From Sinohyriopsis cumingii (Eukaryota > Mollusca > Bivalvia > Unionida > Unionidae), in contig CM068825.1 in assembly GCA_028554795.2 (NCBI GenBank), positions 94,598,451 to 94,662,450 of the forward strand: DNA of 64,000 bases, in the 5' to 3' direction. Both the position numbers and the translations under genes were made by a program. Shown piece by piece: positions 1 to 64,000 of the stretch. The notes beneath the pieces were generated by a model, which was not told the origin of the DNA, did not search any database, and worked only from the letters and a program-made list of their open reading frames with translations. The stretch's first letter is position 1. Every line of letters begins with the position of its first letter.

Positions 1-828
1 TTAGCGGCATGTTTACTGATTTATGACCTTTTACCAAGTCGTAGAAAAACATGTTCCGGATATCCGTTCTGTTAGAACGATGTTTTCAAAGTAAAGCCGT
101 CATGAAAATATGTGCGTTCGTGAATGAGTAAGGTGCAATAAACATTTCAAACTCTCCATCACCATAGCGTACATAAAACACCAACAACTAAGTTTCTAGA
201 TCGCACTGAGTAATGTCTACAAAGTACAGACGTTATGTTCTTTTACAAAATAAAACGTATTTTTGAAGTACCTCTTCGTTTTGTCAGAAAAACACAATTT
301 ATGATTCCCCGAGTTGTCGCAGCAATATACGCAGGCTACTAGTCCCATTCTATGGACACCCGTCACAGACAAAATTGCATTAATCGAATGATACTTTAGA
401 GTAGGCGAACGGCGTGTATTTTAAATACCTACAGCACATGCTAAACGCTGTGCGTGACGTGTACGTAAGCGTACGCCTTTACCGGGGGGTGCTAAAGGAA
501 TTGCGCGCATTATACATGCCACTACCACACACTCGGTTGAGTTTGCTGTTATCAAGGGACTTTATAATCGAAAACAAATAAATACATACTTTTATCTGAA
601 ATGCAAGTTTAATTTCCTTATTAAGTTGGACACTTGATACCTAGTTTATACGTATCAAAGTGATAAGGTGAAAATTTGAAGCTTGGTCATTAATATATAT
701 GCTTCAAATGTACCTTGTGTTGAATCAATGCACAGGTAAATATGAACCATTGACTGCATTCATGATCAATAATAATATCTCCACTCAATATACTTTGAAG
801 ATATGAAATTAAAATATACACGAGCACG

Positions 829-865
<37 letters not shown>

Positions 866-1602
866 CACTGGCTTCAAAATAACCATGTATTTTATGGGTT
901 CAGTAAGTTCTTGCTCTTTAGGCATGCAATATGGAGCTTTCTTGTTTTGCTTGTACATAAAACTGTATATTCTCTTCAATCAATATAGGCACACATACTG
1001 ATAGACAAACAATTTTAAATAAAGTTAACATCGTTAAATTCATAAATTCAGTATTTGGAATAAAATAAAATAAAAATTTTTTAAGTTCATTTTGTATAAC
1101 CTCATCACATCTTTCTCTGCAACATGTAATTTGTGGCATGTTTCTTTTTATTTAAATTGCTTAATATGTGACGGGATTGGTTCAGTGTCACTAATAGAGG
1201 TTGTATTTTTAACAAGCGTAATCTTGTTTTCACCATGAGTATTTACTTAAAGGGCGGTTATACAAACCCTGCTCTGCGCCTGATAATTTGTTAAGCTGGT
1301 GCCATGGAAAAGAGAACATCCTTAAGGATCTATATGGGTGGGTAGTGTACAATAAAATTTCAAAACTTTGCTTTTCCTGTGTCTCTTGGTCTCTCTGTGC
1401 AGATGTACCCTGAGAACTGAGATTATCTCTCCAATTATTCGTCTACTCTCAATGCTAACTATTAATGGCTATTTTTTAAATGGATATATACAACAGGTAT
1501 ATACTTTGTCACCTTTGAGACGATCCCTACTTCAACCGATCAATAACATAGTTAACCGTTACGTAAATTCTAAGCGTGACAACGGATCTTGCGACAACAA
1601 CT
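1..1602. other. upstream region, no gene recognised
   Basis: I see no supported coding gene here. The stretch is AT-rich and presumably contains the promoter and 5' UTR of the glutathione peroxidase that starts at 1603. I cannot place the transcription start, and a 5' UTR intron is possible. A GA dinucleotide microsatellite lies at about 834-862. Confidence 0.5.
834..862. repeat. (GA)n microsatellite
   Basis: Uninterrupted GA dinucleotide run of about 14 units, seen directly. Confidence 0.95.
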
Positions 1603-1836
1603 ATGGCAGTGCGAAGTCCCGTGAAACTACAAAATTTCTTCGAATTTACTGTAAAAACTTTAAACGGTCAAGAAGTCAACCTTAGTAAATTCAAAGGGAA
1701 AGTAATTCTGGTAGAAAATGTAGCCTCTCTCTGAGGAACGACGGTCCGGGATTTCACCCAGATGAACGAGCTAGCCTCTAAATTTGAAGGAAAGCTTGTT
1801 ATCCTGGGATTCCCGTGTAACCAGTTTGGTCATCAG
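1603..1836 (+). CDS. Selenocysteine glutathione peroxidase, exon 1
   Basis: This exon encodes the first 78 residues of a GPx1/GPx2-type glutathione peroxidase, which reduces hydrogen peroxide and small organic hydroperoxides with glutathione. The ATG at 1603 opens a frame whose codon 44 is TGA (1732-1734). It sits inside the family active-site motif NVASL-U-GTT, so the TGA is selenocysteine and not a stop. The second signature, [10 protein letters not shown] (residues 69-78), contains the active-site Gln74. The exon ends in a GT donor at 1837. No signal peptide is visible, so the enzyme is probably cytosolic. Exon 2 is 10 kb downstream in matching phase 0, and a SECIS element lies in the 3' UTR. 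A standard ORF caller would miss this exon because of the TGA. Confidence 0.95.
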
Positions 1837-1837
1837 G

Positions 1838-1858
1838 TATCTATCTATCTATCTATCC
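1838..1858. repeat. (CTAT)n microsatellite at the exon 1 donor
   Basis: A short tetranucleotide run begins immediately after the exon 1 splice donor. Confidence 0.85.
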
Positions 1859-2583
1859 ATTTATCTACATACCTCCCTCCCTCTCCCCTCTCTCTCATTC
1901 TTTTCTTCCCCTCTAACAGAGTTAAGTACTGAATTAGTTATTATGACGGTTTTTTCACAGTTTAGTATTGCGACCATGTACAAGCACCTGTCTCCTTTTT
2001 AATTATCGCAGAGTGTTTGCATGCAGTGTTCTGAGCAAATCTGTTTTAGTGGATTAATGTCAGTATGAAACACAGGGCCATTTATAATTCACAAATATGT
2101 CACTCTCTGATTGAAATCTGTTGTATTTGTGTTACTATTATTTATAATGTACACACAGACTGACTAACAAAGTAATATTGTCTATCCATGATATTAAGTG
2201 TTTCTTGGTTGACCAAATCGCAAATATTTTGCGGGAGAATAAATAAATGTAGGAGGAAGCCCTTGGTAACAACGACGGAGGGTTACAAAAATACAACTTG
2301 TGACAGAGGCTGCATCCATTTAACCTTTATCATTGTTATTTTTTTATTTGAATGGTGTTGATGGCTTCCATCAGTCTCGTTTTACCTTAAATGGTTTATA
2401 ATTTTAGCAGTTTTGTATACACGCAGAAGTATAACGGGTTTCTTTATCGCTGATAGTGAGGCATTTACTTTGCAGACACAATTCGAAAGTAAGGATAACC
2501 AGGGATTTAAATTTGTAAATACCCTGTATGCATCCACGTTTTGTTTATTGCGGACAAAATGAACAAACATTTTTTGCCTAACT

Positions 2584-2622
2584 AATAATAATAATAATAA
2601 TAATAATAAAAATAATAATAAT
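2584..2622. repeat. (AAT)n microsatellite
   Basis: Run of AAT/ATA trinucleotides with one interruption. Confidence 0.9.
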
Positions 2623-2689
2623 TAATGACGGGTACATATTTTGCTGATGCTAATCTTCCATTTGGCCCTCAAGAGGAAAAGAATGAACA

Positions 2690-2707
2690 TACATGTATGC
2701 AAGAATG

Positions 2708-2754
<47 letters not shown>

Positions 2755-2850
2755 GCAAGAATGAACACACGCGTATGCAAGAATGAATACACGTGTACGC
2801 AAGAATGAACACACATGTGAACACACATGTATATAAGAATGAACAGCAAA
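2690..2850. repeat. (CA)n and GCAAGAATGAACACAC-type minisatellite
   Basis: A CA run (about 2708-2742) and a short AT run sit among repeated copies of a unit of about 27 bp built on GCAAGAATGAACACAC. The ORFs across it are repeat translations and not genes. Confidence 0.85.
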
Positions 2851-2986
2851 AGTAAAATATTCTGAAATACAAAAACAAAAGACTTAAACACATACTGACC
2901 ACTGTGGTATGTTTGCCCTCTGTAATGGACTGTGCAAGAATCCATAAGAAAAAGCTGAAAAAGATTCATAATACCCTAATTACACA

Positions 2987-3017
2987 CAACACACACACAC
3001 ACACACACACACACACA
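2987..3017. repeat. (CA)n microsatellite
   Basis: Direct CA dinucleotide run of about 15 units. Confidence 0.9.
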
Positions 3018-3074
3018 TTCATGAATATATATGCTAACATGTATGTAAGCAAGGATAAGAAATACAATGTATTC

Positions 3075-3445
3075 GTCGTCATCATCATCATCATCAATCC
3101 GCTAACCCAAGATGTCGTTGGGGCACCACAGATGATTTCACCACCAGTTCTCTCCATCTTTCCCTGCTCTCTACTGATTATGGGAAACTCCAAATCCCAT
3201 GCCAGTCCACTGTTTAACGATGTCCTCACGCCTCATTTTCTGTCTCTTCGTCTGCACCCTCCCGCTGCGCCCTGCAAGATTGTTTTTTTTTCAAGTCCGA
3301 CGATCACGAGACATGAGTTTGCTTTTTTTCGCAGTTGTCAGTCGGTCTTCGTAGGGTCCAATGGCTCGTTGGATCTTATTGTGGACCTTTTATTGGTCAT
3401 GTGGTCAAAAAACGAGATGACCAAGATCTTGCGGTAGCTTCGCAT
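3075..3445 (-). mobile_element. 3' end of a non-LTR retrotransposon (LINE)
   Basis: Read on the minus strand, this segment encodes a decayed version of the C-terminal tail found on many animal LINE reverse transcriptases. An arginine-rich stretch is followed by EDIVKQWTGMGF, a spaced REQGKMER block, and a proline/threonine ending. The frame has stops, so it is dead. The minus-strand 3' end finishes in an ATG trinucleotide run (plus-strand CATCAT at 3081-3096), which fits a LINE tail. The upstream reverse transcriptase and endonuclease are missing, as in a 5'-truncated insertion. The clade is not assigned. Confidence 0.65.
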
Positions 3446-4129
3446 TTCGTATTACAAATGCTGTATAATAATATCATAGACATGTATGATTATTGGTCTC
3501 ATACGATATAATAAATAAAATAAAAATCTAAACAGGGCAGATAACACGAGAAGCTAGTTGATGAAATAATAGCATCAGACTGAGAAAGCTATGCCAAAAA
3601 AATAATGTTCACTATTTAATTAAGTTGTCATCAGACATTTCTGAAAATTTTACATCAAGCTTATCAGAATTGTCATTTTCTAATTTATTATTGCATGGCA
3701 TTCCATATTTGAACACCAGAGTAACTGAATAATATTTGTAATAGTTTAGACTTTAGCCGTAGCAAATTTTAGTTTTTCCCTAAAAATGACCTTATGTTAT
3801 ACTGGTGAGTTTGAGATTTAGGTTTTACTTAAATTTTATATATTCTGGCGTTGTATTATCCACTGTCTTGTTCACTAGGAGACCGATGTGACGATTGAAA
3901 TCTGTATACCATTACGCCTTCAATACCGACTCTTGAGAATTGTTTGATTTGTTTTGACCTGAAGTATTCAACCCCGCAGTGGTGTATTATGAAACAGAGA
4001 TTACATTTGAATTCGTGATTCAAATACCGACACATGTATAGTCACGTACGGGAATTTTTCAAAGTTTTTGTTCTTCTTCCTCACAGTTAACAAATTGGTA
4101 TCGAGAAAACTAATAATTCTCGCGCTTCT

Positions 4130-5545
4130 GCAGACATGTTGTGATTGGTCATATCTGTTCGTCCGTCAGTCTTGTGTACCCAAGAGTCTCTTCGCCATCT
4201 ATCCGTCCGTCAGTTCTTCTTGTAACCTGAAGTCAGTGCATATCGAATGAGAGAGGGTGATAATATTGGAGATCATGTTTTATACTGATGATTAGATAAC
4301 AGTGGAGGTTTCGGATGATGGATGTATCCTTATAAGGAGGAAGCATAGGGGTCAAAATTACAATTTTTTGAGGTATCATGGACTCTATATTACAATCAGA
4401 ATTAAATTACCACGGGCTGAAGAAAGGGCAATGCCAGGAGAGCTGGTGTGGAGGTTCAAAAGGTTGAGTAGGCCAAAAAAATTTAAGAATCGAATCCTAA
4501 AAACAGCCCTGGATTGGACTGTGTGAAGGGTATGGTTAAAACTAAAAAATTGTGGATATTCGCTTTGTTTTCCATCTCTCTATGAAGATAATGAATTTGG
4601 GGAGGGTAGTAGACTTCATATAATCTTGGTATCATCCTATATATCCACGCAATTACCTACGGAGTCCCCCCCCCCACATTTTTAAGAATCCAGTTTTGCA
4701 GTATATAACCATATCCGTTTGATGTGGATTTTGAAGAGTGACAAGAATAGTCTAGATTAATACATGTATCTTGGTCAACAATGAATCAGCAAAACCTTTC
4801 ATGTATAATGTTACCAGTTGTTGTTGCTACTACTGTCATTTATGTTACCACTACGGCAGTGACTATTGCTACTGCTTCCCAACAAAGATTTGATAATGGT
4901 AACTTAGATATGATCGTGGAAGTGAAGATGACGAAGACAATGACGATGGGTAGTAAGGAGTGTGCAAACGACACGGACGATTCTTCTCCGTATTTTGCTA
5001 TCATCAACAGTGATAGTGGTAGTGGTAATATCAATAACAACATTAGCACTGTTGTGATGTTGTGAGATGATTGCAGTTGAATTTAATATTGGGATTATTG
5101 ATTTGGCTACGTTTTACTTTAGATGGAAAGTAAAATGCAGGCGTATCTAAAAATGACATAAAAGTTGAGCAAACATTTCTCCATCTAGATATCAAAAGAA
5201 CTGGATTAGTGATATAGCTTGAAACGTTACCCTTCTCTCAAAGTTACCAGTATAAATCTGAACAACTAGAGAAAACACGTAAACATTGTGTATATCGCGC
5301 CTGCCATAACCTGTCTTGACCGGGTAAATCCTTCCATAACCCGTCTTGACCGGGTAAATCCTGCCGTAACCCGTCTTGACCGGGTAAATCCTGTCATAAC
5401 CCGTCTTGACCGGGTAAATCAAATTAGATTGCTGATCAGAACAGTTCAGTCTACAATTATGACAGTTTTAGTGTAAAATGAAAATAGGTATTCCTGTGTA
5501 TCTCTGAAGTAAATATAACCGTAGTTTTATTTTACCTGCATCCAT
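4130..5545 (+). repeat. Intron duplicated block, copy A
   Basis: This segment is collinear with 7415-9465, with substitutions and indels. Shared stretches include the region ending in TCTTCGCCATCT, the GAGAGAGGGT segment, the CATGTATCTTGGTCAA segment, and the block from GGCGTAT to the ATATAACC region. Copy A carries the four-unit 30-bp array. Copy B lacks that array but carries three SINE insertions. Confidence 0.8.
5301..5420. repeat. Four tandem 30-bp units with a palindromic core
   Basis: Four units of exactly 30 bp contain the near-palindrome CCCGTCTTGACCGGG. Copy B of the duplicated block has a single related unit at about 9295-9325, so the expansion is specific to copy A. The overlapping ORFs on both strands (NPxITRLDRV-type) are repeat translations. 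Confidence 0.9.
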
Positions 5546-7290
5546 CGTGCGTCGTTCGTGCGTACGTCAGCGATTGCTTATTAACTTCTCAAAAACAACT
5601 TGACCAATTTTAATCAGACCTGACAGGAAATATTATGCAGGCATAAAGGCCTTTAAAATTTATACAAATGACACCAACCTGCCATCAAATGTGGCTACCG
5701 TCACTAAACATAACATACAAAAACTTTGTGTGTGTGATTAGGATTTTTAACGTAGCTTTAACAATTTTTCAGTCATATCGCTATGATGTCTGCAGTGTGG
5801 CAGTTTATAGTGATGTCCAGCACTGGGGCATCATGCTGCAGACATGTAACATGATGTCCCACCCAGTCACATTATCCTGACACCAGGCCGAACAGTCCTA
5901 ACACCAACCTCTTAATGCTGAGCTCCAAGCGAGGCAGCTGTTAGTACCATTTTTGTAAGTCTTACAAAAACTTTATCACGACTTCTACGTAAAAGTCGCT
6001 GGGCAGGCTTTAGCAAAGTTTAACAGAAAGCATCCTGACACGAAGATCTTTCAATTTTGTACAAATGATGCTAATTCGCAATTACGTATGGCGGCCCTTG
6101 CTAAAGGTAGAATAAATATTTAAACGATTTCTTTTCCAAAACCGCTTCACAGAGTTTGATTTAAGTGATCGATTTGGATCAGATATGGCCGCCGTTACTA
6201 AAATAGTAAACATTTCCCCGATTTCTTTAAAAACTGCTTGACAAGTTTGTCCAAATTGGACAGAATGCACCCTGGTTTAAAGGGCTTTCCGGATCGGCCT
6301 TTAAATCTGACGGTCGTCACTGAAAATAGAAAACCTTTAAACGACTTCATCTTAGCACCCGCGGCACAGAATTTGACCAAGTTTTATAGAAAGTATTCCG
6401 AGCAGAAGCGTTTTTTCACTGTTCTACAAATGATGCGCGTTCACCATCAAAACATGCCTGCCGTAACTTAAATTAGAATAATCTTGAAATAATTCTCAAA
6501 ATCCGATCAACCGAATTAAATCAATATTTGCGTAAAGTATAATGGCAAGAAAACTATTCAGATTTGTATAAATGATGCCGATCCGCCAACAAATTTGTCT
6601 CATGTTACGAAAAATAAAACAAGTTTCAAGGACTTCTATTAAAAGAATCCCCACTCGACAGAGTGTGACCAAGTATGACATCCCTGCCATAAATCGTTTT
6701 CATGACCTTTATAAAGTATGCCAATTCGCCCTATTACTAATGAAGATATATTTTAGACTACTTCTTGTCAAGAACCACTCAAAAGAATTTGATAGAAAAT
6801 ATTGATCTAAGGGCCTTTTCAAATTAATCAAAATTATGGTGCTCTGTTATCAAAGATAGCTGTTGTTACTAACAATAGAAACGACCTTAAAGATATTCAT
6901 CTCTAAATCTGCTCTCCAAACCTGACCCAACTTGACAGAAAGTTTTCTAGCTTGAAGGCCATTACAATTTATACAAACGGTGCCTGTCTACAATATATTT
7001 TTGTTTCCAATTTAATAAAATAGAAAATCATTTAAACAACTTTATGGAAGAAAAAAACACTCAAAAGAGTTAGAGAAACTTTGCAAGAAAACACCCCGAT
7101 GTAATAGCTTTTCAATACTGGACACATGATGCTGTTATGCCGTCTGATATGGATGGAAATACAACTTATAGCAAATATTGAATCGATTGTTTTCAAAATA
7201 TTTACAATCAACGACAGTGAAAATAGTTTTCAGAAAACATCTCACAGACCCAGAATGCTTGACCAACTTTTCTTGCGTTTGGTTATCACG
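5545..7290. repeat. Diverged satellite array, units of about 150-200 bp
   Basis: A loose tandem array of about eight diverged units. Each has landmarks in the same order: a CTTGACCAATTT-like block, a GACAGAAAGTATT-like block, a TTTATACAAATGATGCC-like block and a GCCGTTACTAAAAATAGAAA-like block. Examples of the second landmark lie near 5615, 6022, 6262, 6382, 6790 and 6935. A SINE interrupts the array at 5728-5965. No coding role is seen. Confidence 0.75.
5728..5965 (-). mobile_element. SINE family 1, head-less copy
   Basis: The minus strand matches the body and 3' end of the tRNA-derived SINE at 7611-7925, including the CTGCCTCGCTTGG and AGACATCATAGCGATATGACTGAA segments. It lacks the tRNA-like head. 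It is inserted in the satellite array. Confidence 0.85.
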
Positions 7291-7610
7291 CAGATGTAAA
7301 TTAGGCGAGCGATTGCATGCCCACACGCGCCTCTTCTTTTCCACAGTTTGCTACGCGCGCACATTTAAACATGGCAACACTATCGATATTATTAGCGCCC
7401 ATGCGACAGCTTATATATATTACATGTTCCTTCTTTTTCTGACGGACGTTTATGCTCAAAAGTATCTTCGCCATCTGTCCGTCTGTTTTATTTGTAATCC
7501 GACCGTAATACACACCGATGAGAGAGGGTTATGATATTGGATATTGTGTTTACGGGGATGATTACATGACAATGAAGGGTTTATATCATGGATTTGTCCT
7601 TTAGGAAGAC

Positions 7611-7925
7611 CGCTCCGATGGCCTAATGGTTAGAGCGTCCGCCTCGGATGCGGGAGGTCGTGGGTTCGATCCCCGGCCGAGTCATACCAAAGACTTACAA
7701 CAATGGTACTAACAGCTGCCTCGCTTGGCGTTCAGCATTAAGAGGTTAGTGTTAGGACTGGTTGGCCTGGTGTCAGGATAATGTGACAGGGTGGGACATC
7801 ATGCTACATGTCTGCGGCATGATGCCCCAGTGCTAGACATCACTATGAACTGCCACATTGCAGACATCGTAGCGTTATGACTGAAAAATTGTTAAAGCTA
7901 CGTTAAAAATCAAAATCACATCACA
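7611..7925 (+). mobile_element. SINE family 1, full-length tRNA-derived copy
   Basis: The 5' head reads like a tRNA gene, with an A-box (TGGCCTAATGGTTAGAGCG) and a B-box (GGTTCGATCCC). It continues without a gap into a family-specific body ending in CAAAATCACATCACA. The flanks TCCTTTAGGAAGA and TCCTTTATGGAGA look like an imperfect 13-bp target duplication. It has no CCA or folded tRNA 3' half of its own, so it is not annotated as a tRNA gene. Other copies are at 5728-5965 (minus), 49309-50105 (split) and 50752-50835. Confidence 0.9.
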
Positions 7926-8652
7926 TCCTTTATGGAGAATGCATATAGGTGAAAGTCACACTTTTCTGAATTAGTATCTTTATTGCAATCTGAATTAAAT
8001 ATTCACTGAGGGATGGCCATGATGGCTGGTCTCGCGTTTCACAAGGTTGAATAGACAACAAAAAAGGGTTTTAATCTTAATACAAACCTAGCTATCGACA
8101 TATTTGTCCACGCACCTACCTCACAACCTGCACAACTTCTTCTATCATACCTACCTACCTACACCTACCTACCTACACTACATTCATGCTTACCATACAT
8201 TTGTAATGTACAACCATTATTCCTTTTGTACGTATGTTTAATTTAGGGATTCATGAAATATAAAAAGTTGAGCACATCATGGCTTGTTAAACGTTAGTAT
8301 ATTCTTTGCTCAAAAATCGATACCATATACCGCCTTCGAATTATGTTTCGTGCTTCTAAATTTAGTTGTGTAGCGCTTAGTTTATGAAGGGTGACTAGAA
8401 CAGTCAAGAATAAAACATGTATCTTGGTCAATAATGAATCAGCAAAACATTTCATGTATATTTTGTCATGTTTATGTTGTTGCTACTACTACTATTTCTG
8501 TTACTACGGCAGTGAGTTTTGCATGATATGATAAAGATAACTGAGACGATGATGATGATATGGATGAGAATGACGAAGACGACGCAGATTGAGACTGAGG
8601 AGTGTATTATGCATGAGAAGAACGAGTCTTATCTGTATTCACCCCCCCCCCC

Positions 8653-8893
8653 AGTGGCCAAGTGGTCTAAAGCGCTCACCGTTACGGATCACTCCCATCA
8701 AACCTTTGTCTGCGTGGATTCGAGTTTCAGGCTAAGCTAACGTGGGTACGTAAGAAAGCTTGCCAGTAGCTTCTCATGGGTCAGTGGTTCTTCCCTGGGT
8801 TTTCCAGGGTTCTTCTTCCACCAGTTATACTGGCCACCATGTATAGCCTATCTTGTGCTTAAAAATGGTGTTAAACCCTATAACAACAATAAC
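8653..8893 (+). mobile_element. SINE family 2, tRNA-Leu/Ser-like head
   Basis: The head GTGGCCAAGTGGTCTAAAGCGC resembles the A-box half of a tRNA with a long variable arm. The body contains ACCAGTTATACTGGCC, and the tail is GTTAAACCCTATAACAAC. The same family occurs, split by a transposon, at 16915-17043 and 19129-19250. Confidence 0.85.
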
Positions 8894-9002
8894 TTAGCTG
8901 GAAAGAGTTCAAGAACATGCATCTAAAATACAGGCGTATTTAAAAATGACATAAAAGTCGAGCAAACATTTCTTCATCCAAATAGAGAAAGAGCTGGATT
9001 AG

Positions 9003-9187
9003 TTTTGGTTGGGTTTGGTACTTTATGGCACAGCAACACAATTAGGTTATTTAGTACCGAGGCAACTGGAGTCAAGTGCCTTACCCAGAACACACCACAG
9101 TAGCTAACCCAGGCTGGTTGGATGGTAAGATTCCTCCCCACACCCTTTCGGTCTTGAGTCCAGCACGCTAACCACTGAGTCACTGCT
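9003..9187 (-). mobile_element. SINE family 3, short tRNA-derived copy with 11-bp TSD
   Basis: On the minus strand the element begins with GTGACTCAGTGGTTAGCGTG, a tRNA-like A-box head. It is bounded by perfect 11-bp direct repeats AGCTGGATTAG at 8992-9002 and 9188-9198. It is absent from the paralogous site in copy A near 5212, which carries one copy of the target. Confidence 0.88.
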
Positions 9188-11822
9188 AGCTGGATTAGTA
9201 ATGTAGCTTGAAACTTTACCCATCTCACAAAGTTACCTGTATCCAAACATTTTAACAACTGGAGAAAACACTTAAACAATGTGCATATCGCGCGTGCCAT
9301 AACCCATCTTGACCGGGTCAATCGATTTAGATTGCTCGTCAGAACAGTTTCGTCTTCAGTTATGGTAGATTCATTGTAAAATGCAGATAGGTCTCTACAA
9401 CTAGTATACAGGTATATTTTTGAAGTAAATATAACCCTGTTTTTATCTCAGCTGGCCAAGAGAACTTAGGTCAAGTCCTGCGCCCGTCGTTCCTGGGAGA
9501 AAATGTATGATTAGCATAAACTGTGTGCATTGTTGCAATTAAGGATGAGAATTTCTTAACGCGGTTATAAATATGTGTTTCAAAATAATTGTGTCTTTAT
9601 TTTCTAATATTGCTTTGACCATAGCATCCACATTGAATTTATTATTATCGCAAAAAACTTCTCCTGAACAGAAAGTCATATTTATATAAGTTTTTTGCCT
9701 AAATCATTTTTATTGATATCCTCTTTACCCTATGACTGCTTCTCCTGAATAGAGAGCCATCGTGTTTCCACGCGAATAGTTCTTATGATATTTTATTAGT
9801 CGTAAATGAAAATTGTGGCGATGTGATGTTTAATATAGCTTTCACTATAGCAAACTTGAAAATCTTGCTATCACTATTTCCTCGAATGAATGCTTCTCAC
9901 AACATTGAGATTTTACTTTAAAAAGATCTTCTTATAATGTTATTGATCCATAACTAAAATGATGCTGATGTTACAGATTCGGATTTGGACCCATCTGTTC
10001 TTGTGTGGCACATATCAGTCAGACGAGTGATTTGAGGCCCATTTAGGTCGCTTATTACTACATGATAAAGTCGCTCTGATACTATGTAATGTAGAGGTTG
10101 GAAGTCTTAACAACATTGTTATTATGTACGCTGAATTTATTTTGTTATTCAGGTAGATCTAGATAAAAATTGATATCGTATGAAATGATCAGTAACCTCA
10201 GAGACTAACCCATGTAATCTGTACAGTGGAGGGATTTTGCGGCATAATAATCTTGAATTGTGCTCTGTCGAAGGCATCCTTTTTCTCTGTCATTAAGGGT
10301 GAACATTACTGGAAGGTTGTACAAGTTTCGTCCACGTTACGATTATATTACTTTCACTTACTCGTGCATAAAATTAATATTTTCGAAAGTAAAAGATGCA
10401 ATGCGAGTTCTTATTTATTATATTAGTCTTGGGGGGTCGGGGCAGATTGCCACCGGACGCCAGGCGACGAAGGGCACCTTCAGGAGACTCTTTCTAAGCT
10501 GACCTTTTCATAGCATTTGCACTCGCCTTAGCGTAACGAGTGCAACTCTTGACAAAACTTATATGGGGTGGGGGAGGTTGGCAACTGGCATAAATCTGTT
10601 ATTTGTCATAAGGTAGTGACACCACTAAATAACACTGCTTCCGGGCGCCTCTGTAGGGGTGCCAGTATGGAACATTGCCCCCGGGCGCATCGAATTTAAC
10701 CTAAGTAAATGTTGTACTCCATATTTAAGAACTCCATTTGTACACGGTTTCTCAGTGGTTGCAATGTAGCGGTTTACCGTTTTTAGATAGCATTTAACCA
10801 GTGTTGTTGGAGTTAAAATAATTCCAGTTAACCTTTGTATAACAGCGGTAGACCTATGTTTTATAATGCTGAACCAGTTATTTTTTTGCGGTTAGCGATT
10901 AATGACTGTTTTCAAGCGACGAACCGTTGATTCTTTTCGTACACAATATATTAATGTAGATCTCATGTTACTCATTTATGGTGATTTTATAAACTAAATG
11001 AGTAAAATGTGTTAACAATGAAAGGTGACGGTTGTATATGTGATTTCTCTGAAGATGCAAATAAGACATTTCTTGACAGATCACGTGCTTCAGGCTTTTC
11101 AAATCTTCAGGTTACGGTATCTTTGTTGTCAACATTTCAATTCGAGTGCGTACTCAGTTCCAAACTTGTCCTCTTTTTTCCATACATATGGACAAAACTC
11201 CTAAAAGTACAAAAAACATTTTATAACTCTTTCAAAGCCATGAATTGCATCTAAGCCATAACATTTAAAAGTTGTTTAATTAAATCGCGTTCCTATGAAA
11301 CGATTGTGTCCACGTGTCCGTCGCCTAAAAGAAAATGGGGCTTGTAAATATTGTAAATATTAAGTTGGTAAGAGTATCTAGGCATTTATGAATTTGTGTT
11401 ATTAAAATGAAGAAATTACCCCAATCGTTTCTGGTTAAATGGCTGTCTTTCGATCCTAGCATATAACCTGATTGCTGAATTTTAAAAAAATATATTATTC
11501 TGTGTACAACGGCTTGTAAACAACTCTACTCAGCTCTGATCAATTAACTTACACGCTTAACTGTTCTGCAGACTAATATAAACACTTACACATGATTTAA
11601 TCGAATGAACATTTTCTCTAGTCCCATGGTATGACTTTTTGCATTATCTACTAGAAACTTAAAGGAATACCATATTAATGTTAGCTCAAGCAAATGTTAT
11701 TGGCATGTTGAGTGCCAACACTTGAACGCAACGAATAAACGAACTGTATTACTATGTTTTCTCATTATCCCCGTAATGAAAGAGACTCATGATATGAGCG
11801 GGCAGTTATTTATTACTTTCAG

Positions 11823-12176
11823 GAAAATGGCAATAACGACGAAATTTTGAATTCTTTGAAGTATGTTCGTCCTGGTAATGGTTTTGAACCCGCCTTTCCA
11901 ATAATGGAGAAATGTGAAGTCAATGGCAGCAACTCCCACCCACTATTCCAGTTTCTGAGGGACAAACTTCCATTGCCAAGTGACGATCCAGTATCACTGA
12001 TGACTCATACCAAAAATATCATTTGGGAGCCAGTCACACGGACGGATATTTCCTGGAACTTCGAAAAATTCCTTATTGCTCCTGATGGCATGCCATACAA
12101 GCGTTACAGCAAACAATTTCAAACAATTAATATTCAGCATGATATTAAAGGACTTATTCAAAAGTTTGGTTTGTAA
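11823..12176 (+). CDS. Selenocysteine glutathione peroxidase, exon 2
   Basis: This exon follows a pyrimidine-rich AG acceptor and encodes residues 79-195, ending in TAA at 12174-12176. It continues directly from [10 protein letters not shown] to ENGNNDEIL. It supplies the other two members of the Sec-Gln-Trp-Asn active-site tetrad in WNFEKFL (Trp156, Asn157). The loop [16 protein letters not shown] is the insertion typical of tetrameric GPx1/GPx2-type enzymes and is missing from GPx4-like monomers, so I favour the GPx1/2 class. The total length of 195 residues is normal for the family. The ATG at 11847-11849 is in a different, meaningless context for translation start; the true start is in exon 1. 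Confidence 0.95.
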
Positions 12177-12290
12177 CTATCGTATACTGTAAATTATGTG
12201 ACCTGTCTGATCTAACATTTACATAGCTTGCTATAACAATACATCCAATTAAGACTGCACTATGACTGCAGATGATCAGCGACAGTGTAA

Positions 12291-12362
12291 CACTCTTGAG
12301 TCTATGATTGTAAACCCTTAAACCAGTATTCTGTCTGGGTTTGCTTGATGCTTCCTCAAGGA
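12291..12362 (+). promoter_or_regulatory. SECIS element in the GPx 3' UTR
   Basis: The hallmark pieces are in order. An outer helix CTTGAG (12295-12300) pairs with CTCAAG (12355-12360). The non-Watson-Crick quartet is ATGA (12304-12307) with TGAT (12346-12349). An inner stem pairs GTAAACCC with GGGTTTGC. The apical loop carries the unpaired AA of TTAAACC. This recodes the TGA of exon 1 as selenocysteine. It lies about 115 bases after the stop codon. Confidence 0.88.
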
Positions 12363-12411
12363 TGGAATATTTGTCGCCAGATGTCTCAGTGACAATGTAA
12401 TATTTTACGTA

Positions 12412-12417
12412 AATAAA
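12412..12417 (+). terminator. Poly(A) signal AATAAA of the GPx gene
   Basis: Canonical AATAAA downstream of the SECIS, the expected end of the glutathione peroxidase transcript. Confidence 0.75.
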
Positions 12418-15400
12418 GAAAAGTATACCTTCGAATCGTCTACTTTTGTATTAATGTTCTTTCTTGAAGGAAGGTTGTTGCTTGTTATTCGGCATGGCCG
12501 ATTTGTGTAAATTGCGGCTCTTGTCAGTTCCTTGACATCTGTGTATAGCATATTGTTTTTCTTGACGAAAGAAGTGCTCGTCTCATTGCATTAGAGATTA
12601 TTCGCAAAAGGGTACCAGTGTAACTATTTTCAAAATATTAACGAAGAAAATGATCGTTGTTTAACAAATATTAATGTGTACCGTGCGAGAGCATGCAAGT
12701 AAAAGATTCTAAACTTAGAAAACCTATTCGCTCTACTTTCTTTGCTTCTGCGCTAAAAAACAAAATGTGTATTAATATTGTCTACTTTCGTTCTGAGTGA
12801 ATGAATTAATTTCCTAACTAAATATACCGCTTTTTTATACTTCGCACTTTTTTGCGTGAAAAAAAATCAGTTAAAATTCTGGTTTGAGCGCACTAAATAT
12901 TTATATCGTGAAGAATTAACTTTATTGAAGAGAGAACATTTTAATTTGATGAGAAAAAAGCGAGATTCTTTAAAGGAACAATTCTTTTTTAACAATGGCG
13001 GCAAAAAGATCTTTGTAAATAGTCTGCAGAAAAGAAAGAAAATGATGTTTGATTAAGATTTTTTTTTATCCAATTCAAAAGTTTTAAAGAACATTCTTCA
13101 CGAAAGCGCTTGAGTGTTCACGGGGATGTTACTTTATGCGCGAAGAGTATCATCATATTTGATGAAGACGGTTCCTTTCTTCATGAAAAGATTCACCCAT
13201 TCGTGAAGAATTTCACACCTTTGCTATCATTTTTTTAATAGAAAAATGTTACATCCTTAGCAAAGCTGCTGCTGTTGAGTCTAGTTAAGTCTTTATGCCA
13301 ATTTTAGTGTACATGAACATCAAGACAAGTTGATGGTAAGCATTCCTACCTCAAGGGCTACACTCCAGAAAAGACAATCTTGCCCGTAATATTTGTAAAC
13401 AAGTGGTTGCAGATCGTCTTGGAGGTCTTGAGCAAGTCTTCTGCATGATTAATAGGTATGAGTATTTCCAAAGACTCTTTAAGCTACACCAGCTGGGCGC
13501 CAGTACACATGCACCCATTGATGCATGTATAATTTGTCATTGATTACTTTCGTTCGTCTGTTCTTCAGTTAGACAGAGTACGCAGTTCTTGTGCGTTTTA
13601 CTGGTATACACAATTTACTCTACAGGGAAACAAATTTATGATACTCATTTTCGCATGTGGTTCAATCTCTAGCCAACTATATTGCAGACGACTGGAGCGC
13701 TATTGGAGTACATTTAAGTTTGGCTTTGGTTTCTGAATTAATCTGGCTTAAATGTAAGGAAATTAAGGAGGACATGAAGAAGGAAAAGCAAACATAAAAG
13801 ACATTTTATGGCAAAATTTTCCTTGATATTATAATAAATCTGGAGTATGCGCATTTGGTTACAGCGCGCCGTTTTAAGGAATTCTTAGATTTTTGTGATT
13901 ACTTGTCTGATTATTGGAAATCGGCGCAATATAAATATTACTTTGCCCGAAATAATTAGCCAATTACTAGGAGCAAACGTCACGGAGTAAAGTGTTAGTG
14001 AGTTTCCATGATGCTATGGTTCACTAGTAGTGAATTCAGGTCAAAACCGAATGAGTGTCCCTGGAATAACAAAGTCCCTATTAAAATCTAGTGGTGTACA
14101 TTGGTGGTGTGACTGCAGTGGCAGTATTTACGGTAGGAAACCGGTACATTACACAATGGAATCAATAAGAAGGGATTGGGTAGATACAGTTTATGTCGAC
14201 ATGGTGGTAAATGTGATGCAGTTGTACTGGCGAAATGTGCCTGGAAACCGTGGATTGACTGGCATAAGGTGGCGTAGCTAAAATGTTTCCTGTGTTGGGG
14301 GACAGTTGTATAGTTTCTACGGCGTGAATTGGTACGGAAAACTAACGAAGAGAAACCATGCAGATGTGCGGTCGATAGATATTTGGCAGGTTGTGAGATC
14401 TGTGGTCTTGCATTGATTAGAGCAAAATTTATGTATAGCAACGACACGTCGGGCTTTCTAATTTACAACTGAAGTTGTATGGAAGTCTTTGGAAATTTGG
14501 GGTTTGACTTCTAGCGGGAATCGCACCAGGGTTTGACACCGCTCGGTAAAGTAAAGACCCCTGGCTTGTAACAATATAATGCAATCACACCATATATGCC
14601 CAATATGCAAGATAAGAATAGTTTTTTTTTTTTTTCTGGAACTTTTGAGTCAAAATTGTATGTTCTTGTACGTCTTTGAAATAAGTTCTGATTGTGAACC
14701 AGGATTTATGCAGTTAATTTCGGCCCTTAAAATGTAACAAATGGCAACGTTGGAAGTAACTGATACCATCTTTTTTATCTTTCAATGATGCTGCTGCATC
14801 AACTGTTGGAAATCTGCATAGCGATTTGGGATTTCCAAAACGTTGCAGAATGGATAAAAAAGGGACTGCAAGATACGGTTCAACAAGCCCGAAAGGTAAA
14901 ACTTTTAAAGCGTTCATCTTTGTTTACAGATTCATTTTCAATGTGACGACAACCATGTTTTAACAGAAGCGATTCTTTATGAAGCATCAATCTGAGTCAC
15001 TGGAGCAGGGTTTTTTTTTTCGTCTACTGCCATGAGGTGGCTTCTCGACATAAGTTTTAATATTTTTTGGCTCATAATAGTGAATGTCAGGCATTTACTC
15101 TTATAACCTTTTAATATTTTTCAGTTTTGTTTATTATTTCAGATTAGTGAATGCACTAATCAAGGTCATTTATTTAATGTACCGATCAATTTTGCTAGTA
15201 CCTAAAGTCACTTAGTAGGAGTTTCAACTCTAACAATGTAGATCAGTGCTAATACATTAATACTGTGGAGGTTTCATTTATAATTCTAAAGAGATTTAAG
15301 ACTTTACCTAAAGACAACCTTGAATATATATTTTGCAAACATCGACTCGCAATGATTTCCTATTGATCAGACAAGCCAGGCCTGACCAATGTAAAATTAC

Positions 15401-16873
15401 TGGGTCAGTAAAACAAGGAATATATTTTTTTCGTAGATTGTGACGGTGAACCGATCTGCAGAAATGCATATACAGTGACACGCTAAGGTAAATCCGGATT
15501 CGCAATGTATTCATTGTAACACAAAGCTACTTTTTTAAATCTAGAGAGCTATATTAGTGTGTGAAACTCGCCAAAAATATCCTGCAAACCCACGGAACCA
15601 TTAATCTCTAAACTGAACTGGTCCTATATTTCATCATACAAGAATACAAAATGTGGTCACTGACTCAATGATAAATTCTGGTAGTCATGAATATCAGCCA
15701 TACGTTATGTAACGAAACATCGAAAGTAAATAAAAATATAAGTCCAATTTATTAAATTTATAACAATTTAGCATACTAGTAACATGGCCACTTTTACTGA
15801 CCAGGACAATGATGCTCACAGTCCAGATGACCCAGATCCGTACATAACTTATGTAGGGGCTCAGCATTATAATCTAACCATTAAAGTCTGAATAAGCATC
15901 GGGATCTCCATCCATCGAGTTACCACCAATGACAGTGTCAGAACTGGACCCAGCCTCTGAAGATGAGTCTGTGGTATCCCAAGTAGAGCTGCTTATGAAA
16001 TTAGTTCTGCGGAAAGACTAGTTCCAGCAGTGGATTACTGGAACTGGATGAAGCTCATCCACATCAGCAGAATGTAGCTGAACAGTTACAGCCTTGTGAC
16101 CTTCATGTGTACAGGTCTTATTAGCAGGTCTGAAAACTCCGTTACTTACCGACATGCTACGAAGACCCGTATTAATGCAGATTCAAAGGTTACGCGAGTT
16201 TCGCTGGTCAGTACACTTCTTGGAAAACTGCCATAAAAGTATGTGGTATTGTAAATATCTGTGATAGTTGCTGTCCCGAGTGGCTGGTCTACAAATGCTA
16301 GCAAATCCGGCGCGTAGAAAGGTAAGCTGAGCGAGCGTCGCCAGCGACGTTTTACTGTGCAAGTGCATGATATTAAGCACCTTGAAGACCAAGTGACGAG
16401 GTCGTTCACTTGCTTACACGATGGTTTTTCTATCATTCAAAATTTATTCCTATTTTTAAGAAAAAAATTATCACTTTAGAGAGTTTAAAAATTTTTAAGA
16501 TTTAAAAATGTTTCCAATTCAAAAGTTACTACCTACGTTATGCCAGCTCTGTTTATGGTTACGAGGAGACTATTATTTCGAACCACATAAGCCATGATCT
16601 CATGTTAGAGTAATGTAAAACGTTTTCCAAAAAATAAAGATCGATTATTCGAAGTAAACTTTGATGACAAAGATTCATGCAGATGCTATCTGTGACGTAA
16701 TGCATTGTATGCGTTTGATATGCATTGAGATTTGAGTGATTGTGTTGCATCTTGTATGAGGTGAGATGATCATTTAAGAATAGTGTGTACAACTCGACAC
16801 TTGTTTATTATACTAAAATATTACTTGTGGCTGGTATTAAAGTTTACATTTCTCTCATTTCTCCCACTCACCC

Positions 16874-16875
<2 letters not shown>
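12418..16875. other. Intergenic, no gene supported
   Basis: About 4.4 kb of mostly AT-rich sequence with no coding region I can support. The longest frames (12856-13056 plus, 14088-14447 minus, 16146-16436 minus) show no recognisable motif and have no convincing splice or codon pattern. Confidence 0.5.

Positions 16876-16906
<31 letters not shown>
16876..16906. repeat. (CT)n microsatellite
   Basis: CT dinucleotide run of about 15 units immediately before a SINE head. Confidence 0.95.
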
Positions 16907-16910
<4 letters not shown>

Positions 16911-16914
16911 GGGG

Positions 16915-17043
16915 GCCACGAGTGGCCGAGTGGTCTAAAGCGCTCACCGTTCCAGATCGCTGCCATCTCACCTCTGTCTGCGTGGGTTCAAGTCGCAGGC
17001 TCGGCTAACGTGGGTACGTGAGAAAGATTGCCAGTAGCTTCTC
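16915..17043 (+). mobile_element. SINE family 2, 5' half (split by a hAT element)
   Basis: It matches the first half of the SINE at 8653-8893, including the GTGGCCGAGTGGTCTAAAGCGC head, and stops at AGCTTCTC. The rest of the same SINE resumes at 19129 after the hAT insertion. Confidence 0.88.
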
Positions 17044-19128
17044 CATGGTTCCCACGCTTTTCTAAAGATAAATTTCCAGGTCATTTCTAGGATGAAATTA
17101 ATTTTTTCAAGGTTCACATATGACAATTAATGAACGTAATTAAAGAAATGTTTGATTATAAAACATGCATTTTCTAAATCTAAAGATGGTTCTCTTTCAA
17201 GACTCTCCAAAACATTCTAAGCCAGAAAAGATGATCATCTACAAAACCACAAAATGTATCAAACGAAACAAGTTTTATTATATTCCTATAAATTGGCATG
17301 TAAAGCCATTTCAATGTACAAAATAAAAATTCTAACTTTATTTTGCTGATCTGCATTATGTTGCTAAGTGGGAACAACATAATGAACATAAATTGGTTTT
17401 GTTTTGTATATGAATGCATCTTATAGAAAGTAAACATTTCCTATTACCGTATATATAAAAAAAAAACAATAAAAGCAAATAATTAGAATCATGTCTTGTA
17501 ACGAAGAGAGTTTAACCCTGAATTTATCTGTGTCAATAAAATCCCAAAGAAGATTTTTCAAACAACCTAATAACCTTAAGACGATCTGGTTAAAAATCCA
17601 TCATTTAAAAAACATTTTCAAAAGGGTTGATTTAAATTTTGACAAAAGACCTTCAAAATTATATACTGTTGTATAAACATGGACTGAATATTCTGTGAAA
17701 TCAACTTGTCTTCTTGTAAATCATTAAACCAATCCAAAAACCTGTATTGATACAGGGGCTCGAATCGTTTTTTAATATATAATACAAGCGACAACAATAT
17801 CTCTTTTCAGCTGAGATTTAACAATTAAGACTACAAATTTGGTTTAAAACGAATAGAAGTCCGTTTCCTCCGAATATTCTCACCCCATTTTTCATATTTG
17901 GACATTAAGGTTGGGGTCGCTGCAATTGCATATCGAAAATTTGGAATTTGTCGCCACCGTGCCGTAGCGACACATGGTAGTCGTTTATCAGCGGGCCTAG
18001 AAAATTTAAACTTATGTTATATTGACTTATACCTGCATGCAATCGATAGGAAAATGGTTTATTTTCTCAGAAATGGCAAGTATTATAATTGTTATGTCTT
18101 TAATCCGCTGATAGACTAGACGAAACTACGGCATTGATGCAACCTGGCCCGGTACTTGCCATTTGCATTACTAGTCACTTCACAAATCTCAAACGACATC
18201 AAAGTCCGTTAGTCACGTGATATCAACAACAAATTCCATTTTAATGTTGTTGTAGAGAAATTCAATTACATCAAATGAAAGTCAGATAATTTTTGTAAAA
18301 CCAACAATCTAGCCAATCTGATTTATCAAGCAGAGAGCACATGCAAACATGGTAGTCACGTGTTAGAACACAACTCCAGAAGTTGTTTTCGGAATATACA
18401 AATATGGAAAATTTTGTGTTCTTTCGTTTTTGTATTTTGAATGCAACCAGTATACGACTTTCATTTAATATTTTTTTTCTTTCTCTACAACATTTGAAAA
18501 TGTGGGTTAGATTTGTGTACTCATGCGACTAGCAATGCAAATCGCGAGTACCAGGTCACATTTCATCAACGCCGTAGTTTTATCTTGTCTTTCAGCAGAT
18601 TAAAGACATAACACTTTTAGGGCTCACAATTTCTGAGAAAATAAGTAAGTTTCATAGCCATTTCATGTATCACTCGATCTACCAACGTTTAAAGTTTGCT
18701 AGGCCATCCGATAAGCAGCTACGCTTTGCCACCACGATGTTTGCCTCTTGTGATGCTAGAGTGGTTTTCGTACCTTCCACGTAAGGAAAGATACGGATAT
18801 CGAGCTGACTTTGAAAATAAAAGTCTTATAAACGAATCTAATCCACTGAGCGTCTGGATTGACTCAGCATATATATTTACTGCAAACACCCAAGTGATCC
18901 ATACTGCACCCGTCGAATATTCTGGTTAGAACTCGATAAATTTAACTCACAATCAGTTTAGTTACGACTCAATTACGTGATTGTTTCGGGTGTCAATTGG
19001 TGGCGGAAAATTCCCGGGATTTTCCCGACTTTCGTCAATATGTGCGAAATTAAAGGACTTTTCACGGTGGGGAAAAAATTATCATTTCTCCCGACTTTTT
19101 TCCGATTTCCCGGTAGCGTGGGAACCCT
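17044..19128. mobile_element. hAT-type DNA transposon, non-autonomous, inserted in a SINE
   Basis: The ends are inverted repeats. The left end CATGGTTCCCACGCT matches the reverse complement of the right end AGCGTGGGAACCCTG with one mismatch. The flanks share GCTTCTC, consistent with a slightly eroded 8-bp hAT target duplication. The CAGGG-type terminus and the GGGAAAATCCCGGG-like subterminal sequence (about 19010-19110) fit hAT. No transposase frame is seen, so the element is non-autonomous or dead. It contains an inner palindrome. Confidence 0.82.
17945..18740. repeat. Imperfect palindrome inside the hAT element
   Basis: The left arm (about 17945-18290) is mirrored by the right arm (about 18440-18740) at roughly 75-80% by eye. 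Paired landmarks include GGGCCTAG with CTAGGCC, the GACTAGACGAAACTACGGC segment with GCCGTAGTTTTATCTTGTC, and AAATGAAAGTC with GACTTTCATTT. The AGTCACGTG motif occurs twice in the centre. Confidence 0.75.
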
Positions 19129-19250
19129 GCTTCTCGTAGGTCGGTGATTCTTCCCGGGTTCTTCCTCCACCAGTTATACTGGCCGCCATGTACAACCCTA
19201 TCTTGTGCTGATAAATGGCGTTAAACCCTACAACAACAACAACAACAACA
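19129..19250 (+). mobile_element. SINE family 2, 3' half
   Basis: Continues the SINE broken at 17043: GCTTCTC, then TTCTTCCTCCACCAGTTATACTGGCC in two pieces, then GTTAAACCCTAC and a CAA-repeat tail. Confidence 0.88.
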
Positions 19251-19257
19251 ATCCCAC

Positions 19258-19335
19258 TGGTATCGAGACCGCGGCAGTTTTGTTGGTAGAGAGTTGGACT
19301 CGTAGTCCATGGGTGCGAGTTCAGTGCCTCAGATT
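19258..19335 (+). repeat. tRNA-like SINE head fragment
   Basis: A-box-like TTGGTAGAGAGTTGG and B-box-like GGTGCGAGTTC are spaced as in a tRNA promoter, but the acceptor stem does not close. It is probably a SINE head fragment and not a functional tRNA gene. Confidence 0.4.
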
Positions 19336-19546
19336 CAAAAGGGACATAATTTTGATATCCGCTTGTGTTATTTTCATTTCTTTTGCCTATGTTGCTTTTA
19401 TCATTATTTCTTTTCTATCCTTTCTTTCTTTATTTTGACAACTTATTAGCAGGATTTTGAATCAGATTCTGTTATAGCTTACTGAATATTTTCGACATCG
19501 AAATCATTTGAAAACGATTACTTATTTTTTATACATACATTTTTCA

Positions 19547-19577
<31 letters not shown>

Positions 19578-22500
19578 CATACATAGTAGAAAGCCTAATG
19601 TAAATACTGTTTGTCATCAAAGGTGCGCGTTCTGTCTGAAATTATCTTCTATCATGTGTCCACTGAAATTATCATTGCTCCTTCTATGATATGTCCGTTG
19701 AAATGATCACTTGTCCTTCATTCAATGTCTACTGAAATGATCTTTGGTCCTTGCAACCCCGTATTTGTGACAAAAAGAGACTTTTTCTGCAACACCATCA
19801 GAAAATTTCACTTTATTATAATAGTGTGAGCTGCTAACGAGAGTATGTTTGTAATGAAATATAAGTACAAAATTATGACTTAACGAGTTATTTTCCCACC
19901 TTTTAGAATGCACAAGTAATTTTAACCCTAATCCATATTAGCGAAATTATTTTAATGCGTTTCCTAATTCAACTTTTCTTCTTTAAGTGCAATAGTTAGG
20001 ACAATTCTCTTTTTTACTAATAATATCGTTTATGTGAAAATTATTATCTACATCATATATTTGAAATGTCAGAAATTTATTCTTATTATGAAAATATTTT
20101 TATACATCGAGTTTAAACTTCAACTTTTTGTAAAAGGTCAAAATGTGAGCTTTTCCCCAGTATTTGGTTCCAAATAAACCCATTATTATTGAATTAGTCA
20201 TTTCTTGTGTAGTTTATTTATCGATTTCTGTCGGAAATAACAGAAGAGCATAAAATAAATGAACAGTTTTAAATCTTACGGATAAAAAAAACAAACGAAA
20301 ATTACCATTTGAACATAACATCATACATAAGAAAAGGGCCAAGAAGAGTAGGAAAACTACATATTAACATCACATAATTCATCACTGTCATGATATATTT
20401 AAAATACTTAAAACGAATAAAACTATTTTAGCTATTATGAAAAAATAAAGCTACAATATGTCACTTAAAAAAATCTAAGCACTTATTTGGGACATTTTCA
20501 TATTCAAAAACTAAGACGAATAAGAGTATATTTGTGTTTTGTTTATCATTTGTTTTAGAAACGAGACTGAAATGTCCTTTTGAGCATTAGACTATCACAA
20601 TCATCATTGTAAAACCTCATACGGAAAAAGGTAAACATCCTTCTTGCTTCTTGATATTGCGATTTTGACAGGCGTTGTTTGTTCGAGGTACTTTCTTTGT
20701 CAGAACTATCGATCGCCAATTACTATGTACTAATTTCGCCCATATGAGCGCCATATCTACATTCTGGTCGCCACCACAGGTGCTAATGCTTAGTCAGAAA
20801 ATCATACTGAAAAGGGGATGGTAATGTGTGTGCATGTGTGTGTGTGCACTCACTTTACCACCATTAAATGTTAGACCAAAACACAAGCACATTAGGTCAA
20901 ATAATTAAAACGTTTTTTCATATACGTACGGAGCTGAAAGAAAGAGATGTTCCACAAGAGACTTTAACACGCAGGTTCATATAGCAAATACTGTGAAATA
21001 TTGAAAATATGATGAAACAGATGTTTGAAGTATTCCAATAACTCGACTCCTCGCTTGTTTTAAATAGACCCGGGTCGTCAGATACACAGACTAAAACGTA
21101 CAAATGAACAAGTTAAAACTTTACGTCTGACAGTGTGCAACATCTGTATGACAGTGACATTGAACTTTCTCCAAGTGTTATTAGTAACTCTACCAATTAA
21201 CTGTGCTTAAAGTGTTATTAGTAATTGCAATTAAAGGTGGTAAACTCCACTCCCCCCCAAAAAAAAAACAAATAAAAGAAAACAACTTTCCCAGACAATT
21301 ATTAATTAATTATATGAACTTATGATTTTCTTATTCTAAACGAAGAAGATTCATTAAACACTTTCCTTAAGTTAATTTTTAGGGTATCTTGTCGAGCCCC
21401 TGATACGTAACTGTAAACAAATTTTTTTTTTGTTGGGGGGGGGGGTCTTGTCTTTTTTACAAGCAGACAATTTGCAAAGATTATGAAGACTAATTCTGGA
21501 TTTTCTATTACTGCAGAGGGACACCATGATACGTATAATTTTCAGATATATGCCCGCAACAAAATCAGGAATTTCGGATAAGAATTTCTAGATGTAAGAA
21601 TTTAACTTGATGTATCTGTGTCTGCTCAACGCTCCGTACAAATTTTAATGTCACATCTAAAACGTGTATAATTAAATTACATTGTAAACAAAAGAAAAAT
21701 GTTGTGAACATATCCGAATTGTATGTCGAAAGAAAAATGTAAATACTAGATTCTTCTGCTGTTTCGCGCACACTATTCGATAAATCAGCCCCCATCCAAA
21801 AATGTGTTGATACTGATGTGCATTTTATGGTTTTGATGTCTCCTGTTCATTAAAATATGCAATTTTGCTGCATACAAATTTGTCCGGAATACCTCCGCAT
21901 ACAGTTTCGACACTTATCAGTATTTAGGAACAGTCATGTTTAGTCACGGAATTCAAAATGGTCACATGACTTAGAGCAGTGTTATTCCACATAGATTGAA
22001 AACTCGTTAAACATAAAATTTGATCAGGAAATATTTTGAATATATCGTCAAACGGATCTTCCAATCAGCTGCAGCGCAAGCGATGCGAGAAATACCTGTA
22101 CGTGTCAGACATATACATCAGTATATTGAAGAGAGATCTGTCTGCAAACGATTTTTCGATTATACGAATTAATGATACCAGAGCCACAAATAATCCATCA
22201 GCATCAGCACATGTTTGGAGGGGGCCTAGATTTATTGGACTAAGTGTCACCTTGAAAAAGCACAAGAAAAACAGGACAAAGTCTTTTACTTCTTAATTTC
22301 GGACATTGTTAAAAATAAATGCATTACTGACAAGAACAATCTGTTGGGGAATAATCGCATTGTAACCTAAGGCATTTGTGATTGACGATAGTGATTGAAA
22401 TAAGATCGTACTTGTTCTGAAACATTGTATGCCTGAGTGTACTTTACAATTACAACAGGATTTGATATCTACCTAATTAGAGTGGGAATGGGTTGTATGG

Positions 22501-24607
22501 ATATTTTCAAATACAATGTAAATAAGCTTTAAGAAAAGAAAAAATGTAAATTCAATAATTTTCTTCTTTAATTTGATGCCATTAAATGCTGTAATCTTTA
22601 ATATTATGCGAGGGACACCCACAATGATTTCTCTATTGTGTAACATTTTATTTAGGCCGATGTTGCATCAGATACATGGGGAATTTCGACTGCGAAAAAG
22701 CTTTGTGATCATTTTTGTGTCCTTTTGGTAAGCTTTAATTTGTGATGATTATTGTCATAGAAGCGTGAAAAGATACATTTACAGATTGTTCAGAATGACT
22801 TTTGGATTTGCCCTTGCAGGGAATATTCACAAGTTGACTGGTTCACTCACGACAAAAAATGTATTGAAGTACATTAATCCATTCTTGCGATGTTCAGCAG
22901 GATTATCTAACTCACATAAATCATGCATGGTACATGCACTTAACCTATGTACCAATTTATCATGTGGACCAGACCCTACAAATTAAACCACAGATCAGCA
23001 CGTAGATGAATCTGTTTTAATACCACGATGTGCAAAATAGATGTACTTCACAGTACGCAGCAGAAGAGCAAAAGAATCGAGGGAACGTTAAAACACAAAC
23101 TTACTTAGGAAATGTACATTTCAACCATATTAAGAACTGACGTTTATTCGTTTCTTCAATCTAAAAAGATGGTATCATTTTATTTATCAAAGCAATTTAT
23201 AAAAAAAGCACATGGCGATTCCGATCAGTAAGCACTAACATTTATCTTCTTTACTGTTACGTATGTGTTTTCTAAATTTAGTGCATTTCTGTGATCTAGT
23301 GAATCGCTCAAATATATTCTGCACTTCCTTCTTTTTTTGTCTTGTTCCTGTTTCACTTTTTTTCCTCTGAATGGCGAATATCGTCATGTCCAGATATTGC
23401 CCGGTAGCTATGTGGACGTTTTCATGCTTACTGCAGAGACAGTGGCTATTTTGTTCAAAAGGGAGGGAGCCAAATAATAATTCTCTGAATCTGACAATGT
23501 ATAACGTGAAACATGTGTATCAATACTTGTTTTTCATAATAAACGTGATATTTATACAGCTAAATGACAAAAAGATTACCCCAAAATTAGTCTATTAGAT
23601 CTCAGAGTAAAAATATCCCCTTACCTAAAAACTATGCCTTATGTGTATCTACCTTTAGGATTTTGTAAAACACAATAAATTTGAGGATATATCTTCTCAT
23701 TGGAGATGTTTAAAAATGTCCATTAAAAGGGATCATTACTCTATTTCACACATATATACAGTCTATTTTCAATGGCAAAGGTATCGCCCTGTGCAAAAAA
23801 TGAATTAAAATCTTGTGTCAAACGTGAAGTTGGAAATATTCCGTAAATTCAAAAATTCTTCATCCGAGATTTCACAGATTTCCATTCCTGCAAAAACATA
23901 CGTCCATTGTGAGAAACACATAATCAGAAAAAAATAATTAGTGAGAGACCAATTATCGAAAAATAGACATTACAGACTCAGTCTTAAATGCATTAGTGAC
24001 TCAGAACAAAGATGACCTTCTCTGACAAATTCTTCAAAATATTAGTGACTCTCAACAAATCTGACGTCCTCTGACTAAGCCATTAATGCCTTGCTGACTG
24101 TCTGAGCCTTTAATGCCTTGCTGACTGTCTACATTTCTGGTCTGATATTAATTATTAATGATTGTTCATAAATAAAACTAAACAGCTTTAAAGCTCAACT
24201 TATTGAAGACTTTTAGTAAGTAAGGCTAAATATGATCTGTAATATTGCATTACAAATACAAAGAAACGTTTACCTTGAGTTATTAGAAAATGTATCGCTC
24301 TATTTACTTGTAGTATGTGATCTTTTAAATATTAGTCATTCGTTACATTTTTCGACGAGGTATCCCTAATATATCAGGATTATGTTAATATGGCAAATTT
24401 ATCATACAAGTATGGTATTACATAATAATTTACATCGAATAATGGAGACAACAAACTTGTATTATCCATGTTTGACATGAAGAAATTGAAGTTCACAAGC
24501 TAAAAGTAAGCAATATAAAAATTAAACACAATTACAAAAAAGTCGTTACACAAATATTAAACACTTGTCAAATTTGAAACCCGAATGTTACCGGTATTAA
24601 TTTAACA
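19336..24607. other. Intergenic, no gene supported
   Basis: About 5 kb of AT-rich sequence with an ACAT tetranucleotide run at about 19545-19585 and a short G-run near 21440. A 21-base phrase, TTAATGCCTTGCTGACTGTC, occurs twice at about 24085-24130. The frames present have no recognisable motif. Confidence 0.5.
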
Positions 24608-24654
24608 GCTGTTAGTAGTGAAGTGGGATACTATAGCTTCAAGGGGGCTTTAAT

Positions 24655-24965
24655 GTTAAAATAGGGTATATCGAATATAGCGACAAGGGGAATTTAACAT
24701 GGGGAAATTTAACAGGGAGTGAATGGGGAATGGAACATAGCGACAAGGGATTGAGCCACTCTAGGGACAAGGGGGATTTACCATTACAAACAGGGTATTT
24801 CCACTCTGGGGACAAGGGAATTGAACATGGGGAATTTGAACAGGGATTGGCCTGTAGAGCGACAAGGGGAATTAGCATTACAGAATCCCCATATCGAATA
24901 TAGCGTCAAGGGAAATTGAACATGGTGGGACTGTCTAGGGACAATGGAAATTGAACAGGGGAAAT
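24655..24965. repeat. Degenerate tandem repeat in the left arm (mirrored at about 25875-26190)
   Basis: Variants of the phrases GCGACAAGGGGAATT and AACATGGGGAATT recur many times. The mirrored arm carries the same array in reverse complement. Frames reading PLSLYSI-type repeats are translations of this array. Confidence 0.8.
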
Positions 24966-25091
24966 GGAGAAAACACAGACAAGAGACAAGAGACATTTGT
25001 TTTTTTTAAAAATTAGGCATGAAAGTCAATTTCTTGTCGTGACCTGTGAATGACCCTGAAAAGGGCCTTTGGGTTTCTTCTTCTTCTTCTT

Positions 25092-25406
25092 CTATTTCCT
25101 CCACTTCTTCAGCCATCCCCTTATCTTTCCCACTATTCCTTTCTTCTTCTTCTCCTTCTTTTCCGTCTCTGGCATCCAGTCAGGATGGCCCATCGCTCTA
25201 AATTTCTCTTGGATCTTGATCCAGTTGTTATTCAATTGGTCAAACTCCAATTTCGTCTTTCTATTCTCTTCTTCCTTTCTTTCTTTTGACCATTTTTCTT
25301 TGATCTTCTTTACCTCTACCTCCATCACTTTCCTCATTAATTCCTCTCCTTTCTTCAGTATGTCCAGGCCTCTCTGCACATAAGAATACTCGGGCCCATA
25401 CAACAT
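25092..25406 (-). CDS. Small charged coiled-coil protein inside the foldback element
   Basis: A 104-residue frame with an ATG in the central spacer and a stop inside the left arm. It is extremely rich in Lys and Glu, with a predicted long helix or coiled coil (ELMRKVMEVEVKKIKEKW, residues about 22-39). It has a PDWMPE motif near residue 75 and a lysine-rich C-terminus. I do not recognise the family. The mirrored arm holds a second copy broken by a deletion, so the two face away from a shared centre. It may be a DNA-binding or capture protein of a parent element, but that is speculation. A simple-sequence origin cannot be excluded because the composition is biased to A and G. Confidence 0.5.
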   Translation of the reverse strand: MLYGPEYSYVQRGLDILKKGEELMRKVMEVEVKKIKEKWSKERKEEENRKTKLEFDQLNNNWIKIQEKFRAMGHPDWMPETEKKEKKKKGIVGKIRGWLKKWRK

Positions 25407-25517
25407 ATCTTCAGGAAAGCACCTGACTTTGCTTGCGTTCTTATATGAAAAGCACAGACGTGAAGGAAAACATCCCCTACTTTTCTCTTCTCATATTATA
25501 TACTATTGCATTACAAA

Positions 25518-25752
25518 GAGGAATTAATGAGAAAAGTGATGGAGGTAGAGGTAAAGAAGATCAAAGAAAAATGGTCAAAAGAAAGAAAGGAAGAAGAGAA
25601 TAAAAAGACGAAATTGGAACTGGATCAAGATCCAAGAGAAATTTAGAGCGATGGACCATCCTGACTGGATGCCAGAGACGGAAAAGAAGGAGAAGAAGAA
25701 GAAAGGAATAGTGGGAAAGATAAGGGGATGGCTGAAGAAGTGGAGGAAATAG
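25518..25752 (+). pseudogene. Mirror copy of the coiled-coil ORF, broken
   Basis: The reverse complement of this arm matches the frame at 25092-25406 almost base for base. A deletion of about 19 bp between the KTKLEL and lysine-rich parts shifts the frame and brings in an early stop. This deletion also explains the small length difference between the two arms. Confidence 0.75.
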
Positions 25753-26750
25753 AAGAAGAAGAAGAAACCCGAAGGCCCTTTTCAGGGCCATTCATAGGTC
25801 ACGAATAGAAATTGACTTTCATGCCTAATTTAAAAAAAAACAATAAATGTCTCTTGTCTCTTGTCTGTGTTCTCTCCATTTCCCCTGTTCAATTTCCATT
25901 GTCCCTAGACAGTCCCACCATGTTCAATTTCCCTTGACGCTATATTCGATATGGGGATTCTGTAATGCTAATTCCCCTTGTCGCTCTTCAGGCCAATCCC
26001 TGTTCAAATTCCCCATGTTCAATTCCCTTGTCCCCAGAGTGGAAATACCCTGTTTGTAATGGTAAATCCCCCTTGTCCCTAGAGTGGCCCAATCCCTTGT
26101 CGCTATGTTCCATTCCCCATTCACTCCCTGTTAAATTTCCCCATGTTAAATTCCCCTTGTCGCTATATTCGATATACCCTATTTTAACATTAAAGCCCCC
26201 TTGAAGCTATAGTATCCCACTTCACTACTGCTGTTTTTACTGTCTGAAATACTGAATTTACTTACCACGACTCTTTCCAAAAATCGTATACATCTGAAAG
26301 TAAATATACAAAATTACCATGGCGGTATATTTTTAAATAATAAGTAGACTTTTCAAACGCTCTTATAATTATAGAAGCCAGGTGAACTCAAAGTAACGTA
26401 GTACAACAATAGATCACAAACTGTCCTAACTTTTAAGGTCACTTTTAAAGGACTGAATAATGTTAAATTTGAAATATGGAAAACAATACATTATTAAGGA
26501 ATAACCTTTTGTTCAAAGGTGTGCGTCATGCTAAAGTGATAAATAAAGTTGTTGGAAAAATTCTGATAGAAATAACTTCCTAATGTCTGTGAATAGTTAT
26601 TTTTCTATTTCTTCATTGTTTTCATCTTTCACTTCTTCTCCTGCATTTTCTTCTTCTTCTACCATCTTGACCGAAAGGATATTAGATTATTGCATTTTTA
26701 TCACGTTGTTATTCATAATTATTCAATACTGATTTTAATATCTGTATCAT

Positions 26751-27977
26751 TATTATATGCTCATTTTTTCTCCGTTAACTTTACATTGTCAGAATCGTTC
26801 AGTATTTTACGATATTGCACACCTTCATATTGTATTCACGTGCATAAAGAAACCACTTTCTATTGTAAACAAACAATGGACGCAGACGCCAGCACTTTTG
26901 ATTTGTAAACAAATCATGTACACTCGAGTAGTAGGCGCTTTACGTTTTGGTTGATGAAATTTGTTTGTGAATGAACTAAAGCAGATGTTTCGTGGACTGC
27001 CACATACCAGCTGCTTTGGCACATTCCGCGTTAACCTTTCTGATACAATTTTTCGGATTTAGGCTAGCTATACAGTAGACACCAGACAGTGACAAGGCAT
27101 AAACTTGTCTTCTTTAGCTGGTAATAAGAATGGCAAAAAATATACTTACATTTTTACATCCTGAATTTCTTCAAAATGTACTTTCTTAGTTCTACAAATC
27201 CAAATTATATGAGCCATGTCATAGGTTCTCAATCTTGATTACACATTACGAAATTGTACTAAAATTTCGAATATATTCCAAGTCCAATTACATATTCCTT
27301 ACTTCACTAAAAATGAAATAAGCATTAAATTCCATAGTGTCTTTTTGATAATTGCAATTGAAAGACTTCATATATTTACCACATTATGATTTCAAACATT
27401 CAATGACAGAAACAGAAATACATTTGCAGATGTCAACACGCTTCTCCCTCGCTTCTTCAATCCTATGTATTTCATGTGGAATTGTCGTATATAAATCCAG
27501 TCCGTAATCACAAAGTTTCGTAGAATCGATTTTTTTTTTACCAAACTCTATTCATTCCAGATCAAATGGAAAAGTTGTTGCAATGCGCATTCATTCAAAA
27601 TATGACTCCAAATTTAAATTTTAACTAGACACGCCATTTTCTTTCGAAAGTTATGTCGAGCGCGCGACTAAGTTCAAATTTATCTGGGCGGAGTTATGTG
27701 CGCATTAATAATGTTGTTGTGTAATGATGATTCTGCGGTTGTGTATTTTTTTAAATACGGCATACATTCGTTACATTTTTTCTTGTAGTGTATTTCTGTT
27801 TATATAATTAAGCCTTATGTAGAATAAGAATATGAGCATATAATAAAAAGGTTACTGCATTTGTATGGGAAAATATGAACTCGTTTTGTCGGATGGATAT
27901 AATGCACTCCCAAGGTCGTGAAGTATTTCCATCCGAAAAACTCGTTCATATTTTCCTACAAATGCAGTAACCTATAA
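26751..27977. repeat. 1.2-kb interspersed repeat, copy 1, ending in a hairpin
   Basis: Collinear with 38021-39270 over the whole length at roughly 85-90% by eye. Shared landmarks are TTGTAAACAAACAATGGACG, GTTTCGTGGACTGCCACATA, GGCTAGCTATACA and AGCCATGTCATAGGTTCTC. It ends in a hairpin at about 27849-27973 whose arms start GGTTACTGCATTTG and end CAAATGCAGTAACC. Frames inside differ in stops between copies, so I do not call a gene. Confidence 0.85.
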
Positions 27978-30137
27978 GTACTAAACTCGATTCATCCTAA
28001 TCAAAATGGAATATAAATGTTGGATATTTAAAAAAAAGGTTTCCCATTTATTGCAAAAGCCAACGGAGTTTGAAATGTGTCGAGAACATCTACATTTTTA
28101 AAACATCCACCGGGATAAGATCCTCATTTTAATAGCATCCACCGGGATAATATTTTAAAACAGTCACATCGTCTTTACCGATTCGTCACAAATACAAGTT
28201 CATTTTGAATATATATACTTTAATTATATTATCAATAGAGATAGGAGCCATAGCAAATATCCACACTTTTCATCACTGGATCTGAATCCAGTTTAACCGG
28301 TGCAGAAAGAGAGTTCAGTTAAACCCGATTCTATCCCCATTTCATCAATACCCATGCGATGATGCATACAGGATCAGAAACTCCTGTTTGAAGCAACTCA
28401 TATTTGTGAAGCAACTTATCAAATATGCCCCCCCTCCCCCGTCCCCTCTAGAAACGGTTCAGGATACAAAGAAAACCAACTGATGGATACAAGCATTCCT
28501 CACTACAATGCATCCACTAACGGGGATTTAAAAAATGATTTACCTGCTGAGGCTTGAGGTTTCTCCGCTGCAAAGAAGAAGAGACTGTTCATGTAAGAAA
28601 AGAAAAAAATTGACACATTTCACACAAACATTTCTCTTTTCGGCCACTTATAGCAGAAGCTGCAGATGCGCAAAAGAACAAGACTGAATTCTCTCGCTGG
28701 TTAAATATACATGGCACACTGTGTTCCCAAAGCCCTGATAAATAAGGCTGGAGAATTACAGACTGGTTCCAAATATCACTATTAATACATGCAAAGTTAT
28801 TGCTCTTTCGTAACTGAAATGAAGCAACAAAACAAGTCAAAGTGAGCACTCTTCTTCAATTTGTGATTCTATCGTTTCTACTTGTCACTTTGATACCCTC
28901 TCTCACTTAATCCACCCAGCCACTACAATATCTGAAAAAAGTAACTCCCCCTGTGACAGTAATATTTCTTTTATCTATAAATACGGTTTTGAACAGTATT
29001 TTATTCGGTATGTATGTGTGTATACTACACAGCGTAACGGAATTAAATGAAAACGGAAATAAGGAAATGACACTACGTTGCGGGAGATATATTCTTCGAA
29101 CAAATATAACGTTTTGTAAGTTGAAAATAATCATTTATTTATTCATTGGCTTCCACAGGGTCACATTGGGTATGTACTAAATATTGTCTGGTTGGAGAGT
29201 TAAGGTTACTTTTTTCAAACAATTTCACTTCCTTACACTGATATCGTCTGCATGATGTTCGATCTTTGCGGTAAAAATTGCTAAGGAATTATACGTTTTT
29301 CATGTTTTACGATCCAAAATAAAATTCTGTATATGCCGGATGGTGTTGTTAAGTCAGAATGTTTCCTTACCCTTTTAAATCCAGCTTCTTAACTAGCCAA
29401 AACTCTTCAAAATAGCCATGTTCCTGTCCGGATAAACGAAGTTTCTTACAATAACAATCATATGGAGATTTATGTACCTCAAAATTGTCCTTATGAAGAA
29501 AATCTGACGGCCCATAGTTTTTGAATTTGCCTTTTGAAACTACGCATTTATCTGAGCACAGGCTTGCGTTAGAAATATGCGGTAATCACACTAAAATGGA
29601 TAACGCAGCATCTAGTACATATTAAATGCCCAAACATAATTGAATCCATCCAAAAATAATAATTCCTGGATTCTGCTTTAAATAACACACTTGATCATAT
29701 TCTTCAAATATAGAGATTAAAATATTTCATTTGCAATTTCACCAATGTGCATAAACACGAAACTGTTGAGTAGAATCAAAGATCGGAACCAGTCTAATTC
29801 ATTTGTGCGATGTATTTCGCTTTGTTTTGGACAGTCCAACTCTGTTCCAATCTCAGTATCTAACAAATTTTCGGCTGACACAAATGTTCCAAAGTATGCA
29901 CTGTGTAAAATCTTGACATTGCCAGCCTCATCTTTCAATACTTATGTTTTTTCCCCTCTGTTTGCTTCAATGATTTAAATAAAAATATGGTCAGTGAATA
30001 ATTTCACCAAAGTTCAAAAGAACTTGGTAATTATATGTTGTAATGGCGTCATAGAAGTCGAGAAAATTGGAATGACACATAAAATCTTCGAAATATTGTG
30101 TTTTATGTTTGATTACCAATCTATTATTTAATCAGTG

Positions 30138-30181
<44 letters not shown>

Positions 30182-31160
30182 TTATATCCTTTATTTTACT
30201 TCTGGCTGATGACTGTAGATTGCATATGATCTGTAAATAGGTGTTGACAAATTGTAACATCAATCGTAATAATGAGTCCGTTTACAAGTTTGGGGTGAGT
30301 TCCCATTGGATGGATCAGTCAGGTGAGTTCTTTTGCTACGTCGGCTATTGAGACATAAGTCACATAGGAAGTATTGCGATATGTAGCAGGAAAATACAGC
30401 AATGTGGACCTGTAAGGGTGTATATGAGACGAGAGTTGGTCATTTAATTCACTCTTATTCTCCATGTTCTTCCTGAAATATCACTCTGCACAATGTCTTT
30501 CACGTTGTGTATGTTTTGAGAGGAAACATTTCTTTGTATTATTCATTCTAATGACAGAGTACTTCTTGACTCTGGCCGAAAATAGTATTCTGGGATCATT
30601 GTGGATTTATTCAAATGACTTCTGGACAATGCCATTGTGATACACGAAGACTGTTGGCACATTAGCACATTCGAGGACCTGGAATTTATTCTGGGCATTA
30701 TATTCTTTTGAACTTGCAATATAACATTTTTCGGATTATTTTGGATTTATTTCGTAACACTTTAAGTCCCTCTTAAATTTTCATTTTATTGCTTAGGCTA
30801 TTAAATTATCTGTCAGATAAACAAACACTGCATGTTGTCTGATTATATAACTCGTAACTCGGGGAGGAAAATTCACAATATCATTTTGAAATTGCCTGAA
30901 AACTAGTTTATTATCAGCTGTTTCAAGTGAATGCATTATTTGTCTATCTGATAACCGTTTTAGAGACCATGTGATTAAAGAAGACTATGGGATTTATTCT
31001 CCCATTAAAACTATTGCAATCCTATTGAATGTATGTTTTCATTTTCTTGTTTAATTACACTAATCGTAGGCGTAATGGATATTCAAAGAAATCATGTAGA
31101 CAGACTTTGGAGAAAGTTTTGGTCCCATCAGAGTACCATATTTGTCACTGAAATGCACTG
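27978..31160. other. Intergenic, no gene supported
   Basis: AT-rich sequence with no supported gene. A short phrase CATCCACCGGGATAA occurs twice near 28107-28145. A CA microsatellite lies at 30138-30180. Confidence 0.5.
30138..30180. repeat. (CA)n microsatellite
   Basis: CA dinucleotide run of about 21 units. Confidence 0.95.
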
Positions 31161-31347
31161 CTATGAATGACACTGATGGTAATAACGTATCTCATGCTTA
31201 CATGGAGTCACGAGTCGAGGTAGAGGAGTCGGGGGCGGAAGTGAGGGTTCCCTTCGAGGTGGTGGTGGTTTCGGCTTTTTAGGCTGAAATCGTGGCCTTG
31301 GTTTGGACTTCAAACAATCTGGTTTCGTGCATTCGAATCCTTTTGTG
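31161..31347 (-). CDS. Cadherin-like membrane protein, last exon (proline-rich tail)
   Basis: A TTTTAG acceptor precedes position 31347. The first base, C, completes the codon left open by the exon ending at 32581 (TG plus C). The encoded tail is basic and proline-rich (PKKPKPPPPRREPSLPPPTP), a plausible ligand for SH3 or WW domains, and ends in TAG at 31161-31163. No beta-catenin or p120 binding sequence is visible, so it is not a classical cadherin tail. A strong internal donor (GTAAGC at about 31196-31191) could skip the last residues to an unseen exon. The phase match makes the join likely, but it is inferred. Confidence 0.72.
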
Positions 31348-31380
31348 CTAAAACGGAATGGAATTCTCTTTGTTACACGT

Positions 31381-31420
<40 letters not shown>

Positions 31421-32580
31421 TGTTTCTCAACAAAGACATGTAATAAGACGGATAAGACTGGAAAAATATCAAAACATTTGATGAATGGTCATGTCATGCT
31501 GGTCTCCTTTATCAACTGTAATTGTATAAGGGTCAAATTAAGTTCACGTTTTGCATCTATTACTAATATTGCTGTTGAAATATCATTTGCCTGTTTACCT
31601 TTAACGATCATATACTTTTCGTACAAGGTCTCATAAGTTTATGCATAAAAAAATGTAAGCCTTATATTCAACCTTCACTTTCCATGATCTGATCGCATAT
31701 ACGAAATGATTCAGATAGTTACCTCGAAACGAAATAACTCTTAGTTTTTACTGATAATTTCCTCACTATGTCTTACGTATCTAATATTAATACAATACCT
31801 TGCAATGACTGTGCAATGTAATACGCTACAGTAGTGCAAACGAAGCCCCAAGAGACAAAATTTTCGTAAAAAGTAAGTGTAGCCTTTTACAAATTTCACG
31901 GTGATGCCTTAATACAGTCTCAAACTTCAACTGACTTATGGTACTTCCAACAAAAATCGTATAGACTCTCCAGGAAAGACTAAATCTAACTGTTTAGCAA
32001 GAAAATAGACTGGAATATAAAATGTTCCGAACGCATAACTCACTTTATAATAATTTATTTTGCATCGAATGCAGTCTTTTACGGTGATGTCTTCTTTTTT
32101 CAAAGTCAAACCAATGATATTTCCGCTACATTTTCCCTGCATTAACTCTTAGAGCTAGAAGTAGGGTAAGGCTTAAGCTCAAAACACACCTTAATGCAGG
32201 GGTGGGCAAACTACGGTCCGCAGGCCGCATGCGGCCCGCCAAGGGTTTTCATGCGGCCTAGGAACAAGTCATCATTCGCACTGACTCTGTTTATGTTACT
32301 CTGTTTATCAAATAAATGTGCTTCTTTCGAAGTTTAAGTTTAAGTTTTCAAATATTAACAGCATATTAACAACTGAAAATTAATTTGATGTTATTTAGAA
32401 AAACCTTTTGGTTTTGCTATTTCAAATATTAATTATTTTACTTGAACTATGCGGCCCGCGACAAGGTGTAAATTTGTGTATGCGGCACTTGCACTGGAAA
32501 GTCTGCCCACCTCTGCCTTAATGGTTCTCAAACAGATTATATAGTCAGTCTAGAAAATGTACACATGACAGTGAAATTAC
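31348..32580 (-). other. Last cadherin intron, with (AT)n and a hAT MITE
   Basis: The intron lies between the transmembrane exon and the proline-rich tail exon. It contains an AT microsatellite (about 31383-31417) and the hAT MITE at 32197-32515. No other gene is seen. Confidence 0.65.
32197..32515. mobile_element. Non-autonomous hAT element (MITE) with perfect 8-bp TSD
   Basis: The 319-bp element starts CAGGGGTGGGCAAACT and ends AGTCTGCCCACCTCTG, an inverted repeat with a few mismatches. It is flanked by perfect 8-bp duplications CCTTAATG at 32189-32196 and 32516-32523. The subterminal GCGGCCCGC motif appears near both ends. It has no coding capacity. The 8-bp TSD and the CAGGGGTG...CTG termini are hAT features. 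Confidence 0.93.
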
Positions 32581-33073
32581 CATTCTTTGAAGGGATCGAA
32601 TCCGATTGGCCAATAGCGTAGATGGTTCAGGCACACATATAGAGTAACAGCAAGAACGATAAGAGCTAGAACACAGAGCATCGTAAACCAAACAATATTT
32701 CTCTTATCATCGAACATATTCTTGTATCCAATGGTGGTAGTTGCAGCCGTTGTCGTTGTTGGCTCAAGTACCGTAACTCTGACCGACACAAAGCCTTCAA
32801 GTCCACCAGTATCGATTGCTTTTGCCGTGAAATCAAGATCAGCTACTACTCCCGAAAGAGAATTTTTTAGGGTAATCAAACCTGTTTGTGATATTTGAAA
32901 ATAGTTAGTTGCCAGGGTTGTCTGATCCAATGAATATGTAAACTGTCCATTAGTACCAATGTCTCCATCAACTGCGGATACATTACCGATTGACGTTCCG
33001 ACCACAATATTGTTGTAAACAGTAAATGTATAGGACGATGAGACGAATGTTGGAGTGTTGTCATTAATTTCAG
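32581..33073 (-). CDS. Cadherin-like membrane protein, membrane-proximal repeat and transmembrane exon
   Basis: This exon follows an AG acceptor at 33075-33074. It encodes one complete cadherin repeat, beginning at the calcium-binding linker EINDNTPTF and including VSAVDGDIGTNGQFTYSLD and FTAKAIDTGG. A threonine-rich stalk and a transmembrane helix (IVWFTMLCVLALIVLAVTLY) follow, then a short cytoplasmic start. The frame would stop at TAA 32577-32579, but that TAA is part of a GTAATT donor, and a phase-matched downstream exon exists at 31347. The protein is a type I membrane adhesion protein resembling non-classical cadherins, with extracellular repeats that bind calcium. Its specific orthologue is not identified. 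Confidence 0.88.
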
Positions 33074-34374
33074 CTGAAAAAGATTAACGAGATGTTACTT
33101 TCAAACTTCTGGATCTCTATGATGTAATATTCCATTCAATATGTTATTCGTCTTATATACACAAATTGCAAAGAAAACAAATTACAACAGAAGAAATTTT
33201 ATCGGAGAATGTGAGAAGAATTTCGTTAAGATCGTTATCTTAGTTTAGTAAAGATAAAAACGTCGATCAGTTCGAAGCAAGTTTCTGGTGTAGCATCTTC
33301 AATTAAAACTCCGCTAAAAATCTGACTATTCCAGTTACAGCTTGTGATTATCTGCGGAGTAGTTCTTTACCGCAGAACAGTTTGTTTCCCTGCGTCGTAA
33401 TTCTTTGAACACGAATGTTCATTTTTTTAAAGAATAGGAAAATAAAATCTCAGTCAAGAAGACTAATTCTTCAAACGCTAAATTTTATGCTTACACATTC
33501 AATAGTAATTGAGAATATGATGAAATATTAAGCATAATACGAGGAACGGTTCCACATTGGTTCACATCTAACGTAGTTACATACTTTTGAAGAAAGGATA
33601 GGTATAAGGTGAAGTTGTTTGCATTTGCAACATGGAGATGAAGGTGGCATACCAATGTGTTCTTTCATCTACTGTGACTGGAATTTTGTTACATATGGTA
33701 ATTATGACAATCATGCACTATGTACAGCGGACGGCTGATCAAATATATTCGAAAAATGATCATGAACTAGTCTAAAGTACACTAACTCAGCTGTATTATT
33801 ATAGCACAAATTACTTGTGCCGGTGCAGAAGATACTAGCTTCTAAAAATGCAATAAATGAATTAAAAAAGGCATAAAAAGCAAAATGTATTTGGTTCCTT
33901 GTTTAATTTCTTTTTACAATATATCTTTGAAGTCCAGGAAGTGAAAATGACCCAGCGGAGCTAGAGGCTTTTGATAGATGCACATCTGAAGAAAGGCCAA
34001 GCCGTATGCTCTTCAACCCAAAGTACACATATTTTTTTAAATAACCAGCATTACCAATGAAGAAAAGATAGAACATTATCATTAAATATTAAACCGTATG
34101 CAAATTACGAAAATGTGGAGCGGAAAATATGCAATCCCAACATATCGTTTTGACGCAGTATATGTCTTGACATCGTGTGCCACGTCATAAAGTGTCGGTC
34201 AAAGTACACTGAGGGGAAGATATGTCCGATTCCTATGTTCTAACTATATCGTATTATTCAATGTCAAAATCTTAACAGTAACTCGTGATTCGTATTTTTA
34301 AAAATGTATTTTATGATTTGTGGAGTCAAATTAATGCCGAATTGTTACATTTGTTTCGTTGATCTTCTACATAC
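33074..34374 (-). other. Cadherin intron, nothing recognised
   Basis: AT-rich intron between the exons at 34375-34609 and 32581-33073. The junction is phase 1 (G plus CT makes Ala), giving the linker AEINDN. No repeat or gene recognised. Confidence 0.7.
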
Positions 34375-34609
34375 CTATAGATACTGACAATGTTGCTGTA
34401 GCTGTTAGTCCTCCGCTGTCTCGTGCCGTAACAAGGCATGTGATTGCCGTAGGAAAACCAGGTTTATCTAGGTCATAATTAATCGCATAGGTCAGCAGTC
34501 CCGAGCTCGAAGCCATAGTCATATATCCCGAATTCGACCCACAGTTCATAGAATACGAGACACTGTCACCTACATCGGTATCTCTCACTGACAACCCCGG
34601 ATTCGTTTG
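34375..34609 (-). CDS. Cadherin-like membrane protein, penultimate-repeat exon
   Basis: Acceptor AG at 34611-34610, donor GT at 34374-34373. It encodes the body of one cadherin repeat, with the calcium-site motif VRDTDVGDS, an SGLLTYAINYDLD segment (the usual tG-x-I-x-Ldye position) and TARDSGGLTATATLSV. It joins the downstream exon to form AEINDNTP. Phase 0 at its start matches the end of the 37086-37288 exon. Confidence 0.87.
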
Positions 34610-34648
34610 CTACAAGATGAAATAATATGAGTGAAATTTCCTTTATCT

Positions 34649-34652
<4 letters not shown>

Positions 34653-34691
<39 letters not shown>

Positions 34692-34731
34692 AACACACAC
34701 ACACACACACGCACACACGCACACACACATC
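34653..34731. repeat. (CA)n microsatellite
   Basis: Long CA run with a few single-base interruptions, only about 40 bp upstream, in the intron, of the exon acceptor at 34610. Confidence 0.95.
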
Positions 34732-34954
34732 CTCGCTATATGCAATTGAAATAATTGAGATACTTATTGCTTTGCGGTCTTTGCTACAACATGCGGCTGC
34801 ATATTTAGCAAATCATTGATTCTTGAGAATTTTATGTAGAAAGAATGCTGAATGTATCAGATTTGCGCCAATTGCACAGGTGGCTAAATACATTATTGGC
34901 ATTTTTTTATTGTCCATTAGTACAACTAGACTAAATTTGACTAAGTACGGGCTG

Positions 34955-35421
34955 ATGTTCTTGGGAGTGCACGACATCCATGGCTGGCTTGCAGAGTTCC
35001 TTGCCCTCTTGCCTCTCTCGGACATCGTATAAATGCGGAGATGTGGAACGACTTCCACCCGCCTAAAGCTAGGTGTCCTGATGTGACGTCATCGTTGCGA
35101 CCAATCGCAACGGGCGTTACATACTGCTTGGGTCGACACACAGTACAGAAAATACGGACTGAAATCAACTCATTGTTAACATGAGTGTGTGTTGGGCCTA
35201 TTCCCACTCATGAAAGCCCTTCATTCGGGTCGTTAGAGACATATAGTCCTACTACCTGACGGCTAAATTAGCAGTGCTCCTTGAGCACATAAACGCCTGG
35301 GGGATGTATCACTAATTCCTTCCCCCAGGAACATTTAGCATCCCGCCGTGCGGGAATAAACCCGTCGCACGTGCCCTTCTGGGCGCACGCGACGTAAATC
35401 CAATCAATCAATTAATCAATC
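34955..35421 (+). mobile_element. Probable retroposon 3' end with (AATC)n tail
   Basis: A GC-richer block, unlike the surrounding intron, ends in a run of AATC units (about 35401-35421). Such a tail is typical of SINE or RTE/L1-type retroposons. No reverse transcriptase motif is present and the 5' end is not defined, so the class is open. Confidence 0.5.
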
Positions 35422-37085
35422 AGAACTGTGAAATCTTCAATGCCGTTGAAATATTATGATGACATCAAACGCTAAAATTACTTTCCTATATCACAAAATC
35501 ATTTATACTGCCTAGTAATTCGTACGGATCCAAAATTGATCATTTTTGCAAACAACCATTAAAAAATGTAAGAACTCATGTTCAACTGCAACAAAATCAA
35601 ATCGTATAAAGTCAAACGAAACAAATAAAACAATAAAAATAAACTAGAAAAATGATAATATGCACAGGGAAAAATATGCCAGAAGGCAGAAGGTGGGTAT
35701 ACGGAAATTAGAAGGAACAAACTAATTTCTCAAAGATTAACGAAAGAGTCAGAAATAATTTGGATTGTTTTGTGGAACCTGTCTTAGAGGAAGCTCGACT
35801 TGAGATCACTTTGCCTATAAATTTAATTTAAAATAAATTTTATCGGTTAGGTTAACCCCAACATTCAATGCCGAGGTCTCTTTGCTTCATAAATAAAAGT
35901 CATGATATTTCATAATTATCAATAAACAATTACATATTGTTGTGAAAATATTTTACAGTTGCTAGTTATGTCGCGAAGATAAGTCTTCTTGGATATTTTT
36001 TTATACAAATATTGCACACACGTATGTGATTGCCTACATGTAGCACAAGGATGTGATGCAAAAAGCACGACTCCACGTTTTCTTCAGGCATTGAAAAAAC
36101 AGGAAATCCATTTTTATTTTTATGAGTTCACTGTTCCATTTAAAATTTGGAAATGATCATAACATATCACGCATTTGAAAATATTTAGGTCTTCATACGT
36201 CACTTTCTGATCTTAAATAATATTATGCCACATGTGTACGGTAATTAATTTGAAACCAATGAATCAAGTGAGATAACTCTTACATTTATATCTTCCAAAC
36301 GCATATTGTTTATCCGATCGCGATGAAAAGCAACACCACCGTCTTCTTAGGCTGTCTGACCGATGAGTCAGACCTACTTTCTGATATCACCGGTGTCTTT
36401 TCTTTTCTTTGATGACAGATTTGGAACCATCAACAACAGCAAGAAATAGAGCAAAATTTCTGTATTATTTTATGCTTTTTATTCTAGAAAATCGTAAGAA
36501 GAACAGTTTCAAGAAGAAGGCCTATTTTCAGCAAGATACGCGTATTAATGAGAATGTGTAGGCATTATCGCTGTGATAATAAATGAGAACAAAAACTGAG
36601 GTATGGCATGGGACTAACATTATGTTTAACTAACAATCTCAATCGGGTTGATGAGAACAATTAAACTTATGAGTCGATTTGCATCCGTTACATGACCCTG
36701 TAGGTACCTTTCTCTTTTTACCAAATTGGTTTTAAATCTATATTTCTCTTGTTTTACCTTACACTATTAGCTGTTTCAGAATTGTCTCTCGTTCCCGGGA
36801 CTGGACACGCACCGATATTTGCCTATCCTGGAGTAGTATATCATACCCAACAGGTAGAATATTTGGTAATTTAAACAGTTTGATGCTGGAAGAGGAGAGT
36901 GATTAAAACCAACTCAATATTCACTGTAAACAAAATGCAAGAAATAACACTCAAAATTCTGTCAGTAATAGAAGAGGATGAATCCATAATTTTATAATCG
37001 ATGTGATTAACAGTTAGAAACTGTTATTCGATGATTTCAAAGAAAGTAAAGAAAAATGCTCTATCGTGTGTTGGGTTTTGCTTAC

Positions 37086-37288
37086 CTGTCCAGCATTTCC
37101 CTCATTAGCGTAAACCCTGTACACTGGCTGTGAGAAAAACAAGTCCTCGTTTTGATTGGTCACCTTTACAAGAAGAGTTTGGTCAGTAGTCAAGGTCCCG
37201 TCGGATACATGAACATAGAGTGTAAAAGATGTGGCCAGTATGGTCTCATAATTAATTGCATTTGTCGTTGATGTCGTAATTAGTCCAG
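37086..37288 (-). CDS. Cadherin-like membrane protein, exon spanning a repeat junction
   Basis: Acceptor AG at 37290-37289, donor GT at 37085-37084. It starts in phase with the preceding exon (A plus CT), giving TGLITTS. It ends one repeat with FTLYVHVSDGTLTTDQTLLV and begins the next with NEDLFFSQPVYRVYANEG. VSDG and the YxxxANEG start of a repeat are standard cadherin features. Confidence 0.87.
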
Positions 37289-38020
37289 CTGCAAGAAATA
37301 TAAACACGAGGATCATTAATTTTAATAGAACGCAAACGAATATATAACCGTACCTTTAACTGAATACATCCCACTTTACATGTTAACAGCCGTACGTGAA
37401 ACATTATTGGAATACTGTTTTCTGTCGTTATTAGTTTTGCAATACTGTTCTCCATCGTTATTACTTTTGTTGCATTTCGACAGAGCACGTGTAAGCTTGA
37501 GTACGTTAGGATTTCGTGTTTAGTTTTTGGTTGTATCTCGCCCTCGAAACTATAAACATCCTGAAATTTCCCCTGACCCGGAGATTAATCTATCTTAGAT
37601 AACATGTAGATGTGATAGATTACATCAGGTAGTACCTGACGTAGTAATTAATTACTCTGTTCTCCTCGCACGGTTACCTCGTTTCTCCGGACGTGTCTAT
37701 AGGGTATATATTTAGCTGTGTAACTCAGTTCTTCTCCTGATGAAAACCTATTTACTGAGTTTTGAAAGGCAGCCACCTCGGAAAAACAATAAAGGACAGA
37801 TGATATACGAAATCTCTTAATGATTGCTTTAAAAGCTGAAAGTAATCCGAAATATAGTCTTTCTAGAAACATCCCAGGTTACCAAGTAGACATCTGACGA
37901 GTTTCTATACATTATTCATATCTGCTGTTAGTTATTCATTATTGGAAATACATGAAAACTATTGCGATATACTTAATTGCAACAGATACTGTTATGACTT
38001 GTGTTTAAATAGATGCAAAT

Positions 38021-39270
38021 TATTATATGTCCATTTGTTTTCTCTGTTAACTTTACATTATCAGAATCGTTCAGTATTACCCGATAATGAACTCGCGCGC
38101 CAATACACATATAGCATTCACGTGCATAAAGGAACTACTTACTTTCTATTGTAAACAAACAATGGACGCAGACACCAGCACTTTTGATTTGCAAACAAAT
38201 CATGTACACTCGCGTAAGAGGCGCTTTACGTTGTGCTTGTTTAAATATGTTTCTGAATGAACTAAAACGGATGTTTCGTGGACTGCCACATACCAGCTGC
38301 TTTGGCACATTCCGCGTTAAATTTGTTGATACAATGTTTCGAATTTAGGCTAGCTATACAACAGAGGCAAGAATGGGTCCTCACAAATAACATACCAGTG
38401 ACAAGGCATATACTGTCTTCTTTAGCTGGTGATAAGAATGGCAAAAAAATATACTTACAGTTTTAAATCCTGAATTTCCTCAAAATGTACTTTCTTAGTT
38501 CTGCAAAGAGCCATGTCATAGGTTCTCAATCTTGATTACACATTTCGAAATTGTACTGTAATTTCGATGATAAGTGCAATTACATACTCCTTACTGCACT
38601 CAAAATGAAATAAGCATTAAATTCCATAGCGTCTATTTTATAATTGCAATTGAAAGACTTCATATTTTCCCACATTATGATTTCAAACATTCAGTGACAG
38701 AAACAGAAACACATTTGTAGATGTCAACATGCTTCTCCCTCTCTTCTTCAATCCCATGTATTTCATGTGGAATTGTCCCATATAAATCCGGTCCATAATC
38801 ACGAAATTTCGTAGAATCGAAAAAAATACCAAAATCTATTGATTCCACATCAAATGGAAAAGTTGTTACAATGCGCATTCGTTCACAATATGACTCCGAA
38901 TTTCATTTTTAACTAGACACGTCATTTTCTTTCGAAAGTTATGTCGGGCGCGCGACTAAGTTCAAATTTATCTGGGCGGAGTTATGTGCGCAGTAATAAT
39001 GTTGTTGTCGTGTAATGATGAATATGCGCTTGTGTATTTAGTTTGGAATGCGGCATACATCCAGTTACTTAGTTTCGTGTAGTGTATTTTGTTAATATAA
39101 TTAAGCATTAGGTAGAGTAATTTTTTTGTGCATATAATAAAAAGGTTACTGCATTTGTATGGGAAAATACGAACTTGTTTTGTCGGATGGATATACTGCA
39201 CTCCCAAGATCATGCAATATTCCATCCGAAAAACTCGTTCATATTTTCCGTTACAAATGCAGTAACCTAT
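38021..39270. repeat. 1.2-kb interspersed repeat, copy 2, ending in a hairpin
   Basis: Collinear with 26751-27977, including the terminal hairpin (about 39145-39268) with arms GGTTACTGCATTTG and CAAATGCAGTAACC. On the minus strand this copy has a 67-codon frame at 38675-38878. The matching region of copy 1 has a stop and a frame change, so coding is not supported. Confidence 0.85.
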
Positions 39271-39861
39271 AAATCTTGTTTAAGTTTATCTAGAAATAGC
39301 AGGTCCCAGTCATTTAATGCGGTTGAATATAAACGTTTTGCTTACATATTACAGAACAGAAAATAAATTGTTACCCAATATATTAAATACAGAAAGAAAA
39401 CTGTGCGATGCTTGGTTTTTGCAGTATAGGCTCCGAACGTACTGTTCGAATGATTTGCGTTGATATTGTGGCTCTCCATTAGTCCCTCTAAAAGTTAGCT
39501 TTCTAATAGCTTGTTCCATTTCCATCATGTATCCAATCTAGTTTCTTTTATAGAAATGAATTTGATTACCTGATCCATTCAGGTCAACAAGGCTGTCCAT
39601 GTCTGTTAGTCGGCTTAAATAAGATGATAAATGCACATCCAGTTTCCTCCTATGTTTATTATCTATATGTTTAATTCCTTTTGATCCATTTAATTTTACT
39701 CTTTGAAAATATTTCATTGTTGGAATAGACTTACTTTTGATCAACTTGCATATACAATAGTCTGGGTATGCAATGCGGAAATTACCGGCATGGTATTTCC
39801 ATATGTAATAACATAGTGTTTATTAATTTTATTGTTCATCCTGAAGAATATTATATCATAG

Positions 39862-39984
<123 letters not shown>

Positions 39985-40077
39985 ACGAGTTGCTCGATCG
40001 CCTTCTTTCAAATATAGAATAAGACCTACAAATTAATAGTGCTCTAATATATTATGATACGGATGAACGAAAGACCA

Positions 40078-41300
40078 TTATTATACACTCATTTTATTTT
40101 CTCCATTAACTTTACATTGTCAGAACAATGCAGTGCATAACAGTGCAGCGCATTGTCAGAACAAGCAGTATTTTTCCATGTTGTACTGTTTCATACCGCA
40201 CAACACGCATGTTTAAAAATACTATAGTGTGTTAGTATCTACTTTTATTGAAAACAATCAATGCGCACTTATGTAGCATTTAATCACTTCTTTAACAGAA
40301 ATGTTCATGACGATTTGCAAATCAAATGGTTCAGACTCTGCGCCGTGCTGTCTAGGGTCTGTAAAATACAGCACTGAAAAACATATTAAAACCAATCTCT
40401 CATCTCTATCAAAGAGGGTCCCAAGTCAGTCCAAGCACTAAATTCGAAAAAAAAATGCAACTGAAAAGTCGGCTTTGTTAAAGAGAAAAAGAACAACAGG
40501 AGCATCAGAGCCAATAAACATAGGTGACAAAGATACTTTATTTTCCGTTGTCGATTTAGGCTCTCACACCACAGCTGCTTTGCAGTTTTCCTTGTTTAAC
40601 CTTTTTGACAAAATGTTTGGATTTATGATATAAGTCACACACGTCATGTAGCTGGGGTCCATACAAGAAACAGCATGCAGTGACAAGGAATATAAATATG
40701 TCATCTATAGGTGGTAAAATCAATAGGAATAATTATACTTATCTTTATCCATTGTTTTAAATGTACTTTGTTATTTCTGCTAATCAGAATTACGGGGATT
40801 CCTAAACTTGATACATACAGCGAAATTGTACTGCAATCTAGATTACATTTCCAGAAGAGACTGCATTCCAAGGAAGATTTTACTGCACTCAAAAACTAAA
40901 TAAATTTGATATTCTTCGACAGACAATATTTAATCCTTCGTCTTCTTGTCAATTTCAATTAAAAGCATTTCATATTGTTTCGACCTTTTGATTACAGGAT
41001 ATCAATTACAATACAGAAATAAACGTGCAGCATTCTTTAAGGTCAGTCCCTCAAGCCATATGTACACCGAATTGAATCGACAAGTAGTAATTCCAGTCCA
41101 TCAAAAGTAGATCATCAGAATTTAGTTGGATCGACGGGAAAACAATATCCCTCCATTCCTGACCAAATTGCTCAATCGCATTATGGTTCTGAATTTCAAT
41201 TCTAAGTAGACGAAACTTGTATTTATTTTTTAAACGAATGACTGAGCGCGCCGTATTTTACTAAGTTCTGTACTTCCAGATGTCCTGTAGACAGAACATC
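40078..41300. repeat. 1.2-kb interspersed repeat, copy 3, highly diverged
   Basis: It shares the start (ATTATTATACACTC, then CATTAACTTTACATTGTCAGAA) and spaced landmarks such as CAGCTGCTTTG, CAGTGACAAGGAATAT and TAAATGTACTTTGTTATTTCT with copies 1 and 2. It is much more diverged and lacks the terminal hairpin. Confidence 0.65.
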
Positions 41301-42391
41301 TAACAAACATAAAATCTATTGATAAGAAATAAATCAAAATAGATTTTTGATGTTCTCGTGCTTTGTACAGAATTTTGCACTAAAATTACTCATTTTTCTT
41401 CCCAGTTTCTGTCGCCATTTTCTTGCAAATTTAGATGAAAATTGTAATTAATGCTTAATTTGCTTATTTTATTCAGAAATTCCTTTTTCAATTCATCATA
41501 TGCTGCTTTTATTATTTTCTGATAAATTCACAGTCTATATGAGTACTACGCTATAATCTTCAGTTTTGGATATAAAAACACTGGTTTCAAAATCTCTCAC
41601 TATGTGTGTGCGCTTGGTCCTTCTAGACACGTAGTCTGACCGATATCATTATATATCATGTTTTTATGTTAACACACAGATCCTAGCTTTTCAAGTCCGT
41701 TATACGTACACTCAGAAATTTATGAATTGTGTTTGGCAACTCAAACATTAGACATAACGACTAAAATTCTTAAAGTATATGGGAGTGATTTCATCGAAAT
41801 TACGCCATCGCAAAACTGCATCTGACATTCACTGTAATCAAGACTTTGCGAGTTTTTGGTGTTTTCTAATGTGGCTAGTGTATACGCACTTTTCTTTTCT
41901 AAAAGTACAGCACATAGATTACGCCATACTATTCTCACATAAATTGAGCGGAACGAGTAAAAATTTGACAATTGCATTCGGATTCAACAAAATATATTTC
42001 GCCATTTTTGTTTTCCGAATACAGCTGGTGACTTATGCTACGCGCCCTTAGTAGGTGATAAAGATATTCATTTCATATTATATGGAAATAATTTCTTGAA
42101 AGCTACGTACCATTAATAGCTATAATATAAGCATTCACTTTACTGGTTTTCCCAGATATGTTGGGAATATTATGTCGATCTCTCCACCCACTTCTGCCAC
42201 AATGACGTTCATTAGAATATCGTCGTTATCGTTAGTGCAATCGTCGTAGTAGTCGTCATAATAGCTGTAGCATAGTAGCAATAAGATGAGAAGGGAGAGA
42301 AGGGAATGGGCGAGAAAGAAAAGAAAAATAGCAACAAGAGACGAATTTTTAAAAACTAATATTATTACTAGGATTGGCTTTATTTACATAC

Positions 42392-42577
42392 TTGCACTGT
42401 TTATCTGGAAATAGTCCATACCGGAACCGGGTACAGATGTCAGAGAGTAGTACAAAGTGTCCCTATCATTGTCTATGGCCGTTACCTGGTACACGGAAGT
42501 ACCCAGATTCGTGTTCTCCTGGATGCTTAGTGAGGACACGATTGGAAGGTTAGTAATCACTGGCGCCGTGTTTAAAC
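42392..42577 (-). CDS. Cadherin-like membrane protein, repeat N-terminal-half exon
   Basis: Acceptor AG at 42579-42578, donor GT at 42391-42390. Encodes a repeat start: GLNTAPVITNLPIVSSLS, then IQENTNLGTSVYQVTAIDND and MDYFQINSA. The QENT and AIDND motifs correspond to cadherin calcium-site positions. The last A of this exon plus CT of the next gives the Thr of TGLIT. Confidence 0.87.
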
Positions 42578-42635
42578 CTAGACAGAGGTAGCTTTGAGGT
42601 ATAAGATCGAGAAAATTGGAGAAACTATAATAATA

Positions 42636-42672
42636 ATAATAAGAAGAAGAAGAAAAAGAAGAAGAAGAAGAA
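42636..42672. repeat. (GAA)n microsatellite
   Basis: GAA/AGA trinucleotide run just upstream, in the intron, of the cadherin exon. Confidence 0.85.
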
Positions 42673-43078
42673 GCATTGGAAAAGTAAAAAAGTCAAGAAA
42701 ACCAACTATATGACATAAATACTGAGGCTTTCAAAATATATAAGCCTTTCCAGATGCTGTTGTTATAATCATATATTGCAATCCAATGCATGTAACGTTA
42801 GTCCTCACAATGGGATATAACATGTACCTCCTTCCACAGATCATGAACATTCAGAATCTAACATTTTCCTAAAGTTCGACCCTATACGAATCAATTGTCA
42901 TCAGTGCTTTCCCAAGAGAACTATACAGATATCAAATATATACTTTAGTGTAATCCTTGTAAGCTTAAGTAAACTGGACACTTCATAAGCTGGAAAAGAA
43001 AATGCTATATCTCAATTTATGTTCTATCATGCATGGTCTCTTTTGAAATAGAAGAAGAAAAAAGTAGCTCCTTTGTAC

Positions 43079-43198
43079 CTGAAATCACAACGGAGAGTGA
43101 ACTTGAGCGAGAACTGTAACCATCCGACACCTTTACTGTAACATCATACGATCCCACCGTCTGATACAATAGATCTGATGTTAGTTGTATTCGTCCAG
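43079..43198 (-). CDS. Cadherin-like membrane protein, repeat C-terminal-half exon
   Basis: Acceptor AG at 43200-43199, donor GT at 43078-43077; 120 bp, symmetric phase 1-1. Encodes GRIQLTSDLLYQ and YDVTVKVSDGYSSRSSSLSV, the second half of a cadherin repeat. The frame upstream and downstream of the splice sites is intronic. Confidence 0.87.
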
Positions 43199-45322
43199 CT
43201 TGAAATAAGATAAATAAAATTATCGTTTTGTCAGTATCATTGTCATGGTGGTGATGATGGAGCATGTAGTGACAGTAGTGATGATGTTGAAAAGGATAAT
43301 GATCACTGCATGGACAACGACGACGACAAAATAACGGTGATGACGATGATAGCATTATTAAATATATTTCATAATTATATCTAATCGAACTATCCTAATA
43401 TTAGGCCTTGTTGCTCTCTTATGTTCAGTATTAAGCAAGGGGAGGTTACTCACTCTAATAGCTACACAGTGGATAGTAATTTACCTTATTCAAATCAACC
43501 GTCGAAATAATAATTTTCTGTTAAGGTATTACTCCTTTCATTTTCGCAAATGCCTGATCGTCCTTCCACTACAAACTGTCAAGAACGCCACTTATTGTGG
43601 TAAACTACGCTCGACAATAAAACCTTTATCAGTTCTGAACTTGTAGTTTCATCTTATGTTTAAACCAAAATTAATTTACATCAATTTTATTTCAGCAGAA
43701 ATGTTTAAAGATTTGCTATTTTCTTGTCCCAGCCATATTCTAAAGAACAAAATATCCTACGTCTATATTGAAATTTCTTTTTAAAGTTTTACTGCGAAAA
43801 TACTGATACACATGTCCGCTTCTAAAACTAGATATTCACTCACACTGCATTGGTTTGCTACTAAATATTCTACTATTTATGCTAAGCAAGGTACATGCAC
43901 CATCTGTACATACAAACGTTTTGAATACGACTATCTCAAATCTATATAAGCACGTACAGGTTTTCTTTACATAATCAATGATCCCATGGGTCAAAGATGT
44001 TCGATTCAAATTTTGTTTTAGAAATGAGAAATAAACGGAATGCGCAAACTCTTTGGGGAAATCGTCCTTTCTAACTAACCTTGATTACTTTCTTATGTTT
44101 AATATCCATCCTGAGTAATTTTAGAGCAAGGGAAGAAACCATTAAATATCCATCTTGCAACAAAGTCCAGCACTGGTCCTACTATATTTTTTTCAGGCCT
44201 GGCCTTGAATATTTTGCAGGATAAGACGCATGGGAAATGTTGCTGAATATGTTCAGCGAAGAAAACGGTGACTTTTGTTGACGTACATTTGCATACGACA
44301 TTTTCCCTCCATAAAGCGTAAATTTGAAATCAAATGAAATAGAGTAAACAAATTGCATCATTACATGCCATTTTTATCTGTTCAAATGGGATACATAATA
44401 CCCATGTTTTGTGTCAAAGAAAAAAGATGGCGTTTTATTTTTGATACAAGATTTTAAACATTGAATTTTAAGACCTAGTAAAGTTGCATGGTAAAATACT
44501 TTTTCTTGCACGTACAACTCATTAACACCATCCAGTGCGTCAGGTGGAATTGCTTTAACTGTAAATGTATATTCATTTTGCACTCAAGAATCAAACTTTT
44601 AAATCTGCATATGTTCAGAAAGAAAAACAACATCAGAAATCACGACAGGGGTCTTTCTGCAATTATTTATAAACTTTAGTGTTTGTCTTGCATGGTAGCA
44701 AACTGAAAGCCTATCAAAGGCTGTCCGAGTTACTGGCATGTGTTTAACTGTTTCAGTTTCATAAGCAATTCCTAAGTTAGCTGTTTAAAATGTGCAACCA
44801 ACTGTATATATCCAGTGGTTTTCAGGCTGGGCTCGTGGCCAAGAAGGTGCAAGTTCCGATCATGCGCAGAGTAGGCCGGGTCGGCAGCGGTATTGTGTAG
44901 TGATTCAGGCACATTACTTCAATTGCTTTTACACTATACAATCTTTCGTGTGAAATTGTGCCGTTAAACACTAAACAAAAAAAACCCCCCAAAACAAATC
45001 TGTTGCAGGAAAATCATATAACTGAATGATAATACTTAGTGCAGTAAGGCGTTGTTTTGGTCAGTTTTAACTACATGTTTCCGGACAATCACTGAACCAG
45101 CTTTTTTTATATACGCCTTCTCAAAAACAAGGAATTAGTTTGATGAATTTCCAACCAGAGTGCAGTGGGAGAAAGAGCAGTGGTCATATAGATGAACCCA
45201 TAAATGATCGGATTAACAATATATCCGACGCGGTGAGAATTGAAATATCCGAAAAATATATTGTAGTTTCAAGACTGAGATGAAAACGCATTTTGCTTAA
45301 AGCGAGAAGAAAAATAACTTAC
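43199..45322 (-). other. Cadherin intron with a SINE-like insert
   Basis: Intron between the exons at 45323-45460 and 43079-43198. The only recognised content is the SINE-like element at 44812-44995. Confidence 0.65.
44812..44995 (+). mobile_element. SINE with V-SINE-like 3' end
   Basis: A degraded tRNA-like head (GGGCTCGTGGCCAAGAAGGTG) is followed by a body ending GTGCCGTTAAACACTAAAC and a poly-A/C run. The GCCGTTAAACAC tail is typical of SINEs with a conserved V-type 3' segment in bivalves and fishes. The family assignment is from memory of the tail motif. Confidence 0.6.
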
Positions 45323-45460
45323 ATGCTGATAGAATTTGAAAAGGGCACCCGAGTGGACTACATGTCATAGTATACGTCAATACCGTACTATCGGCATCAG
45401 TAGCATCGACGTCGAAAACGAGGTCTGTCGTCTGCGCTGACCTGGATAAAGAAACGGAGT
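45323..45460 (-). CDS. Cadherin-like membrane protein, most upstream exon seen
   Basis: Acceptor AG at 45462-45461, donor GT at 45322-45321; 138 bp, phase 1-1. Encodes the N-terminal half of a cadherin repeat with VFDVDATDADSTVLTYTM, where DATDAD is a cadherin calcium-site signature, and ends FQILSA. A further upstream exon is required by the phase, but I could not identify one between here and 53 kb. Confidence 0.85.
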
Positions 45461-45861
45461 CTGGAAAGGAAAACGTACAGGCAAGAGTATTAGTTTTGAA
45501 TGTGGCTATTTAGTGCCAAGTGCTTTAGAGTCTGTGAACACTTTTCATTCACTGATTCGTTATTCACCGATTCAGTCATTCATTTAGTAATTTATTCACC
45601 TTTGTCCAGACTTCTAAGTAGTCAAAGTAATGCATACAAAATGTAAATGTTTTGAAAGAGAAAGGACAATAAAATCTCACAAGCTTGTCAATAAAACCCC
45701 AATGATACGAATTATTAAAGTAAATCTTACAATAAAAGAATGTTTGAATCGTATTATATGACTATGTATCACAAAAAAGTAAAAAAACAACATAAAAAAA
45801 ACACTTCATGGTGCAGAATATGGAGGGGGATTACTGCCATAATTCATTGCGTGTAATTTCT

Positions 45862-46120
45862 AATCTTCCTTGATGCATTATTGTAAATGGCTGCTTACAA
45901 GTGCTGCTTTCATAATTCTATCAATGTATATTGTATTCTTCATTGATGAAAACGTGGCAGTTTGCAAGTGTTACTTTCCTTCTGCATTATTGTCAATGGC
46001 TGCTTGCAAGTGCTACATTCATAATTCTCGTCATGAATTTTATATTCTTCATTGATGCAAGATGTAAATGGCTGCTTGAAAGTGATCTTCTTTCCTGTTG
46101 CATCACTGTATCTTGCAGTT
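45862..46120. repeat. Tandem repeat, unit of about 118 bp, two and a half copies
   Basis: Phrases GCATTATTGTAAATGGCTGC, AAGTGCTGCTTTCATAATTC and TATTCTTCATTGATG recur in order. Three copies of a GGCTGCTT(A/G)(C/A)AAGTG landmark lie near 45888, 45998 and 46067. Confidence 0.75.
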
Positions 46121-46313
46121 TGCCAGCTACTGAAATGATCCTGTATTTTGTCGTATGGCAAACGCTGTCAGTTACTAAAAGTTTTTTTATATTCTGTTTA
46201 TAAACTTGTCATATTACAATTATGTCATTCCAACTGCTGTTTTCATACAGATTTGGCCTTAAAACAATATAAATGATAAGCTTTATCAATATCGTCTTTG
46301 TTGTCCAACTCGT

Positions 46314-46377
46314 GCCGCCATCTGTTGTCATAATGGCATACTACATGTTAGCATGGCATTATGACAACAGACGGCGC
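46314..46377. repeat. Hairpin with 21-bp arms
   Basis: Left arm GCCGCCATCTGTTGTCATAATG (46314-46335) mirrors right arm 46357-46377 with about two mismatches and a 21-base loop. Weaker pairing continues outward (GATAAGCTTTATC side), suggesting a small foldback MITE. Confidence 0.75.
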
Positions 46378-47355
46378 TCTAAATTTCTAAAGTTTATCCT
46401 TCACCAGAAATAATTAATGCTCCCCACGGAACTTTGTGGCATTCATTTTATGTCGATAAACATTGTACTTTTAAGAAATCTACTTCTTAGTGATATGTCT
46501 CATTACATTTGAAAACATTAGTTATTTTAGCATAGTAAGGATCAGAAACGACAATGATATACTCCCTCGTAACTCTTCTTAACGAGCTTTCATCAGACGA
46601 CCCCTGGTTATAAGGATCGTATTGTACGTCATCCATTTTGACGCACCTCACAGACGTCTATCCTTTCCTGTGATACTATTGGACGTAAGCTCGGGCGAAA
46701 ATAATATACTTCATAGCAACACCAATAGCACATAATACATTTCATAGGTAAAATGACATTAAAAAGAAATTAAGAAATCCTAAAGGTTTTCTAATTCTTA
46801 TCACAATCTTCATTTTGGAAGATATTTTGTCGCAAAAGCCGAAATAATCAGATTGTGGAAAGTCATGTTCGTATCGTGATAACACTGTTTACTTGCTATT
46901 AGAAGTATTAGATTTAGTGTACAATTATTTTTCAATACTTAATTTGCGTTGTTAATGTACAGAACCTCAACCTTTAAACTCGGAATGTATTTATATAAAT
47001 AAAAAAAAACTGCCTTTAAACCGGTTTGCATCCTTTAAAATTTGTCTCTAAATGTGGAAATAATTAGAGGCAAAAGACATTATGTTACATGAGATTTTAC
47101 TTTTATTTTTTGTAATTCTTACCATTATCAAACCAATTAAAATCATTAATTGGTTCCAGAATTTAAAAGACATAAATATAGCACCCTAAGGTTCTAATTA
47201 TTCAGCTGCACTTTGTCACATTAAATGTGATTTAAACAAAAAACTTTAAAAGAATTTTTGAAATAAATATGAATGTAGTGACGCAGGAATGATTCCGACT
47301 TATTAAGTATGGTGTTCTTTGCAATACAAAAGTAGTTTAGTGAATTATCTATCAT

Positions 47356-47363
47356 CAGAGAGA

Positions 47364-47404
<41 letters not shown>
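47356..47404. repeat. (GA)n microsatellite
   Basis: GA run of about 23 units with one early interruption. Confidence 0.95.
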
Positions 47405-47405
<1 letters not shown>

Positions 47406-47449
47406 ATCAAAACTGCATATTTCAATGAGTTATTGTAATTGTATACTGG

Positions 47450-47825
47450 GTCGATGAGCATGTTTTTGGGGCAATCTTATGGTCTTTCCTTCAGCAAGTA
47501 TCAACATGAGAAAAACCTCTACTGATCTTCATTGAAAATTATACATGGTAGAATTTTACTGATCACTCTCTTTTTATTTGGTTTGATTGTATTTAATTGC
47601 CTACATGTATCCTGGGTAGTTGAGGGTGTTTTGGAACAGTCTTTTGCTATTTTAGGGTAATCAATGGGTCTTTCATTTGGTGATAATTACCAACATGGGG
47701 GAAAAACTCTCCTGATCTTACTCGATAATTATACAACGCAGGATTTTAATGATCACTGTCTTTTTTAAGGTTTGATTCAATATAATTGTATACGTGTATC
47801 CTGGGTAGGTGAGAGTGTTTTTTGA
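47450..47825. repeat. Two-unit tandem duplication of about 187 bp
   Basis: Both units start CTGGGT(C/A)G and run through TTTGATTG/TTTGATTC to CTACATGTATC / TACGTGTATC; a third unit begins at about 47801. Confidence 0.75.
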
Positions 47826-48450
47826 GTCTTGTGTGAGCCTCGTGACTTTCAGGGTGATAGGCAGAAAAATTAAACTGTTGGATGTCTAATTCATCCATAC
47901 GTTGTTGTAAATAATCAAACACAAATTTGCTGGGCAGATTTGGGGTGGCAAACAAGTATTGCAAAAAACATTGCCTAAACGTTTAGAACAGTCTTTGCTT
48001 TAATATTCATCAAAGGAATAGCCTATATAAATCTTGAGGATGCACACATTATGGTCAACAAGTGTTTGTTGCTTGAATTGGTATTAGGTAAGGAACCGAC
48101 ACTTTACCATTTTTCTGCTTAATGGCTTGTCAAATGGTCAAATACAGGAATAGGTTGCAGATGTGCCTTATATATCTTCGATTGGATTTCCTTCCATTTG
48201 ACAAGTGTGACAAGATCTATGGTACTTATAAACATCAATTTTAAAATAAAAATGATTCAGGATCTTGTGATAAGTCTTACTGACGCCAAACTAACAGACA
48301 CACTATGAATTTCCTGTCTATACGACTTAGGAACAACAATTTGATTGCTCACTGACCACTCATCAACAGCAGGTACATCAGGTGGTCTCCACAAAGTAAC
48401 AAACTGGTACTTGTTTGGTTTCAGGACAAGACAACCCAGGTATTTGTTCG
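47450..48450 (-). mobile_element. Ty3/Gypsy integrase fragment, decayed
   Basis: Reading the minus strand in several frames gives integrase pieces in the family order. First comes a zinc-finger end with SCHTCQMEGNPIE, then LLTIMCASSRF, and last the SAYHPESHEAHTRLKK region that follows the catalytic core. Stops and frameshifts are frequent, so the copy is dead. No LTRs, reverse transcriptase or RNase H are visible. The region at 47450-47825 is a tandem duplication (about 187-bp unit) of the downstream end. Confidence 0.75.
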
Positions 48451-49308
48451 TTATAATTGATTACCTGAATGATAATTTTTGTTTTTGACTAATTCATCTA
48501 AAAATATCGTTTTTATGAATGCCGTTTTAAATTAAATATTTAATTTTGTCTAATATTTCCTTTGAAAAATTAAACACAGGACTGTATATAGTTTTTATTT
48601 ATTTTGATTTATTGCATAGTTGTATTGTGCTGATATTTTTTGTGCCATGACAGTATTAAGTTATATTTTAAACAGGACAAAATAATGATAAAATCACAGA
48701 CAAATGAAGATGTTTATGCGGGGAGGGGAGCGATGGATGCTACAACAGCCTGAGCTGTGAGTAGCCTTAAAAAGGCCTAAAGTGTTTAAAAAAAATTATG
48801 TGTGTGTGGGGTGTTACTCTTCTAAGAAAAAATAATCACATCTTTAGGAGATACATGTAAAAAATGTTATTAATCTTTTTAACTACTACATTAATTTCAT
48901 ATAAAAATGTATCAAGCAAGTTTGGTACTGTATTATAGCAGTAATAATAAAAATAAATTGAGCTGGTTACTGATAGCGGTAGCAACGTTATTTGTACTCA
49001 ATATATTTTATTTTGATATTTGCTACCAAATGAGTCTGATGTTTTATCAGTGAAGTACATTACAATCAATCATCTTTTCTGTACTATAAATATCGCTTCA
49101 TATATGGATAAATACGATGTAGTTTCTAGTTTGATACCGGTGGAAATAAAGCATTTTATAACTGTATGGAAATGTTCTTTAAGTTTAGATATAGAATTTA
49201 TTTTCTTATGTAATGAAATAAGTTCATATTTTTTCTAGCATATAGCTATGCTACAATATATGTTTTGTGTGTGATGTTCTTGTTGCAAATCATTTACCTC
49301 TTGATATT
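48451..49308. other. No gene recognised
   Basis: AT-rich sequence between the Gypsy fragment and the split SINE; nothing supported. Confidence 0.5.
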
Positions 49309-50105
49309 GACCGCTCCGGTGGTCTAGAGCCTCCGCCTCGGATGCGGGAGTTCGTGGTTTCGATTCCCGGTCGAGTCATACCAAAGCTTACAAAAATGTT
49401 ACTAACAGCTGCCTCGCTTGGCGCTCAGCATTAAGAGGTTAGTGTTAGGACTGGTCGGCCTAGTGGAATTACATCACAATTAATACTTCCAGTTCAGTAC
49501 CCACGAATGTAGTTCTAGTCTATTTTTAGAACATTTTTTCCTATCTCATTTTGGTGGTGATAGAAGAGTTTTATTTATGCATTTTTGGTAGGGATTTAAA
49601 AGTAACTGTTTATTCTTGATAATATGAGCTCAGGGTGTTGTTGTCTGTATGTATTTTGGCGACAGTGCACAGTGAGTAATAAGGCCTTGGTGATGATCCG
49701 GAAGTGAAATTCGTGTTCTGGTTACATGCTGTTATGTTGACAGTCAATAATCTAAAAAAAGAGCAGGTCAACCTTTGACAAGAACTTCACCGTGAAGTCA
49801 TCTTTGAAGGTATTTTAGATTAACATATGATTTGCATTGATTGTCACACAGTGGAAAGGTCAGTACTGAGAAACAAATGTAGAGAACATATAGTAAAATT
49901 AATTGTGTACTATGTCCTAGTGTCAGAATAATGTGACTGTGGGACATCATGCTACATGTCTGCAGCGTGATGCCCCAGTACTAAACATCACTATCAAATG
50001 TCACACTGCAGACATCGATGCGATATGATTAAACAATTGTTTAAAGCTACGTTAACAATCCAAATCACACACACACACGCACACACACACACACACACAC
50101 ACACT
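49309..50105 (+). mobile_element. SINE family 1, copy split by a 450-bp insertion
   Basis: The tRNA-like head and first half lie at 49309-49465, the second half at 49916-50068, followed by a CA microsatellite tail (about 50069-50104). The two parts join exactly as in the intact copy at 7611-7925. The interruption is described as its own feature. Confidence 0.88.
49466..49915. mobile_element. 450-bp insertion with 7-bp TSD, class unknown
   Basis: The segment interrupts a SINE and is flanked by CCTAGTG at 49459-49465 and 49916-49922. The subterminal sequences share CACAATTAAT in inverted orientation, but extended terminal inverted repeats are not clear. It has no coding frame. It is probably a small non-autonomous DNA transposon. 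Confidence 0.65.
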
Positions 50106-50751
50106 TGCTATTATATTGTAATTTTAGATTTAAAGGAGACTAGAAATCAAAATTTTCCTTTTACGTATGTAATTCTCTACAGATTTTAATTCGACTGCAA
50201 TGTTTATAAATTAAATATCGTAAGCGGGTAGTGATTATATTGCGTGGAAGATACCACGATTCCGTAAATTGCCGGGTTTTTCCGAGTTTTGATGAGACGA
50301 CAGATCACGTGGTACCGTGACGCTATACCAGCCAGTCCTCGAATACAAACATAAACATTGGCAAGCGAGGCAGACAGGAGGAGACCACATTTGGGTTGCA
50401 CATTCAACAGTTGAATCTGCAATCTGATATAATAGTTTATGTACTGTACTGGTAAGTGCTAAAAGAAATTTGTTAGGCACAGGCCCCGGGCTGGTGACTT
50501 AAATAAACTAAAGTCCTGAATGAAATTCCACAAGCCCGGACAGTTCATACCTGTCAACTCTCAAGCAGGGAGAAAAACCTCCCATTTTGGGGGTATTTCT
50601 TCATCTACCTCCCAATCTCGTAATATCTCTCAATTTTGCGCAGCGAAGTCACGATTATTACATTATGTCTGTCAATTTTCATTTGTCAGAAGAAAAAACC
50701 CCGATCCCAAACCATTTATAAATAGATATAACGTATGCAATCCACAGTCGA
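50106..50751. other. Repeat-rich, no gene recognised
   Basis: A segment around 50550-50640 has the phrases ACCTGTCAACTCTC and GGGAGAAAAACCTCCC with a small hairpin, resembling common dispersed repeats. No gene is supported. Confidence 0.45.
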
Positions 50752-50835
50752 AACTGCCACACTGCAGACATAGTAGCGATATGACTGAAAAAGTGTTAAA
50801 ACTACGTTAAAAATTCAAATCACACGTACACACGT
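50752..50835 (+). mobile_element. SINE family 1, 3' fragment
   Basis: It matches only the 3' end of the family: GCAGACATAGTAGCGATATG, then CTACGTTAAAAATTCAAATCACAC. Confidence 0.8.
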
Positions 50836-52195
50836 CTAAATCCGGCACTGGACGAAATAATTAATATCATACAACAGTTCTTTTTTTTTTTTCTTCTTCA
50901 GTAAATAGAACGTGAAGATTAAACATTATTCAAGTAAATTTCAGATGTTGTTAAACAACTACAACAACAGTACTATAGTTAAAAAAAAATTAAAAGAATA
51001 AAATTGTCACCAATTAGCTTAAATGAATGATCAATTTGAAATTTTCTCTGCAAACAAAATCGCATGTCCATTTCTGCCAAAGAAACTCGGCCAGTTAACA
51101 CCTGACATTCCTCTACCGTATATGTAAAAGTTTAATTACCATGATTCAATTACAAGGAATAAAACAAAATATACCATGCAGTATATGTGGCCCTAAAGAA
51201 CTAATTCTGAATAAATATTTTATTCAGCAAACAGTGTTACATGCATTAAGACTTAAACCTAAGGAAATAAGGTGGGGCATAAAACTTGAGAAAAACAGTT
51301 GCCACATGTACGGTAACTTGTGACTGCAGATTTGAACTGTTAAAATAAAGTTCATGGCATCGTAAGTAACAACAAAATAGGCATCGTTTATTTGGTAATC
51401 AATTGCTGGTGCTTACACGTACACACTGTCGAACATGGTTTCTTTGAAGTATGTCCAAAGGGCAGTTCTTTTCACAAGATCAATGCAAGGATAAGGATTA
51501 TGTTCATTAGTTACACCGGCTTTATTGTTTGCATACTTAAATCAAAACTTTAGCTATTTTGCAATTTAGCCAGAGCTGACCAGAATATGCAAAAGGGGCT
51601 TGTCATGGTGGAATAATAAGGCGTATCACAGGAAGAAAAGGCACGTCCCATGGGCGGTCGCACAGTCAGACAAGTTAATGTGAAACTTTGACCTCTTTTC
51701 TTTTAATCGCTGCTTTTTAAACTGCCCAAGGAATAGTTTTATATCAGTTCCAATTATTACAGATTACCGTTTATACATACTACATGTATACACTGCATTT
51801 TTTTTAATTTTTAATTTTTATAAGATTACTGAAAATTGTGTTTTCTTGAAACACAACAGGTTTAGAATCTTATTTTTAGCAAAGCTTCCATTTGATTAAA
51901 ATCAAATCTAAATTTCACCTAGGATAGTGGTGATTTGATTTAGATTGTACCGTGTAACGGCATGTATGTTAACATCTTGAAAATACATTTACTCATTTCA
52001 CCAGCGCGATCAAAGTTTCCTCTGGCAAACAATGTTTGTTTCGACAAGCCTGACGGGCACCTCACTTTGAATACAGGATGGGCTGAAACTAAAACCAGAA
52101 GGGGCCCAGGGTGTCGGGCTATCAGATTTGTTTTTAGCACTGATGTTTTAGATAAAATATATGTGGATTGATTGTTGCATTTTGTGGTCACTTAC
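50836..52195. other. No gene recognised
   Basis: AT-rich sequence. Frames of 60-83 codons (51141-51323 and around 51940-52191) show no motif. Confidence 0.45.
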
Positions 52196-52510
52196 TCGTC
52201 CTTCTGCCTATTTTCGTAACTCACACGTTTAACACTTTTCCCAGGATTTAAAATGTCCAAAGGTATGTCTGGAACAGCACCAACTTTTAGTCTAGGCCAA
52301 GCATTTGCGTATTTTTGAGCTGCCATTTTTTCATGATCCCTCCTTTGAGAAATGTAACGAGCATATAGTGCTGTATGGTGTTACTTTGAAATCGACTCGT
52401 TTGTAATAATGTACCCATTCTTTCATTATGCCTTTATCTTTCGGAAAAGAAAAAAAATATGTCCACAGGCTTTTCTTAATGTTCTATTACACCCGTAAGC
52501 AACGCAAAAC
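52196..52510 (-). pseudogene. THAP zinc-finger exon, frame broken
   Basis: The minus strand carries the pieces of a THAP DNA-binding domain in order but in more than one frame. They are CVAYGC (first zinc Cys pair), FFSFPKDKGIMKEWVHYYKR, STICSLHF (last Cys and His), and RLKVGAVPDIPLDI (the C-terminal AVP motif). The frame changes after CGHIFF, at a run of eight T/A bases, and again after the HFSKEG part. No ATG precedes the first Cys. The 3' side ends at a perfect GTAAGT donor at 52195. THAP domains occur in host regulators and in P-element-type transposases; which this was is unknown. Homopolymer sequencing errors could mimic one of the breaks. Confidence 0.78.
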
Positions 52511-53029
52511 GGTATTGTCTTTTACTCTGGCGACTCCCACTTGGGCTGCTGGAGTCGCTACTATGACGTCACATCCCGAAAGTAACCGAATAGGCGCGGA
52601 CATTTTGCATACGAGGTCACGGAAATTCAGCTCCTAGAAGATAGGCCAATATTTAAATATTGGCATTACGGTCGCAGATGATACTTCAGAATAAGGTTTT
52701 CTGCTATAGTACTTTTATTATTATTCTATATTTCCATTCGTTTCTGGTCTCCTTTAAAATGAAAATGGAGATGTGATGGAGCAGCAGGGAGATCGAACAA
52801 GCTCTAAATGGTTCACTCTCCGTTTCGCAAAATAAGCCTTTCTGGAAATCGCAAGAACAAATCACGATTGTCTCAGTATCCGGTATGAGACAACCCTGTC
52901 AACGAACTTAATAAACTCTAATTGACTTACCCAGCCTAATCGTTGATAAGTTTTTCTGATCGCGAAAAATCGCAGCGATCGCGTCGGTGCCAAGTTGGAA
53001 GCAGCACCCTCTCTGCTGCTATAAATTAA
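52511..53029. other. Left flank of the virus-like block; boundary not resolved
   Basis: No gene is seen. The change from host-like repeats to compact coding DNA happens here. A GC-rich patch with repeated GATCGCG lies at about 52960-52985. I cannot identify a terminal inverted repeat or target duplication because the far end is outside the window. Confidence 0.4.
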
Positions 53030-53830
53030 ATCATTATTATATCAATAATTGCAAACATCGGAGAACCATATTCCGCTAGATTAGCTCGAGAGCGATTAGA
53101 GGCAATAAATAAATATATACCATTGAGAGATGCTGTCAAAGAAAAACTGCAAGCAAGACAAGAAGCACAAGTTGAATACGCAGAAGGTACAGAACAGTTA
53201 TTTAAACCCGTTACAAAGGTTACTGAAAAAGTCGTAACGGCTATTAAGGAGGATCTTCTTCCAGTATCAAAACAGACTGCTAAACAAACTGAAAAAATAA
53301 CAGCGAGAACTAAAAAAACAAAAACGATTTTACGAGATCTTCCAACTGATATAGCTGCAGCTCAACCTCCTCCCGTCGATGAAGAAATGCTTGAAGGTAT
53401 TGGCAAAAATAGTACTGAAGTCGCCGACGTGAAAAAAGAACTTGCACCTAAACAAATAAGAGAAAATATCAAACTGATTGCAAGATTTAAGGAAGGTTTT
53501 GTCGAAGATATTAGAAATACTAAAGAACATGATTATTCCAACAAAATATTAAGTAGTATGTTAAATAAATCTAGTATTTTAAAACCCGGTTTTGAAAAAG
53601 TAAGCGATGATAATCTTATTAAATGGATATATCGTATATATAAAAACAAAAAACAAGCCAGAGATGATGGTTTAGAATACAGAAGTCTTTTTGAAGGAAT
53701 AGAGAGACTTTATAAAGAGAGAGTGAAACAAATAGAACAACAATTCTCCCAGCAGAAACCTTCTTATCAACTTCCTCCACCGCAGCAACAGATAAACAAC
53801 AACAGTTTTCTTCACCGCAGCAAAAGTTGA
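53030..53830 (+). CDS. Coiled-coil protein at the left end of the virus-like block, 5' incomplete
   Basis: An open frame runs from just after a stop at 53027-53029 to TGA at 53828-53830, but has no ATG near its start. TTG at 53123 is only a candidate. The product is lysine- and glutamine-rich with predicted helices (EAQVEYAEGTEQLF, then SKQTAKQTEKITARTKKTK). It has a conserved-looking central part (KWIYRIYKNKKQARDDGLEY) and a PPPQQQ-rich end. No enzymatic motif is seen. It lies directly upstream of the capsid-like gene, so a minor virion or scaffolding role is a guess. The missing start suggests 5' truncation or an upstream exon or promoter that was lost. Confidence 0.6.
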   Translation: MIIISIIANIGEPYSARLARERLEAINKYIPLRDAVKEKLQARQEAQVEYAEGTEQLFKPVTKVTEKVVTAIKEDLLPVSKQTAKQTEKITARTKKTKTILRDLPTDIAAAQPPPVDEEMLEGIGKNSTEVADVKKELAPKQIRENIKLIARFKEGFVEDIRNTKEHDYSNKILSSMLNKSSILKPGFEKVSDDNLIKWIYRIYKNKKQARDDGLEYRSLFEGIERLYKERVKQIEQQFSQQKPSYQLPPPQQQINNNSFLHRSKS

Positions 53831-54170
53831 TACAGGAACTTAAAAAATCAAAAGAAGAAAGATCACCCTTAAGACTATTTAAGAAAAGCACGGAAACAAC
53901 AGAGGAGGGAGCAACCGGAAGTGGTTTGGGAAGTGGTCTTGTTTGTTCAAACAATATTCTCGGCATTCTTGGCAATTAAAGATATATTAGCAAGATTAAT
54001 ACGACGAAAACCACCACCAGTAAAATTACCCATTATTGAAGTTATGCCCGAAAATGTCAGTAAAATAATAAATCAAGCTGCAAATCAAAAACTAGCAGCT
54101 TGATGAATCAAGGGACTGAACAAATAAATACAAGTCTGATATCAGGAAGTGGTCTTCGTTTTAGACGATA
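53831..54170 (+). pseudogene. Possible C-terminal remnant of the upstream protein
   Basis: After the TGA at 53828 coding potential continues in other frames: a TGSGLGSGL glycine-rich piece, a 60-codon frame (53921-54103) with PPPVKLPIIEVMPE, and a last frame ending GSGLRFRR then TAA near 54170. It could be the broken C-terminus of the preceding protein or a small separate gene with a hydrophobic VVLFVQTIFSAFLA segment. Assignment is uncertain. Confidence 0.4.
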
Positions 54171-54185
54171 ACAAATTATAATAAA

Positions 54186-55587
54186 ATGTATAAACGTGAA
54201 TCCGACACAGCGTTTGACATAGACGAACCGGTTCTTAAAAATGAATCAGTGCGTGATTTTCAGTATTATTCTTATGACGCACGAAATCGAAATTAGCAAG
54301 GACGAATTGAATTACAGGTTTAAGATACAAGCAGATATTTCTTACCCGCTGAAGCATTTATTGAAGTAGAAGGTGAAATTATAAAAACAGATGATACAGA
54401 ATACAGAGATAATGTTAAAGTCGGTTTTGTTAGTAATGGAATTATGGTCTTGTTTGAAAGTGCTACGTATATGATTGACGGAAAAAATTGAATCAATTGA
54501 AAATAATGTTGATGTAGCTACAACAATAATAGGTTTGGCAAGATATTCTGATGATTATACAAGATCAGCTGGTCCATCAATGATGTTTGCTGAGGACACT
54601 TCTGATTTTCCTAACAATGATCAGTACAACATAAGACGACCAAGAAACAATGCCAACAACGTTGACGCTGACGTATGGCCGGTGGTTCATGGTGCTAATA
54701 CAGAATTTAATTTAGGATTTACAACGCGTAAATTAATGTTCAGTGCTCATCGTAGAAGATTTTCATGTGCAATTTCGTTGTCACACATATTTGGATTTTG
54801 TAGAGATGTTAGAAAAGTAATTTTTGGAGCAAGACATACAGTTGTGCTTTTTAGAAAAGCTACTAACGAAGATGTTATCTGGCGACCTGTGGGTGATGCT
54901 GGTAAAGTAATACTAACAAAACTTTCGTTATGGATGCCGGTAATGACTCCGGCAATTGCTGAAGAACAGCGATTACTTTATTTTATGAATCAAGGTGGTA
55001 AATCGTTGTTATCATGGTTTACAGTAACCACGGATATTGTTCAAAGTAGAATTAATGGTTTATTCACATGGCATATAGCATCGCAGCAGGGAGTTTCTGC
55101 ACCACGACATATTTTCATTGCTTTTCAAGATACTGCACGTTTAAACTCACAAACACGGAGTCATATGATATTTGATAAACTTGGTGTTTCTGAAGTTTCC
55201 TTAAGAATAAACGGACATCAATAACCATCTGAGATTATACTGTTAGATTTTAATACAAATCATGTTGCACGTGTATATCATCGTTTGACGAAATATCTAG
55301 GACATGATCTAAATATAGATACTGGCTTACAAATATCACAATTAGATTTTGCAACATATTATCCAATCTATTACTTTTCACTGGAACATCTTGATTTAGT
55401 TGGACAATCTGTCGTTGATATACACTTTCGAGCTAATGTAACAGCCCCTCCTATTGAAGGTGCTGGTCCACCAGTTGTTTATAGAGATTACAGAGCAATC
55501 GCAGTTATCCTCAGCGATAAAGCAATGTTACTTGAAGGTGTTGGTGGGCGAATGAGAGTTATTGATGCACCAGTAGAAAACATGTAG
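54186..55587 (+). pseudogene. Major-capsid-like protein, interrupted
   Basis: This is the longest structural gene of the block, about 467 codons if read through its breaks. The ATG at 54186 starts a frame with nonsense codons near 54297 and 54324. A frame change near 54475 follows, and an in-frame TAA at 55222-55224 splits off the last part, which ends TAG at 55585-55587. Visible conserved-looking motifs are SHIFGFCRDVRKVIFGARHT, GKVILTKLSLWMP and HIFIAFQDTA. I associate this pattern with the hexon-like (double jelly-roll) capsid protein of Polinton-like elements and adintoviruses found in many animal genomes. The link is family recollection, not a computed match. Its position between a coiled-coil gene and the core, protease and penton genes supports it. 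Confidence 0.6.
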
Positions 55588-55610
55588 ACAATAGACCAAC
55601 CGCGTTAATT

Positions 55611-56060
55611 ATGAAAATGTCATATAGTCACGTTAATGTCATTCTGACTCCCGGTCAAGTGAAAAAATTACAATCAAAAAGAGCGAGCGCATGCGGGACA
55701 AAAGTAACATTGAAGCGAGATCAAATTGCTAGTGGTGGTCCAAACAAGTTATCGTTGACTAGAACTAAACTAAAACATTTCAATAAAGCGCGAGAAGCAA
55801 AAACCGGAGTTCAACTTGATTTCGCTCCAAGTGCCATCAAAGACATGATTAAAACCGGTGGTATATTTCCACCTCTCGCAGCAATACCAGCATTAATTGC
55901 TGCTGATGCTCCAGCTGTTGCAAAAGCAGCCGCGTTAGGTGCTGTTGGAAACGCTGCTGGAATGGCATTAAAGAAAGCAACTGGAAAAGGTTATATAAAA
56001 AAAGGAGCGGGTCTTAGACTTCCAGGAAATCCGCCCTCATGGTACCCAAAACGTTTTTAA
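55611..56060 (+). CDS. Small virion-core-like protein, intact
   Basis: An open 149-codon frame with ATG at 55611 (a second in-frame ATG at 55617) and TAA at 56058-56060. The N-terminal half is basic (TKVTLKRDQIASGG, LTRTKLKHFNKAREAKTGVQ). The middle is a hydrophobic alanine-rich helix (LAAIPALIAADAPAVAKAAA). The end has GKGYIKKGAGLRLPG. A basic start, an amphipathic helix and a GKG-type tail resemble the pX/pVI-like minor virion proteins encoded by adintovirus- and Polinton-type elements, which are cleaved by the viral protease. That assignment is inference. It lies between the capsid-like and protease genes and is free of breaks. Confidence 0.6.
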   Translation: MKMSYSHVNVILTPGQVKKLQSKRASACGTKVTLKRDQIASGGPNKLSLTRTKLKHFNKAREAKTGVQLDFAPSAIKDMIKTGGIFPPLAAIPALIAADAPAVAKAAALGAVGNAAGMALKKATGKGYIKKGAGLRLPGNPPSWYPKRF

Positions 56061-56077
56061 CACAGAGTATTTCACCG

Positions 56078-56425
56078 ATGTCAAATTTTGATTTATTCGA
56101 TGCTGCTATGCAACTTAAAATAAAAAATTTCAGAGGTGTTTTTATGCGAGATCAGTTACCGAGCCAACCGAATACCAAAGAAGCAGGAATTATTAATCTT
56201 GATAACACCGATGGTCCAGGAACTCATTGGGTTGCTTACGCGATTGATCCACGTGGAATTGTTTATTTCGATTCGTATGGGTTAGCACCTCCAGTTGAAT
56301 TTCTAAAGTACATCAACGGATTTCAAATTCCAGTTTGGTACTTAACGCTACCAACACAAACATTAACCGATCCACCAATATGTGGCCGTGAAGTAATTAC
56401 TGTACTTGACGCGTTATCAAAATGA
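56078..56425 (+). CDS. Adenain-like cysteine protease (C5/Ulp1 fold), C-terminus disturbed
   Basis: The ATG at 56078 gives a 115-codon frame. Catalytic features of the adenovirus-type maturation protease are visible in order: GTHWVAYAID with the His, YFDSYGLAPP with the Asp, and PPICGREVI with the nucleophilic Cys. Such proteases cleave capsid precursors and are a hallmark of Polintons, adintoviruses and adenoviruses. After DALSK the frame stops at TGA. An alternative frame continues with related-looking sequence (RYQNEPNHLTKSC), so the C-terminal end is probably frameshifted. The usual Gln of the oxyanion hole before the Cys is not obvious. The class call is confident; activity is doubtful. 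Confidence 0.82.
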   Translation: MSNFDLFDAAMQLKIKNFRGVFMRDQLPSQPNTKEAGIINLDNTDGPGTHWVAYAIDPRGIVYFDSYGLAPPVEFLKYINGFQIPVWYLTLPTQTLTDPPICGREVITVLDALSK

Positions 56426-56512
56426 ACCAAACCACCTCACAAAGTCGTGCTCGAGTACACCCCAAACAGGTTTGTTAACTCATCGTCGTTTTAAACAACC
56501 CTTAAAAATAAT

Positions 56513-57534
56513 ATGGTTGATATTTACGGGAGATATCTCAGCAAGGGTAAAGACAAAAAACGCGATGATATTGATTTATCAAAATATGCGACAAAAGACG
56601 ATCTTAATGATCTCGTGAATCTCTCTGGGATTGACCGAGATGAAGTTATTGTTTTTCAGGACCGATATGGTATGTTAAAAACCAGCAATATCAAATGGAA
56701 TGACATAGTTCGACGAGTACTCGGTGCGGTCACGGATAATATCCCTGTGTTTATTGACAGCGGAAAAATCAGAGACTAAAGTATATCATTTACAACCATT
56801 AGAGATGAAATCACAAAAAGTGTTGCTAATCGTTTAAAATCAACTGTCGATACAATGAGAGGTGAACTCAACATGAACGGAAATAAAATAGTAGCCGTAA
56901 CAGATCCAACATCTGATGAAGACGCGGCAACAAAAAAATATGTTGACGTTAACTACAGCACCGTTGATGGTAAATTATCCACGTTGAGGGCCGAGTATGA
57001 TGTTCACGTAAGCGCGTTTACAAATCTCCGTAGGAACTTTAGAAAAATTAATGAAACCGCAGAGGAATTCTTTGGTACTCCTCTCACCGCTGACGCAAAA
57101 CTCTCTATCAAAAAACATTGGATACGATTAAGAAAACACTAGAAGATGTCGTAAGTGGAATTCCTGAAATCGTTAACAAAATTAGTCTAATTAAAATCCC
57201 ACCCGGAGTAACTCCGGGGCATATTACTAACATAGTATACACAGTATCATCTGGATTCGCAACATGGTCAGAGCAAAATAAAACTCTCAAACATACCGCA
57301 TCAGTCACTGGTGTGTACAGGCTGTCTGTGTTCCGTGCTGCAAAATTTGAGATATTTACAACGTATCCCTGGCGGCATTCAACCGACAAGTTTTCTGGGG
57401 TTTTGTCTGTCATATTAAATAAAGGAACCGAAGAAACATTTATAATGGAAGCAGCTGATAAGAAATTAACCGCAGCATCTTACTGGTGGTGTCTGGAATT
57501 TGTTGTTGAAACACCTGAGTTGGGTACTGCGTAA
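56513..57534 (+). pseudogene. Fibre-like protein with phage tail-fibre motif, interrupted
   Basis: The ATG at 56513 opens a frame with a TAA at 56777-56779. The same frame then resumes, and a frame change near 57115 leads to a last segment ending at 57534. The central part contains MRGELNMNGNKIVAVTDPTS followed by EDAATKKYVDV. This pattern is classically found in the N-terminal repeat of phage tail-fibre and collar proteins. The N-terminal part is charged and helical (SKYATKDDLNDLV). The C-terminal part is beta-rich (VYRLSVFRAAKFEIFTTYPW) and ends in the hydrophobic ASYWWCLEFVVETPE. By position, next to protease and penton-like genes, it may be the receptor-binding fibre of the virion. This is inference from a motif. 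Confidence 0.62.
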
Positions 57535-57542
57535 AATAATAA

Positions 57543-58079
57543 TGGCGTTGACGGCGTCAACTACAACATTAAATGTTCAACAATATAGATACGAAATAGT
57601 ACGCGAATGGCAATCAGAGTTGAAAACCATCATTGGCCAGTATACGTTGAAAGTAAAAGAAATACAAGCGACGTGTAGATGTTTTGGATATTGTGGTTTA
57701 TTCGGTATCTGCGTTAGTTGCGTCCACCGGGGTAGTATTATCAGCGCTAACGCCAGTAACAAGTGCAGTAGCAGTAACAATATGCGTTTCATCATCAGCG
57801 GCTGTTGCAGGTGTTTTTAATATTATCGCGATAAAGATATCAACGTTCACGAGCACAAAATCAACGACTATGTTCTGAAATTAAACACGGCAACAACAGC
57901 ATATTTTAAATTATCGTCGCTGATATCATCAAGCCTCGACGATACAACGATATCAGATTCCGAATTAATGGTTAAGATATACGATGAAGTAAACCACCAT
58001 TTGAAAGAAAATAAAAATAATAATGACAGAACTACTTCAGCAGGTAGCCGCAAATACAACTCCGGCAAGAACAAGATGA
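57543..58079 (+). pseudogene. Predicted membrane protein, interrupted by frameshifts
   Basis: The frame from ATG 57543 begins MALTASTTTLNVQQYRYEI with a helical charged segment. It then changes frame near 57675 to a strongly hydrophobic stretch (SALVASTGVVLSALTPVTSA, then VAVTICVSSSAAVAGVFNII) suited to two membrane helices. It changes again near 57830 to a charged helical end. A terminal piece QQVAANTTPARTR overlaps the next start by a few bases (ATGA). No family is recognised. Small membrane proteins are common in this class of virus-like elements. Confidence 0.5.
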
Positions 58080-59421
58080 TAACAGTAAGCTCAACCAAGC
58101 CTGAATTCAGTATTAATTTTCCAACTGCGATTCCGGTAAGCGAGATCGCGTTAGCACAGTTGCGAGTATACCATAGCTGGCCAAATATTAGATCAAAATC
58201 ATTTGGTGGATTACCAGCAAAGAATTCGTTTGTGTTTGCAAATAAAAATAAACCAGATGGTACACCCGACTGGACTTTTGTTGGAATACCAACCGGGTGC
58301 TATCAAATCGAAGAAATCAATGAGGAATTACAGCGCAGAATAAAAAATATCACAGGAAGGGAATCCAAGATAACAATAACAGCCCATAAACTCTCCCGAT
58401 TACGCCTTGGATATATATCAGTTATCGATTAGAACAGTGTTAGGATAGCTTGAAATTCCATCTGAAGTATCACCACCGTTACCAGAACCAAAAAAGTCTG
58501 ATTATACCACGGACAAGCAATTATACCACGAAATTACTCTATCATACAAACAACATTTACTTGACATAAAAAATGCAACGTTGGGTAGTAATTTTGGCTT
58601 CTATAGCGAAGACAATATACAGTGTTATTTTACTTATGAACGAATTCCCAGAGGAGGAGCTAAGTCTGTGCTTATTCGCCTAGATCAAATTATTGAATAC
58701 TTTAAATTTATTAATCAAGAACATAAACGACAACGAGGGCGACTACAGCAAAGTTTCCAAGAACATCTTTTTGATATAGCAAGTTCACGCAGTGAACACA
58801 TTAAACAAATAGAAACATTAAATCAGCTTGTATCCGACATGGAATATATTAACCAGCGAGTAACTGAGGTAATAATTGATTACACTGATGACATAAATCT
58901 CTATAAACAAAGATTTTTAACTGCATATTCGATAACAGAAGCTGAACTGCTAAATTTTAAATTTCCCGTGTATAACGCAACCGAGTTAAAAAATAACATC
59001 CACCGAGAAAATCATCGATGAGTTCTTTTCTGAAATACTTGAACAATGGAGAAAAACACTACCGTTACCAACTATTCTCCGATACAACAATAATCCACAC
59101 GGAGAAGGCCGCCACGTATCTCCGGAAATCGTAAATATAACCCAGGTGGTCGCGGTCAATCTTGTGTGTGATGTAATTGATTGAAGTTACAGCACAGACA
59201 CAACAATATCAAATCAAGCGCAGCAAGGATTTATTCTTTATTCGTTCACACCGAAAGCACCACCAGGATATCTGACTGTACAAGAGCCGATCAATCCGGT
59301 CTATCTACGATGTCATAATCCACTATTATCAAGAATACATTTCAAACTAACTAAGCAATCCGGGCATTTGCTGGATTTAAGGCATGAGACGATAAGTATA
59401 AATTTATATGTAAAATCCTAA
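58076..59421 (+). pseudogene. Penton-like capsid protein region, interrupted
   Basis: The ATG at 58076 starts a 119-codon open segment: FSINFPTAIPVSEIALAQLR, YHSWPNIRSKSFGG, GIPTGCYQIEEINEELQRRI. The frame ends at TAG 58430. Coding resumes in another frame at about 58449 and runs to 59021, with EDNIQCYFTYERIPRGG and a long helical part (QETL-like, DYTDDINLYKQRFLTAYSI). A third frame to 59421 carries GRHVSPEIVNITQVVAVNL, a TGA at 59182-59184, and a hydrophobic end (LYSFTPKAPPGYLTVQEP). The first and last parts resemble the two ends of a minor capsid (penton-type) protein of Polinton-like elements. Whether the helical middle is an insertion or a second gene is unclear. Confidence 0.5.
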
Positions 59422-60037
59422 AAATCTACGATTTTCAAGGATTTCCAATCGTGAAAAATCTACGATTTCAACAGTACCAAAAAGAAAAATAATTATCCGT
59501 TCTTGATAAAATCAGCAAGGTGGATTGACAAATAATCAGATCCAAACTATCATTCAGATTTCAGTAAAATATTATAAGAATCTTTTTATATACTGAAAAT
59601 CAGGCTGATTTCTCAATTCTGATAGGGTAATAGGTCGTCAAAATCGTGTAAATCGACTGATTTCTCAACTGTGATAGGGTAATAGGTAGTCAAAATCGTG
59701 TAAATTTAACAAATTTCAGTAAAAAATAAATTTGTTATAATATTTTTGTAATTCTGATTACACTGACAGATTTCAGTAAAATATTATAAGAAATTTATTT
59801 GTTACTGAAAATCTGTCAAATTTGTTAATTCTGAATGGTAATAAGGTGGTCAAATCGTGTAAATCGACTGATTTGTTAATTTTCATAGGGTAATAGGTAG
59901 TCAAAATCGTGTAAATCGACTGATTACACAAAAAACACATTTTACTGAAAATTGGTCAGTGGTGAAGGACAAGGAAAAAAAATAATCCTCCTGACAGAGT
60001 CAGGGACATACTTTCATTTTTATTTCCATGAATGTGT
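59422..60037. repeat. Intergenic tandem and hairpin repeats between convergent genes
   Basis: About 600 bp without coding. The phrase TAGGGTAATAGGTAGTCAAA with following TCGTGTAAAT(C)GACTGATTT occurs about four times (near 59624, 59680, 59840 and 59888). Between them, pairs such as ATTTCAGTAAAATATTATAAG and ACTGAAAAT can fold into hairpins. The site separates the + strand structural genes from the - strand cluster. It could act as a transcription terminator, replication element or recombination hotspot; the sequence does not decide. Confidence 0.75.
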
Positions 60038-60404
60038 CTAACTTTCGTTTTCATTTCTGGATATAATCTTTCTTAGTTGCCTCACGCGAGAATTAATTGT
60101 CTTTTTTGCCTCATATTCCCGAGATAATTCTGATCTAATGTTTTCAATGGCCCGAGAGAGACTGACAGATTCCTTTATTCTTTCTTCTTCTACTGTAGCC
60201 AGCGATTGACACATAGCTGTCTGAATTTTCTTTACGAGTCTGTACTCAGATGGCAGCGTGTATGCTCCGTCCTCTTTTCTTTCCTGCAGTGTCTCAAAAT
60301 CAGAAATAAATTTTTTCAGGATTTAGTTCATCAGATAAATTTATGCCGTCGCGCTCTAATTTTTTAATAGCAGAAATTAGACCGTTAATATTTTCGTAAT
60401 TCAT
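60038..60404 (-). pseudogene. Small coiled-coil protein, one frameshift
   Basis: On the minus strand, ATG at 60404-60402 starts MNYENINGLISAIKKLERDG and runs to the DELNPEK region. Coding then continues in another frame (TLQERKEDGAYTLPSEYRLV, REYEAKKTINSRVRQL) to TAG at 60040-60038. It is highly charged and helical, with about 120 codons in all. No family is recognised. Confidence 0.5.
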
Positions 60405-60710
60405 TATACAGTATATTATATATTTAAAAGAAAAATATTTTACACCATTATGTGAACTTCTAGGTTGCCCATCTACCAATGCGCCACGGAACCTTGTATT
60501 GATATATGTTTGAGAAATTATTATATAGTTACTTTTGGATTGCAAGAAAATAATGCAGTTACTTTTGGATTGGAAAAAAATAATACAACTTGAATTTAGT
60601 TCTACTTAACAAATCAGAATTATTTATTTTCTGGATAATATATAATACCTATAAATGATGTGCATTGTCCAATCTTCTAAAAGTCAGCGGAGAGAACTCT
60701 ATACTTTTTT
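60405..60710. other. Intergenic AT-rich gap with a tRNA-like fragment and a direct repeat
   Basis: It contains two copies of AGTTACTTTTGGATTG (near 60528 and 60557). On the minus strand, GGCGCATTGGTAG within TTCCGTGGCGCATTGGTAGA resembles a tRNA A-box half, but no B-box or acceptor stem follows. The upstream AT-rich stretch may be the promoter of the small coiled-coil gene. Confidence 0.4.
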
Positions 60711-61244
60711 TTACACAATCGCGGCAGAGTTGTCTCCGTTATCTGCATCTAACACTATTGGGACATAAGAGAATGAAATCCGATTTTTATACTTTTGAGA
60801 AAAAGACGATTTGTATATTTTTTCTGCGACTTTTTGTACTGAAGGTATGCATATGTCAAAATACTTGCCAGCCGCTTTCATTGATTGAAATATTATTTCT
60901 TCGCCGATTTCTGTATTTAAAGATTTAACGACTCTAGGAACTTTTTTACATCTTCCAGTACTTCCTAATATACAATTCTCGCTCTGCTTGATAGCTTGCA
61001 AGTTAAATAAATTATTATTAAGTTTTTGTCCATCAATATGATCGATCACAAGACCATCTTTGTAAAAAACCTCAAATACAAACCTGTGATTGTAATAAAT
61101 TTTTCTCCCAGCTTTAAATTTAAGATAACCAGTATTATTAACTACACCAACTGGTTTCTTCAGCCGACAGTGTCTAATTGTACCATCACAAGATGCTTCA
61201 TAATTCTTGATGATTGGATTTGGGACAAATTCTTTTTGCTCCAT
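60711..61244 (-). CDS. HNH endonuclease with NUMOD-like DNA-binding tail, intact
   Basis: A full-length 177-codon frame. The N-terminal part has the NUMOD4-like EASCDGTIRHCRLKKP. The nuclease core is NHRFVFEVFYKDG, then LVIDHIDGQKLNNNLFNLQA, then KQSEN, the HNH-type zinc-free nuclease pattern with the His of the HRxV block and DHIDG. The C-terminal part contains QSMKAAGKYFDICIPSVQ, which fits a NUMOD1-type helix-turn-helix. Such proteins are homing endonucleases and are common in large DNA viruses and phages. It starts 12 bases after the zinc-cluster gene, in the same operon-like minus-strand cluster. It is unbroken while many neighbours are not. Confidence 0.87.
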   Translation of the reverse strand: MEQKEFVPNPIIKNYEASCDGTIRHCRLKKPVGVVNNTGYLKFKAGRKIYYNHRFVFEVFYKDGLVIDHIDGQKLNNNLFNLQAIKQSENCILGSTGRCKKVPRVVKSLNTEIGEEIIFQSMKAAGKYFDICIPSVQKVAEKIYKSSFSQKYKNRISFSYVPIVLDADNGDNSAAIV

Positions 61245-61256
61245 TTATATGTAATA

Positions 61257-61586
61257 TTATTTGTCTAAATTATAATTTTTCTTCAAATGTGGATATATAG
61301 TCTTCAGAGTTTTTATAACCTTATCAATGACCTTGACTCTGTCAAGGGTGTTATTATTTTTGTCATAATAACGTTTTAACTCGCTATATCTCTTACCATC
61401 ACAACGCGCGCACAGCTGTGTTTTCCTTTTAACTCCAACACCACATCTTAAACAGGGTTGTGGACCAAGACTTCCTCGTCGTACACTTCGCAAATGTTGA
61501 CCGCAGAATTCATTTACGCAGGATTTGTTACAAGGAATTGAAGATCCTACCATCAGCCATTTGCACTGATTTTGTAATTGAGTCAT
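61257..61586 (-). CDS. Small cysteine-rich (zinc-binding) protein, intact
   Basis: A 109-codon open frame. Cysteine/histidine-rich segments are CKWLMVGSSIPCNKSC, CGQHL and CLRCGVGVKRKTQLCARC. These could form two or more zinc sites (CxxC and CX(n)C spacing). The C-terminal third is a basic helix (VIDKVIKTLKTIYPHLKK). No enzymatic motif is visible. A DNA- or RNA-binding regulatory role is possible but unproven. It reads divergently from the polymerase gene at 61630, sharing an AT-rich 43-base spacer. Confidence 0.65.
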   Translation of the reverse strand: MTQLQNQCKWLMVGSSIPCNKSCVNEFCGQHLRSVRRGSLGPQPCLRCGVGVKRKTQLCARCDGKRYSELKRYYDKNNNTLDRVKVIDKVIKTLKTIYPHLKKNYNLDK

Positions 61587-61629
61587 TATATAAAATATTC
61601 TTTATTTAAATACTTGTCTGAAATATAAT
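61587..61629. promoter_or_regulatory. Divergent AT-rich promoter region
   Basis: The 43-base gap between two divergent start codons (minus-strand gene start at 61586, plus-strand start at 61630) is almost pure A/T and contains TATATAAAATATT. It is a likely bidirectional promoter; this is inferred from arrangement. Confidence 0.5.
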
Positions 61630-64000
61630 ATGGAAGAGTTTGAGATATTATCCATAATCAAGCCTTGGAAAACTTCCAGATTCGATCTTGACATACTAAC
61701 TCCTGACTTACGGAGACGAGCTCTGACTGATCTGATTAATATTATCAGGGATGCTAAAAAAGAATTTCGTGATGATGGAACGTCTCACACATGGCCTACA
61801 TTCAAAATTATACGCAACACCAGAGGTGTCGACTCTGTCAAGGACAAAGTCATCGACAAAGGTGTGGACGAAGTTATTGATGCTACAATGAACGATACGC
61901 GGGCGAAAACGATTATCGATTATATCAACGATCAGAAATATTTTTTCAGAATGAAGTTTATTGTGCTAGCAGATTCCGCTACGTGGATAATTGTGACAAA
62001 CGTGACCCTGTCCTTGCTAATGGAAAAACCGTTTTGTTAAGTAAAAATTCCAAGCCAGGAAAGCTGAGTGGTATTGACAGACCATATTATGTTCAAGCGT
62101 ATCCTGTGACCGAAGTTGTTTATGGAATTTATCAGCTAAATGATAAATCCAACATCAATGATCTTGCACCAATTAGATTTTCAAGGTTGAATTGTGTAGC
62201 CGAACGAGTAATTGAGCATTTTACAAATGCGAAGCGTGGAAATGGGTTAACTAATCAGCGACATGAAAAAATAAACAAATGGGTCGAATCGGTTAAAGAT
62301 ACCGGAGCTACAATAAATGATGTTGCCGAGTTATCAAGTAAATTAAAATTTCCAATAATAGTAAAAACGTTAACCGGAGAAGTTTTATATGAATCAAAGA
62401 ACAAGGGAAACGGAACTCCTATTGAAATTATTGATCATAATGCTCACGCCTGGACTAGCGCAGTAACACTATTTCCACGGAATCGTACTGTAAAATTTTG
62501 CCCCTCAGAAATTATGTTTCATTTTATTTAAGCGTTAAGTAAAAACGATCCTGTGTCAGTGTGGTTATTTAAAAGTTCTGATGAAGAATATGATCAATTG
62601 GTAAGACCCACCGGCGATTTATATCGTCGAGAATCTCTTGATGAAACAATGAGAAAACTCGCGAAAAGATTTTCAACAGAACACATTAACGAGTTGCTCT
62701 GCAACTGTTTCACAGTTCCGTCAGTCGCAGATCATTTTGCCAGAGAGAAAAATTCGTGGAAACCAACACGAATTCGATGTCTCGGGGATGTTCAAGCTAG
62801 TTGTGTCTAATACGGGCATGGCGGTTTGTGGAATACTAGGTATGATCGTGACGGTATGATATCCGTTGACATGATCGCGTGTTATCCGGGGAGTTTTCTT
62901 GGTTACGGAGAATGTCATAGATATTTTGCGCGGTTTGGACATCCCATGAACGAGATGCCAAGAGTTGCCATAAACGGACCGTTACCCGATTTTGATCTAA
63001 CTGGATTTGCTCGTGTTTCTTCATTCGAATTCTCCAGTGATCTTCATCCGGTTTGTTATGTTTGGTTTGGCAGACATTTTTCAGAAAAACGCTGGGCGCC
63101 AATAGTATTATTACGATATATGCTTGACAGTAAAATATTAATATCGCTGACGTCAGCGAAGCAATTATATAATATCGGACACAAACTAAAGTTTGGTTAC
63201 CAACGTCACAGCGTATCAGTCTTGATGAGGTCATCGAAGAATATAAGCGTGAATGTCCAAATGTTCCTATTGATGTCATCGTTAATAATGCTTCTAATAT
63301 TCTTAAGATTAAACTCGGTAACAGCGAAAATACTGCAAAGGATCTCGTAGAAAAATAATCGGTAAATTTACTCAGGGTGGCGTATATGATCATAAACGGC
63401 ATTGTGCAAGATTAATTATGAATCCCGAATAAATATGAATTTGTGGTCGCTGATGCAGCAGCGAAAAATATATTTTGTAATGGGGAAGACGCTTACTTAT
63501 CAGAGTTGCCACGGATTCATTTTATATCGATAAAAAATATTTAGAATTACTGGCTCGGTTTACGAGTACTGATGCATTATGGGGTTCGTGGAGAATAAAA
63601 GAAGAAACGTTACATAATTATTGTGAATCCGCGGATGTTGCGGTTAAAGATATTTATTATAGCAATCAGATATCAGAATTGTCGTCTGCGGCGTCCATGT
63701 ATGATCCAGTATCTAGATACAAAACCGTTTATTTAAGCGGTTCGGGAGGTTTTGGTAAGACAACAAGAGTTATTGAATTATTTCAACGGAATTGCGATGA
63801 CATGATTGTAATAACACCAATACATAGACTTGCAAGAGAAATGAAACAACGAGGAGTCAATTCTTGTACTTTTCACAGCTTTTTCAAATACAGCGGTGGC
63901 ACGTGGACTCCTGATCGAATGGGCGAGAAATATATTCCAGGTATCATCATTTGGTATGAGATCTGCACAGTGTCGCTAGATATATTAAAAATGTTTCTCG
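61630..64000 (+). pseudogene. B-family polymerase / SF1-like helicase fusion, interrupted and running off the window
   Basis: The ATG at 61630 starts a 136-codon open segment (MEEFEILSIIKPWK). Coding continues through frame changes and stops near 62030, 62531, 62810, 63200-63350 and 63500. The central part contains MISVDMIACYPGSFLGYGEC (62856 onward), a match to motif A of B-family DNA polymerases (the Asp with the following YP), then RVAINGPLPDFDLTGFARVS. The last open stretch, 63505-64000, has a Walker A (SGSGGFGKTT), then VITPIHRLAREMKQRGV and TFHSFFKYSGG. This order fits an SF1-type helicase. At the motif II position the sequence is IIIWYEICTV, with Tyr where Asp is expected. A PolB palm followed by a helicase in one gene is unusual. 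The gene continues past 64000. Confidence 0.65.
63505..64000 (+). CDS. SF1-like helicase segment of the replication gene, 3' incomplete
   Basis: Within the interrupted replication gene this is the last open frame, continuing past the window edge. It carries Walker A at about 63736-63765, the threonine/histidine region VITPIHRL and the TFHSFF block, spaced as in RecD/Pif1-type SF1 helicases. Motif II appears degenerate (IIIWYE). It is listed separately because it is open at the window end and may be intact downstream. Confidence 0.6.

What the first reader, a model, noticed from the sequence alone, without database searches (positions are those of the whole stretch)
53030..64000. Endogenous Polinton-like / adintovirus-like DNA virus in an invertebrate genome
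Seen: compact, intron-poor, dense coding from about 53.0 kb, with an adenain-type protease (HW, FDSYG, CG motifs), capsid-like and penton-like genes, a PolB-like palm, an HNH nuclease and a helicase. This contrasts sharply with the repeat-rich host sequence on the left. Known: Polintons/Mavericks and adintoviruses carry PolB, adenain protease and capsid genes. Inference: a related but distinct element. The integrase, packaging ATPase and terminal repeats are not visible.
Basis: partly seen in the sequence, partly recalled or inferred. Interest (0 to 1): 0.85.

Follow-up and report, generated by a model that had tools for sequence, protein, structure and literature searches.

The report
Polinton-like virus amplified in mussel genome
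The block is a decayed copy of a DNA virus built into the chromosomes of a freshwater mussel, one of a large family there that still holds many uninterrupted genes, and its copying enzyme is of a type so far described mainly from viruses of single-celled life rather than from animals.

Summary
Window 52780 to 67402 (3402 bases past the right edge, locus L009) is one integrated element of about 14.6 kb with terminal inverted repeats of 243/227 bp, 88.5% identical.

It carries a double-jelly-roll major capsid gene, an adenain-like protease, a fibre-like gene, an HNH gene, and a PolB palm fused to a superfamily 1 helicase. This copy is dead: stops and frame changes break its capsid, fibre and replicase genes.

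The genome (2.905 Gb; inferred to be Sinohyriopsis cumingii) holds many relatives: 150 palm and 126 capsid matches were scored, both lower bounds. Four of five sampled copies, picked for long frames, have replicase frames of 1144-1219 codons.

Replicase order is vOTU-like motifs, palm, helicase, with no room for an exonuclease. That is the Tlr1-like architecture of polinton-like viruses, not the polinton/adintovirus polymerase. Verdict: a Tlr1-type polinton-like virus family heavily endogenised in a mollusc; a new variant of a known kind.

The parts
52780..53022 (.). Left terminal inverted repeat, starting AGCAGCAG; partner is L009:3176-3402 (window coordinate 67176-67402), 88.5% identical
53030..53830 (+). 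First gene: basic, coiled-coil-like protein of unknown function, 266 codons here; matched over nearly full length at 60-61% in L013 and L019
54177..55587 (+). Major capsid protein gene (PF21738 double jelly roll), broken by a frame change and in-frame stops
55566..56060 (+). Small basic protein with a hydrophobic, glycine-rich C-terminus next to the protease; matched in 4 of 5 sister copies; a core/minor capsid role is inference only
56018..56425 (+). Adenain-like cysteine protease (HW 56213-56248, FDSYG 56261-56293, CG 56369-56398); matched in 4 of 5 sister copies
56513..57534 (+). Fibre-like protein with phage tail-fibre similarity (PHROG 2710 E 9.3e-7), broken by one stop and a frame change
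57821..59421 (+). Candidate minor capsid (penton) region in three pieces; first and last pieces matched in 5 of 5 sister copies; fold not tested
60711..61244 (-). HNH endonuclease gene (PF13392, PHROG 59), matched beside the replicase in 5 of 5 sister copies
61257..61601 (-). Cysteine-rich (zinc-ribbon-like) small protein, matched in 5 of 5 sister copies; Pfam support below cut-off
61630..64000 (+). Replicase gene, broken, running past the window to about L009:944: N-terminal region, vOTU-like Cys (62187-62210) and His (62427-62453) motifs, palm motif A (62868-62897), motif C ATD (63505-63531), SF1 helicase Walker A (63739-63765)

Best explanation
The block is a decayed endogenous copy of a Tlr1-type polinton-like virus (Preplasmiviricota) in a freshwater mussel, one member of a large and diverse family in that genome. 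Shown: terminal inverted repeats, double-jelly-roll capsid gene, adenain-like protease, A32-type ATPase, rve integrase, and a single-frame palm-SF1 helicase replicase in sister copies, with short target duplications in two of them. Inferred mechanism: the N-terminal region of the replicase primes DNA synthesis at the AGCAGC termini. The vOTU-like domain frees the primer. The palm copies the linear genome without proofreading, with the fused helicase unwinding ahead. The ATPase packages DNA into a protease-matured icosahedral capsid carrying a fibre. The integrase inserts the linear DNA with a 5-6-bp duplication. Amplification in the germline came from repeated infection, intracellular transposition, or both; the data do not separate these. 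The window copy is an old, inactivated insertion.
Against: No target duplication was found around the window copy. In three of the five sister copies no TIR pair was found in the stretches fetched, and the L015/L016 copy gave no match for the first gene, core protein or protease, so it looks incomplete. Only 2 of 5 sister copies have a capsid frame of 300 codons or more. rve scores lie just under Pfam's cut-off (29.2-32.5 against 32.6). The vOTU fold is untested: its single-sequence model failed (pLDDT 38.8). The HNH at the replicase C-terminus is weak (PF01844 E 0.017), and the L020 frame ends inside it. The 6 of 6 motif C count is not independent, since frames were picked by containing VATDSF, VAVDSF or DSFYI. 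No direct comparison with Tlr1 or polinton proteins was possible. Seven IMG/VR pattern scans found no relative. The sister copies were picked for long frames and so overstate intactness. The one measurable capsid pair has dN/dS 0.86.
Confidence: 0.87

Rival explanations
1. A canonical Polinton/Maverick or adintovirus that has merely degraded, with an ordinary exonuclease-bearing pPolB.
For: rve integrase, A32 ATPase, adenain-like protease, AG-starting TIRs and 5-6-bp duplications are polinton-like; an adintovirus capsid is among the BFVD fold hits; Mavericks are annotated across the mollusc genomes surveyed in PMC10294476 (passage).
Against: Uninterrupted sister copies have palm and SF1 helicase in one frame and no space for an exonuclease, and motif C reads ATD.
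Confidence: 0.06
2. A capsid-bearing transposon lineage that now spreads only inside the mussel germline and no longer makes virions.
For: Many copies on the chromosomes; the one measurable capsid pair has dN/dS 0.86; one sampled copy lacks left-hand capsid genes and only 2 of 5 have a long capsid frame; IMG/VR scans found nothing.
Against: No stop inside the match in 122 of 126 scored capsid matches (list biased to good scores); protease and core protein are matched in 4 of 5 and ATPase in 5 of 5 sister copies.
Confidence: 0.3
3. Contamination or misassembly: a free water-borne virus joined to mussel sequence.
For: Relatives of up to 75% identity over the whole query come from unnamed database records, many on short contigs.
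Against: Host genes lie on the same 171-Mb contig; the copy is decayed with TIRs inside host sequence; relatives sit on each of C1-C19 and on long contigs of other mussels.
Confidence: 0.02
4. A host gene block or domesticated capsid gene.
For: None found.
Against: Several broken viral genes between inverted repeats, with relatives genome-wide.
Confidence: 0.01

Closest known systems
Tlr1 element of Tetrahymena thermophila and other PLVs with Tlr1-like helicases (pPolB-S1H)
   Same: Palm-then-SF1 helicase order, vOTU-like motifs before the palm, no exonuclease, first Asp of the DTD motif missing, endonuclease-like C-terminus, rve integrase, A32 ATPase, double-jelly-roll capsid (features as described in passages of PMC11071308, its Introduction, and PMC12721341 sections 14, 15, 20)
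Polintons/Mavericks and adintoviruses of animals
   Same: Integrase, packaging ATPase, adenain-type protease, double-jelly-roll capsid, inverted repeats, short target duplication, animal germline
   Different: Replicase has no room for the exonuclease and is fused to an SF1 helicase
OmPLV of Oxyrrhis marina (PMC12721341, sections 14, 15, 20)
   Same: Endogenous PLV with a polymerase-SF1 helicase fusion
   Different: There the helicase is N-terminal and the exonuclease is kept; OmPLV has a tyrosine recombinase and no recognisable protease
Virophages and transpovirons
   Same: Capsid fold (virophages); Tlr1-like helicase (transpovirons, by PMC11071308 passages)
   Different: Gene set and animal genome; no giant-virus link tested

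Membership tests
Tlr1-like polinton-like viruses | Palm followed by SF1 helicase in one polypeptide | tested here: met
   Uninterrupted frames of 1144-1219 codons in L014, L016, L017, L020, 4 of 5 sister copies; AAA_19 after the palm
Tlr1-like polinton-like viruses | No exonuclease domain between vOTU and palm | tested here: met
   146-148 residues between OTU-type His and motif A in 4 of 4 long frames; judged by length
Tlr1-like polinton-like viruses | First Asp of polymerase motif C (DTD) missing | tested here: met
   VATDSFY in 6 of 6 frames, frames having been picked by containing VATDSF, VAVDSF or DSFYI; AVD in P0037
Tlr1-like polinton-like viruses | vOTU domain before the palm | tested here: inconclusive
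   Cys and His motifs conserved in 4 of 4 long frames; single-sequence fold failed
Tlr1-like polinton-like viruses | GIY-YIG or HNH endonuclease at the C-terminus | tested here: inconclusive
   PF01844 HNH E 0.017, below cut-off, in L016; not reported for L014
Tlr1-like polinton-like viruses | Placement in trees with reference helicases or capsids | not testable with these tools
   Reference sequences are not held; only a tree among PF21738 relatives was made
Polintons/Mavericks, adintoviruses | Exonuclease-bearing pPolB without a fused helicase | tested here: not met
Polintons/Mavericks, adintoviruses | rve integrase | tested here: met
   PF00665 E 1.2e-6 to 1.1e-7, bits just under cut-off; matched in 6 of 6 replicase-bearing loci
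Polintons/Mavericks, adintoviruses | A32/FtsK-type packaging ATPase and adenain-like protease | tested here: met
   Pox_A32 E 4.6e-13; protease weakly by profile, with its motifs
Polintons/Mavericks, adintoviruses | TIRs and about 6-bp target duplication | tested here: met
   TIR pairs in 3 of 6 copies examined; ATTGG/ATAAC, 5 bp or 6 counting an ambiguous T, in 2 of those 3, none around the window copy
Double-jelly-roll (Preplasmiviricota-type) viruses | Double-jelly-roll major capsid protein | tested here: met
Virophages | Dependence on a giant virus | not testable with these tools
   No infection data

The most novel reading that the evidence does not exclude
Freshwater mussels host a living group of Tlr1-type polinton-like viruses that infect an animal and are still colonising its germline. 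This would be an animal branch of a replicase type described mainly from protist viruses, with several diverged lineages side by side in one genome and young copies among them.
Probability: 0.4. Interest if true: 0.82.

Novelty: new variant of a known kind. Interest (0 to 1): 0.7.

Why it matters
In the protist survey of Bellas et al. (PMC10120064, passages) animal capsids clustered with Maverick-Polintons, cnidarians being the only metazoan exception. A mollusc family with a Tlr1-type replicase and a PF21738 capsid would extend that replicase type to animals. It may account for some of the unclassified repeats of a 2.9-Gb bivalve genome, and it offers a natural series of young and old copies for asking whether such elements spread as virions or as transposons. 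The capsid family was not found in IMG/VR by the scans made here, so virus surveys may be missing it.

Tried and rejected
Seven viral-contig scans with capsid, helicase, vOTU and mCP pieces or alignments gave 0 relatives; pattern-matched stretches were 3, 24, 5, 64, 29, 3 and 2. One genome-contig scan gave 200 stretches, 0 relatives. phmmer of helicase, vOTU and palm pieces against the PDB found nothing useful. PHROGs and NCBIfam gave nothing for the vOTU and palm pieces. The vOTU piece folded alone gave pLDDT 38.8 and was not used for a fold search. A Walker A scan of 44-64 kb found only the helicase; the ATPase lies outside the window. Canonical polinton/adintovirus was rejected on replicase architecture; host-gene origin on structure and decay. 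Copy number was not measured: the genome search scored 150 of 20,800 and 126 of 15,190 first-look candidates, and those candidate numbers are not copy counts. A pattern count did not complete.

Literature: ten searches, listings only unless a paper is cited with passages or sections. No report of a Tlr1-type PLV in a mollusc was seen; the library lacks most subscription papers. Mavericks as a repeat class are reported across molluscs in PMC10294476 (passage). Three wanted papers were not held.
Full report
Observation. The claimed block is real and far above chance: open frames of 80 codons or more cover 62-96% of the three 4-kb bins from 52 to 64 kb, against shuffled means of 13-18% and 7-43% in the 13 bins to the left. 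The flank is animal DNA: a glutathione peroxidase exon (PF00255 E 1.5e-10; PDB glutathione peroxidase 2 E 6.5e-50) with a SECIS element about 120 bases downstream, and a cadherin domain.

Host. The window is G000:C2:94598451-94662450 of an assembly of 2,904,868,851 bases in 1138 contigs. The published Sinohyriopsis cumingii assembly has 2,904,942,185 bases and 19 linkage groups (PMC10969987, passages). The named capsid relatives are from the unionid mussels Sinanodonta woodiana and Potamilus streckersoni. That the host is S. cumingii is an inference; that it is an animal follows from the flanking genes.

Extent. The left terminal inverted repeat is 52780-53022. Its partner is L009:3176-3402, 88.5% identical, so the element runs to window coordinate 67402, 14,623 bases. 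No target duplication was found for this copy. Five sister copies were fetched, chosen for long replicase frames and so biased towards good ones. Two of them, L013/L014 (16,326 bases) and L019/L020 (16,138 bases), have TIRs of 269 and 271 bp at 95.2% and 97.4% identity. These start AGCAGCAG and are flanked by ATTGG and ATAAC repeats; a sixth base, T, is ambiguous with the repeat end. In the other three no TIR pair was found in the stretches fetched. The TIR interiors of the two differ from the window copy's beyond the first bases.

Replicase. In the window it is broken into pieces in all three forward frames. P0037, from an unnamed JGI record, carries motif C and the helicase Walker A in one frame. 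Four of five sister copies have one uninterrupted frame: L014 1185, L016 1183, L017 1219 and L020 1144 codons, stop to stop. In each the order is OTU-type Cys motif, OTU-type His motif, palm motif A, Walker A, Walker B. Motif C reads VATDSFY in 6 of 6 frames, but frames were picked by containing VATDSF, VAVDSF or DSFYI, so that count is not independent. From OTU His to motif A is 146-148 residues, which leaves no room for the exonuclease. SF1 helicase motifs are supported by Pfam and weakly by PIF1 structures. This is the TP-vOTU-PALM-S1H organisation that Krupovic et al. describe for PLVs (PMC11071308, passages and Introduction), including the missing first Asp of DTD and C-terminal endonucleases. 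OmPLV has the opposite order and keeps the exonuclease (PMC12721341, sections 14, 15 and 20). The names of polymerase and OTU motifs are recalled family knowledge combined with those passages; the terminal-protein region itself was not tested.

Integration and packaging. Beyond the window, L009 holds an rve integrase on the minus strand (E 1.2e-6, just under Pfam's cut-off), a DUF5679 protein (E 2e-12) and a Pox_A32 ATPase (E 4.6e-13). Integrase and ATPase are matched in 6 of 6 loci that hold a replicase frame (L015 carries a further, diverged copy), the ATPase in two pieces in L014 and L020. The HNH gene at 60711 is matched beside the replicase in 5 of 5 sister copies, so it belongs to the element. 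The protease and the small protein before it are matched in 4 of 5; the L015/L016 copy gave no match for these or the first gene and looks incomplete. Only 2 of 5 sister copies have a capsid frame of 300 codons or more.

Family in the genome. The palm piece gave 150 scored matches (of 20,800 first-look candidates). PF21738 gave 126 scored matches, all over the cut-off (of 15,190 candidates), with rows on each of C1-C19; the 14 control genomes of that family search gave none. By reading the rows, 122 of the 126 capsid matches have no stop inside, most in frames of about 455-465 codons; the list favours good copies. Replicase dN/dS is 0.13-0.42 in the 11 of 15 pairs where it could be computed, with dS saturated or undefined for the most diverged pairs; of three capsid pairs one could be computed, 0.86. 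This fits past selection on functional elements and near-neutral drift after recent insertion.

How it most likely works. Protein-primed copying of linear DNA by a palm-helicase enzyme, packaging by the A32 ATPase into a protease-matured double-jelly-roll capsid, and integrase-mediated insertion with a 5-6-bp duplication. Gene content and integration footprints are shown; priming, vOTU cleavage, packaging and virion formation are inferred. Whether amplification was by reinfection or by transposition alone is open.

Known versus new. By anatomy it works like a Tlr1-type PLV. Formal membership lacks the tree test. The canonical polinton/adintovirus polymerase test failed. In Bellas et al. (passages) metazoan capsids outside the Maverick-Polinton cluster came only from Cnidaria. 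Mavericks as a repeat class are known across molluscs (PMC10294476, passage), so parts of this family may already be labelled so in repeat tables. Ten literature searches showed no Tlr1-type mollusc case. I rate it a new variant of a known kind; the spread through the genome and the animal host are the surprising parts.

Noticed in passing
window 11793-12359: C-terminal glutathione peroxidase exon followed by a SECIS element (12296-12359): a probable selenoprotein gene.
   Followed up: partly
window 24614-26229: Near-perfect 394-bp inverted repeats (99%) 828 bp apart with further nested arms: a young foldback-like or small transposable element.
   Followed up: no
window 26855-27927 and 38141-39221: A segment of about 1.1 kb duplicated at 90-92% identity, 11.3 kb apart.
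   Followed up: no
window 59555-59968: AT-rich 52-bp tandem and inverted repeats between the capsid module and the HNH gene inside the element.
   Followed up: no
L015: The stretch upstream of one sister copy holds parts of another, more diverged copy (550-codon replicase frame, 318-codon integrase frame), so insertions can lie side by side.
   Followed up: partly
protein P0055: A distant capsid cluster (33% identity) listed with 705 member sequences and a contig of about 1.2 Mb; it could mark another large PF21738 expansion, source unnamed.
   Followed up: no
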